A DNA stretch of 64,000 bases from Hypomesus transpacificus (taxonomy: Eukaryota > Chordata > Actinopteri > Osmeriformes > Osmeridae). Shown piece by piece: positions 1 to 64,000 of this stretch. The stretch is from positions 12,594,282 to 12,658,281 of the forward strand of contig NC_061062.1 in assembly GCF_021917145.1 (NCBI RefSeq), read 5' to 3'. The stretch's first letter is position 1; every line of letters begins with the position of its first letter. The position numbers and the translations under genes are program-made. The notes beneath the pieces were generated by a model, which had not been told where the DNA came from, searched no databases, and was given only the letters and a program-made list of their open reading frames with translations.

Positions 1-399
1 CCTCATTAGGCTCACTTAGGCTCATCGTTTGGACACTACAGATACAAAGGAAATGATCCTTAAGGCACACGCGAAAACACACTCACGCACACACATACAC
101 ACGTATGATCTGGCAAGTCGTCGTTCCCATCTCCCGTTGCGCTGGCAGGTCGGATGCTTTAATCAGGGTCAATATTGAGTTCACAAAGAGGCTTAGGATG
201 ACCACACACAGACATATCAAAGTTATTAGATTCTGTGTATGCTCTTTGAAAAGGTGCCTGTGCAGTTGATTGAACAATGATTACACCAGAATGCCGTGGC
301 TTTGTTTGCAGTACCAGCCGCACTGCCTTTGATGTGAGTGATAACAGTGGTATACAACGCAGACAGATACATGGCAGGTCTCATTTTAGCCCGGCACAA

Positions 400-1405
400 G
401 TTCTCCTCTCCACCTCTCCTCTCCACCTCTCCTCTTCCACCGCTCCCTTTTTACCTCTCCTCTTCTCCTATTTTCTACCTCACCTCATATCGACCTCTCC
501 TTTACCTCTCCTCCTGTTTCCCGTCTCCCTCTCTTTCCTTTCACCTCTCTTCTCTACCTCTTCTCCTTTACTTCTTCTTTCCACTCCTCCCCTCCTCCCT
601 CCTTCCTCCTTCCTCCTCCCTCCTTCCACCTCTCCCTCCTCCCCTCTCCCTCCTCCCACCTCCCCTCCTCCCTCCTCCCTCTCCCCTCCTCCCTCCTCCC
701 TCCTCCCTCCTCCCTCCTCCCTCCTCCCTTCCTACCTACTCCCTCCTCCCCTCCTCCCTCCTCCCTCTTCCCCTCCTCCCTCCTCCCTCCTCCCTCCTCC
801 CCTACTCCCCTCCTCCCTCCTCCCCTCTTCCCCTCTTCCCCTCTCCCTCCTCCCTCCTCCCTCCTCCCTCCTCCCTCCTCCCTCCTCCCTCCTCCCTCCT
901 TCCTCCTCCCTCCTCCCTACTCCCTCCTCCCCTCTCCCTCCTCCCTCCTCCCCTCTCCCTCCTCCCCTCCTCCCTCCTCCCTTTCCCCTCCTCCCTCCTC
1001 CCTCCTCCCTCTCCCTCCTCCCTCCTCCCCTCTCCCTCCCCCCTCCTCCCTCCTCCCTCTTCCCCTCCTCCCCTCTCCCCTCTCCCCTCTCCCCTCTCCC
1101 CTCTCCCCTCTTCCCTCCTCCCTCCTCCCTCCTCCCTCCTCCCTCCTCCCTCCTCCCTCTCCCTCCTCCCTCCTCCCTCCTCCCTCCTCCCTCTCCCTCC
1201 TCCCTCCTCCCTCCTCCCCTCTCCCTCCCCCCTCCTCCCTCCTCCCCTCCTCCCTCCTCCCTCCTACCTCTTCCCTCCTCCCCTCCTCCCTCCTCCCTCC
1301 TCCCTCTCCCTCCTCCCTCCTCCCCTCTCCCTCCCCCCTCCTCCCTCCTCCCCTCCTCCCTCTCCCCTCCTCCCCTCTCCCTCCCCCCTCCTCCCTCCTC
1401 CCTGT
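400..1405 (+). repeat. Polypyrimidine satellite, CCTCCCT/CTCCTCCC type
   Basis: About 1 kb of almost pure C and T on the + strand, built of imperfect 6-8 base units such as CTCCTCCC with variants CTCTCCC and CTTCCC. It lies inside a stac intron. Purines are nearly absent from about 560 to 1400. Long homopurine-homopyrimidine mirror-like tracts of this kind can form triplex (H-DNA) in vitro; that this one does so is inference. Confidence 0.95.
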
Positions 1406-1792
1406 GTTACTCAGTGATTATGAGGATTAGGAGCAATGTATCACCTCTCCCTCTCAAGAGTGTGAACTGGGGGGTGGAATATTAATGAAGCCATGCAGAC
1501 CTGTGATTTGAGTTGTTTCAGAGGTGGGCGGGGTGTGTTCGTGGATGGTGGTGGTTGCCGGTGGTGCCAAGATTCATCCGTCATTATTTGCCTCCCACAC
1601 TCCGTCTAACCACACATCCCACACGGAAAATAGAGAAAAAGAGTGGGGGTTTGGGGAGGAGTGGGTGGGTGGACTGCATGTATGAATCAATGAAACAGGT
1701 GTGACAGGTGTCCCTGGGAATGACAGGGACTGGCCAGGGGTACATTGTGTGATAGCTGGCACTACTTCTGAGACAACAGGAATAGCTGGGAA

Positions 1793-1941
1793 CAGTGGCG
1801 ATGTTAGACTCTTTTTAGGGGGCTCAAGCACACCTAAATGTAATCTCAGCACCCCTAAAAATAAAATATAATACAAAATTACAATGACATTCTCATTGGG
1901 GGCTGAGCCCCCCGAAAGGTCTGACCCTAAAATCGCCCCTG
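1793..1941. mobile_element. hAT-type MITE, 149 bp, with perfect 8-bp TSD
   Basis: The element begins CAGTGGCGATGTTAGAC and ends with the reverse complement of CAGGGGCGATTTTAGGG, giving imperfect terminal inverted repeats of about 19 bp that start with the hAT-typical CAGNGGCG. It is flanked on both sides by the same 8 bases, GCTGGGAA (1785-1792 and 1942-1949), the target-duplication length expected for hAT transposases. There is no coding capacity, so it is a non-autonomous copy. It sits in a stac intron. Confidence 0.85.
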
Positions 1942-4027
1942 GCTGGGAATCTTGTTAAATACAAAAGCTGTACGTGAGGTTAGAAAAAAAACTGAATGGG
2001 AATGTTTGGAAAAGACAGGAAGGGGAAGGAGCTGGTTCTTGTTCAGCCCATCCATGAGAAGAACATCATTTTCTTTCTCTTTATAACAGGGGGTTTAGAG
2101 AGGAGCTGTGCAGAGATTGGATCAGCTTTCAGGAATGGAAAATTAGGTTGAGGGGTGACGCTTAAAAAGAGAATTATTCCCTGTAGATTAGGACTAAATT
2201 AGAGTGCCTCTAAATTTAGATGGCTGTATTTCTTGAATCCTGCTTATTTCTCTTGGCGACAGGATTTGGTCAAAGACAAAAAAGCTGACTCTCTGGCATT
2301 ATGAAATGAGCTGCGACTTGGAGCAACATGATTTAGAGATGCGAGATTCACAACTCTTTGAGAACATAAGAGTTCTACATGGAACTCTGTAACCTTGGAG
2401 GAATCCTCTAGAAAACAGTTGAAAGTTTAATTAAAAAGTTTAATCTACTGTAGAACCATAAGGTTCCATACACAGTATAACCTCTTTCAGCTTTGTTAGA
2501 TGCTGTTTGGAACCCTAAATTGTTCTCAATGTTTGCCAATGGATCTATATAGAGCTTTACAGACCTCAAAAAAGGGTTCCGTATGGAACAGTTATTCAGA
2601 GGGGACAATTCTTTGTTTTCATAACTTGATGTCAATGCAGAAATCATTCAGATACTGTTTATTATAGTTATTTTCAAGTTACAAACATAATACCAGACAA
2701 ACTGCAGAACACTAAGCACCACTGCCATCACTCATACTGACTTAAACCTCCGTCTTGTTGTAAAAACCAATCCCAGTGGCTGAACCAGCCATCACGGTTG
2801 CACAACAAACGTGTCTCTCCTAACCTTTCCCGTAATGAGCTCTCCTCTGAAGGTCTGAAATCGCAGGACTTGAGGGGTGCTTATTGAGCTCAAGGGTTTC
2901 TTAATTTAGCTTCTCATCATGAGTCGTGGCAATTGGAGAATTAATCAAAGCAGATTAGTGATGCAGATTGCACCAACCCTTTCATTGATTACTGCAAATG
3001 TAAACAAACTTGGCAAAGACTGAACAGCTCCTGTGTGTTTGTACAGTATATGATGAGACAGCTGTACTCATTGCAAATCTCATGAATCCAAACCTAGAAA
3101 CAACTAACACAAATATAACAGCCAGGATACTGTACAGCATGGAGAATATAAAACACCCTTTTTTACATAAAATCATTGTTGAAGTAAATGCAGCCAAGAA
3201 AATTATGAATATGACACTCACTCCGAGTGTTTGTTTATGTAGTGATCTTGCATGTCAAGTTCATTCATCAGCTCTCGCCTGGTTTATATACTGTTTACAG
3301 TGTATGATGTCAAGGGCTTTTCTTCCAGTGGTCTTGTCTCTTAATAGAATCAAAAGAAAGTGAGCGGAGAGATGGGTTCTGAATCATGTTTAGGATTTAA
3401 GTTTGTTTTTAACTGTAGGCCAAACAGGGAAAACACATGACACGACACATCACAGTTAGACAAACTGTAATCACAAACATCTGGATGCCTTGTGCTCATA
3501 CAACCTTAATGGACACTATGTAACTGTACAGATAGTATACAGATAGTTTACAGCCATTCCCTTTAAAGCCCATCTAGTTGGTTGATCCAAATCAATTTAC
3601 TTCAACACACACAATACACACGCACACACAGACATTACACAACTTCACAACTTCAACAACTAAGTTCCTGAAGGATTCATCTACTCCTGATCTTACAGCA
3701 ACACTCTTCATTGCTGACGCATCCTTACACAGTCCAGATATCACGGAACACTGCTGTGCTTGTTTCATGTCACTTTCCAGGTTGTTCAAGAAACCAGTAT
3801 TATCTCTTGTACGTGGCACCAGTGTAGAAAAATAATGTTGAGTCTACCATGGCCATTTGTTCAACCAAACCCTGTTGCAGTGTCGGCTTGCAGGATGTAG
3901 TTCCATACAGACACCCAGGCCACTACTGTTGTCCATGTGTGGAAATGAGTAGAGAGAGAAACAAGGTCATGTAGGGATGTTAATGTGGTGTTTGTGGGAG
4001 TGTGTATTGATCTTTCAGTCTGTGTAA

Positions 4028-4262
4028 CTCCTCTCACCCCCCCTTTTCCCATCTCTGTCTCTCTCTGTTCCCCCTCTCTCTCCCTCTTTCTTTTTCACCA
4101 CCCCTACTATTTCTCTCTGTCTGTCTATTTCTATCTTTGCCGCTTTCTCTCGCTATCTTTGCCTCTTTCTCTCTCTCTTTCTCTCTCTGCCTCTCCCTTA
4201 CTCTTTCTCTCCCTCTCTGCTCCTCCCTCTCTCTCTCCACCCCTCTCCCTCTGTTCCCTCCG
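4028..4262 (+). repeat. CT-rich microsatellite / extended polypyrimidine tract before a stac exon
   Basis: A long run of CTCTCT, CCCTCT and TTTCTCT leads directly into the CCTCCGCAG acceptor of the exon at 4266. It acts as an unusually long polypyrimidine tract and would be length-variable. Confidence 0.8.
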
Positions 4263-4265
4263 CAG

Positions 4266-7200
4266 CCTAAGGGTTTTCGTCGCTACTACAGCTCCCCACT
4301 GCTCATCCAGGAACAGTTTGGCTGCATTAAGGAAGTCATGCCCATTGGTAAGGACTTTTCTCTCTGCTGTCTCCCTCACACATTATCATTCCTACTTATT
4401 ATAGCTCCACAGCATTTCTAGAATGATTAACAAAATGGTAGACTACCAAGTGTACAGTATTGTATGATTTTAATATTTAAATCAAAGACACATAACATAA
4501 ATGCATAGATTGTAAAATGATGCTTCAATTACAAATATTCGATAACCATTAGGATAAACAAAGGTTTTTTTGCAACCATTTTAAACTGTTACTGCGTAAG
4601 AGCATCATGGTTTGACATGATGAATGGATTATTTAAATGTTTATTTTCCATGATGCCATGTGCCTGCAGCTTGTGGCAGTAAGGTGGACCCAGTGTACGA
4701 AGCTCTGAGGTTTGGGACATCTCTGGCACAGAAGAACAAGAGACCCAGCGGATCCGAATCACCCCACGGAAACTCTGTAAGGACCAACGATCAGTCACTT
4801 CTCTTGGGTGAACTATCCCTTTAACTGGTCTTAATCTCCCCTTCAAGATTGTTTTTGATCACATGGACAAGCAGTGATCAAGCAGGCTTGGTTTTGGGTT
4901 AGAGCAACCCTTTTCAATACAGTGGCCATGTTTGATTGGTCTTGTCCTGTGTGAAGTTGTTGGGTTGGGATTAGGGTCGGGTTAAGACTCGTGACTGTTA
5001 TGCTGGAAAGATGGTCACTCAGTCTGTGTCCCTGCCCCCTCCTCCAGACCCAGCTAGAGAGCATTTCACCCCAGACAGGACACCCCGTCCTGGGTGGTCT
5101 GAACACGACCAAGAAAGGCAGTCTCAGTCTGCTCAGGGAGATGTTGAGGGGACAGAAACACACTGCCATCCTGGCCCTGAGATATACTGCTCAGAGTCTT
5201 GCTCTTTAGATGGGATTGATGGGCTCCGAGAACGTAAACACCTCAGCCCCCCTCACTTGCTTATCAGACTCCATCACATAGAAACTGGATCTGAGGCTTG
5301 AATCAGTCCTTCCCTCAACAGGACACCTCAGAGAACAACTGCCAAGAGCAGTGAGGAGTGCTATACTGCAGGCTTGCACTATACACAGGGACAATGTGAC
5401 CACAGCAAGGTTTCCAATAATGGTTACTAACTGCTGTTACTACACTGTGAATGTTTGGCTGCAAGTAAAACACATGTGCTAAAGACATTCTAAATGCTTG
5501 AACTGCGTAAACCATACAGTACATGTTAATGAAATAAGCTTAATGGAACCGCGCTCTATTTTTTCATCAATAGACACATGGTATGCTATGTTATGGTATG
5601 TTATGGTGTGTTTAATGATCCGTTTATTTATGCTTTGTGTGTGTGTGTGTGTGTGTGTAGACATGTGACTTGGCCCAGGTACCAGAGGAGGCCACAGCAC
5701 ACAGTAGCCGGCACAAACTCACCAGGAAACACAGCGACGATGGTGAGGAGAGTGTGTGTGTCGGGACACAATGCAGTGTGGTTCATCCAATCATGCAGCA
5801 CACAGAGAGATTGTATCGGTGCACACTGAGACATACGCTGTATTGACATCTCTCTGGTTCAAAGTGTTCTGATGACAGAACTGTGTTCTGTAGGGAACAC
5901 TCTCTGTTTGTGTTGGCTTCGTTTTCCAGGATCTTCACTATCGTGTCTGTCAGAAACATTCTCTTGAGGTTTTCCTTCCATAGATGAGGAATATATATCA
6001 AAGAGAACCAGACCCAGAAGGAAGAGAGATATCAAACCCATATGGTGCTCTACTTCTCATATGCAGCCTGTGTGCACTGGTCTCTCTCCCATATGGAGAC
6101 ACCCCAAGGACTGACAGGGTTTAGTCAAATCTGTTGTTGTATTGATTATCAGTGTTGTTTTTAAATGTTTCAGTTGTGTTTAAAGGATAAATGTTTCTTT
6201 TTTGTTGCAGTCTTCTCAGATGTGGAGAACGGCACAGAACATTACCATCTACCAGAGAGGAGACCAGAGGACTCCCCGGTGAGAAGCTCAACACTCATTA
6301 CATGAACCATATTCAAGAAAGGAAATGTATTCACAATGTACAGTAAATCATCAATTCACTATTACTATTCAATGTACTGTTAACACGCAGCGACCACCTC
6401 TATAAACACTTCTTTAACTATTCACGCCACTGAAAAGCTAGCTCTACAATGGTGCGGGTGGGTGGTATTTATACTGAGGAGTGAGTTTTAACCAATTGAT
6501 CGGTTACACTTCACTCACAAAGTGCAAATATACTGCAGAGTGGGTTTAGGGACTAAGCCAGTGAATGAGAGGTTGATTCCATGATATACAACTCCTTCTT
6601 TGTGAGACAGCCTGGTGTTTTCATTTGCTTGCAAGGTTGGCAGAGCAGAACACAGAAGCATAAATAAAGATTCCTTTGATTCTGACACTGCTTCATGACA
6701 ACACAAATGACCTGGGTGACGAGACTCCTCGTCTGTAGACAGCCCCTTTGTCTTGAGCATGCTCTTTTATGACCCTGAGAAACGCAATGAGCACACCGCA
6801 GCCAAATAAAACACTGGTATAAATACTGCCAACTGACAAATCATCTCGACTTCTGATATGGAAATGGAAAACGCTGACTCTGAGTTTGTTAAGTTTGTCA
6901 GCTCAGTCTGGTCCGCATCAGCAGTCTACACACTTCGTGGACAACTTTACTCTTAACTCTTTGGTGCATCCAAAACTTCTTGGTGTGAAGTTTTCAGGAG
7001 TTTGTTTACACCAGTGTCAGAACAGACTGTAGATAAAGATTTCAGGGATGGGGCAGGTGAAGGGTTGTTTTGGAGTGAGAGCCTGTAAGTATTCTCTTTA
7101 CTGTACTGGCTAGCTGACCAATCTACTCTGCAATCCTGAGGACTGATCCTCAACCACATTCTAGTGTGTTCATCAGCAGGCTACACTTAGCCTGACTCCA

Positions 7201-10200
7201 TCCCTGCTGAATTTCCCATGAGTTAGAGGGAAAGGCCTGGTCTCTCTGCCTCTGCCCTTGTCTCTATCTCTCCCTCTAGTCCTGACTTGGTCTCTCTCTC
7301 CCTCAGACTCTTCCTCTGGTCATGCCCTGGTCTCTCTTGCTCCCTCTGGCCATGCCCTGGTCACTTTGCTTCTTTTCATTCCACTCCCTAAGCCACAGGC
7401 ACACACGGATAGCACCAGGTTCTGACCCCAGTGGTGTTTATATATCCAGCTCTGCTCTGTGCAATATTTAGTTCCTACGTGCTGCTCTGACTCTCTGTAC
7501 ATAATTCATGGCCACGTCTTGGTGGAAATTGGCCAAGTATTGCAAACTCAATATCAGCACATAAGTGTGAAATAATGAATATTTCAAAGCAAAATTCCGG
7601 ACAGAAACAAGTTTGAGCCTCTCTCTTTGCGCAGCCAGTGTGGTTTACTCTAGTAGTGTGAAGAACTTAAAAATGTTCATTATTGGCCATCTTATTTACA
7701 TGTATTTATAAATAGTCCTACTTGTTTATCCTTAATGTCAACTTCGGAAAATAACACAAGCACATAAAAAAGTGCAAATAACAAAGATACACAAACAAAT
7801 GTAAGGGTATACTGTAAACACATGCACACAGATATGAACACAAAAACACACACACTAATCTCTGGCTTCCATCTCCTGAGGTCAGCTATATCTGAGACAT
7901 TTCAAGTGTGTTCGCAGGCAGTCTTATCTTCCTGGGCCAAGCGCTGCTGGAGGGGGGCTGTTTGTCTGCCTAAAGCCAGACAGACAGGCAAGCCAAACAG
8001 GCAGGCAGGCATGTAGACAGAGAAGCCGCAAACAGGCAACAAACCAGACGGGCAGGCAACTAAACAGACAGATATACAAACAGACAGACAGAGAAACAGG
8101 CAGAAAGACAGACAGACTGTGAAATGGACTCAGGGTAATGAACAGAAGAATAAGCCATACGCTCCACAGGGGGCTCACATGCAGCCTGAAGAGGCGGCTT
8201 CTCTCAGAAGGAGAGCTACAAATACACACAGAGACACACATAGAAACAGACATAGACACAAACACACACAGACAGAAACACTCAGACACACCAATCACAC
8301 ACAGACTGCCTCTTCAGTCTTTAAAATTCGTAATTGTCTCAGCCAACACCTCTTCTAAAATGTCCAGATGTCTTCTGTAATGAAAAAAGCTATTAATATA
8401 TATATTTTTTTCATCCATTGTAAAGCTTGCAGCTCTTCAAATAATTTCTAGAATATTTCTGAAAAGCTTTGCTTTAGATATCCACCATACAAGAACAAAC
8501 ACACTCTCTATTTCTCTCTCTTTCTCTCTTTTACTCTCTTACCCATTTGCTCTCTATCTGTCAAACACATGGATTAAAGTGGATGCCCTTGTAGAGCTAT
8601 TATCCTGCTGTAATAGATAATGGATAGTCTATAGTCGGTTGTGAGTGTGTGTGTGGATGACTCTCACCCTGGGCCACAAGAACAGTTAGCCTTGTGCTTC
8701 CATCAGACAAAGCAGCCCCTATCCCACCTGTTAGAGGAATAGAGGCCATCTTGTATAGTGGCTACTCAGGACACTCTCCGTAGCATCTACTGTAACGTCA
8801 ATGAAACAGACTTAAGGATTTATTTATTTAGGTTTTCATCCATCTAGGTTTCTATCCAGACAATGGACTGCTGGATATTTGATTGTAAATAATACCAGGA
8901 TAACGTCACGATAATTACTGTATAGTTAAATTGATGTTGTTACTGTAAAAATTACTGTATAATGTACTATATAAAATGAACTAAGAGTTTACTTTAGTAT
9001 TAACACTAGGAATGTTGCGATCCTTCATCTACCGTCTCTTTAACCTCTGTACTGCGATGAATGTATTGTAGTAACTGTTCGCTTGTGTGTGTGCGTGCAT
9101 GCGTGTGTGTGTTTGCTACAGGAGCGTAGGCATCTGAGAAAGGACGTCCTGCAACTCAACACTTATGTGGCCTTGTACACATTCACTCCACAGGAGAGTC
9201 AGGACCTGGAGATGAGGTCAGTGGCAATCAGTACACGCACACACATCATGACACACACACACACTCACTCTCTCACACACGTACAGTACACAAACATATG
9301 CATATTCAAACTGTAAACAGCACACACACATAAACATACATTCACAGTACTGTTCACACGCATACAGACAGTACATGCACATGCACATGTGTACTGTACA
9401 CTAGTCAGGTGTTATAATAGACGGGTAAGAGTCAGTCAGACAGGGCACCAGACAGAGCTTAACGCTATAAGCTGCTGTCAAACACACAGCAAAAGAACAG
9501 TCTCACAATGCTGCAGTGTCTCTCCCCTTTTGGGGGGACTGCACCGGTCAAACAGTTCTATCTGCTGCAGCCTAAAAAGGCTGTATTTGACTTTTCTCTG
9601 TCGGCCCTGGACGGTGGGTAGGTTTTTAATGGCCATGGTCTGACTGTTTTCTGCTTGTTTCTCTGTAAACGTTTAGTGATAGCAGCAATCACCTCAGACT
9701 CTCCTTGAATACAGAACACACATTGTGTGTTTACCTGCAGCGATAAGCAGGCAGGCATAAGCTGAATGTTGCAGTCACTGGTGAATAGATATCCTGTCTT
9801 TGTCAGTGTCCTCTCTAATACCTACCTTTGTTATTCATGATAATCTGATTGTCTTCTGTTTATGTGTGTGTGTGTGCGTGTGTCTGTATAGTATATATGT
9901 GTGTGCGTGTGTGCGTGTGTGCGTGTGTGCGTGTGTGCATGCACCAATGTGGCAGAAATAGAAACTGTAAAGAATAGAAGAGAAAGAGACATTTCCATAA
10001 GCTTGGGGTGATTGATGCCAGTGATGTCACATCATGGATAGATGATGACCAGATAGACGTGGAGGGAGTAGGTTCACCTGTGTTCAGACCATTTTATAAT
10101 CTTTCAAAGACTGACATCTTCCCCACTATCTGATGGTCCGTAGTCAGGACTTTTTTTTATTGGACTTGAAATCAGACTGAGAGAACAGAACATTTGTTTC

Positions 10201-13200
10201 CTGTCTGAACAGCCCTTGGGCCTAACTATCCATTTCATTCATCTTACTAACCCAGGCAGACTTTGGACCAGGACCAAGCAATGTCTCTGCTGTCAATCGC
10301 TTCATCTTCCTCTCTCCTTGTCTCTCGTCCACTTCCACTCTCCTCCTCCACTCTCCTCTTCTCCTCTCTTCTCCATTCTCCTTCCCCTACTTCTCCTTCA
10401 TTTGCCTCTCACCTCCTCTTCTCTTCCTCTCTTCACCTCCTCTTCCAATATAATTCTCATCCTCCTCCCCATATTTCCTCCTCCCGTCTCCCCTCCCTGG
10501 TCCTCCTTTCTCCTCTTCCTCATCCTCCTTTTACTCCCCTTGATCTTTCTCCTTTATCTGCACACTGTCTTCAGTTCCCTTCACTTCATCTGATATTCAT
10601 TGACAGTCACAGTAGGAGTCCAGTCATCAGACACCTCCTGGACAGTTACAGATGCATCTTTTAAAGCCTGTCTAAGAAAAGCCTTGTCTCAAGGTCTCAC
10701 ATTATGCCTGTAATAAATTATTAAACAGCCTAAAAGAAAGCAGTAAAGGAAAAAATAACAAAGAATAACTAGTTATAAAAGAGTGCTGTTATAAAAGAGT
10801 GCTGGATGTTTGAAGCTGGGAAATCAGGCTTGTAATTACATTCTGGTTGTAGTTCCGTTGTTCTCAGTTACACTCTTGTGGTAATGAATTCAGTTACACT
10901 CTTATGGTAATGAATTACGTACTACAGCAGTGGTAAATGAATTACCACTAGGATGGCTCACAATAGGCTCAACATCTTAAAAATGTTTGAAGAAATGCTC
11001 TTGCCTTGAACTTTTTTCATTACAATAACTCAGTATGTTCTGCATGTCAGGCTTTGTTTCTTACTTTAAAGGGCATTCAATATTTACATTTATATTTCTA
11101 CTCTATGGCAAAGAAAGTTTAACAGTACCTTTCAGTTTAGCATTGCACTAATCATTTCCAATATATTTTCATTATGGCCTCATTTGCTGTAAGGAGACAT
11201 TCGCTGTGTCTCCATGAGTCACGCAGAGTATTCCCAGCAACAGATTCCTAATTGGCTCACCAGAGGAATGACAGGAAACACACCAGCACCCGAACCACAT
11301 GTCTGCCAGCCACTCACTGATTCACTGATTCACCGATTCTCATTGGTCTAAAATACCCTGAGGCTTTGAATGGATGCCAGTCATGACACATGAGATGAAC
11401 TCGCTTGAGGATGCAAAGGTCCTTGGGTTTTCCCGTAACAAGTGTGGTCTGAACAGGAAAGGCCTGCAACCCTTAGCACAGCTTATTGGCTTAAGGTTTT
11501 TCTTGTTCTCTTCTGCTCTTGTCCTCTGCAGTCCTGGTGACAGGATCGTACTGGCAGATGACTCCAATGACGACTGGTGGAAGGTACGCTTGTCAGAGAT
11601 TTACAGCAGTTGTGCAGTCATGCAATCAGCCATATGGTTGTGTCTTATCATCAAACAATCAATAATCAAGCCATCATCTGCCATTAATAGCATTATCAAT
11701 ACTTTTAGACCCCGTATTTGTTAGATCAGGCAGTATGCTTTAAAATGACCAGTTGTGGATGTAGCAGGTTGCCACGTTGGGTCTGCATTGAGGAAAACCA
11801 GGTGAGAGTTTTAGAGCGCTATATTGTAGGAGGAAGACAGCAGGCAGTGGGACTGAGACGGGCGACAGACAAATGTAGGAGGCTGGTGAGGCTCTGGGGG
11901 TGCTGGGGGGGTAGAGGGTGGCTAGGCTGAGCCAGGGTCTCTCTCTATCTCTAAACAGACTCATACATCTCCACAACCATTGATGTTGTCGCTGACAGAT
12001 CAGGCGGAAATACAGCGGGGCCGGGGGGCCCCATCTGGGCTGCTTGGACACCAGAGCACGCCCGATGCTTATGTTTCAAAAGACAGGAAGCTGATTTAGC
12101 ACGTACACCTCAGTCGTGCATTATATTTAGATAGGTACTACAAATGATAAAGGTGACTGCATTACGCAGCATCTGCTCGACCCTCTTCACCGCTAAGCTC
12201 GTTTGTTCTGTGGATGTGGTCATGGGAAATGGAAACGCAACTCATCACGGTGAATGTTGGGGTAAAAGCATCTGTTAAATGAATGATAATTTGAATAAAT
12301 AATTGTAACGGGTAATTGGTTTCCTGTCTCATCTCTGCTCTACCAGGGCTTCATCGAGGACAGGGTCGGCTTCTTCCCAGCATCCTTTGCTCAGCAGGTT
12401 CGGGCGGGGGATCGAGTATTCCGGTGCACCCGGACCTTCATCGGCTGTAAGGAGCAGGGTCAGACCACCTTGAAGGAAGGACAGGTACCCAATAAGTTTT
12501 ATTAACCTCAGACTGACTACACACACAACCATGAAGGTGATTTGCAGGAAATGTACTGCACATCCGTTAAGACCTGGACCCTCTCTTGTCGACCATGCCT
12601 CTACAGCAGTCAGACCCATACACGCTCCACCTCCTCTTCTTCTCATCGATTCCCGCTGGCCGCGCACATCTCCACAGACTTCCTCCCCAGAACATTCACA
12701 TCAAAGACTTGACCTGAGCTGGCCAATCGAGAGTCCCTTCTACACAGTAACCACGGCATTCTAGATTTGGCATAGCAAATGGCTTTCCCAGCTCTGATCC
12801 GTCTGCCTCGGTCTCCCCCTCAATGCTATGTGGGTGTTTGTGCATTCTGGGTAGAGATTAGGCCAGTAACCCCAATAGAGATGAAGTCAAATACTTTGAA
12901 GTTCAGTCCATAACCTCAGACAAGCCTCTTTGTTGTATTCCAGTCACATTGAAGCTGTCCCTGAATACACATACACACACACACATACACACACACACAC
13001 AAAGGTTACTCATGAGCATAATTGATATGATTCTGGATGGTCAGCGGCTAATTTGATTTAATGTGGATGGAAAAGATATTCTTAATCTTGACAGGCTCTT
13101 GTTTTATCTTGGTCCCCCAGATTTGTGTGAGCAGTGAGGATGAGCATGGTGGCTTCATCTGTGTAGCCAGTGGAAAGAAGAGAGGCTATGTCCCCTGTGA

Positions 13201-13219
13201 TGTCCTGGAAAACATCTGA
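4266..13219 (+). CDS. stac: STAC (SH3 and cysteine-rich domain) adaptor protein, 3' exons
   Basis: Partial gene with eight exons: 4266-4347, 4670-4776, 5661-5742, 6211-6278, 9122-9216, 11532-11583, 12347-12484 and 13121-13219 (stop TGA 13217-13219). All junctions are GT-AG and codon phase closes, giving 240 residues. The first exons encode the linker after the C1 domain (FRRYYSSPLL, FGCIKEVMPI, DPVYEALRFGTSLAQ). Exons from 9122 encode the first SH3 domain (YVALYTF, DDSNDDWW, VGFFPASF) and then the second SH3-like domain (RTFIGCKEQG, QICVSSEDE), ending LENI. RTFIGCKEQG and QICVSSE match STAC better than STAC2 or STAC3. STAC proteins bind CaV1 channels and affect trafficking and inactivation; this is family knowledge. 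The C1-domain exons are missing because the window starts inside the gene. Confidence 0.93.
5637..5658 (+). repeat. (GT)n microsatellite abutting a stac 3' splice site
   Basis: A pure GT run of about 22 bp ends in the TAG acceptor at 5658-5660, so the intron's terminal tract is a dinucleotide repeat and not pyrimidine-rich. Confidence 0.85.
7975..8115. repeat. Degenerate CAGA/GGCA tetranucleotide repeat in a stac intron
   Basis: Interspersed CAGACAGACAGG and GCAAACAGGCA units followed by (CA)n up to about 8290. Open frames across it are compositional. Confidence 0.7.
9868..9942 (+). repeat. (GTGTGC)n microsatellite in a stac intron
   Basis: Runs of GTGTGTGC repeated several times. Simple-sequence DNA between the exons at 9122 and 11532. 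Confidence 0.8.
10286..10575 (+). repeat. Second polypyrimidine tract, CTCCTC type, in a stac intron
   Basis: About 290 bp of C/T-rich sequence with TCCTCTTCTCC-like imperfect units, less regular than the satellite at 400-1405. Confidence 0.75.
12246..12302 (+). mobile_element. Degenerate L2-like SINE/LINE 3' tail
   Basis: TAAAAGCATCTGTTAAATGA followed by an AT-rich run resembles the fish tail motif TAAAAGCGTCTGCTAAATGA shared by L2 LINEs and tRNA-derived SINEs. It is short and diverged, and lies just before the stac exon at 12347. Confidence 0.4.
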
Positions 13220-13985
13220 GAGAGAACCAAAGAGTGATGGAGAGGCAGAGAGAGAGAAAGAGGTGAAGAGAAAGAGAGAGATGGGTGGATGGCAGGAGAA
13301 AGAGAGAGGGACACAGTCCTGAGATTCACAGTATTGGTGACTCTGATAGTCAATAAGTTCAGATGCCAGACTTGATTGCACCTTCAGCTTCAAAATGGCC
13401 ACCTGAATCCATGGAGGGAATCCACTGCTGAACTGTGACTGCCCTGCCGCTGCCCCTGGAAGGACCCAGCTCAGCCCAGGACTGCAGACCCTCCACATCC
13501 CCTTCTGTCCAAAAACACAGATCCTGAGACTCATAAGCTGCCAGTCGAGCTCATAAGGAGAGATAGTGGGTTTGATGAATAATGGGGCACGGTTAGATTT
13601 TTCAGTTGTCTTGTTTATTTGTTTTTGTCATATAAAGGACTGCTGTAGTTTCTTCAAGGATGTTGTTTGGCAGTTCCGGCGACAATAATATGCATGATTG
13701 GAGTTGTGTGTAAGTGCGTTGTTGCTGACAGAAAGCATAGGGAAATCTAGTTTTGTTTACCTGTTTTTCATCAAAGACATTCTATTTTGTGACTGGTATG
13801 GTTCTGCCTCCCTGTTTGACCTACACCCGTCAAATTTGCCTATACAGATTATTCCTTGAAATACACCACGTAACTCTACATAATTATTATTGCTGTTCAT
13901 ACAATCGAAATTCTTGACAGTAGCACTTGCTGTAAAAAACATTAGTAGCTTTTCTTAAATAAATGTTTTGTCTTACAATACCTCC
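13220..13985 (+). other. stac: stac 3' UTR candidate, with AATAAA at 13958
   Basis: Sequence after the stac stop codon has no gene-like frame. It starts with a GAGA-rich stretch (13224-13310), and the first canonical AATAAA is at 13958-13963 (TTAAATAAATG). A 3' UTR of about 760 bases is the simplest reading. The transcript end is inferred from the hexamer only. Confidence 0.5.
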
Positions 13986-15990
13986 CCACCAATATTTAGT
14001 GCAGCCTTCAGGGCAGTTACTGCCTGTTCTTCAATAGCATAAAGCTGTGATTAGTCCTCCTTTGTGGATCCAAAATCTCACGTTACTTTTGTGACGTCAG
14101 AAGGAAAACAACATAACAAGAGCACTGACGAGAGCTCTGATACTAAACTAGAGGATTTTCAATGGAGTTCGATAAAGATTTTATTTTCAAAGACATTTAT
14201 TTTCCCTAGCTAAAAAAATATTGGTTAGTTAGTGATTTCCTCCTCAGAGAAATTTCTTCATGAATGATATTGAGGAAGATTATTCAAATCTTCATAGGCA
14301 ACTTTAATAGCGGTGATATTGTCTGAAGTTTACAGTGAATACCAAAAGTATTTGTCTGTATTCTATCTGAACAATACTTTTCAGCCTGCATTTTATTTTA
14401 CTTATTCATAAAGATCACAAAAGGCTGAGCAACCCTCACATGGATTGGAATATGTATTCCTTTTATTTCTCATGTTAATGATGTAAAATCTGTATTGTAT
14501 TTCAACATCTTGAAAAGAGATATAGGAGTTGCCTACAGTATACACAAGGATGTTAGGATGATCTATGTGTATGTATAACTGCTACATTGGCAGTAACATG
14601 GTCAAACCTTTTTAGATTGCACAGTACGTTCAAACAATGATTATTAATACCAATAAGTTCAACTGTATTCTTCAAAGTGTATGAATATTTCTCATCATTT
14701 GAAATCAATGGAAGTATAAGGGATTGTGGCTTTAATTGAAGTGTAATTATTCTCTACACGTTTTCCTCTTTGTCCTGATCTGTTCTTTAAGATCATCCTG
14801 CAGAGGTCATTTTAAGTTTCCCGCTTGATCATTCTTTTAAACAAAATAGCAAAGGTATGTCAATTGATCTTTTTTTCCAAACATTACACTGCCCTGAAAC
14901 TTGTACATACTGTATGCACTGGATTAAATATATTTATTATCAAAATACATTCATAGAATTAGATTCTAGACTGATGTGTATAGTTTGGATAACTTTCTAA
15001 AACCTCCAAACATAAAGTCAACTTCTCTCTTCATCCTCCCATCCTCTCCTAATCCTCTCTTTCTCATTTCTTACTCATCTCTCACTAGGATTACATCCCA
15101 GTTAGACAACATACTCTCACAAGAAATCCTTGGAGAAAGGATAGTCCCAGCGAATGACTATTATTTTTTTTGTCCTCAATCATACACAGTCAAAGAAGAA
15201 AGCCTTTGGGCCACAAAACCAGCTGTTCAGCAGGTAATATTTTATATTTGTTGTGCAGCAAATAATTGTCAGAGGCCTGATCACACTGCTCTTTCAAAAC
15301 CCCATTCATGCTCATTAACTATCAGGTGCATTGGCTTTTGATTGGTTCAACGACTACAACTAATCATATATCCTCATTAAGCTGTTATGATGTATTGCTT
15401 ATAGTTTGTTTATTAGCACAATGAGCAAGTGATAAAAACAACAGTATATTAAAAAACTGACATAGCAAGGATTGGGCATGAGAGGTAAGAAATCCCAACG
15501 GCTTATAGTAAACCTCCCCTCTAGGATTTTCAATTTAACCTAATACTATGGATATTTATTTCCTTAACATTATGAGATAACAAAGAAACACTGATAGTGA
15601 TGGATCGGTTTAGCTGAAGAGATTTCTATTCCGAAGTGATGGTCCTCCGTATTTTATGGGATATTATTCAAGAGTTCTGTGATAATAAGGGAGATAAATA
15701 TCCTTGTCTGGCTTGATATGAATGGCCAGCATAGTTCATCAAAATAAGTTGTAAAATACATTTGGTAAGCTATAGTTTTGAAATCCCAATGAAAACAGCT
15801 AGGTTGTTTTTCCTATGCAAGGATATAAGGCAGGAGTACAGTGTATTGACCACTGCGGCATAAACAAAGCATTTCTCTGGGTTCTCATTTAGTTTATGAG
15901 CCAGCTCTGACACCTGAAATATTTGTGTTAATGCTGAGATAGAAGTAGTACTGTTTATGTTAACTTAATAAAACATGGAATACAAAGGGG
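13986..15990. other. Intergenic, no recognised gene
   Basis: AT-rich and mostly featureless. Two things stand out: a perfect CRE-like TGACGTCA at 14092-14099, and a possible isolated exon at 15089-15233 flanked by a pyrimidine tract with CACTAG and by CAG|GTAATA, open throughout its 145 bases. I do not recognise its product. Confidence 0.5.
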
Positions 15991-15998
15991 AATACATA

Positions 15999-17153
15999 TG
16001 TGAGGATGCTGTTCATTGACTACAGCTCTGCATTCAACACCATCATCCCCTCCAGACTGGTCTCCAAGCTTGTGGACCTGGGACTAAGCACCTCCCTCTG
16101 CAAGTGGATCTTCCACTTCCTGACGGGGAGGCCACAGGTGGTGAGAATCGGTGACCGCACTTCATCTGTACTGATCACCAACACAGGCACCCCCCAGGGC
16201 TGTGTGCTCAGCCCTCTCCTGTTCTCCTTGTTCACCCACGACTGTGCGGCTACGCACAGCTCCAACCTCCTCGTTAAGTTTGCTGACGACACAACCATCG
16301 TGGGCCTCATCTCTGACAGTGACGAGTCAGCCTACATAGAGGAGGTTGACACCCTGACATCATGGTGTCAGGACAACAACCTCTCTCTTAACATCAGCAA
16401 GACCAAGGAGATGATTGTGGACTTTAGGAGGCGGCAGGAGGAGGAGCATGCACCCCTATTCATCAATGGATCGGAAGTGGAGAAGGTCAGCTGCTTCAAG
16501 TTCCTCGGGGTGAACATCAGCAATGACCTCACCTGGTCTGTTCACACGGACAAGGTGGTCAAAACGGCCCGTAAGCGCCTCTTCTTCCTGAGGAGACTGA
16601 AGAAGTTTGGTATGGACTCAGTCATCCTTACTAACTTTTACAGATGCACTATAGAAAGCATTCTGACTGGTTGTATCACAGTGTGGTATGGGAGCTGCAC
16701 AGACCGGGACCGCAAGGCCCTACGAAGTGTGGTCCGTTCTGCTGAGTTCATCATCGGCAGGAAGCTCCCAGCCCTACAGGACACCTACCACACACGTTGC
16801 CTTAGGAAAGCCAGCAGGATTCTAAGAGACTGTTCCCACCCATCCTTCAGTCTCTTTACCCCGTTGCCTTCTGGCAGGCGTTACCGCAGCATCCGGTCGC
16901 GCACACGCAGACTGGACAACAGTTTCTACCCAAGGGTCATCAGGCTTCTCAATGGACACTGATATGGACATTTTTACTGCACACTAGTCACTTATACACT
17001 GTCACTTTCAGCTACTGGTTGCTCTTTCAGTAACATTGCACTACTGTACCTCGCCACCAGGCTCCTGTTTGGTCATTGACAAAGTCACTGATCTGTAAAT
17101 TTGCACTACTGCACTGTACTCCATTTAGGTTAGATTAGTTTATAGGGTTGTAA

Positions 17154-17190
<37 letters not shown>

Positions 17191-17469
17191 TGTATTAGGG
17201 TTAGTATAGCGTACTATTTATTGTTATCTGTAATTTAGGAAGTTTTAGTGTTAGGGTTAGTATAGTCGTTTATTTATTGCTATCTGTATATTTAGGAAGT
17301 TCACTTATCTAAGCTCAGCATAGATGTAAATTTGTTCTGTGTACTTATATGTTATGTTATGCCAAGTGCTTGCGTTGTCTTGTCTTAAGAATTTCAGTGC
17401 CCAGTCTAACCTTGTGTTGCTCTGTGCACCTGACAAATAAAAGACTTGAACTTGAACTTGAACTTGAAG
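15999..17469 (+). mobile_element. 5'-truncated L2/CR1-superfamily LINE with intact reverse-transcriptase C-terminal half
   Basis: An uninterrupted frame of about 320 codons (about 16000-16962) encodes the central and C-terminal part of a non-LTR reverse transcriptase. Its motifs in order are [12 protein letters not shown] (palm), [20 protein letters not shown] (thumb-side QG motif), the catalytic FADD box in [12 protein letters not shown], then [11 protein letters not shown] and FLGV. The endonuclease and the N-terminal RT motifs are absent, so this is a typical 5'-truncated insertion. The 3' UTR includes poly-T (17157-17188), an AAATAAAAG signal and a terminal short tandem repeat of CTTGAA units ending at about 17469, as in L2-like elements. 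The lack of stops suggests youth. Assignment between L2 and Rex1 clades is uncertain, and I could not define target duplications. Confidence 0.88.
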
Positions 17470-20260
17470 AGAGGAATTAAATATTTATAGAATGAAACCT
17501 TTTGTATGTCCAGATAGATTCTTGCTTTCATCTGCCTATTCGCAGTCAAAGCTCAGTTCAAGAAGCCACTCACATTCTGTCCAATCACTATCACAAGTGA
17601 CATCCACCAGGGATTTGAAAAGTCCACTTTGGACAAATTGGTTATTTATGGAGGACCCTGGGTTGGCTTCAGACATATAGATTCATCTGCATCTAGTACC
17701 TAAGGAGCCCATGCTGCTCTGATGACATGCTTCTTTCCCTCAGATTAAGCTCAGTGTGTAAAATATAATTCTGATGAGTCACAGGACATACACATTATGC
17801 TACATTATGTACACAAGTATACTACTTGAGAGCCGGGCCATTTCACTAAGCTAACGGAGGCTACATTGCCCACTGTTGCAGATGGAGAAAACAGAGAATG
17901 GAGACCAGGAGAGAATGTTTTCCCTGTAGCCCTAGCAGGGTTGACAGCCAGCCCATTGGGCTGCTGTTCACTGGGTGAGGAAGCTGCTGGAAGGTCTGAG
18001 TGCCTGGCAGGGAGTCTTGTTTTATAAATAAGTCTTGTTTTTCATTTGAAACTAGAAAGAAACTTGTTCTTCCAATTTGTTACCTTTCCTACCTTTGTGA
18101 CTAATCCACAAAAAGTTCAAAAAGGTACTGCTTACGATCACAGGACATCTATTTGTTGGCCTTTCCCACCGTTGCACAGAGATGGGAAGAAAGGCTTTTA
18201 GGATTGTTACTTCCACTGCATGAGATGATGTTCAATCTGACCTAAAGATGTAGGAGCTTGAAGCCCTGGGTCTGTTTAATGCTAAATGGAAAAATATGAA
18301 TGGGTTGTAAATTGTGAATCTCTTTCAATTGCAGCTTTATTTGTTGTATTATTGGTGCTGGATGATGGATGCTCTGTTTTGATTTCCCTATATAGTGTTT
18401 TTTTAATTTATTTTTTATTTCAGTGAGTCATTTTCCTGGTTAAATAAAGAAAAAAAGACACATTCTGTGTCTCTTACTCCCCTACTGTTCTCTGTCTATT
18501 TCACTTCACTTTCACCCTTTCCCCTCTTGCTTGCTTTTTCTCTCCCCTTGTCTTTGTGTTTCACTCTCTTTCTCCATCACTTCTCCTCTCCCTCTCTCTG
18601 TCTCTCTCATCTGCTGCAGGGCTGCGGAAGGAGCCCAGACTAGCACCCCTCTGGGTTCATCAGCATCCATCACAAGGGTTACATTTAGCACATTGGCTGT
18701 TCACTGGATGTGTATTGGAAGGACAGGGGCAGGAGAAGTATTTACTCAAAAAAAACAGTGTCTCTGTAACAGATTTGATAGATGATCAACCATGACAGTT
18801 TGACAGATGGATCCATTTGGGTGGGAAGACAAAGATGGAAAAGGAAGCCATTGATAGAAAACCTAAAGATGTAGAGCAGACAGTGTATTTTGATTGATGA
18901 TTCAGTCAAATCCCAGTCTAGTCACCCATTTACTTTAGTTCAGCAAGTATATATTATTGGCTCTGTCCAGATGGTCAAAACTGTCAAAGATTTTGAAACC
19001 AACTTTACGTGTTTATATTTCCAATTGAATGAAACGGCTTATAAAAGTTGGTGCTAATTGTAATAATAACAAAGCTGAAGTATTTAATGAAGTAAATTCC
19101 ATGCTGGACATGCATAGATGTTTCTTCATGGTTACGACTGGTCCGGTGGAGTCATCAGGCCTCCTCCATAAGCCACTGTCAGTTATCCCCCTGATCTATA
19201 GTGTTTTCACAACAACACTATTTTTAGCCCTAAGGGCACGCATGACTCAGCTTGTCTTCTTGACAGACATTAACAAGCCCAGATATCAGAACAAACTTTT
19301 TCATTGCTGGAGAAGAACACCGGGTCTTGACAAGCTGACCTTCCCCTCTGACATGACCAGTTTGTGCGTGTGTCTTTTGATGTCCCTGTGTTTACAAAAT
19401 ACAGGTTCACACAACGCTAGCCCTTTCAATGGCTGTGCAGTATTTAGTATCTTTTTTTTCATGTCTCATCTTATCTGTTGCATTATTCTGTTTACATGTT
19501 TCTAGAATACACAGAACACTATCACAAAAGGGTGTATAAGATGTGTAATAATACAGTAATACAACATAATAGTTATAATGAAAGTACTATGTGTTTACTT
19601 ATATAGCCCACAAGCTGGCGCTGCAGCACTACTGCTGGGTTACACATACTTGCTGCTAAAATTAGTTATTCAAAAGAGGGGCTTGTCTTGTACAATCCAA
19701 CTATGGAATGGTTGATGTTTTATGCATTTTATATTTGACTATTCTCATTTAGCACTGTGCTTTCCATGTTTTGAAGAGACTGTAACATGACTTCACAACT
19801 GTAAGGTCAAAGGTCAGGTTGGTGCTGGTATTCTGTTGCTGAAATGTAGCATGCTGATTGGTTGTTTTGATATGTATGACACCATTATGTGAGCCATTGT
19901 CAGTGTATCACTCTTCACTAAACTGCTTGTGAGGTCTACGGACCCCTGCTGAGTTGCAGGACCTCTGTAATGGGTTGATCGGGATTAGGTGTAGAGGAAA
20001 ATCTACAAGGGCATCGGGATAAATACATTGGGAAAGTAAAAAATATATTTTGCATCAAGTTGCATTAGTGTGTTGCAACTTCCTAGATACAATCAGGGAG
20101 GTTCCCCTTTGGTGGGCTCCCCATGTTTACAGCGTTTCACATAGTTCTTTTGGGTAAACAATGGCACCATCAGCACTCTGTGGCTGTCTATCCTAACACT
20201 AAAAGGCTGGAGAAGTAACACGTTTAACAAAGAGCAATTCAGCATGAACGCTCAACACTA
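17470..20260. other. Intergenic, no recognised gene
   Basis: No exon with conserved protein similarity is seen. The longest open frame (19029-19505) has no recognisable motif. Near 18420, CCTGGTTAAATAAAG resembles the tail of an old fish repeat, and 18475-18615 is pyrimidine-rich. Confidence 0.5.
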
Positions 20261-20267
20261 AAAGCAG

Positions 20268-20273
20268 TATAAA
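20268..20273 (+). promoter_or_regulatory. TATA box of nkl-A
   Basis: GCAGTATAAAGGC lies 63 bp upstream of the nkl-A start codon, a fitting distance for a TATA element plus a short 5' UTR. Called by motif and position only. Confidence 0.55.
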
Positions 20274-20335
20274 GGCTTCTCCCAATGTCTGACAGGACCT
20301 CACTGTTGTATGGTTAGCTCTAGGTTGAAGAACAG

Positions 20336-21793
20336 ATGAAGACTCTGACTCCATTCACCAGTATTGGGCTGCTGCTGCTTCTCTGTGCAGGTGACTCATG
20401 TCTCATTCCCTCTCTCTCTCTTTCCCTGTCTCCTTCAGCACTTTTTTGTGGTTCATGTTGTTTTAATTTGTAACTTGTATAACTGCATGCTCTTATGGGT
20501 CTTCCCTTTTGGCACTTGTTTAGTTTTTTCACAATGTATGCTTCATGTTTTGGCTGCTTGCAATGTTTGGGACTACCTCGTTGTTATGATCAGTGACCTA
20601 TGCTCTTTTGTAAAGCTCTCTCTTGGAAGTCGTTTTGGATAAAAGTGTCTGCTAAATGCATAAATGTAAATGTAACACAAAGCATGTGTATTGTGAAAGG
20701 AAATACATGAGTGAGTCTTTCCTTTGAATAAGTTATACAAATTGTAGAATACATTCTTCTGAATGTCATATGGAACTGAAAAAGATGATATACTGTTACT
20801 TTTGGTTCCCATAGTAATTAGAATTGACCTGATTCTCGTGTGACAGCTGTAACTCGGTCTCTGGAGTCTCAGGATGAGGAGCTTCTACCAGGGCATGACA
20901 ACGGCTCTCTGTCTGATATGGAAGAATACCCCACAGACAGAGATGGCCGCCTTGCCAAACAGGTGAGACTGGAATGAGTCATCATATGGCTAAAATTCTG
21001 TTTATAAGATATATCCGGCACATTGGTTGTAGGCCTAATGGGTTTATTGTAAAACATATTTAAAAGCCTTTTCTCTTTTTTTCTAAACTCAGAACCGAGC
21101 TGAAATTCCAGGTGTATGTTTTGCCTGTAAGAAAATTATCAACAACGTTAAGAAAATGCTGGGGAATTCAATATCCAGGGTAAATACAGACCAAATTCTG
21201 CCCTTCCCTCTTGTACAGTCAAAGTATGCAACAGTAGGTCACTATAGAGGTTATCACTACCTTGTACCAATTGCCTTTCTATTTGCTCAACTTTATGTCT
21301 ATGTGTGGTGATTTTTAGTGATTTCAGAAGATAAAATGCGACAAGTATGAGAAGTGGCATGCAATTAAAAACATTAATAAGCGTCTTATGAGCACTTATA
21401 CTTACACATTTACACTATTTACAGTAGATGAGTTTTAAGCATACCAGAAACACTGCATTCCTAAAATGTTGTATAAAGAGGACATGGTCCTGAGTAATAT
21501 CAGAACATTACATTTTATTTAATTCACAGTCAATACCTGCCATATGTGAGTTTGACATGATTTGATTGACACTTGATGTATTTGTGTTTGCACAGGACAA
21601 TATCAGACGGCAAATGGATCAGTACTGCGCTAAAAAGAAGTCACTTTTTAAAAAAATATGCTCAACACTCATCAATAAGTACAAGGACAAGCTGATTCAA
21701 TTTCTGTTACACAAAGACACTGCAAACACTTGCTGTGTCAAATTGAAGTTATGCAAAGGGACTCCTCCTCCTAGGACCCAGCAGAGCTCTTGA
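20336..21793 (+). CDS. NK-lysin-like antimicrobial saposin-B protein (nkl-A)
   Basis: Four exons: 20336-20390, 20847-20962, 21093-21179 and 21596-21793. Junctions are GT-AG with phases closing to 151 residues. Exon 1 encodes a signal peptide (MKTLTPFTSIGLLLLLCAG). Exon 2 gives an acidic propeptide. Exons 3-4 give the saposin-B domain with the NK-lysin cysteine spacing: CFACKKI, QYCAKKK, KICSTL, CCVKLKLCK. The core is lysine-rich and cationic, as expected for pore-forming NK-lysin/granulysin peptides of cytotoxic lymphocytes that kill bacteria; that role is family knowledge. There are seven cysteines in the domain instead of six (a CC pair). It is strongly diverged from the two downstream NK-lysin genes and is the source of the exon 4 remnants at 28843 and 38260. 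Zebrafish has several nkl paralogues; I do not assign a number. Confidence 0.92.
20450..20677 (+). mobile_element. L2-type 3' end fragment in nkl-A intron 1
   Basis: The block ends TTTTGGATAAAAGTGTCTGC then TAAATGCATAAATGTAAATG, the characteristic tail of fish L2-related elements and their SINEs. The upstream part (CTCTTATGGGTCTTCCC and TTTGGCTGCTTGCAATGTTT) belongs to the same 3' UTR-like repeat. Confidence 0.65.
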
Positions 21794-21865
21794 ACCTCGT
21801 GGATATTTCTAATGTTTCTGGTCTGGTAATTTAGGACTATATTATATATTTAGGACTTTATATAT

Positions 21866-24212
21866 ATATAAAGAGGGAGAGATGTGTCAACACTGCTTGA
21901 GGAAGACAAGCATAACATTATAGGAACTCTACAATATAACACATCTGTGCACATTGAACTAGCTATTTCATATTTATTCGCACTTAGGAAGCATGATCAT
22001 GCTAAACTATTGACTTAATGTCCTACAACATGATGAGCCTAAAGGATCTGGGGCTGTGAGTACAATATGCGTGTCCTTCCACAAGCAGTACACTGTGGTT
22101 ACTTTACAGCTAGCTACAGTTGACAAACTGACAGTTCTTTCAACATTCTATTTCAGTAGTAGCTGTGAGTCTGTCCTGTTTGTTCCTAATCACAACAGAT
22201 CTATCCAATCCATTCACTTTTTCTTCAGCTAGTCTGTCGTATTAATCTGCTGAACTTTGATATTTTTCAATGTTGTGCTTCAATGCAAAATAACACAAAT
22301 GTATGTTCTAAGAAGCACTGACGGCTCTACTCTCAAAGTGAGGAACTAAGTTTGGGCGAGGGTGCTTCAAATACCCTGTGAAGTTGTTAAACCACAGAGA
22401 AGGAGATGAATGTGTCGATGCAAATATGATACAAGAAGCCATGTCAAAAACAGACTGAGAAGTGATGACCCTTTTTGTCTTTGTTTTTCCTCTTCAGACC
22501 CACTGACTGGCCCCAACCTCAATGTTTGTTTGTTGGAAGGGTCAACAAGGGACAGAGAAGACAAATAAGGACATTTCTCAGTCATTTAATTTGTAATTGT
22601 TAAAGGTATTATTCAGGTTGCCTTTGAACTTTAAAGAGACAATATTAATAAAGATAAGGAATTTTCTTTATAACATGCTTTCCTCAACCCAAACTGCTAC
22701 AATCAAAAAGTCATAGAAACAAAAACACAGGGAAAACAAAAAGTTAAAACAAATATATTCAAATTGAACAAACTACTTGCAAATGGAGGCAAGTCCATGA
22801 CAAAAGAGTTAAAAACGACAAAAGTAAATCAGGTAGACCAGTAGAGAGAAGTTTTAAAACCTTTCTTAAAGCTGTCAAGGGTATAGGGTTGTTTCTCAGC
22901 AAGGCATTCCAGACCCGTGGGATACTAGAACAGAAGCTCCTTAACCCATGGTCTTCAGTTTACAACAGGACTTTCGGGGAGAGAGAATGCTTGCAGAGAA
23001 GAGGGAGAAGGCAGATGTGGAAGGATTGATTGAATTTCAGAGAACTGCTTTGTAAGAGTTAGAATTTTGTAGCCCATTCATGAAGAAACAGAGGCAGTGA
23101 AAGTGAAACAACACGGGTGTGATGTTTTGGCAGTTGGTGATGTGTGAGAATGAAAGCATTCATACTGGAGTGAGTATACTTCACTGCACTCACATACAAT
23201 GACATTTCTCTTAATAAGCATTATCAATAGTCAATTTCGAGACTCTAAAACATTTACATTTGAGACATTCATTTGAGTAATTCATCACTTATCAACAGCA
23301 ACTTTTAGTACAAGTGAAAAACTAGGCATCAAAGTGTTATATTAAAATGTCTTACATTTCCTTGCACTCAGATAACCCCATCTGATATAAAAACGTTTTG
23401 AATCAAACCAAACCATTTAGATTGCAAATGAAATGTGATCAGGGATTGTTAGCATGCATAGACACTATCAAACTTGATCTGGTTTACTTTAGTTTTTTAT
23501 CTTGTATCCTTGAAGACCATAGACTGCTTTTTTTAGGTTTTTGTTTCTACCAAATAAATCAATGAGAATGTCATAGAACAAACTTGTGTCCTATTAATGT
23601 GTATTCAATAACTTTGAGACATTACTTGTTCCTTTTTCCTTATTCGAAAAAAAAAAGACTTATATAACGTTTTAGTATGATTATATACAGGAATGCAGTT
23701 AATTATGGATTTATACAATGATGCACACAACTGGCAGGTTGTTCAAAAGTTTTTGTAAATTAGAACATTACCTTTCTGGGTTAGTATTTCCAGATACAGT
23801 TCAAATTCATTATTTCAAGCTAAGTGAAAAAACTGTAGTCAGGTAGCAAGTTAAAACCTTGAGCTCCATGGCAAGGAAGTAGTTCTGTATTATGATAGAA
23901 TACAGATGCTAAAGCAATACTATCAGATTTACTTTTAATCGCTTTCTTATTTTAAGCACCTACATATAATACTCTAGCACATAAAAATACAAAGACACAG
24001 ATGGAAACACATTAAAGTACTTTTGAAAGGCCACCAATCAAACAGTAGAATGAGTGCTAGAATAAGTCACACCAGGGGGATATATCCTAGGACCGCATGA
24101 AGTATGGAGACTACACTACACTCTAGCAGACTAGACTTCAAAGGCCAACTTTGTTTTTGGACCGTAAGCATATAAACGTGTAGTGCAGGCTTTAGAAAGG
24201 TCCTCCTCACAG
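21866..24212. other. Intergenic spacer of the duplication block, first (older) copy
   Basis: No gene. It matches 32057-33601 and 41434-42978 with visible divergence. It follows an AT-rich scar at 21838-21865. At this point the corresponding downstream copies carry a whole NK-lysin gene, so that gene appears to have been lost here. It includes an extra segment of about 715 bp at 22841-23556 that the other copies lack. Confidence 0.7.
22841..23556. other. Segment present only in the first spacer copy
   Basis: The flanks AGGTAGACCA and ATGAGAATGT are joined directly in the two other copies (near 32960 and 42335), while about 715 bases intervene here. A short CA microhomology at the edges fits a deletion in the ancestor of the other copies. 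No coding capacity is recognised. Confidence 0.6.
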
Positions 24213-25032
24213 TCAGGGGGCGGCAGAGAGCAGACACCTGGAGCTCACGGAGAGGAAGTATCCTCTGGGGTGCCGCTGACCCCAGGTCTGTTGTAAGGCC
24301 TCAAGGTCCAGTTTGTTGAGTCTCTGAGAACACAGACGCAGATCCTGGACCAATAAGGACAGGGCGTCCAGATCAGCAGCATCCCAGGGCCCAGCTACCT
24401 GGCAGCCTGGGAAACAGGAACAGAGGACGGAGCATGGATCAGATGAATCAATTCATTCATTCATTATAAAGATGAGTGAGATGACTAAAGTGAGGGAAGA
24501 AACCTGCTGCTGAGTTGTACCTTGGAGGTTGAGGAGGGTTAAAGGTGGGCGGCCATCTTGAAGGCCAGAAAGGATGTTGTGGAGCCCCGCTGAGGTCACT
24601 GCCGGGTTCCCTGATAGGTCCAGTGACACCAGGGAGGGGCAGACAGGAAGACACCTGTACCCAAACATGAAGACGTATGTTTATGTAGTATTTATGATGG
24701 ATTGAATGTGTTTTAATACCTGTCTACAAACAAATTTGATATTTGATTCAATAAAATTGACTTGACTTGAGAGACGTGGACAGACAGATCTTTTAAACCA
24801 GTAAGGATTTATTGTTCTTTTTTTTTTACATTGGGAATAAACTGTATTTAACCTGGGAACAATTGATTTTACATATTTTATGTACAAAGACAACAGGTAG
24901 GGAAAGAAATATTGCAATCAGGGTGGAGTAATAGCCATTTGAGAGTATAAGATACTTGTAATTTCTCTCTCAGAGACAAATAGGCTTCAACCACATCAAG
25001 AGAGAAGACAGGAAGCATTCACATCACACCAG

Positions 25033-25090
<58 letters not shown>

Positions 25091-25880
25091 GCCATATTAC
25101 GTGCTAACATACAATACCAACAACCAAGCCTTCTTTTCTTCTTCAATGCATAAACACTCATGCATGCATGAGCATCGTACATATACACACACGCACACAC
25201 ACCTGGCAACAATAGCAACACTGCTGTCTGTCAGTCCGTTTCCTGCGAGGCTCAGGTGGATCAGTGAACAGTCTTCCTGTAGAACATAAGTTGGACCAAT
25301 CAGACCAATAATTTGTTCTGAAGACCTCAAAAGTCAAGATCCGATGTCGATCAAGCGTCAACACATTTCTTGAAAAAAACAAATGTGTGTGCATACGGTT
25401 ATGTGTGTAAATGTACCTGAGACATGATTGTAGTGAGGTGTTCCAGAGCAGGGGGGTCCACAGCTCCACTGCATACAGCAGACAGGTGGAGGTGTGTGAG
25501 GCAGTGCAGAGGCAGCGTCTTCAGCACTAGCTCAAACCCCGTGGAGCCCAATGAATTGTGGGATAGACACACTGACTTTAGGTGTCCCATGCCTGTGTGA
25601 GATGGGAACTGTATGTATTTATCTACACACAACATATTATAGTACACAGTCAGTGTTACTGCTTGGATGCAAGGTCTTTAGCCAATAAGAGGGGGTATTG
25701 CTGCTCACCTGCAAGAGCCTGAGCCAGTAAGAGGCGGTGTTGCTGGAGGAAGCGTGCAGTGAGGTTGCAGGCTTGCAGGGCCAGCCGAGCCAGCAGGGGA
25801 CAGGCTGACAGCAGACAGGCCAGGGCTTGGGACACACCATCCCCCAGGGGGTTCACACTCAGGTCCAGCTCCTCCAGACA
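24213..25880 (-). pseudogene. tonsl: Partial tonsl copy A: last five exons (leucine-rich repeat region)
   Basis: Duplicates of tonsl exons 24-28: 25709-25880, 25417-25592, 25203-25276, 24521-24654 and 24213-24406 (stop 24213-24215), on the - strand. Lengths equal those in the complete gene, splice sites are intact and the frame stays open through motifs such as [10 protein letters not shown] and [15 protein letters not shown]. The preceding exon (equivalent of 45554-45861) is missing and no start codon is seen in the first exon, so on its own this is a truncated copy. It could still be transcribed as a non-coding or chimeric RNA. Substitutions relative to the complete gene include AIVAR for ATLAR at the end of exon 26. 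Confidence 0.85.
25042..25090 (+). repeat. (CAGA)n microsatellite
   Basis: Pure tetranucleotide run between tonsl-derived exons 26 and 27 of copy A. The equivalent in copy B is longer by about six units. Confidence 0.95.
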
Positions 25881-26211
25881 CTACAGGGGAGGTGGGGAGG
25901 GAGGGGAACAAATGAGGGCAGAGAGAGGAAAGAGATGGAGGGAGAAAAAAAGGGGGGGTGGAAAGAAAGAGATAGTTGTGGAAAAGGGGTGTGTGTGAGA
26001 TATAGTGCATGGCTCTGTAAGACAATGAGCAACACACTACACACTGTCCTTATGGTAAAAGAGGTTTGTCACCCCCAGCAGAGTTAGAACTCAGTAGCAC
26101 CAGCCCCACCACAAACACGTCCCTCCCACACAACAGGTTCTCACAAAAGCTACCATGACACAGGAAAGGGTGGTGGTCTCTTCTGAGACAGCCACCACAC
26201 TACAAACTATT

Positions 26212-26534
26212 TAGAGCTGCCAACTCTCGCGGTTTCGCCGTGTGACACAAGCATTTCAACCATTTCTCATGCTCTCATGCCACACCTTGTATATCTCACG
26301 CTGAAAAGGCAACGCCAAACAAGTAGCCAATCTAACGTTTTAAACAGTAACGGACGATGCGCAGGTTAACGGAGTGAAGCAACATTGACGCGCAAACAGC
26401 CGTGTAAACTCGCCTTGTCTCTCCCCCCACTCCATGGCGAGAGTTACATTGAGGTGGGGGGGAGTGAAGCAAGCGAAAGCTCGCCCCTCGCACCAAATCT
26501 CACGCCAAGGTTTTTGAAAAATTTGGCAGCCCTG
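26212..26534. mobile_element. Non-autonomous DNA transposon with TIRs, 323 bp (unit 1)
   Basis: It begins TAGAGCTGCCAA and ends TTGGCAGCCCTG, which are inverted repeats matching at 10 of 12 positions. It is flanked by the 5-base direct repeat CTATT (26207-26211 and 26535-26539). No transposase frame is present. The third, older block (about 45125-45200) lacks it, so it inserted after that copy separated or was removed there. The superfamily is uncertain; the TIR resembles hAT ends, but a 5-base duplication is unusual for hAT. Confidence 0.65.
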
Positions 26535-27474
26535 CTATTCATAATTGACACGCACCCCCACACACACCTCTATAGTGGCCATATAAGGTCTGTGCAGAAA
26601 TGCAAAGCTCCCTAGATGAGAGCAGTGGACCAGAGTGACTGGTCTAACTAGCAGGAAGCTCTGCATCAGCAATGTTTATAAATGACTAGAGCACAACTTT
26701 CCAAAGAACTGAGGTCTCTACATAGTTGCAAGTATTTTGGGAAGTGTCTTGAGTTGTCACCTAGTGACGTGCTCTCTACAAGATGATGACGTGCTAGCAT
26801 TACATTTACAAGGTGGATGTAATGCTAGGCGAATACAATCCTTCTGATTCTGATTCTGAAAATAAAATCCTTCAGATTCTGAAAACATCAAGAGATGAGA
26901 TTCTTTGAGTTTAGCTGGTGGTCCCATGTGACATTGACAGCTTTATTGTCTTTCATTTCTTACCCCTTACTAGTATTGAAAGATAAGAAAACATTTCAGT
27001 GTTTCCCACAAAGTGATTATATTTGTGGCGGTAGGCAGGGACGGAGCCAGACGATGTAAAAAGTTGGGGCTCAGCCTAAATCTTAAAAAAAGAAATTGGA
27101 TCTGAATTTTCCATTCGAATTGAACCAGCCTGAATTTTTCCGATTTGAATTTCTGATGCGCGCAAGAGTGATCGACAGTGCATGGGTGTTCCATGCCTGA
27201 TGACTAGAGGCTTTCTCTGTTTGTCTGCCATTGTGATAAGCACTCTCAGCTCACAGGCCCCAGCAGTGACAGGTGACACAATAGACATACAAGAAAGAAA
27301 TAACCAACATTCTTATGGTTGATTTAAATAGGCTGCTTACCCCATAGAGCACCGGCCACGGGCGGCTGAGCTGTTAGAGTGCCCCCTTGAAGGCTTGCGT
27401 GGTACTGCGGCCCCCTGCTCTGGAGGATTCCTGGCTGCAAGAGTGTATGGCTGCAGCCTGCCGCCTCCCGTCTC

Positions 27475-27744
27475 ATGCCCTCCTGCCTCATGCCCTCCCG
27501 CCTCATGCCCTCCCGTCTCATGCCCTCCCGCCTCATGCCCTCCCGCCTCATGCCCTCCCGCCTCATACCCTCCCGTCTCATGCCCTCCCGCCTCATGCCC
27601 TCCCGCCTCATGCCCTCCCGTCTCATGCCCTCCCGCCTCATGCCCTCCCGTCTCATGCCCTCCCGCCTCATGCCCTCCCGCCTCATGCCCTCCCGTCTCA
27701 TGCCCTCCCGTCTCATGTCCTCCCGTCTCATGGCCTCCCGTCTC
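27475..27744. repeat. 15-bp minisatellite, about 18 units (unit 1)
   Basis: Tandem units of CATGCCCTCCCGCCT with C/T variants, inserted inside the tonsl exon 17 fragment. The period is a multiple of three and units lack stops in several frames, so long repetitive open frames appear on both strands (MPSRL repeats on +, MRREG repeats on -). I treat these as artefacts. Confidence 0.95.
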
Positions 27745-28240
27745 ATGCCTGTACTTTTCAAAATAAAAGCTTGTCTGGTCCGCTATTTCTCCTTCCTACT
27801 TTGGTGTACGTGTTTTTTTTTTAGCCAGACAGCAAACTAAAATCCATTCTACTGCTGCTGCCTGGGAGGCCCGGTTGAGTTTAGGCGTCACAACGACAGT
27901 TGAGGTTAGGATTAGTTTAAGGCCAGGAGTCGTAGGAGTGGTCGAGGTTAAGGTTAGGCACAACCACGACGGTTGGGGGACAATGATGGTCGGTACAGCA
28001 CACCGTGCATTTTGTCACCTACGGTCTGTTCTTTTTTTTAAAGACACTGATGTGTACCTTAAGGAAAATCACAAAAAGAAACCATCAAAGTCTGCTGCAG
28101 CCATACCCGTCTCCCTGGCTGGGCAGGCCCTGGCCGGACAACTGGCGCCCTCTGGAGTTGACCAGCAGTTCTGAGTTCGCTCATACTAGGCCGCTGTGTC
28201 ATCACCCTGCGACGATCCCCCACGCCTCTGGGATCCACGC

Positions 28241-28771
28241 ATAGAGTTAATATAACTAGAGTAAGCTACTTTTGTCTTCCAAGATGGCGTCCCCATTCAT
28301 TTCTATGAAAAGTGCTCAGTGGCGCAGTGAGGCAAGCGAAATCGCGAGACTTTCACTTCCGTGTCTTCCTGTCAAGCTTTAAACAGTGGCTCTTTTTTTC
28401 CCTAGCTCCGAGAGCTCATGTATCGGCTATCGGCCAATGTGAACTTTTGTGCTCGTGCTCTGTTAGTATCCACCAGCACATTTGCAGGCAACTTTCATTG
28501 ACTAAGCAAATAAATGGATTGCTAGTTTACCCATTTCGGATTGGTTTTAATCTTAGCAAAAATCGGGAAAAATTATTCTATGAAAAAGCTAGTAGTATGA
28601 GCCAGGTTCGAGAATCAAACAAAAATAATTGGGGGAGATAGTTTTGTAAATGTTGAATGGACTTAATAGAATAAAAACGACCGGAAGAGTCGGAAACCTA
28701 ACCGTACATGCAATACCACCTACATCCACCGGGGCCGTTGCTTCAAGCCGAGGGGCGAGGGGTGGGGGCTT
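28241..28771. mobile_element. Inserted element of about 531 bp with 10-bp target duplication (unit 1)
   Basis: It interrupts the exon 11 fragment and is flanked by GGATCCACGC at 28231-28240 and 28772-28781. The inside includes TTCCAAGATGGCGTCCCC, a sequence reminiscent of common fish repeats. A 109-codon frame inside has no recognised motif. Class unknown. Confidence 0.55.
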
Positions 28772-28842
28772 GGATCCACGCCCTCAACACTCACTTCTGG
28801 CAGCGGAAAACACACGGCACACTGTTACAGATGTTTGTGCAG

Positions 28843-29037
28843 GGCAACATCGGAGAGAAACTGGATCAGTACTGTGCTAAAAAGAAGTTCCTTTAAATTT
28901 TTTTTTGCACAACACTGATAAATAAGTACAAGGACAAGCTGATTCAATTTCTGTTACACAAAGACACTGCAAACACTTGCTGTGTCAAATTGAAGTAATG
29001 CAAAGGGACTCCTCCTAGGACCCAGCAGAGCTCTTGA
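28843..29037 (+). pseudogene. NK-lysin exon 4 remnant (unit 1)
   Basis: Clear match to nkl-A exon 4 and its acceptor: KLDQYCAKKKF, then a stop, then NKYKDKLIQFLLHKDT in the same relative order, and the same downstream 3' sequence. A frame-breaking TAAA replaces the KKSLFKK codons, and in this copy a second stop (TAA) replaces TTA before the last cysteine. Exons 1-3 are absent. The remnant starts abruptly next to a tonsl exon 11 fragment, which marks the older duplication junction. Confidence 0.9.
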
Positions 29038-29528
29038 ACCTCGTGGATATTTCTAATGTTTCTGGTCTGGTAATTTAGGACTATATTTTTGCTTGAGCAC
29101 TTCATAAAATTGATTGACCCTTCCCTTTTTGTTTGATTGAAACATTTGCAATATTTCTGCTTGAATTGAATGCCTATGCAACCGTCCAATACCATGTTGA
29201 ATGTAAAGGTTTGACCAGATTTTGCTTATAAAAATTTAGTTTTCTACCCTCCATTGACTACCTTTCACTACCATGAATGTTTTACTTGATTCATAGTTAT
29301 CAGGTGGACATGATTATGGTATTATTGGCTAAACATATAAATATCTACACATGTTTTTTCTCTATTTGTACTTCTTAACAGCATGAATAAGAAACCAAAA
29401 TTGGTTTTGTCCATTTTGTCTGATAATAAAAGTGACACATCTTAAATGAGGGGTATTTCCCCACTTCACAGGTGTTAAACAATGTGGGAGGTGTTGTTGT
29501 TCGTCATGTGTGGGGTCTGTGAAGGGGG

Positions 29529-29535
29529 TATAAAA
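29529..29535 (+). promoter_or_regulatory. TATA box of nkl-B
   Basis: GGGGGTATAAAAACAG lies about 85 bp upstream of the nkl-B start codon. A good consensus at a credible distance. Confidence 0.65.
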
Positions 29536-29614
29536 ACAGTAGTTTAGACTAAGGGGTCCCATCATCAGACAAACATTCACCTTAGCACTTTGTCAGCACT
29601 TCCTGCAGATCAAG

Positions 29615-31151
29615 ATGAAAAATCTTCTGTCTCTCATTTGCCTTATCTTGGCTTTCTCAGGTGAGCACATTTTACTTCAACTGTCTTTCAAACACATTTA
29701 TCCTTATACATCCATGTATAGTCTATACTTGGTTGCCCCTGATCTTGTTTTGCTTTTACCCTTATCCTGCACAGTCATGGCTGTACATGGCAGAGAGGTG
29801 AACTACCTTGGAGAGGAATGGGAATACGGTGAAGAAGCCAGAGAAGACACCACGGTAATGTCTAGAGGTGGAGGTGGCTCTCTTGAGAGAAGGTTGCATT
29901 GCTTGTTACATTTACATTTAGTCATTTAGCAGACGCTCTTATCCAGAGCGACTTGCAGTAAGTACGGTCGGGGACATTCCCCCGAGGCAAGTAGGGTGAA
30001 GTGCCTTGCCCAAGGACACAACGTCATTTGGCGCGGGAGGGAATCGATCCTGCAACCTTCTGATTACTGGCCCGATTCCCTAACCGCTCAGCCACCTGCT
30101 GCTTGTTACCTGCAAGTCGAAATGATGTGGACCAGCACCTCCTCTAGGTCTTTAGGTAGATGCATGGATTTGAAACTCATGTCTGTGTGTTTCGTACCCT
30201 TCATTTCCCAGCTAGAAAAGGAGATGATTCCTGGAGCTTGCGGGATATGCAAGTATATTCTGAATACAGTGAAGGCACATTTGAATAGCTCTGATAATGT
30301 AAAGGTAATGTAAATACTGCACCACATAGAACTGTAGAAATTAGATGAGAATGAAACAATCAACTTCTAGCTATCAATGATATTGCTGTATTATTTATGA
30401 CTTTGGCTATGTTTACCTAAACCAACTATATTGTCCTCTTTGGGTATTTATGTCATCAGTTTGACATTTTTGTACATTTGGTCAAACGATGGTCTGATTT
30501 TTTTTTATTGCAGACTATTAATGAAAAGCTGTTGAGAAGCTGTGACCAAATCAAATTTGGAAAATCAATGTGTCGCAGTATTTGTAAGAAATACTCCAAT
30601 ATCTTGGTGAAGATGTTTTCCAATGACGCAGACGTGAGAACGATGTGCGTCAAGACAAAGTTCTGCAAGTAAGTGTCCTCAGGGTTAGCATGGACACAGC
30701 TGAATAATGCAAGACTATGAAAAATATGAGAAATATGAAATAAAATATGAAATAAATCCAATACCTGTGGGCCTTGCAGGACTGTAGTAAACACAACCAA
30801 TCATTAAGGTCAGACCTGCACAAATTATTGGACGGCATTCAGACGGAATGCAATGATTGGACTGGCTACTTGTCTGTCTACCCCCCGGCAGTAGTCAGGT
30901 TCAGTTCTTGTGTTTTGGAGGATTTGCTTAACCCTTGTGCTGCCCTCGGGTCATTATGACCCACCTTTTGCACCACGACGGTGGGTCACATGACCCGAAG
31001 GCAAGGTTAAGGGAGGGGGTAGGATATTTTAGTTTGAATCCTTTCAAACTCAGGTTCGCAAAAGTTGCTTATCCTGTCTTTAAGTAAGTCTTATCAACAT
31101 GCGTTTTGTGTGTTTTGCAGGCCGAAGCACGTTTGGGAGATCAGCCACTGA
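29615..31151 (+). CDS. NK-lysin-like antimicrobial saposin-B protein (nkl-B)
   Basis: Five exons: 29615-29660, 29775-29854, 30212-30304, 30514-30668 and 31121-31151 (stop 31149-31151). Phases close to 134 residues. The signal peptide is MKNLLSLICLILAFSG. The propeptide is acidic (EEWEYGEEARED). The saposin-B domain has cysteines in ACGICKYIL, LRSCDQIK, SMCRSICKKY, MCVKTKFCK, seven in all. If intron 4 is retained, reading runs to TAA at 30670-30672 right after CK and gives a slightly shorter protein; splicing adds a short tail beginning PKHVWEISH. AATAAA follows at 31383. The role is inferred from the NK-lysin family: secreted or granule-stored peptide lysing microbial membranes. Intron 2 carries a SINE and intron 4 a piggyBac MITE. 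It is well diverged from nkl-A and has the same coding sequence as nkl-C. Confidence 0.92.
29910..30099 (-). mobile_element. tRNA-derived SINE with L2-like tail, in nkl-B intron 2
   Basis: Read on the - strand, it starts with a tRNA-like head: A box TGGCTGAGCGGTTAGG and B box GGATCGATTCC. It ends with the tail AAGAGCGTCTGCTAAATGAC shared with fish L2 LINEs, which is how such SINEs borrow L2 machinery. Direct repeats TGCTTGTTAC flank it (29900-29909 and 30100-30109). Confidence 0.88.
30928..31010. mobile_element. piggyBac-type MITE bounded by TTAA, in nkl-B intron 4
   Basis: An 83-bp near-palindrome. The left end is TTAACCCTTGTGCTGCC and the right end is the reverse complement of TTAACCTTGCCTTCGGG. 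Both ends sit on TTAA, the piggyBac target site. The arms would fold into a long hairpin in the pre-mRNA between exons 4 and 5. Confidence 0.8.
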
Positions 31152-31954
31152 TCAGGCAGAATCCACATGGAAGAATCCTCATCCAAGTTAACAGCATGCT
31201 CACGCCACTTTCTCACTATTGTGTAGCCTTTACTGATTGCTTAATTACTGCATTACGTTTCAATGCAATTTCTATGCACAATATGTTTAATATGGACTGT
31301 AAAAAATCTTCTGGTATTCTGTTTGGCATTCTGTACTGGCCGGCCTAAACTGAATGACATGTATTAATATTTAGTACCATAAAATAAACAATGTATTGCC
31401 TAAGTAGTGTACCTTTCGTCACGTCAAATGTGTCTCATCTATTCACATTAATACAAATTTGTGAAACATTTTCACTAATACAGGATAGATATAAAACTAA
31501 GGTAAACTGGGCCCTTGATTTCAAAAGAAGAAAAAATATGAATTCACAAACTCTCCAATCAGTTTAATAAATTATTCTATTTTTGATAGAATAGGTTAGA
31601 TATTATGTATTTTCTTGCTATTTATTTCCCTGAACAAACATGAATAAAGAAACAGAAGGCCAAAAGTGGTTTGCCATACATACCTCACCTGTTCTGTTTA
31701 CTTCTGATGTGAAGAGTGATTCCTCATGGGGATTACACATCCAGGTGATGACATGTGTTTAGGAATGTGGTGCAGGCCAACATCGGCTAAGTGTACCACC
31801 AGGTTCCACTTGAAAAGCTGAATTGCATGGAAGTTCTCTATCAGGTGATAGACAAAAGTACAACTACTAGATCAACTTTATCTACAGAAGATTTGTAATT
31901 ATTCTGCACTTTGCTAATCTCTAAAATAACACCAGTGTATCAGTTCAGTGTTTA

Positions 31955-32059
<105 letters not shown>

Positions 32060-33601
32060 AGAGAGGGAGAGATGAGTCAATACTGCTTTGAGGAAGACAA
32101 ACATAAAATTATAGGAACTCTACAATATAACACATCTGTGCACATTGAACTGGCTATATCATACTTACTCGCCCTTAGGGAGCATGATCATGCTAAACTA
32201 TTGACTTATTGTCTTACAACATGATGAGCCTAAAGGACCTGGGGCTGTGAGTACAATATGCGTACTTCACAGCTACAGTTTTTTCATCATTCTATTTCAG
32301 TAATAGCTGTGTCTGTCCTGTTTGTTCCTAATCACAACATATCTATCCAATCCATTCACTTTTCCTTCAACTAGCCTGTCGTATTAATCTGCTGAACTTT
32401 GATATTCTTCAATGTTGTGCTTTAATTCAAAATAACACAAATGTATGTTCTAAGAAGCACTGATGGCTCTATTCTCAAAGTGAGGAAATAAGTTTGGGTG
32501 AGGTGCTTCAAATAACCGGTGAAGTTGTTAAACCACAGAGAAGGAGATGAATGTGTCAATGCAAATATGAAACAAGAAGCCATGTCGAAAACATCTGAGA
32601 AGTGATGGCCCTTTTTGTGTTTGTTTCTCCTCCTCAGACCCACTGACTTGCCCCAACCTCAATGTTTGTTTGTTGGAAGGGTCAACAACATTTTTCAGTC
32701 ATTTAATTTGTACTTAAGAATATTATTCAGGTTGCCTTTGAACTTTAAAGAAAAAATATTAATAAAGATTTTAATAATTTTCTTAATAACATGCTTTCCT
32801 CAACTCAAACTGCTACAATCAAAAGGTCATAGAAACAAAAACAGGGAAAACAAAAAATGTTAAAACAAATATATTAAAATTGAACAAACTACTTGCAAAT
32901 GGAGGCAAGTCCATGGCCAAAGAGTAAAAAATGACAAAAGTAAATCAGGTAGACCAATGAGAATGTCACAGAACAAATGTTTGTTCTGTTAACGTGTACT
33001 CAATAACTTTGAGACATTACATGTTTCTTTTTCCTTTTTGGAAGAAAAAACAACTGAAATACAGTTTTTACTTTGAGTATGATTATATACATGAATGCAG
33101 TTAATTCTGGATCTATACAATGACGCACACAACTGGCAGGTTGTTAAAAAGGAATGTTTGTACATTTTAACATTACCTTTCTCGGATAGTATTTACAGAT
33201 ACATTACAAAATCATTATTTCAAGCTGAGTGAAAAAACTGTAGTCAGGTAGCAAGTTAAAACCTTGATAAGCTCCATGGCAAGGAAGTAGTTCTGTATCA
33301 TGATAGAAAACAGATGCTAAAGCAATACTATCAGACTGACTTTTAATCGCTTTCTTTTTTAAAGCACCTATATATAATACAGCAGTATATAAAAATACAA
33401 AAAGACACAGACACAGGCCACCAATCAAACAGTAGAATGAGTGGGAGAATAAGTCACACCAGGGGAGATATATCCTAGGATCGCATGAAGTCTGGAGACT
33501 ACACTACACTCTTGCAGATTAGACTTCACAGGCCAACTATTGTTTTTGGACCGTAAGCATATAAAAGTGCGGTGCAGGCTTTAGAAAGGTCCTCCTCACA
33601 G

Positions 33602-34419
33602 TCAGGGGGCGGCAGAGAGCAGACACCTGGAGCTCACGGAGAGGAAGTATCCTCGGGGGTGCCGCTGACCCCAGGTCTGTTGTAAGGCCTCGCGGTCCAG
33701 TTTGTTGAGTCTCTGAGAACACAGACGCAGATCCTGGACCAATATGGACAGGGCGTCCAGATCAGCAGCATCCCAGGGCCCAGCCACCTGGCAGCCTGGG
33801 AAACAGGAACAGAGGACGGAGCATGGATCAGATGAATCAATTCATTCATTCATTATAAAGATGAGTGAGATGACTAAAGTGAGGGAAGAAACCTGCTGCT
33901 GAGTTGTACCTTGGAGGTTGAGGAGGGTTAAAGGTGGGCGGCCATCTTGAAGGCCAGAAAGGATGTTGTGGAGCCCCGCTGAGGTCACTGCCGGGTTCCC
34001 TGATAGGTCCAGTGACACCAGGGAGGGGCAGACAGGAAGACACCTGTACCCAAACATGAAGACGTATGTTTATGTAGTATTTATGATGGATTGAATGTGT
34101 TTTAATACCTGTCTACAAACAAATTTGATATTTGATTCAATAAAATTGACTTGACTTGAGAGACGTGGACAGACAGATCTTTTAAACCAGTAAGGATTTA
34201 TTGTTCTTTTTTTTACATTGGGAATAAACTGTATTTAACCTGGGAACAATTGATTTTACATATTTTATGTACAAAGACAACAGGTAGGGAAAGAAATATT
34301 GCAATCAGGGTGGAGTAATAGCCATTTGAGAGTATAAGATACTTGTAATTTCTCTCTCAGAGACAAATAGGCTTCAACCACATCAAGAGAGAAGACAGGA
34401 AGCATTCACATCACACCAG

Positions 34420-34501
<82 letters not shown>

Positions 34502-35297
34502 GCCATATTACGTGCTAACATACAATACCAACAACCAAGCCTTCTTTTCTTCTTCAATGCATAAACACTCATGCATGCATGAGCATCGTACATATACACA
34601 CACGCACACACACCTGGCAACAATAGCAACACTGCTGTCTGTCAGTCCGTTTCCTGCGAGGCTCAGGTGGATCAGTGAACAGTCTTCCTGTAGAACATAA
34701 GTTGGACCAATCAGACCAATAATTTGTTCTGAAGACCTCAAAAGTCAAGATCCGATGTCAATCAAGCGTCAACACATTTCTTGAAAAAAACAAATGTGTG
34801 TGCATACGGTTATGTGTGTAAATGTACCTGAGACATGATTGTAGTGAGGTGTTCCAGAGCAGGGGGGTCCACAGCTCCACTGCATACAGCAGACAGGTGG
34901 AGGTGTGTGAGGCAGTGCAGAGGCAGCGTCTTCAGCACTAGCTCAAACCCCGTGGAGCCCAATGAATTGTGGGATAGACACACTGACTTTAGGTGCCCAT
35001 GTCCCATGCCTGTGTGAGATGGGAACTGTATGTATTTATCTACACACAACATATTATAGTACACAGTCAGTGTTACTGCTTGGATGCAAGGTCTTTAGCC
35101 AATAAGAGGGGGTATTGCTGCTCACCTGCAAGAGCCTGAGCCAGTAAGAGGCGGTGTTGCTGGAGGAAGCGTGCAGTGAGGTTGCAGGCTTGCAGGGCCA
35201 GCCGAGCCAGCAGGGGACAGGCTGACAGCAGACAGGCCAGGGCTTGGGACACACCATCCCCCAGGGGGTTCACACTCAGGTCCAGCTCCTCCAGACA
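33602..35297 (-). pseudogene. tonsl: Partial tonsl copy B: last five exons
   Basis: Duplicates of tonsl exons 24-28: 35126-35297, 34828-35009, 34614-34687, 33910-34043 and 33602-33795 (stop 33602-33604). All remain open with intact splice sites. Exon 25 has an in-frame 6-base duplication (GHGHLKS instead of GHLKS). The last exon matches the complete gene more closely, while the others match copy A, so the recent duplication junction lies inside this copy. It lacks the upstream exons and a start codon, as copy A does. Confidence 0.85.
34430..34500 (+). repeat. (CAGA)n microsatellite, expanded copy
   Basis: The same locus as 25042-25090, longer by about six units. Confidence 0.95.
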
Positions 35298-35628
35298 CTA
35301 CAGGGGAGGTGGGGAGGGAGGGGAACAAATGAGGGCAGAGAGAGGAAAGAGATGGAGGGAGAAAAAAAGGGGGGGTGGAAAGAAAGAGATAGTTGTGGAA
35401 AAGGGGTGTGTGTGAGATATAGTGCATGGCTCTGTAAGACAATGAGCAACACACTACACACTGTCCTTATGGTAAAAGAGGTTTGTCACCCCCAGCAGAG
35501 TTAGAACTCAGTAGCACCAGCCCCACCACAAACACGTCCCTCCCACACAACAGGTTCTCACAAAAGCTACCATGACACAGGAAAGGGTGGTGGTCTCTTC
35601 TGAGACAGCCACCACACTACAAACTATT

Positions 35629-35951
35629 TAGAGCTGCCAACTCTCGCGGTTTCGCCGTGTGACACAAGCATTTCAACCATTTCTCATGCTCTCATGCCAC
35701 ACCTTGTATATCTCACGCTGAAAAGGCAACGCCAAACAAGTAGCCAATCTAACGTTTTAAACAGTAACGGACGATGCGCAGGTTAACGGAGTGAAGCAAC
35801 ATTGACGCGCAAACAGCCGTGTAAACTCGCCTTGTCTCTCCCCCCACTCCATGGCGAGAGTTACATTGAGGTGGGGGGGAGTGAAGCAAGCGAAAGCTCG
35901 CCCCTCGCACCAAATCTCACGCCAAGGTTTTTGAAAAATTTGGCAGCCCTG
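35629..35951. mobile_element. Non-autonomous DNA transposon with TIRs (unit 2 copy)
   Basis: Duplicate of 26212-26534, with the same TAGAGCTGCCAA and TTGGCAGCCCTG ends and CTATT flanks. It arose by segmental duplication, not by a new insertion. Confidence 0.65.
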
Positions 35952-36891
35952 CTATTCATAATTGACACGCACCCCCACACACACCTCTATAGTGGCCATA
36001 TAAGGTCTGTGCAGAAATGCAAAGCTCCCTAGATGAGAGCAGTGGACCAGAGTGACTGGTCTAACTAGCAGGAAGCTCTGCATCAGCAATGTTTATAAAT
36101 GACTAGAGCACAACTTTCCAAAGAACTGAGGTCTCTACATAGTTGCAAGTATTTTGGGAAGTGTCTTGAGTTGTCACCTAGTGACGTGCTCTCTACAAGA
36201 TGATGACGTGCTAGCATTACATTTACAAGGTGGATGTAATGCTAGGCGAATACAATCCTTCTGATTCTGATTCTGAAAATAAAATCCTTCAGATTCTGAA
36301 AACATCAAGAGATGAGATTCTTTGAGTTTAGCTGGTGGTCCCATGTGACATTGACAGCTTTATTGTCTTTCATTTCTTACCCCTTACTAGTATTGAAAGA
36401 TAAGAAAACATTTCAGTGTTTCCCACAAAGTGATTATATTTGTGGCGGTAGGCAGGGACGGAGCCAGACGATGTAAAAAGTTGGGGCTCAGCCTAAATCT
36501 TAAAAAAAGAAATTGGATCTGAATTTTCCATTCGAATTGAACCAGCCTGAATTTTTCCGATTTGAATTTCTGATGCGCGCAAGAGTGATCGACAGTGCAT
36601 GGGTGTTCCATGCCTGATGACTAGAGGCTTTCTCTGTTTGTCTGCCATTGTGATAAGCACTCTCAGCTCACAGGCCCCAGCAGTGACAGGTGACACAATA
36701 GACATACAAGAAAGAAATAACCAACATTCTTATGGTTGATTTAAATAGGCTGCTTACCCCATAGAGCACCGGCCACGGGCGGCTGAGCTGTTAGAGTGCC
36801 CCCTTGAAGGCTTGCGTGGTACTGCGGCCCCCTGCTCTGGAGGATTCCTGGCTGCAAGAGTGTATGGCTGCAGCCTGCCGCCTCCCGTCTC

Positions 36892-37161
36892 ATGCCCTCC
36901 TGCCTCATGCCCTCCCGCCTCATGCCCTCCCGTCTCATGCCCTCCCGCCTCATGCCCTCCCGCCTCATGCCCTCCCGCCTCATACCCTCCCGTCTCATGC
37001 CCTCCCGCCTCATGCCCTCCCGCCTCATGCCCTCCCGTCTCATGCCCTCCCGCCTCATGCCCTCCCGTCTCATGCCCTCCCGCCTCATGCCCTCCCGCCT
37101 CATGCCCTCCCGTCTCATGCCCTCCCGTCTCATGTCCTCCCGTCTCATGGCCTCCCGTCTC
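36892..37161. repeat. 15-bp minisatellite, about 18 units (unit 2)
   Basis: Copy of 27475-27744 with the same number and order of unit variants. Because minisatellites normally change fast, this supports a very recent duplication (or an assembly duplicate). Confidence 0.95.
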
Positions 37162-37657
37162 ATGCCTGTACTTTTCAAAATAAAAGCTTGTCTGGTCCGC
37201 TATTTCTCCTTCCTACTTTGGTGTACGTGTTTTTTTTTTAGCCAGACAGCAAACTAAAATCCATTCTACTGCTGCTGCCTGGGAGGCCCGGTTGAGTTTA
37301 GGCGTCACAACGACAGTTGAGGTTAGGATTAGTTTAAGGCCAGGAGTCGTAGGAGTGGTCGAGGTTAAGGTTAGGCACAACCACGACGGTTGGGGGACAA
37401 TGATGGTCGGTACAGCACACCGTGCATTTTGTCACCTACGGTCTGTTCTTTTTTTTAAAGACACTGATGTGTACCTTAAGGAAAATCACAAAAAGAAACC
37501 ATCAAAGTCTGCTGCAGCCATACCCGTCTCCCTGGCTGGGCAGGCCCTGGCCGGACAACTGGCGCCCTCTGGAGTTGACCAGCAGTTCTGAGTTCGCTCA
37601 TACTAGGCCGCTGTGTCATCACCCTGCGACGATCCCCCACGCCTCTGGGATCCACGC

Positions 37658-38188
37658 ATAGAGTTAATATAACTAGAGTAAGCTACTTTTGTCTTCCAAG
37701 ATGGCGTCCCCATTCATTTCTATGAAAAGTGCTCAGTGGCGCAGTGAGGCAAGCGAAATCGCGAGACTTTCACTTCCGTGTCTTCCTGTCAAGCTTTAAA
37801 CAGTGGCTCTTTTTTTCCCTAGCTCCGAGAGCTCATGTATCGGCTATCGGCCAATGTGAACTTTTGTGCTCGTGCTCTGTTAGTATCCACCAGCACATTT
37901 GCAGGCAACTTTCATTGACTAAGCAAATAAATGGATTGCTAGTTTACCCATTTCGGATTGGTTTTAATCTTAGCAAAAATCGGGAAAAATTATTCTATGA
38001 AAAAGCTAGTAGTATGAGCCAGGTTCGAGAATCAAACAAAAATAATTGGGGGAGATAGTTTTGTAAATGTTGAATGGACTTAATAGAATAAAAACGACCG
38101 GAAGAGTCGGAAACCTAACCGTACATGCAATACCACCTACATCCACCGGGGCCGTTGCTTCAAGCCGAGGGGCGAGGGGTGGGGGCTT
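37658..38188. mobile_element. Inserted element with GGATCCACGC target duplication (unit 2)
   Basis: Duplicate of 28241-28771 with the same flanking 10-base direct repeats. Confidence 0.55.
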
Positions 38189-38259
38189 GGATCCACGCCC
38201 TCAACACTCACTTCTGGCAGCGGAAAACACACGGCACACTGTTACAGATGTTTGTGCAG

Positions 38260-38454
38260 GGCAACATCGGAGAGAAACTGGATCAGTACTGTGCTAAAAA
38301 GAAGTTCCTTTAAATTTTTTTTTGCACAACACTGATAAATAAGTACAAGGACAAGCTGATTCAATTTCTGTTACACAAAGACACTGCAAACACTTGCTGT
38401 GTCAAATTGAAGTTATGCAAAGGGACTCCTCCTAGGACCCAGCAGAGCTCTTGA
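38260..38454 (+). pseudogene. NK-lysin exon 4 remnant (unit 2)
   Basis: Copy of 28843-29037. It shares the first stop after KKKF but keeps TTA (Leu) before the last cysteine where unit 1 has TAA. The second stop in unit 1 therefore arose after the recent duplication. Confidence 0.9.
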
Positions 38455-38945
38455 ACCTCGTGGATATTTCTAATGTTTCTGGTCTGGTAATTTAGGACTA
38501 TATTTTTGCTTGAGCACTTCATAAAATGGATTGACCCTTCCCTTTTTGTTTGATTGAAACATTTGCAATATTTCTGCTTGAATTGAATGCCTATGCAACC
38601 GTCCAATACCATGTTGAATGTAAAGGTTTGACCAGATTTTGCTTATAAAAATTTAGTTTTCTACCCTCCATTGACTACCTTTCACTACCATGAATGTTTT
38701 ACTTGATTCATAGTTATCAGGTGGACATGATTATGGTATTATTGGCTAAACATATAAATATCTACACATGTTTTTTCTCTATTTGTACTTCTTAACAGCA
38801 TGAATAAGAAACCAAAATTGGTTTTGTCCATTTTGTCTGATAATAAAAGTGACACATCTTAAATGAGGGGTATTTCCCCACTTCACAGGTGTTAAACAAT
38901 GTGGGAGGTGTTGTTGTTCGTCATGTGTGGGGTCTGTGAAGGGGG

Positions 38946-38952
38946 TATAAAA
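38946..38952 (+). promoter_or_regulatory. TATA box of nkl-C
   Basis: The same promoter sequence as nkl-B, so both genes should keep the same proximal control. Confidence 0.65.
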
Positions 38953-39031
38953 ACAGTAGTTTAGACTAAGGGGTCCCATCATCAGACAAACATTCACCTT
39001 AGCACTTTGTCAGCACTTCCTGCAGATCAAG

Positions 39032-40568
39032 ATGAAAAATCTTCTGTCTCTCATTTGCCTTATCTTGGCTTTCTCAGGTGAGCACATTTTACTTCAACTG
39101 TCTTTCAAACACATTTATCCTTATACATCCATGTATAGTCTATACTTGGTTGCCCCTGATCTTGTTTTGCTTTTACCCTTATCCTGCACAGTCATGGCTG
39201 TACATGGCAGAGAGGTGAACTACCTTGGAGAGGAATGGGAATACGGTGAAGAAGCCAGAGAAGACACCACGGTAATGTCTAGAGGTGGAGGTGGCTCTCT
39301 TGAGAGAAGGTTGCATTGCTTGTTACATTTACATTTAGTCATTTAGCAGACGCTCTTATCCAGAGCAACTTGCAGTAAGTACGGTCGGGGACATTCCCCC
39401 GAGGCAAGTAGGGTGAAGTGCCTTGCCCAAGGACACAACGTCATTTGGCGCGGGAGGGAATCGATCCTGCAACCTTCTGATTACTGGCCCGATTCCCTAA
39501 CCGCTCAGCCACCTGCTGCTTGTTACCTGCAAGTCGAAATGATGTGGACCAGCACCTCCTCTAGGTCTTTAGGTAGATGCATGGATTTGAAACTCATGTC
39601 TGTGTGTTTCGTACCCTTCATTTCCCAGCTAGAAAAGGAGATGATTCCTGGAGCTTGCGGGATATGCAAGTATATTCTGAATACAGTGAAGGCACATTTG
39701 AATAGCTCTGATAATGTAAAGGTAATGTAAATACTGCACCACATAGAACTGTAGAAATTAGATGAGAATGAAACAATCAACTTCTAGCTATCAATGATAT
39801 TGCTGTATTATTTATGACTTTGGCTATGTTTACCTAAACCAACTATATTGTCCTCTTTGGGTATTTATGTCATCAGTTTGACATTTTTGTACATTTGGTC
39901 AAACGATGGTCTGATTTTTTTTTATTGCAGACTATTAATGAAAAGCTGTTGAGAAGCTGTGACCAAATCAAATTTGGAAAATCAATGTGTCGCAGTATTT
40001 GTAAGAAATACTCCAATATCTTGGTGAAGATGTTTTCCAATGACGCAGACGTGAGAACGATGTGCGTCAAGACAAAGTTCTGCAAGTAAGTGTCCTCAGG
40101 GTTAGCATGGACACAGCTGAATAATGCAAGACTATGAAAAATATGAGAAATATGAAATAAAATATGAAATAAATCCAATACCTGTGGGCCTTGCAGGACT
40201 GTAGTAAACACAACCAATCATTAAGGTCAGACCTGCACAAATTATTGGACGGCATTCAGACGGAATGCAATGATTGGACTGGCTACTTGTCTGTCTACCC
40301 CCCGGCAGTAGTCAGGTTCAGTTCTTGTGTTTTGGAGGATTTGCTTAACCCTTGTGCTGCCCTCGGGTCATTATGACCCACCTTTTGCACCACGACGGTG
40401 GGTCACATGACCCGAAGGCAAGGTTAAGGGAGGGGGTAGGATATTTTAGTTTGAATCCTTTCAAACTCAGGTTCGCAAAAGTTGCTTATCCTGTCTTTAA
40501 GTAAGTCTTATCAACATGCGTTTTGTGTGTTTTGCAGGCCGAAGCACGTTTGGGAGATCAGCCACTGA
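39032..40568 (+). CDS. NK-lysin-like antimicrobial saposin-B protein (nkl-C), duplicate of nkl-B
   Basis: Exons 39032-39077, 39192-39271, 39629-39721, 39931-40085 and 40538-40568 encode the same 134-residue precursor as nkl-B, with the same signal peptide, acidic propeptide and seven-cysteine saposin-B domain (ACGICKYIL to KTKFCK). I saw no coding difference between the two. A 3' UTR base differs (40627), and AATAAA lies at 40800. The SINE and piggyBac MITE occupy the same introns. The consequence is probably a higher dose of one peptide and not a new specificity. Function is inferred from family membership, as for nkl-B. Confidence 0.92.
39327..39516 (-). mobile_element. tRNA-derived SINE with L2-like tail, in nkl-C intron 2
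   Basis: Duplicate of the element at 29910-30099, with one visible base change in the tail region (AGAGCAACT for AGAGCGACT) and the same TGCTTGTTAC flanks. Confidence 0.88.
40345..40427. mobile_element. piggyBac-type MITE, in nkl-C intron 4
   Basis: Duplicate of 30928-31010, with the same TTAA borders and hairpin arms. Confidence 0.8.
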
Positions 40569-41371
40569 TCAGGCAGAATCCACATGGAAGAATCCTCATC
40601 CAAGTTAACAGCATGCTCACGCCACATTCTCACTATTGTGTAGCCTTTACTGATTGCTTAATTACTGCATTACGTTTCAATGCAATTTCTATGCACAATA
40701 TGTTTAATATGGACTGTAAAAAATCTTCTGGTATTCTGTTTGGCATTCTGTACTGGCCGGCCTAAACTGAATGACATGTATTAATATTTAGTACCATAAA
40801 ATAAACAATGTATTGCCTAAGTAGTGTACCTTTCGTCACGTCAAATGTGTCTCATCTATTCACATTAATACAAATTTGTGAAACATTTTCACTAATACAG
40901 GATAGATATAAAACTAAGGTAAACTGGGCCCTTGATTTCAAAAGAAGAAAAAATATGAATTCACAAACTCTCCAATCAGTTTAATAAATTATTCTATTTT
41001 TGATAGAATAGGTTAGATATTATGTATTTTCTTGCTATTTATTTCCCTGAACAAACATGAATAAAGAAACAGAAGGCCAAAAGTGGTTTGCCATACATAC
41101 CTCACCTGTTCTGTTTACTTCTGATGTGAAGAGTGATTCCTCATGGGGATTACACATCCAGGTGATGACATGTGTTTAGGAATGTGGTGCAGGCCAACAT
41201 CGGCTAAGTGTACCACCAGGTTCCACTTGAAAAGCTGAATTGCATGGAAGTTCTCTATCAGGTGATAGACAAAAGTACAACTACTAGATCAACTTTATCT
41301 ACAGAAGATTTGTAATTATTCTGCACTTTGCTAATCTCTAAAATAACACCAGTGTATCAGTTCAGTGTTTA

Positions 41372-41376
41372 TATAC

Positions 41377-41433
<57 letters not shown>
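41372..41433. repeat. (TA)n microsatellite (unit 2)
   Basis: Shorter allele of the tract at 31955-32056. A run of Ile-Tyr codons across it is not a gene. Confidence 0.95.
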
Positions 41434-41436
<3 letters not shown>

Positions 41437-42978
41437 AGAGAGGGAGAGATGAGTCAATACTGCTTTGAGGAAGACAAACATAAAATTATAGGAACTCTAC
41501 AATATAACACATCTGTGCACATTGAACTGGCTATATCATACTTACTCGCCCTTAGGGAGCATGATCATGCTAAACTATTGACTTATTGTCTTACAACATG
41601 ATGAGCCTAAAGGACCTGGGGCTGTGAGTACAATATGCGTACTTCACAGCTACAGTTTTTTCATCATTCTATTTCAGTAATAGCTGTGTCTGTCCTGTTT
41701 GTTCCTAATCACAACATATCTATCCAATCCATTCACTTTTCCTTCAACTAGCCTGTCGTATTAATCTGCTGAACTTTGATATTCTTCAATGTTGTGCTTT
41801 AATTCAAAATAACACAAATGTATGTTCTAAGAAGCACTGATGGCTCTATTCTCAAAGTGAGGAAATAAGTTTGGGTGAGGTGCTTCAAATAACCGGTGAA
41901 GTTGTTAAACCACAGAGAAGGAGATGAATGTGTCAATGCAAATATGAAACAAGAAGCCATGTCGAAAACATCTGAGAAGTGATGGCCCTTTTTGTGTTTG
42001 TTTCTCCTCCTCAGACCCACTGACTTGCCCCAACCTCAATGTTTGTTTGTTGGAAGGGTCAACAACATTTTTCAGTCATTTAATTTGTACTTAAGAATAT
42101 TATTCAGGTTGCCTTTGAACTTTAAAGAAAAAATATTAATAAAGATTTTAATAATTTTCTTAATAACATGCTTTCCTCAACTCAAACTGCTACAATCAAA
42201 AGGTCATAGAAACAAAAACAGGGAAAACAAAAAATGTTAAAACAAATATATTAAAATTGAACAAACTACTTGCAAATGGAGGCAAGTCCATGGCCAAAGA
42301 GTAAAAAATGACAAAAGTAAATCAGGTAGACCAATGAGAATGTCACAGAACAAATGTTTGTTCTGTTAACGTGTACTCAATAACTTTGAGACATTACATG
42401 TTTCTTTTTCCTTTTTGGAAGAAAAAACAACTGAAATACAGTTTTTACTTTGAGTATGATTATATACATGAATGCAGTTAATTCTGGATCTATACAATGA
42501 CGCACACAACTGGCGGGTTGTTAAAAAGGAATGTTTGTACATTTTAACATTACCTTTCTCGGATAGTATTTACAGATACATTACAAAATCATTATTTCAA
42601 GCTGAGTGAAAAAACTGTAGTCAGGTAGCAAGTTAAAACCTTGATAAGCTCCATGGCAAGGAAGTAGTTCTGTATCATGATAGAAAACAGATGCTAAAGC
42701 AATACTATCAGACTGACTTTTAATCGCTTTCTTTTTTAAAGCACCTATATATAATACAGCAGTATATAAAAATACAAAAAGACACAGACACAGGCCACCA
42801 ATCAAACAGTAGAATGAGTGGGAGAATAAGTCACACCAGGGGAGATATATCCTAGGATCGCATGAAGTCTGGAGACTACACTACACTCTTGCAGATTAGA
42901 CTTCACAGGCCAACTATTGTTTTTGGACCGTAAGCATATAAAAGTGCGGTGCAGGCTTTAGAAAGGTCCTCCTCACAG

Positions 42979-45900
42979 TCAGGGGGCGGCAGAGAGCAGA
43001 CACCTGGAGCTCACGGAGAGGAAGTATCCTCGGGGGTGCCGCTGACCCCAGGTCTGTTGTAAGGCCTCGCGGTCCAGTTTGTTGAGTCTCTGAGAACACA
43101 GACGCAGATCCTGGACCAATAAGGACAGGGCGTCCAGATCAGCAGCATCCCAGGGCCCAGCCACCTGGCAGCCTGGGAAACAGGAACAGAGGACGGAGCA
43201 TGGATCAGATGAATCAATTCATTCATTCATTATAAAGATGAGTGAGATGACTAAAGTGAGGGAAGAAACCTGCTGCTGAGTTGTACCTTGGAGGTTGAGG
43301 AGGGTTAAAGGTGGGCGGCCATCTTGAAGGCCAGACAGGATGTTGTGGAGCCCCGCTGAGGTCACTGCCGGGTTCCCTGATAGGTCCAGAGACACCAGGG
43401 AGGGGCAGACAGGAAGACACCTGTACCCAAACATGAAGAAATTTATGTTTATGTAGTATTTATGATGGATTGAATGTGTTTTAATACCTGTCTACAAACA
43501 CATTTCTCCTAGTGGGATCAATAAAATTGACTTGACTTGAGAGATGTGGACAGACAGATCATTTAAACCAGTAAGGTTCTTTCTTTTCTTTTCTTTTTTA
43601 CATTGGGAATTAACCTGTGAACAATTGATTTTACACATTCTTTCTATGTACAAAGAGACAAGAAGAGTGTAGCCGAGTCAAACCTTCAACACAGCCATTT
43701 CTGAGCAGCTCAGTAAGACACAGTACTGATGACCACATCAGTACTCACATCAGAACCCCCGACTTTGCATTATATGCTTTAGCATACAATGCCACTATCT
43801 TTCTGGATTAGCCACAAAGAACTGATGTGTGTAGATATATTATGAGGTATATGCAAGGTAGGAACATTTTAAGGAAACCTTCTAAAAGTAACAGCCTCTT
43901 CACACCAATCTGTGAGACAGTTTGAACAACACCCAGGCCAAGGACCTGACCAAGGAACTGTTTTACCTCCTACAACACTTCCCCTATATTGTGATTATAA
44001 ATACAGAGAACAAATAATCACTAGCTGAGTCCTTTGATACAGCAAATCCAGACTACGGAAAGGCCTCCAAAAAAGATCTTGCCAACGTCCTGGGATTCAA
44101 CATTATAGTGATTGCAACACTTTCTGGACAATTCTGCAGAAGTAGCCAAACGCAATTCAAATTGCAACCCTGAGATAAACAAACTCAGTCTCACTGAGGA
44201 TTAAAATGAATTCTTTCACAAAAGAACCTTTCGATCGGAGTACATGGATTCATTTACTACAGCCAAGATTTAAATAGACTCCGCTTTCGACCCACAACTT
44301 CAACACACTGGCGAACGTAAATGCGACACGCTCTAATACACACACGGACACACACCTGGCAAGAGTGGCAACACTGCTGTCTGTCAGTCCGTTTCCTGCG
44401 AGGCTCAGGTGGATCAGTGAACAGTCTTCCTGTAGAACATAAGTTGGACCAATCAGACCAAGAATCTGTTCTGAAGACCTCAAAAGTCAAGATCCGATGT
44501 CGATCAAGCGTCAACACATTTCTTGAAAAAAACAAATGTGTGTGCATACGGTTATGTGTGTAAATGTACCTGAGACATGATTGTAGTGAGGTGTTCCAGA
44601 GCAGGGGGGTCCACAGCTCCACTGCATACAGCAGACAGGTGGAGGTGTGTGAGGCAGTGCAGAGGCAGCGTCTTCAGCACTAGCTCAAACCCCGTGGAGC
44701 CCAATGAATTGTGGGATAGACACACTGACTTTAGGTGTCCCGTGCCTGTGTGAGATGGGAACTGTATGTATTTATCTACACACAAAACATACTATAGTAC
44801 ACAGTCAGTGTTACTGCTTGGATGCAAGGTCTTTAGCCAATAAGAGGGGGTATTGCTGCTCACCTGCAAGAGCCTGAGCCAGTAAGAGGCGGTGTTGCTG
44901 GAGGAAGCGTGCAGTGAGGTTGCAGGCTTGCAGGGCCAGCCGAGCCAGCAGGGGACAGGCTGACAGCAGACAGGCCAGGGCTTGGGACACACCATCCCCC
45001 AGGGGGTTCACACTCAGGTCCAGCTCCTCCAGACACTACAGGGGAGGTGGGGAGGGAGGGGAACAAATGAGGGCAGAGAGAGGAAAGAGATGGAGTAAAA
45101 AGGGGGGGGGGGGAGAAATAGATACCACCCCCAGCAGAGTTAGAACTTAGTAGCAACAGCCCCACCACAAACACATTCCTCCCACGCAGCGGGTCAGTGG
45201 ACCAGAGTGTCTAACTAGCAGGAAGCTCTGATTCAGCAATGTTTATAAATGACTAGATCACAACTTTCCAAAGAACTGAGGTCTCTACATAGTTCCTGTA
45301 TTCTGTGAAGTGTATTGAGTTGTCACCTAGTAACCTGCTCTCTTCAGGATGGTGACGTGCTAGCATTGCATTCACAACACCAAGAGATGAAATTCTTTGA
45401 GTTTAGCTGGTGATCCCATGTGACACTGTTTACTTTATTGTCTTTAATTTCTTACCCTTTACTAGTGGCGGGCCGCCACAAATAAATAAATGTATGGGAA
45501 ACACTGCATTTTTGGTACATGAACAAGCACAGTTAGCCAAACATGAACTTTACCGGAAACGCGGGTTGAGTCTGCCCTTCCAAGGCGCTAGCGGCCTTCT
45601 TAAGCCCCTCCCCCGTGATCTGATTGGAGGACACGTCTAGGAGTCGGAGACGGGGCATGGTTATCACAGCAGCGACTAGCTCGGGGAGGAGGTTGTCGTA
45701 GAGACGGTTGCCGGACAGGCGTAGCTCGGTGAGGCTGGTCTGGAGCTTGAGGGAGCGGAGGAGGGGAGCGAGGGAGGGCGGGGCCAAACTCAGACCGCAC
45801 ACAGACACAGACGCGCTGCCGTCCTGCAGCTCACACAGACGAGACACGCGCTTGTTCTCCTCTGTAGGGTCAGACACCAACACACACATTCATGATACAC

Positions 45901-48900
45901 ATAACAGGACATCACGGCTTGGAATGGTTTAGAGTGAGGCATTTATGTGTGTCCCGTACCGACTGTCAGGCTGTGACAGGCCTTCCTGTAGCGCTCAGGA
46001 AGAGGTGGGAGGTCCCAAGAACTGACCTCCGCCAGGACCTGTTACCACATCATCATCATTGTTATCCCCATCATCCAAAACAACAATATGGGCTAGCAAC
46101 ATCATGCACATGAATGATTTAACTTAATCCTCATCTCTCCTGTGCAACAATATGTGCAACAATAGCATCTTATTGTTCTCCCCATAGATACTCTAGTCTA
46201 TGCTGACGCCCCTCGCACCTCTTCGTTGGTGTGTAGCACTGCCAGCAGCAGGTCGTGAGGTGAGAGTAGAGCCCCCTCTTTCTGCAGGGAGAGGCGAGGC
46301 AGGAGGCCACAGGTGTGGTAGTACCTCTGGGCTGCCTGCTCACACAGCCAGGAGACGGTGCACGAGTCGGCCTCGCTGAAACACAGAAGGAAACACATGT
46401 TTCACAGGAGGAAACACATGTTACACACAGACAAATATGCTCACACATTCTGTCACACGCCCTTTCTCACACACTCTCTCACACCCTCTCGCACACCCTT
46501 TCAACACCCTCTCGCACACCCTTTCAACACCCTCTTACACACTCTCTCACACCCTCTCGCACACCCTTTCAACACCCTCTCACACACACACAACCAACCT
46601 GTGTGGAACCGGGATGAGAAACACATTGTCTTGAACTCTGACCCTCATTCTGATTGGAGCAAGAATTGATGTAGGCACTGGAATGGCCAATGAATGGGTT
46701 GGAACCTAAAGACATGGACGATTATGAAAAGATTTTACATTAGCTATCAAGTTGACATTCCCATTAGGTTTCCTAACCTCTTCACTAGTATCCATCTCAT
46801 GCCTAAAGTTAGATCACCTTTTTCTGGACCATCACTTTCGATTGACCTCATGGTTAACATCTATCTCTATTTACAGTTAATGAGAGATGAAAAGGACAGA
46901 GTCTTGACAAATGGCACCCCATTATTAGCCTTTCTGACATACCCAGTAACAACCAGTGTCTGTCTGTCTGTCCTTCTTCATCTCTCAATCAAATAATCCA
47001 TAAATGGTTCTCCACAGCAGGAGGGATAGAAGTGAGAGGACTGAATAACTAGAACTCCATCAATCCAACAGGAAGGATATGATGAGGAACTATCACCATG
47101 GGATTGCACCACAGTTTACTTACATGTCAAGGAACTAGCAGGCAACACCAGTATAAAGGACTCTGGACAAGGCCTGTGCTTGGCCTCTCTGTCTAACCTG
47201 AGTAGTGTGGATGTGGGATGGTGGCGGCGTGTCAGGAGGAAGGTCGTCGTCATCGGTGACGTTGGGACTGTGCGCCCTGCTGACCTCTCTCCTCCCCAGC
47301 ATGACCATGCCAGATAGCTGAGTCATCTTCACCTGCCGTGGTTTGGAGCCCATCCTCAGAGATAGCCCTCTGGAGCTGGAGGACGATGGAACTGCAGGAC
47401 AAGGGGGGGGGGGCGGCAAAAGGAAGAAGTTGAGGTGAATGCTTCTGATGTTTTGTTTCTTCTAAGTCTGGCTCGCATGTTGTTCGCTTCACACCTCGAT
47501 GAGCAGCCTCATTTGTGGTTGAAGGTGTGTTTTCGCTTCTCAGCATGGACGACATCATACTCGACTCCCCTCGAGACCCTGCCCACCTCCCTTCCAGCTC
47601 TGCCTCCACCCTCCTCTTCTTCTTGGGCTGAACGTCACCCAAGTCATCTTCCAGCCAATCGTCTGCCAGGTACTCCTCCTCAGGAACCAACGCCGACTTG
47701 TTGTTGGCTGAGACCGCTGGTGTGCTACTGAACTGGGGCTGTGATAGGCCCTGGGAGAGGCGGTTCTTGGCACTGCCCAGGCCGCGGATGGCGCTGTGGT
47801 ACTCCTCCCTGGTAAAAACGGAGGGTCCTGTCGCTGTCACAGCTTTTCTGCTGTTGGGGATCAAACTGTCTGCCTCCTGGTCAGAGGGGACTTCTTGTTG
47901 ACGAGGGGCTGCTGGGATTTGTAGTCTTTGACGGACAGGCCTGAGGGGGCTGATGGCGCAGTCGAGGTCACTGTGATCAGAGGAGCTGCTGTCATCCTAT
48001 GGGAGGGAGAGAGACAGGGAACAGTGCAAGAGTGATCGACAGTGCATGGGTGTTCCATGCCTGATGACTAGAGCTTTCTCTGTTTGTCTGCCATTGTGAT
48101 GCGCACTCTCAAATCACAGGCCCCAGCAGTGACTAGTGACACAATAGACATACAATAAAGAAATAACCAACATTCTTATGGTTGATTTAAATACTTCAAA
48201 ATAGCACTAAGTATTCCTCCATCTTCCATAAAACCTTATGTCCTTCAAGGCTGCTTACCCCATAGAGCACCGACGCCTCTGTTCCCCTGCGGCCACGGGC
48301 TGCTGAGCCGTTAGAGTGCCTCCTTGAGGGCCTGCGTGGTACTGCGGCCCCCTGCTCTGGAGGACTCCTGGTCCTGGGCAGGCCCTGGCCGGACAACTGG
48401 CGCCCTCTGGAGTTGACCAGCGGCTCTGAGTTCTCTGCGTCAAACAGCTGGCTGTCCTGCAGGGCGTCGAAGGGCTGGACTGGGACTGGAGCCACTGGTA
48501 CTGGAAGGAGGCAGGGCAAGGCACGATGAGAATTGGACCTAAAACCCTAATGGTTCTCAAAGGGTTTGGCAATTGTACATTTCAGTCAACAGTTCAGTCA
48601 ACAGACAACTGCATTCAATTACCTATACATTCTAGAGTAGGTTAAAGCTATAACACTGAAGCAGATGTGTGATGACTGATCAGCAAATGCTCCGTGTCCC
48701 CTGGAGCTTTGACAGGACAATATGCAGAAGCTACTGGGCTGACTGGATCCAGTGTCCATGAAGCTACTGGGCTGACTGGATCCAGTGTCCATGCAGTGAG
48801 GCCTCACCTCCCCCAGCCAGAGCTCTCCTCAACAGCTTCTCTGTGATCGTGCATTCCTGCCTGGCCTCCTGGTCCAGGTGTCGGCTGTACATCCTTTGCC

Positions 48901-51900
48901 ACAGGCGCAGGCTGTCCAGGGGGGTCTCACTCTGGGGAAGGGGGGGCACACACACACACAAGGTGAGGCCGAGACACACACATACTCAGATGCACACAGA
49001 AAACGTACACACACACATTCAATCCCAGGACAATTCTTCATTGTAGACAAGTAACCACACACACACATACACTCACCTTTGAGTTGCATATGGTGACGGA
49101 GGCCCCTCTCTCAATCAGCAGTCTGGCTACCTGGAAGTGGCCACAGGTGAGGGCATCGTGGAGAGGGGTCACTCCCTCACACAGAGGACCCCCAGGGTGG
49201 TTAATGTTGGCCCCGCGCTCCAGCAGCACTGCAACTATTTCTGAAAGGAAGGAGAAGGGGTGTGATATAGAGAAAAATAGGTTGTATGTTTGTGTGATTG
49301 GGTGTGTATTACTATAGCTGTGAGTATGCATTACCATGGTGTCCATGGTTGCTAGCTTCATGGAGGGGCGTCCAGCCACAGTAGTCCATGGGGTTGATGG
49401 GATGACCCTGACATAAAGAGATACACAGAGAGATTCGCAAGGTTGAAATCCAGAGGACAGAAAGAGAGATAAGGATGTATGCAGTACTGTGCAAAAGTCA
49501 TAGGCACAAAAAAAAAAAGAGTAAAACTAAAATGCTTTAATGATTTATTTTTTCTCTCTCAGATTTATACAGCCGGACAAATACAAAAGACAAAATAAAT
49601 ACTTTAGACAAGTAAAAAATCTTGTGCCTAAATCATTTGCACAGCACGGTTTATACGCATATATATCCAGTGTGTATAGAGAGAGTGGGTGGTGTAGGTA
49701 GGTCTCCTCACCTGCTCCACCAGGTACTGGACCTGCTTCAGGTTGCCGTCGATACAGGCTCTGTGGAGCGAGGTCTCACCTTTCTCATTCCTCTTGTTCC
49801 ACTGGGAGACAACAGATCAAGCCAGAGTCAGTCCCAGCTCTCACAGGGGAGAACAGCGGTACGGATTTACCAGATATTAGAAGTCGAGAGAGAAGCTTCA
49901 TGCCTGTGAACATTGGACCGATAAGACCTGTACTGGTGGCACTCACCCTGCCTGGCCTTCTCCTCCCAGTCACCATTTTATCATACTCCTCCAAGTCATC
50001 ATCTAGGAGCAGACACGAGAGAGTGGATCTGTGACTTCTTCGAGCGGAAATACTAGCAATAATTTAGGGTTGAATATTAGCCTCCAGATGTTCCTTCCGT
50101 CTATGAGGTATGGGTCCCAGCAGTAGACAAACTTAGCCAGGACACAGTACCTCCTCCTCACCTGAGTCTGAGAGAGGGATGTCACTGTCTTCTAGAGGTT
50201 CGCTGTTCTCCATCACCTCTTCCTCCTCGTCTTCCTCTCCCTCGTCCGCGCTCCAGCCCTTGGCAGCACACAGCTCCTGTAGTCGGGCCTCCGTGTCATC
50301 ACCCTGCGACGATCCCCCACGCCTCTGGGCAGCTAGCCACGCCCTCAACACTCGCTTCTGGGAGCGGAAAACACACAGAAGACTGTTACAGATGTCCATC
50401 TATGACTCGTCTGCACGATCCCGGTACAGAACATGGTACAGTGCGAAAGGCAGACATCGTTTCAACTATTAGCTGTGCGTAACGGACATACATCCCTTCA
50501 GCAGAGTGTCTATTTGAAACAGTTAGTCACAGGGAGCGACAATAATCAAATAATGTATCTCACCTGTAGTCTAGCCTGGCCAGCACTCTGGGCGCAGGTC
50601 AGGGCGCTGCTGTAACTGGAGTCGACATGATCCATGTCCAGGCCGCTCTCTTCGTGGGAGGCTGCAATGTTCATCCACGTCTTACACTCCTACGACACAC
50701 ACCAAATGTTCAAGACACACACCAAATGTTCAATAAGGTTTCAAACGTTTCCTGGTTCGGACTCCTCGATGCATGCATGTGTTAGTGACTGTGTGTATGT
50801 TTTGTGTGTGCATGTCCCAGGCCAGGCCCAGGGTTGGTGTACCTCGGTGGGGTTCCCCTGGCGCAGGGTCAGCTCCTGACGGTAGTGCTCCACAGCCATG
50901 TGGGGCTGCCTCAGGTCAGAGTAGGTAGCAGCCAGAGACACGTGGATAACAGCCAGCTCTCTTCCAGGCTTTCCCAGCGCTTCAGCACTGGACAGCTGCT
51001 CACAGACACACACACACAGACACGCACGCACATACAGGCAGGGTTTCACTGGAAAAGCCCCTCATTAACTATTAATTAAAAATAATAAACCAAGTAGATT
51101 AGAAGTTAACAACTGTGTATGAAAATGTCTGTGAGAGAGAATGTGTGTGATTCCGTTACCTGTGCCCGGTAGGCTTCCAGGGCTTTGCGGTAGCAGCCGA
51201 CCTTACAGTAAAGGTCGCCCAGCTGCTCTGCCAGCTCCACAGACTGCTGGGGATGTTGCTCCTCGCCCAGTTCCTCCCCTGCCTCCTCCAGCTGACAGCC
51301 TCGGATCGCTGTGTCAAACCACAGAGAGAGAAACAAACACACAAGATCAATCTTTTTACTGTGTACCAAATCACTAGTGTTCAGGTTGAACTCACTATCT
51401 GTCTACACCCAGCCTTACGCCACAACCCCTGAAAATGTTTTATTTGGGGGGGTTTTCTCCAGATTTTGGACTTCTCCGTCTCTCGCACCCCCTTCCCCCA
51501 AGTGCTCTGTCTCACCGTGTTTGAAGGCCCTCTTGACAGCCTCTCTGTCCACCGGCTGCTGGGAGCCCAGAGTGAAGGCCTTCTTCAGTGAACGCCTGGC
51601 TGCCACAAAGTCTCCCAGAGAGAGCTGCACCTGAACACACACACAATTCTGTAAGAAACGTTCTGTAAAAACAGAGAGAAGGAGAGATGAGAACAGCAGT
51701 TAGCAAAGTGTGAGTTCGTACTTTTCCAATGCAGTGGAAGCAATCGCTCTCACTGAATTTGTCCTTGATCTTTCGGGCACACTCCTTAGCTTGCTCCAAG
51801 CAACGCACGGCATTGGAGTGCTGCCCGTTACGGAAGTAGATGTTGCCCAGGTTGAAGTTGGCGCGGTACAAATCCTCCAGAAGCTGGTTCTTTCTACACA

Positions 51901-53289
51901 CGAGCCACAGAAATCACACAACAGCTGATGAGATAACATGATATCTTGGGTCATATCAACTGGCACCAAGCTGGGATGAAAGGCCTTATGCAGGAAATAC
52001 AGTTGCTCTAGTTTTGAAAGCAAGGATAGGTTTCTTACTCTGCAATGAATACACTGTGGCGGATGAATTCACTGCAGCGCTTAGGCTCCCCCAGGTGGTC
52101 GCACACCAAACCCAGGTTGAGGAAGAGACGCGCCCGCATCTCATTCAGCTCGCGCCCAGCCACCGTACCTGAGCCAAGAGGAGAGTGGACATGGAGGAAG
52201 AGAGGGGGTTGAGAGATGATGGAGGAAAGGGGTGAAGGAAGAAAGGAAGTGGATGGAAACAGGTCATATTTTTGAACCTGGTAAGACACACACACACACA
52301 CACACAATCTCTGCTAACCTTCAAGACGCTCATCCACAATAGCCAGGCTCCTCCGGAAAGCATCCTCTGCTTGTTTCAAACTGTCCCTTGATTGGTCTGA
52401 CTCAAATCTAAAGAGAAAGGTTCGGCCAATGGTTGCCAAAGCCCTCTGCTCCTCTGCGTGGTCTCTGACAGAGCGGGCTAAGTCCAGGTGACACCTCTGG
52501 TGCTGGAAAGACAAAACAGAGATACCCCACAGAATAAGTGTCACTACTGACTGGAGACATGGTTATCTGTCACCAGTCACCAACTCTACCTCATCAACTT
52601 AAGTTGGTTCAATGTTAACCTGCATGTGTTGGAGAGCAATTGTTTACCTTCAAAGCAGCCTCAATGTTGCCCATCTCCGCATAGCACTCTCCAATCTTAC
52701 GATTGGCAACAGCCCGACCAATCACATCATTCACAGCCTCAGAGAGAGCAAGCTCTTGCCGATGCTCCTCAATGGCAGCTTCATAGTCACCTGAGATAAA
52801 CAGTTTATTTAGACACTGTATACTAGGTGATCACATAACCTAAAGACCCATTTAAATCAACAGCAATACAATAAAACATGTACAGATTACAGAGCAATAT
52901 GAAAAAAATGGCAGATGATAAGCAAGTCCAACAGGTTAGATGTACTACATTAATCCCTACTCAATGAGTATTGCCATGACGCAGAGTCATGATCGACACA
53001 TTTATATGACTAAAGAAAAGTTCCTACCATTTCTGGACAGGAGCTCCCCTAGTTGATTGCACAAGTTGGCCTCTTCTCTGAGGTTAGAGCTGTTCTGGGC
53101 CTTGGCCTTAGCCTTCTGTAACTCTGCAATGCGGGGGGGATGAGGAAAAGCAGACAGTCACACACAACTTCGTTTCCTTCCTTCCATTATACTGAGTTAT
53201 GAACTCCTCGAAGCTTGATAGAGCTATTCTGTTTTGAGAGGATAGCAATTTGACTGATACTTACGTTTTATTTCCCTGGAGGAACTCAT
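42979..53289 (-). CDS. tonsl: Tonsoku-like DNA repair protein TONSL, complete
   Basis: 28 exons, start ATG 53287-53289 (MSSSREIK), stop TGA 42979-42981, 1,444 residues. Exons descend as 53265-53289, 53028-53123, 52648-52790, 52319-52502, 52039-52168, 51722-51893, 51516-51630, 51160-51308, 50843-50995, 50564-50689, 50162-50357, 49947-50002, 49712-49801, 49335-49407, 49077-49240, 48808-48931, 48259-48500, 47495-47996, 47198-47391, 46599-46705, 46219-46375, 45960-46038, 45554-45861, 44864-45035, 44570-44745, 44356-44429, 43287-43420 and 42979-43172. TPR repeats span about residues 30-430, an acidic stretch follows, and ankyrin repeats span about 517-624. [13 protein letters not shown] in the ankyrin repeats keeps the pattern known to hold the histone H4 tail (unmethylated K20). 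Leucine-rich repeats span about 1095-1420. With MMS22L, TONSL loads RAD51 at damaged replication forks. The acceptor at 46705 was chosen because it alone restores phase. Confidence 0.95.
43640..44330. other. tonsl: tonsl intron 26 segment unique to the complete gene
   Basis: Copies A and B carry an unrelated sequence with the CAGA microsatellite at this place. Nothing gene-like is seen here. The difference marks the older age of the split between the complete gene and the partial copies. Confidence 0.5.
46440..46585 (+). repeat. CACACCCTCTCG / CACCCTTTCAA short tandem repeat in tonsl intron 20
   Basis: Alternating units ending in TTTCAACACC and CTCGCACACC. It is a simple repeat close to the donor of the exon at 46599-46705. 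Confidence 0.8.
48727..48792. repeat. Two tandem copies of a 33-bp unit in tonsl intron 16
   Basis: The block starting GAAGCTACTGGGCTGACTGG occurs twice in direct succession just before the donor side of the exon at 48808-48931. Confidence 0.85.
49477..49655. mobile_element. Tc1/mariner-type MITE in tonsl intron 13
   Basis: The left end CAGTACTGTGCAAAAGTCAT and the right end, read in reverse complement, GTGCTGTGCAAATGATTTAG form inverted repeats of about 27 bp around an AT-rich core. The TGTGCAAAAGT motif is typical of a mariner-like family common in vertebrates. No transposase. TA target dinucleotides could not be fixed exactly. Confidence 0.65.
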
Positions 53290-55303
53290 CTTGTCAGCAA
53301 CTAGTCTACCTGACAGCGAAATGTATCCACGTTAGCCGTGTGAGCTAGCTAGCATGCCAATAAAGCAGATACAAGAAACAAAATAACTTGATACAATGTT
53401 TACCACCGCTAGCACCTTGCTGTCCACTTCCTAATTTGACACTCTTGCGATCCACTGTTGTCACAAAGAACGATTACAAGACCAATTTTCTATTGATCAT
53501 TGGTTATTATTTCTATTCAAAACATCCTTTTCTAATGCCCCGCCAACTGATGTTTATGCGAATGACGTCAACAGGATGGGTTGCCAGGTTCTTAACAAAC
53601 ATCACCCTTGTGATCAAAGTATTTTGGAGAAAAAGCAGAAACATGCTTTTTTTGTATTCTTACCATTGGTTGATCTCCCTTTTTTAAGGTTCTGTGCTGA
53701 ATTCCTAGGATATATGTCTCAAGACCATCAAAACGACATGTCTCTTAAGAATACCGTACACAAATGTTAAAGAAGATATTCCCCTGTAGAGGTCAGTAAG
53801 TGTGCATAATTTATATATTTTGACTGTAACACGCATATCAATGTGGCCCCCAGAATCAAATGCATTTTTTATTGCGCATGAATGTGCATGAGCATGATCT
53901 CCAGCCGTATCGATAGAGAAGAAATGCAGTGAAGTCAAGCAATATTTCTCTAAATTTCAGACATCTGCTATGATTTTGAATAAGTGTGCTCCCATAGGCA
54001 TTGCAGGACTGTTATATAATCTTCATAATATCCATATGATGCATAATGCACAAACACACTCTATGGCTTAATATTGGGATCAGGTGTTGTCTAGAAATAT
54101 TGAGATATTGTTTTTAGTATCGACAAATACATGCAGGTCTTTGTATTCTATCATAGTAATTGATAGGTTGGTGATGTGGCTTTAATTTACATCACTTTTA
54201 TTCTTGTAAACTGGGTCATGATACAAATCCTCCTCAATGAAAAGATTCAAAAATACAAACATTATTTACACCAATTGTCAGATTGATGTCTATGGAACTA
54301 ACCCAAATTCATCATCTCATAATCCAACTGTTCCAGTCAGCTATAAAAAGAAAAAGAAAAAGGGGGACACAAACCTTCCATGTGTGACGTCCATGTCCCT
54401 AGCCCTTATGATTGGCATGTTCAAATAGTCAACACGTGAGAGAAAATAACAGCATGTGTTTCAGCTTTATGTGCATGCACCTATGGCATGCACAGCTGCA
54501 CCACTATATTGAGTTTCAACAGGTTGGATGTACAAGATGTATCTGTCTGGGGACAGCGAATGAAAATCAACCTCATACTGTGTATGACCTCTTTGTTGGA
54601 AGGATGTTATGTTACGTATGATATGTACTAGGTGATGTTTGTGTCATGTTTCATTGATGAGTGGTTGGTCTTTGACTGATTACCATCCCTGCATTGGATT
54701 GTGTGTCTCATTGTGACCTATAGGACTGTGCAGCGTAGTACTGTTTGTTAATTGCTAGGTCTTCTTGGAAGCACAAAGACTCTGATTTCCACTATTAAAG
54801 TCTCAGTGGGAGCAGCTAAGCCTCTCTTCCACACCAGAGGCTTCCTGTCTGTGTGAGTGATCCGGTATCTCCAACCATTGACCTCTCAAATGAGCACGCC
54901 GTATCATTATGAGGATTGGTCTGGGAGGGAGCAGCGTAGTTGAGAGCAGAGCCCAGCTGAGCGCATCAGAGCAGAGCAGAGTGAAGCAGAGCAGAGAGAG
55001 TGAAGCACATTCGCCACTGGAGGGATCAAATCTGTGCCATCTGACGCTCAAGGATTTATGGGTTTAGTCAAAATTGCTTTTTCCCACTGTGGAGATTAAG
55101 CAACGTGGGGATGTTGTTTAGCCAGACTCCAGCTACTAGCTACCGTCACTGCTACTTCTGCGTCTTATGCTGTTGATGTGTGCGGTGTCTTCTTGTCCGT
55201 CAGCCCTGAAGTTGAAGAAGAGAATGTCCCAGGACTGCAAAGCATTTTCAGCCATGCCAGGAAGTGGGTTTTGACTATCAGGAAGAGGTCTGTCTGTGTG
55301 GGA
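53290..55303. promoter_or_regulatory. Bidirectional intergenic/promoter region between tonsl (-) and gabrr1 (+)
   Basis: The two genes are divergent and about 2 kb apart. No other gene is seen. A perfect CRE palindrome TGACGTCA sits at 53563-53570, about 275 bp upstream of the tonsl start codon. The GC-richer purine-rich stretch at 54930-55010 (AGAGCAGAG repeats) probably belongs to the gabrr1 5' UTR or proximal promoter. Confidence 0.45.
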
Positions 55304-57406
55304 ATGAGCACCATGCAGGTGGATGCTGTCCTTGTGCTGATCTGTGTCTATCTGGGAGGGGTGACCGGGAAGGCTGCCCAGCAGAGGGGTCACAAGCTGG
55401 AGACCTACAAACAGAGCAGGTAAAAAAACACCAACACTCACTCTTTCTGCCTCTCTCTCCATTACCATGCCTGGTAGCTGAGATGTGGTTACTTGGCACT
55501 GTGCCTGGTGAAGACAGACCATTCACTGACTTTGACCACCAAAATACTGTTAGAACTATGCACATGATCCTTGCTTTTCTGCTGTACTTTCTATCTGCAG
55601 TAGATACATTTATGGATATTTGATCACTTTGGCTAGAAGCATCTGCTAAATGAATAGACTGTAAATGTAACACCGCAACACTGTAAAAGCACACGCAGAG
55701 AAAACTGTCATCATGAATCATATATACTCCATCATCACTTTTCTTGTTCAGTGACATTTTGTCCTTTTGTGTGTAGGCATTTAGTTTGTTTTGATTGTCA
55801 TTCTTTAATGGCAAAGGTGAATCTGGATGGCCCTGGACTGGAGCTAGCTTTACCTGATCACCTGACACTGTCCTGCCCTGTATTCTACTGTGTGTGCTGT
55901 CTCACCTGCTCTGCCCCCTCAGAACAGGGAAATCAAACAAATTCAGACAGGGGATTAGGATAGGCGAGGAAGACCTAAATCTCCATATTTATTTGTGTAC
56001 TTTGTTTGATGATGATGATGATGATGATGCAGAATTCCTTGTTGCTGATCGATGGACACAGGTGGAAATGTCTCTTGTACTTGTGTAACTTGTTGTCAGA
56101 CTGAGAGTGGAAAGCCTTCAGCTGCCCTGGTGATATAGCACCCAGCAGATCCAGGAAACAAAATACATGCAAGGTCATCAATAAATTCTCCAACAGTCAT
56201 CCTATATAAAGAGCTACAAGGGACAAGGAATGACAAGGAGGCACTTTGTATGAAACAGTATATTAGAGCCGCTTTCATAACAATGTGTTGTACCTACATA
56301 CAAAAGTATACCTCACTCACAAATATGTTGGCGTAGTAAAGTGCAAAATATATGCTGAGAAGTGGGAGCTAAATCCCACAGAACAGAATAACATCAAGGA
56401 GACTTCTGGTATAAAATTGTGATGAAGATGATAAGGTTCGCCCCTACAGTGCTGCTGGATGCCTTTAGCATCACTATCAGCTTTGAGTGATTTAGACCCA
56501 CTTAATGTATTCCAAAGGCCCTTTCATGTGGTAATCCCACACATGCCTCCTTTAGACACAGTAGGCAAGCCATCACTCTCATGTTACGGGCCCAGCGGGA
56601 TACTTTCATATCTAGAAAAGCAAACTCTCCTGTCAATCTCTTCATAGTTTGATTCTACTGATGAAATAAGTGGCTCATGGTTATGATGTCTAAAAACGTT
56701 TGTTCTCTCTAGGCCTTGGCAAATATATACTATAAACAAAAAATGCCACACTATATTCCATGTGTCCTGATAAACAATAACCTAAATCAATAGAATGTGA
56801 ACAAAGCATTTCAGATTGCTCCACTGAGTGATAGTCATTAAAAGGTTACGACCATCTTCAGCAATGATTAAGAGGACCCTCTAAATCCTCAGAAGCATGT
56901 AACACAGACTCAGACACCTAGACAGTTTGCTGCAGTACAGGCATGCTCCCCCATCCCTTACTGACATGTTTCAGGATCGGAAATCCTCTTCAGATTCAAA
57001 AGGTAAGAAAGTTAACATGTGCATAGCAATGAAAAGGAGAGGATAGAATGTCTCTTTCTCCCAGGGGCAGTCTACATCAAACCCAATGCTATAAAATCAG
57101 GTCTAAATACGATATCACCAGAAGTGTATGTGAAAACATAAGATGGAAATACCACTTATGCTTTTCCAGAGACACAGCAGAGCAGTGTACAGACAGACTG
57201 TTCTCTAGGCCAGAGAGGGGATTGGAGAGGCATTTCCGCCAAGAGGATTAGTAACCAGCTGCTGGGCTGGACAGAGAGGAGTGGCACCCTCTAAACAGCA
57301 GCCCTTGGCAGTTATCACCATGCACCCACCCCTGGGACTCCCTCTTTTTCTATCACTATCGATGAGTCTGTCAGTCAGTATCTTTTCTCTCTTTCTGTCT
57401 AATCTT

Positions 57407-57483
<77 letters not shown>

Positions 57484-60400
57484 ACTCCCTCTTTCTCTCT
57501 TTCTCCCTCTGTCCCTCAGCTCGTGACGCCTCTCAGACCTTCCCTGCCAATGTTCTGCTGCATGCCATATTCCATTAATCCATTTTAGAATTTTAGAATC
57601 TTTTTTTCTCATTTTTTCATAGACATTTTTTGATCTGTTCGTAGTTGTGACCTGGATAAGGCTGCCTAAAAGATAAGGCTACAGTTGAAACCCTTCAACT
57701 GATGCCCTGTTGATATTTTAAGCATCAAATGGTTATGATAGTAAACTAAAATAATGTTATTTTGAATGAAACAATATTTCATGTCAGTACAACTTGTTGA
57801 GGATAAAGAGGATGATGCTGAGTTAAGTCTTTACCAACATTTGGACCACTAAATATGGATGCAGTGCTAGCAGGTTTAGCAGATTGTGTGTCACTACCTT
57901 AAGGAAAGAACATCCATGTGTTTTTTCATGAACAGGTCAAGGAGAGAAACATCCAGAATGGAGGGAGGAGGAGGTCACAAGACAGGAAGGTCAGACCTTC
58001 ACGTGCTAAAACATGGATTGACTTTTAACTAGAGGCCTGCAAACGTTTCACTGATGTAAAAACAACAAACAAAGAAAACACATTTGAAGGAAATTAGGAA
58101 TTTAAAGTTAATCCTTCAGAATCAAATCTCGTTCATGTCATGACACTAAAATGATTACTGACTCTTTCCACAGCCCTATTCTGAAGAGAAGTTCAGACAT
58201 GACTAAATCTCCAATGACAAAGTCGGAGCAGCTGCTGAGGATAGACGACCATGACTTCACCATGAGACCAGCATTTGGAGGTAACGATGTCACACCAATA
58301 GCCCTTAAGTCTGTATGTCATATTTCTTCTCATGAAATAACTGTAGCAATAAGATTAAATACACAATTTGTTAACCCGAGTTTAGATGTTTTAAACAACA
58401 ACTTTGCCCACCATTTTTATTTTATATATTTTTTTAAATGGATGATGGTAATAAGATGTGGATAAGAGAAATGTACCTCACAAGATGCTTCTATTTAACA
58501 CATTTCAATGACAGACTGCTAGAGAAAACAGCTATGTTGACTACGAAATTCAGATGAAAAGGTGGATTTACTGTTGGTTACCCCTTGTAAATAGCTCGAT
58601 GTGAAGTGCTACCCGCAAATCAAGTCTGTTTGGATGTATCTTTTCAACATACTGTACTTAGTGTGTTCATTATGGGTTTAGCACTGTATGTGAATGCAGT
58701 CTCCATATGCTCTGTTCATTTCATCACTCAACCAATGGCTTGGTCAATCACCATCAGGGTTGGAAGTGGTTTTAAAACCATTTCACCACTCTCTAGCAGG
58801 ACTCTTAATGACACCAACATCACAATCTGTACATGCATTTTTCTCCCAAGTACAGTACATGGTTTGTGTACACAATAATTGCTGGTCCAGTGTGTTTTTA
58901 GTTCTATGTTTGCTGTAAAGGGATTTGGTTCTTCTGTGGCTCCAAGCAGGATTAAAGGAAAGATAGCTCTGTGCTCCATCCTGCTGTACTGTATTACATA
59001 GAGGGGACTGTAATGGCTTGTTCTTGTGAAATATGTTCATGTTTTGCATGCTCCATTTCTTTATTTACACTTGAGGCCAAACATAAAGTCCCCACCATCT
59101 GGGTAGCTTAGCTCAAAGGATGAATTATTTGTTGACACTTTATGAGCCTTTAATTCGCAGAACGTGATATTGTGGTTGAGAACACATTTAATGTCAGTTT
59201 TATATCTAAATGAGGGTACTTTATATATATTTGGTTCAGTTGTGCATACATTCTGTTTATACATACTGTATTCTGAATCCAATCAGAATTGCAGACTTCA
59301 CACTCAGAATGACCCTCTTTAATTTGAGACCAGAGAGACCTCAATGGCCAGCTCTTAAATGTGAAATCTGTTGTAAGAAGAAAAAAAATCACTGTAAAGA
59401 ATCCAGATGCTAGGAGGCTGCAGCAACTTTGATCCATTGTGACCTAATTGTATTTGTGTCGCACGGCAGAGGATAGAGAGGAGAGGCTGAAATAGGTCAA
59501 AAATAGAATCTAGATCCATGATGCCACAAGCACGGAGCCTGTTCCCTGAAAACCTGCTCGCTATTTGTCTGTGTCTAAAATAGATTTAATACTATGAATT
59601 TTATAAAAGCCATTGTGAATCCTGTTGCTGAACACTCCACCATCAGTCTGACAACTAATGCATTTTTACTGGCCTGTAGCTGAAAAACTTCCAAGTGTTG
59701 TTATTTTTTAATAAGACATGCAACTGGTCTGTCAGTGCAGAAATGGCAGTTATTTGGTCTTTGAAGAAGTATTTATCTTCTTCGTCTGTATCATTTTAGG
59801 TCCCCCTATTCCAGTCGGAGTAGATGTCCAGGTGGAAAGTCTTGACACAATCTCAGAAGTGGACATGGTACATGGGACATAATTATCTTGCTAGCTCTCT
59901 TTTATATTAACTGAAAACATCTGAAAAATACATTAATCTATGTTTCAACCTCAAGCGGCCAAAGTACGTCAGTAAGTCATGCACATATCCCAAGAATGCC
60001 CTTTCTGACTTCCTCTCTCTGCTGTAGGACTTCACCATGACGCTGTACCTGCGCCACTACTGGAAGGACGAGCGCCTCTCCTTCCCCAGCACCAACAATC
60101 AGAGCATGACCTTCGACAGCCGGCTGGCCAAGAAGATCTGGGTGCCAGACATGTTCTTTGTCCACTCCAAGAGGTCCTTCATTCACGACACCACCACAGA
60201 AAATGTCATGCTGAGGGTCCATCCCGACGGAAACGTGCTGTACAGTTTGAGGTAAGGCCAACTTGGCAGCCTTTACATTTTACATACATACTGTATGTAG
60301 TATATTTAAACACTGTTGTAGATATGTAAAGTACATACATGTTTACATATCAGTCGACTGGAATTCTACTGTTTGTCTGTAACCATAGAGACTAGTACTT

Positions 60401-63400
60401 AGCAAGAATTTATCACAACAGTAGATACAAGGTCACTGTGTGTTCAGTTATTGTTAGGGATATTAGTGTACCAGATGGACAAGCTTGTTGTAATCGGGAG
60501 TGAATGCCAACAAACACTCTCTCCTCTCGTCTGCCAGACGTTGCCACTCAACAGATGTAATCAAAGTCAAAGTGTAAACAAGGAGTCAGCCAGGATTGTG
60601 ACCTTGTGGTCACGCACAGATCACTGATCTGTTTGAAGAGAGCATGTTTGTAAAAATGCTCAAAATGAATCTGTCTGCCATCAATCTGTCTCAACAAGAA
60701 CCGCTGGCACCAGGATGTGTTTGCTAATGTGTTTACTGATGATAATAGGTCTATTTATTTAAGAGACGGGCTTCAAATTAAAATCGTGGAATGATTAAAA
60801 CAAATGATAAAACACTAGGTTACCAAGAACTGTAGGTAGTTTGTCAGACCAGAGCTGGGTCAGATAATGATCTGTCACATCCATGTGATCTGATCATGTT
60901 CTTCTTGTGTTTCCAGAATCACAGCCATGTGATCTGATCATGTTCTTCTTGTGTTTCCAGAATCACAGCCATGTGATCTGATCATGTTCTTCTTGTGTTT
61001 CCAGAATCACAGCCATGTGATCTGATCATGTTCTTCTTGTGTTTCCAGAATCACAGCCATGTGATCTGATCATGTTCTTCTTGTGTTTCCAGAATCACAG
61101 CCATGTGATCTGATCATGTTCTTCTTGTGTTTCCAGAATCACAGCCATGTGATCTGATCATGTTCTTCTTGTGTTTCCAGAATCACAGCCATGTGATCTG
61201 ATCATGTTCTTCTTGTGTTTCCAGAATCACAGCCATGTGATCTGATCATGTTCTTCTTGTGTTTCCAGAATCACAGCCATGTGATCTGATCATGTTCTTC
61301 TTGTGTTTCCAGAATCACAGCCATGTGATCTGATCATGTTCTTCTTGTGTTTCCAGAATCACAGCCATGTGATCTGATCATGTTCTTCTTGTGTTTCCAG
61401 AATCACAGCCATGTGATCTGATCATGTTCTTCTTGTGTTTCCAGAATCACAGCCATGTGATCTGATCATGTTCTTCTTGTGTTTCCAGAATCACAGTCAC
61501 AAGCATGTGCAACATGGACCTGAGTCGTTTCCCACTAGACACTCAGACGTGTTCCCTGGAGATAGAGAGCTGTGAGTGCTTTTAATTAATCAATTACCTA
61601 ACTGCATTGATCACTTTAGGGTCACTATTTGGTCAATTACAGCGTTGTCTAGTTCAAATGCAAACTTTGCTTAATCTCACCGTACAAGGCCTCATGCAAT
61701 ATATACCTAGCCATACGTTTAGATTAAGATTTTAAAAGTCTATTCAGATCAAATCTAAATCCTTTTCAGATAATATATTGTACAATATCACACACCGATA
61801 GCTGATGATAGTAATCTGAGCGAGTTTCTCCCTAGATGCATACACGGATGACGATCTGATGCTGTACTGGAAGAAAGGGAACGAGTCATTAAACACAGAC
61901 GAAAAGATCTCTCTCTCCCAGTTCCTCATCCAGAAATTTCACACCACCACCAAGCTGGCTTTCTACAGCAGCACAGGTACACCCCAATTCACCTTCACTC
62001 GGAACTGTGGACACAAAATACATTACCTGTGGATCAGTAATCCACAGTTCTCCCTGTGGGATTTAAGAAACTTGAATAGAACCATATCATTGTTTAAATG
62101 TTTTATTCTAAGAATGTCCAGTGTATTACAAAACAGAAACACTCCTTCCTGTATTCATGTGTCATCCTCTCTCCCACCCCAGGCTGGTACAACCGTCTGT
62201 ACATTCACTTCACCCTGCGGCGCCACATCTTCTTCTTCCTGCTCCAGACCTACTTTCCCGCCACCCTCATGGTCATGCTGTCCTGGGTGTCCTTCTGGAT
62301 CGACCGCAGGGCTGTGCCCGCCAGGGTCCCTCTGGGTAGGACACCCTCCCCGCTCTCAGGCTTTGGACAGGTCTCCTAAGAAAGCTTGGTAGCATTAAGT
62401 GGATAGATGTTACCACTTGGTAACCTTGAGCCTAAGAATGAGCTACTGTAGAAGAGTGCTGCACCATCATTTGAGCTGTATTTTCATTAAGATCACCTAC
62501 CTTACGGTATACTGCCAAACTTGTCGAATAGTCCTCGTTTCTCCACTGCCTGTCTATCTCAGGGATCACCACCGTGCTGACCATGTCCACCATCATCACC
62601 GGGGTGAATGCCTCTATGCCCAGGGTGTCCTACATTAAGGCGGTGGACATCTACCTGTGGGTCAGTTTTGTCTTCGTCTTCCTCTCCGTCATAGAGTACG
62701 CAGCCGTCAATTACCTCTCAACTGTACAGGAGAGGAAAGAGAGGAAACTAAGGGAGAGGGTGAGTGGAAAAAATATTTTGTATTCGTCATGTACTTCCTC
62801 CAAGTTAATTTATTGAACTGTTGAATTGATCTGGATGTTGTCATGATTGCGAAAAGTAGTTTTTCAACAGTTGACATGTTTTCCCCTTACATGCTTTCTA
62901 GGGAAAACGTGATATGAATCTGATTTTCCAAAAAACGATATTAGTCTGGTCAAATGTATTTAAGTGTTATTATGAGGATTTATTTTTAGGTTTGCATCTG
63001 GGGTGCAATGTTGCTCAAGTTAAGTTTCTTCCATCTGCCGTATTTTCGCGGCATATGGAGCTAAACTGATTATGTTGCCTGAAGAAGTAAATTTTCCTCA
63101 CAAACATCCTATTAGAACTTATCCTCATGTGATGCCCTAGTTAAAAAATCTTAAGGAAGTAGATGAGTCCCTTCAAGTCCTCAGATTTATGAAAAATGTT
63201 GCCTGTTAAAAGTTATCATCTACCTCCTGTCTCCCTCAACAACATAAACAAATACACATACTGTATATAAAACACATTTTCTTCCTTTTTGCAGTTGCCA
63301 TGTACCTGCGGCATTGGCAACCCTGACGATATGATGACAGACCCCCAGATCACAGGCTACACCACCATGGAGGTCAACGCCACAAGGAATTATGGGATGC

Positions 63401-63597
63401 CGGAGAACGGCAGCCGCCAGGAGCGGATGCTGGCCCAGGTGGCGCTGGGGGACCCTCAGATCACGGGTCAGGTGAGGAGCTCCAGAGGATACGTCAACAT
63501 CTGGATTGACACCCATGCCATAGACAAGTACTCAAGGGTCATCTTCCCAGGGGCCTACGCTCTCTTCAACATTGTCTACTGGTCCATATACTGCTAA
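55304..63597 (+). CDS. gabrr1: GABA-A receptor rho subunit, most like rho1
   Basis: Ten exons, all phases closing, 481 residues: 55304-55419, 57936-57989, 58174-58280, 59800-59867, 60028-60251, 61489-61571, 61836-61976, 62183-62335, 62563-62759 and 63295-63597 (stop TAA 63595-63597). The N-terminus is a signal peptide ([19 protein letters not shown]; an ATG three codons later is an alternative start). The ligand-binding domain has [15 protein letters not shown] and the 15-residue Cys-loop [16 protein letters not shown]1 begins [19 protein letters not shown]2 has [13 protein letters not shown], and the proline in VPLG is found in rho1, where rho2 and rho3 have serine. M3 has [18 protein letters not shown], followed by a cytoplasmic loop and M4. 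Length agrees with human rho1 (479). Rho subunits form homopentameric GABA-gated chloride channels in retina. The acceptor of exon 6 is the last of 14 tandem copies. Confidence 0.95.
55616..55674 (+). mobile_element. Degenerate L2-like tail in gabrr1 intron 1
   Basis: GAAGCATCTGCTAAATGAAT followed by TGTAAATGTAAC fits the L2/SINE tail consensus with several changes. Confidence 0.45.
56008..56029 (+). repeat. (GAT)n microsatellite in gabrr1 intron 1
   Basis: About seven GAT units. Confidence 0.9.
57411..57478 (+). repeat. (CT)n microsatellite in gabrr1 intron 1
   Basis: An almost pure CT run of about 68 bp within a wider pyrimidine-rich stretch up to 57520. The open frames on both strands (SLSLSL, ERERER) are compositional. 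Confidence 0.95.
60881..61488 (+). repeat. gabrr1: 44-bp minisatellite of reiterated 3' splice sites upstream of gabrr1 exon 6
   Basis: A 44-bp unit is repeated without visible change. Each unit has a branch-point-like CTGATCA, the pyrimidine tract TTCTTCTTGTGTTTCCAG and then AATCACAG, which equals the first eight bases of exon 6. AG dinucleotides recur from 60915-60916 to 61487-61488, a span of 572 bases or 13 periods, giving 14 acceptor copies. Only the last continues into real coding sequence (AATCACAGTCACAAGCATG). Splicing to any earlier copy would put TGA in frame five codons later (ATC ACA GCC ATG TGA). Confidence 0.95.
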
Positions 63598-64000
63598 CCC
63601 TGGGCCTCGTGTTCGTCTGGCCCCTGTGTGACTCACCCAAGGCAGACTCGGGAGAACAGGGACCATGTCAAAGACTCTGGAGCCCAGGCGACTACACTAC
63701 CTTGACAAAGGTCCACAAGGAGAGAAGGACCACATGCTTGTTTTGGTTTCCTTTTGAATTTGAGAGAGACTGAAAAACTGTTTATAAATGCAAGGTGAAC
63801 TTTGCCTTCTAGACCCAGCCTCTTAAACTAATTAAATCAGTTCTTAATTTATTTTTCAGTGTGTGTGTGTGTGCGTTTGCATGACAACAGAAAATGCAAG
63901 GTGTTCGGTTGAATTCCTATTCAGATGTAACTTCATTGGACTAGAAGATTATTCCAGTTTATGAATCTTAAAGTTGAAGAAAACGTATCATGTATTTTGT
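63598..64000 (+). other. gabrr1: gabrr1 3' UTR (partial)
   Basis: No open frame follows the stop. A variant polyadenylation hexamer ATTAAA is at 63831-63836 and a GT run is at 63861-63875. No canonical AATAAA is seen before the window ends. Confidence 0.6.

Follow-up and report, generated by a model that had tools for sequence, protein, structure and literature searches.

How does a gene come to carry fourteen identical 3' splice sites in a row before one of its exons, and how is the right one used? The question is raised by gabrr1 of Hypomesus transpacificus in the window (the whole stretch of 64,000 nucleotides analysed here). An earlier note on this DNA had described fourteen tandem 44-bp copies of near-equivalent acceptors in a span, 60881-61571, that comprises a repeat array plus exon 6. 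Comparison of the sequence with itself at a period of 44 bears the count out: there are 14.0 exact copies with zero mismatches in 616 bp, identity is unbroken over 572 bases (60881..61452), and TRF reports 14.1 copies with a score of 1237. Fourteen identical 44-mers are far beyond chance. The unit reads CCATGTGATCTGATCATGTTCTTCTTGTGTTTCCAG followed by AATCACAG, with the splice junction between the two parts, and its content is as first proposed, with a CTGAT that resembles a branch point, a pyrimidine tract, CAG, and the opening 8 bases of exon 6. CTGAT fits YTNAY, the branch-point consensus, and 14 of the 17 positions from -20 to -4 are pyrimidines; the five other gabrr1 acceptors scored have 11 to 15 of 17. 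The last bases of the acceptor AGs fall at 60916+44n (n=0-13), with 61488 for the final one, and "near-equivalent" turns out to be an understatement, as all fourteen are exactly identical from the start of the unit to exon base +8. A second AG in every unit, 8 nt into the exon part, brings the total to 28, and intron 5 has an extra acceptor-like YAG upstream of the array at 60537 (15/17 pyrimidines). The AGs of the array alternate at distances of 8 and 36 nt, not 3 nt, and thus are not NAGNAG tandem acceptors; nor are they recursive (zero-length exon) sites of the form AG/GTRAGT, because every unit reads AG/AATCAC.

The assignment of the gene to gabrr1, which encodes rho1, was confirmed by protein and structure comparison and by tblastn. 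Exons 5 to 10, when joined, give an open frame of 366 residues; among the best 120 of 1979 protein matches to it, the top ones are teleost rho-1 subunits, led by Aplochiton taeniatus rho1 (95% identity over the 366-residue query), with the other nine of the top ten at 91-94%. The top solved structure is human rho-1 (8op9, E 7.5e-200), and delta and beta-3 subunit structures follow far behind at about 1e-92. Searches by tblastn with three fish rho-1 proteins placed exons at about 55300-63591, and splicing at GT/AG signals can give a complete frame of 463 residues that no stop or frameshift interrupts. Two alternative acceptors of the exon near 58120-58280 likewise keep the frame open, with 481 and 458 residues, and the model may lack a short N-terminal exon near 57931-58017. 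Because the rho1 frame is open and 95% identical to that of Aplochiton, a functional acceptor has presumably been retained. Upstream of gabrr1, on the minus strand, 49038-49526 holds an ankyrin-repeat frame (one of the 10 of 52 reading frames that were scanned), which we take to be possibly ankrd6, a neighbour of GABRR1 in human. Coordinates are collected in the table.

Table. Positions, within the window, of gabrr1 and of the repeat array at its intron 5/exon 6 boundary.
Feature	Position	Strand	Basis
gabrr1 coding span, 463-aa open frame	55304..63597	+	protein comparison, tblastn, exon model
gabrr1 exon 5, 224 bp	60028..60251	+	translation, tblastn
gabrr1 intron 5, 1237 bp, the array making up roughly half	60252..61488	+	intron scan
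inverted repeat TCACAT-CC-ATGTGA at the left edge of the array	60875..60888	+	sequence
minisatellite, 14.0 exact copies of CCATGTGATCTGATCATGTTCTTCTTGTGTTTCCAGAATCACAG (44 bp)	60881..61496	+	period-44 identity, TRF
first of 14 acceptor AGs, spacing 44 bp	60915..60916	+	sequence
fourteenth acceptor AG, the only one giving the rho1 frame	61487..61488	+	translation of acceptor choices
gabrr1 exon 6, 83 bp, first 8 bases within the last repeat unit, donor GTGAGT	61489..61571	+	translation, tblastn

The array appears to be a local product. A 110-base query across its left edge gave 13 overlapping matches in the assembly, all at the gabrr1 locus, and none elsewhere that would mark the unit as a dispersed repeat or transposon, in a search that skips simple repeats and very common words. 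A protein search found four further rho-like loci in the genome (L031 to L034), and an acceptor array is absent from the intron 5/exon 6 boundary in all four. Elsewhere in this intron a single further YAG with 13 or more pyrimidines out of 17 is present in L031 and likewise in L033, and none in L032 or L034; TRF detected two minor repeats in L033 and, in L034, only a GA-rich repeat distant from the acceptor. Because the rho paralogues lack the array, a single acceptor is most likely the ancestral state.

As to age, the claim of a very recent expansion stands in a broader form: since the 14 copies show no difference, either the expansion was recent or the copies were strongly homogenised. Zero mutations in 572 repeated bases bound the age at roughly 0.26-1.3 million generations (95% bound for zero events, at assumed rates of 2e-8 to 4e-9 per base), a bound that is void under homogenisation. 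The ends of the unit might be accounted for by a duplication primed by a 5-base homology: TCACA stands immediately left of the first unit (60875-60879), within the inverted repeat, and again in the exon start at 60919-60923 (copy 1) and 61491-61495 (copy 14). The left flank may also be an older relic of exon 6, as 60875-60887 matches the exon start at 11 of 13 bases, but this is suggestive only, the match being equalled by 15 of 1000 shuffles and by 2 of 88 other 60-bp windows. Another possible mark of the array that we considered was the replacement of valine by isoleucine where the exon begins. Among the best 120 of 1979 matches, a pattern fitted 115 proteins, 103 of them with RVTV and 12 with RITV (5 of the 120 were unmatched), a plain text search found RITV in 13 of the 120, and the idea was dropped, RITV being not unusual among the matches listed.

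To see how common such arrays are, we ran TRF on twenty 10-kb stretches (3.00-3.01 Mb of contigs C1-C20; 192,110 non-N bases) of the assembly, which has 437 Mb in 376 contigs. Eight minisatellites with at least 4 copies and at least 90% matches were detected, five of them in a single stretch, C9:3000001-3010000, which is a dense cluster within 10 kb. Three of the eight combine units of at least 25 bp with 10 or more copies and matches of 94% or better, and two of these belong to the same cluster: a 38-bp unit in 19 copies at 99% and another 38-bp unit in 22 copies at 96%. Under random placement, about 100-170 such arrays would lie over 3' splice sites genome-wide, a rough extrapolation from three clustered arrays that assumes 150,000-250,000 introns. 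As large minisatellites are frequent in this small sample, no selection for the gabrr1 array need be invoked; this suggests that its origin needs no special explanation and that the surprise, if any, is its survival. A sampled array of a 42-mer with CAG in the unit (L024) was rejected as a second boundary array, because by eye it looks like minus-strand coding sequence.

The perfect identity of the copies, together with a copy number that comes from the assembly alone, could also indicate an assembly artefact or a wrong count. We regard this as improbable. Assemblers usually collapse such arrays rather than create them, the contigs are large (C3 has 15.7 Mb), and the 19-copy array of the sample shows that repeats of similar size and identity exist in this genome. 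The window has other repeats as well. Segments 23560-34232 and 32955-43618 form a tandem segmental duplication, either real or produced in assembly, with a period of about 9.4 kb and 98.1% identity; each full copy contains a 15-bp minisatellite (CCTCCCGCCTCATGC, 19 copies), and a further partial copy lies near 44336-45124 (96.6-97.5%). A long pyrimidine-rich CTCCTCC tandem array (115 copies) occupies 584-1403, and a reverse-transcriptase frame at 15964-16959 (RVT_1, with an ALKBH8_N match downstream; also from the 10 of 52 frames scanned) is probably a LINE fragment.

The choice of acceptor has sharp consequences for the product. The thirteen upstream acceptors all lead to ...LYSLRITAM and a stop, and only the fourteenth leads to rho1, in agreement with the premature stop predicted in the earlier note. 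The stop lies just ahead of the first Cys-loop cysteine and several exon junctions before the last; the usual criterion for nonsense-mediated decay (NMD) is the 50-nt rule, and transcripts from upstream acceptors are therefore expected to be degraded. Use of the AG 8 bases downstream of an acceptor breaks the frame at all 14 places. Exon 6 is 83 nt long from the last acceptor and 127 to 655 nt from the other thirteen; copies 10-13 yield exons of 259-127 nt, which is still an acceptable size.

With all sequence shared as far as exon base +8, the acceptors can be told apart only by their position and by what lies downstream. What follows the last acceptor is an 83-nt exon with 52% purines, whereas the other thirteen are followed by more 44-nt units with 39% purines and additional acceptor signals. 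RNA structure was considered as the selector and rejected. Compared with 20 shuffles, the fold of the 721-nt transcript has z=-5.06, but in 10 of 60 trials shuffled units gave an array no less stable than the 14-unit array, and the apparent stability is largely due to repetition. In the predicted structure, openness does not single out the last acceptor: the unpaired probability is 0.47 for its AG (0.10-0.64 in the other 13 copies), 0.34 for its pyrimidine tract (0.31-0.49), and 0.20 for its branch-point-like site (0.21-0.39), although exon bases +1 to +16 after it are predicted to be more open (0.42 versus 0.23-0.30). Each unit also has a GT 12 nt past the AG, in CAT/GTGATC, which by a crude count matches MAGGTRAGT at 6 of 9 positions, as do the gabrr1 donors of exons 6 and 7 (exon 8, 5 of 9). 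By score it could be a weak donor; it has no G at +5, the exon it bounds would measure just 12 nt, and it is unlikely to act as a decoy 5' splice site. Rfam has no match in 60000-62000, and the one GGG in 60851-61571, at 60857, is outside the units.

Repeats of this kind are known from other genomes. In amphioxus, the cited passages describe tandem repeats across intron/exon boundaries, termed "mirages," in Adh3 and globins (PMC3087553) and also in TnC and, imperfectly, PGBD5 (PMC3902484); according to these authors, regular splicing seems undisturbed and lengths are unstable, with Adh3 and BflGb6 varying in length (PMC3087553, PMC3902484). As described there, the mirages of Adh3, BflGb6/BflGb9, TnC, and PGBD5 resemble the gabrr1 array in spanning a boundary and in having AG/GT signals in many units. 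In gabrr1, too, the intron/exon boundary lies inside the repeat unit, and copy 14 alone, at the edge, is continuous with the real exon. The gabrr1 array differs from those accounts in belonging to a vertebrate gene and in its 14 copies of 44 bp with zero divergence; BflGb6 has units of 150-160 bp, 6 and 3 in two haplotypes, that are 81-100% identical, and the PGBD5 repeats are imperfect.

In human CBS 844ins68 the intron 7/exon 8 junction is present twice, giving two splice sites, of which the distal one is reported to be strongly favoured, and an inverted repeat flanks the insertion site of c.844_845ins68 (PMC2630376, passages cited). A whole 3' splice site with the exon start is duplicated in gabrr1 as well, but CBS, as described, has one 68-bp duplication and gabrr1 has 14 copies of 44 bp. 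The GGG runs of CBS 844ins68 are part of an hnRNP H element that favours the distal site, and this element is missing from the gabrr1 units. In rainbow trout, the first 15-17 nt of irak3 exon 5 occur four times in intron 4, just upstream of exon 5 (PMC6763605); this is again a teleost exon start repeated directly upstream of its exon, but the copies are four and short, and the cited passage does not state that each holds a whole acceptor. Human segmental-duplication paralogues have minisatellites at exon-intron boundaries (PMC2812944), which likewise alter gene structure but, in the passage cited, are tied to new introns and to alternative transcripts of recent paralogues. A designed library in human cells, with tandem 3' splice sites 2-59 nt apart, showed no preference for either order where both sites had the consensus sequence (PMC6783452, passage cited). 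The cited passages of PMC7065041 and PMC2688266 hold nothing on the tandem-acceptor question. Searches of open-licence papers for this kind of repeat gave none that names gabrr1, by which we do not claim that the array is unreported. The gabrr1 array is a large, apparently recent, and clean example of a repeat kind that is already known.

We consider it probable that the array is such a mirage, a recently expanded boundary-spanning minisatellite whose last acceptor is mostly used and which requires no selected function. A 44-bp segment that by chance held an entire 3' splice site, along with the opening 8 bases of exon 6, would have been duplicated in tandem, and the duplicate would then have expanded to 14 copies, recently or with enough homogenisation to keep them identical. 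Exon definition may pair the exon 6 donor with the nearest acceptor, giving the 83-nt exon; the alternative exons would carry internal pyrimidine tracts and branch-point-like sequences. Most mRNA would use the last acceptor, the other thirteen would behave as intron, and any leak would end in the stop after ITAM and be expected to undergo NMD. Predominant use of the last acceptor is the likeliest outcome, possibly with leakage to NMD-prone forms, and the array probably varies in length between alleles. On the other hand, predicted structure gives the last acceptor no greater accessibility, copies 10-13 would give exons of acceptable size, and the units have no GGG runs. Nor does distal use follow automatically, and a leak is plausible, because the cited passage on the designed library reports no order preference.

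The same observations leave room for a splicing rheostat, in which identical acceptors would compete, NMD would take a share of the transcripts that depends on copy number, and rho1 output would follow allele length, whether neutrally or under selection. Where the earlier note has the gene obliged to enforce the most distal acceptor, for example through exonic enhancers, or else to tune rho1 by NMD, we would say at most that it may do so. The acceptors are indeed identical, each upstream one leads to a stop well ahead of the last exon junction, and consensus tandem acceptors had no intrinsic order preference in the library passage (PMC6783452); but the amphioxus and CBS precedents, as far as cited, point to ordinary mRNA, and the 10 of 60 shuffled-unit trials give no sign of RNA design. 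We therefore hold a rheostat to be unlikely. A damaging allele, in which exon 6 splicing is largely disrupted, gabrr1 is hypomorphic in this individual, and other rho genes cover for it, is as improbable as an assembly artefact: thirteen stop-leading acceptors do precede the correct one, and the genome has its four other rho-like loci, but the modelled gabrr1 exons are intact, and the precedents, in the passages cited, tolerate such arrays.

In this array a minisatellite has taken over an acceptor of a conserved vertebrate neurotransmitter-receptor gene, and the first eight bases of an exon are locked in with it. Still less likely than the rheostat itself, in our view, is that fish with differing acceptor numbers send differing fractions of rho1 transcripts to NMD, so that a heritable level of rho receptor would be set by minisatellite length. 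On acceptor choice the precedents, as cited, disagree: amphioxus and CBS point to normal or distal splicing, whereas the designed library shows no order preference. With fourteen complete 3' splice sites that are identical and evenly spaced, the effect of position in this choice can be separated from that of sequence, and the gabrr1 array is thus a natural experiment in how cells choose among identical splice sites.
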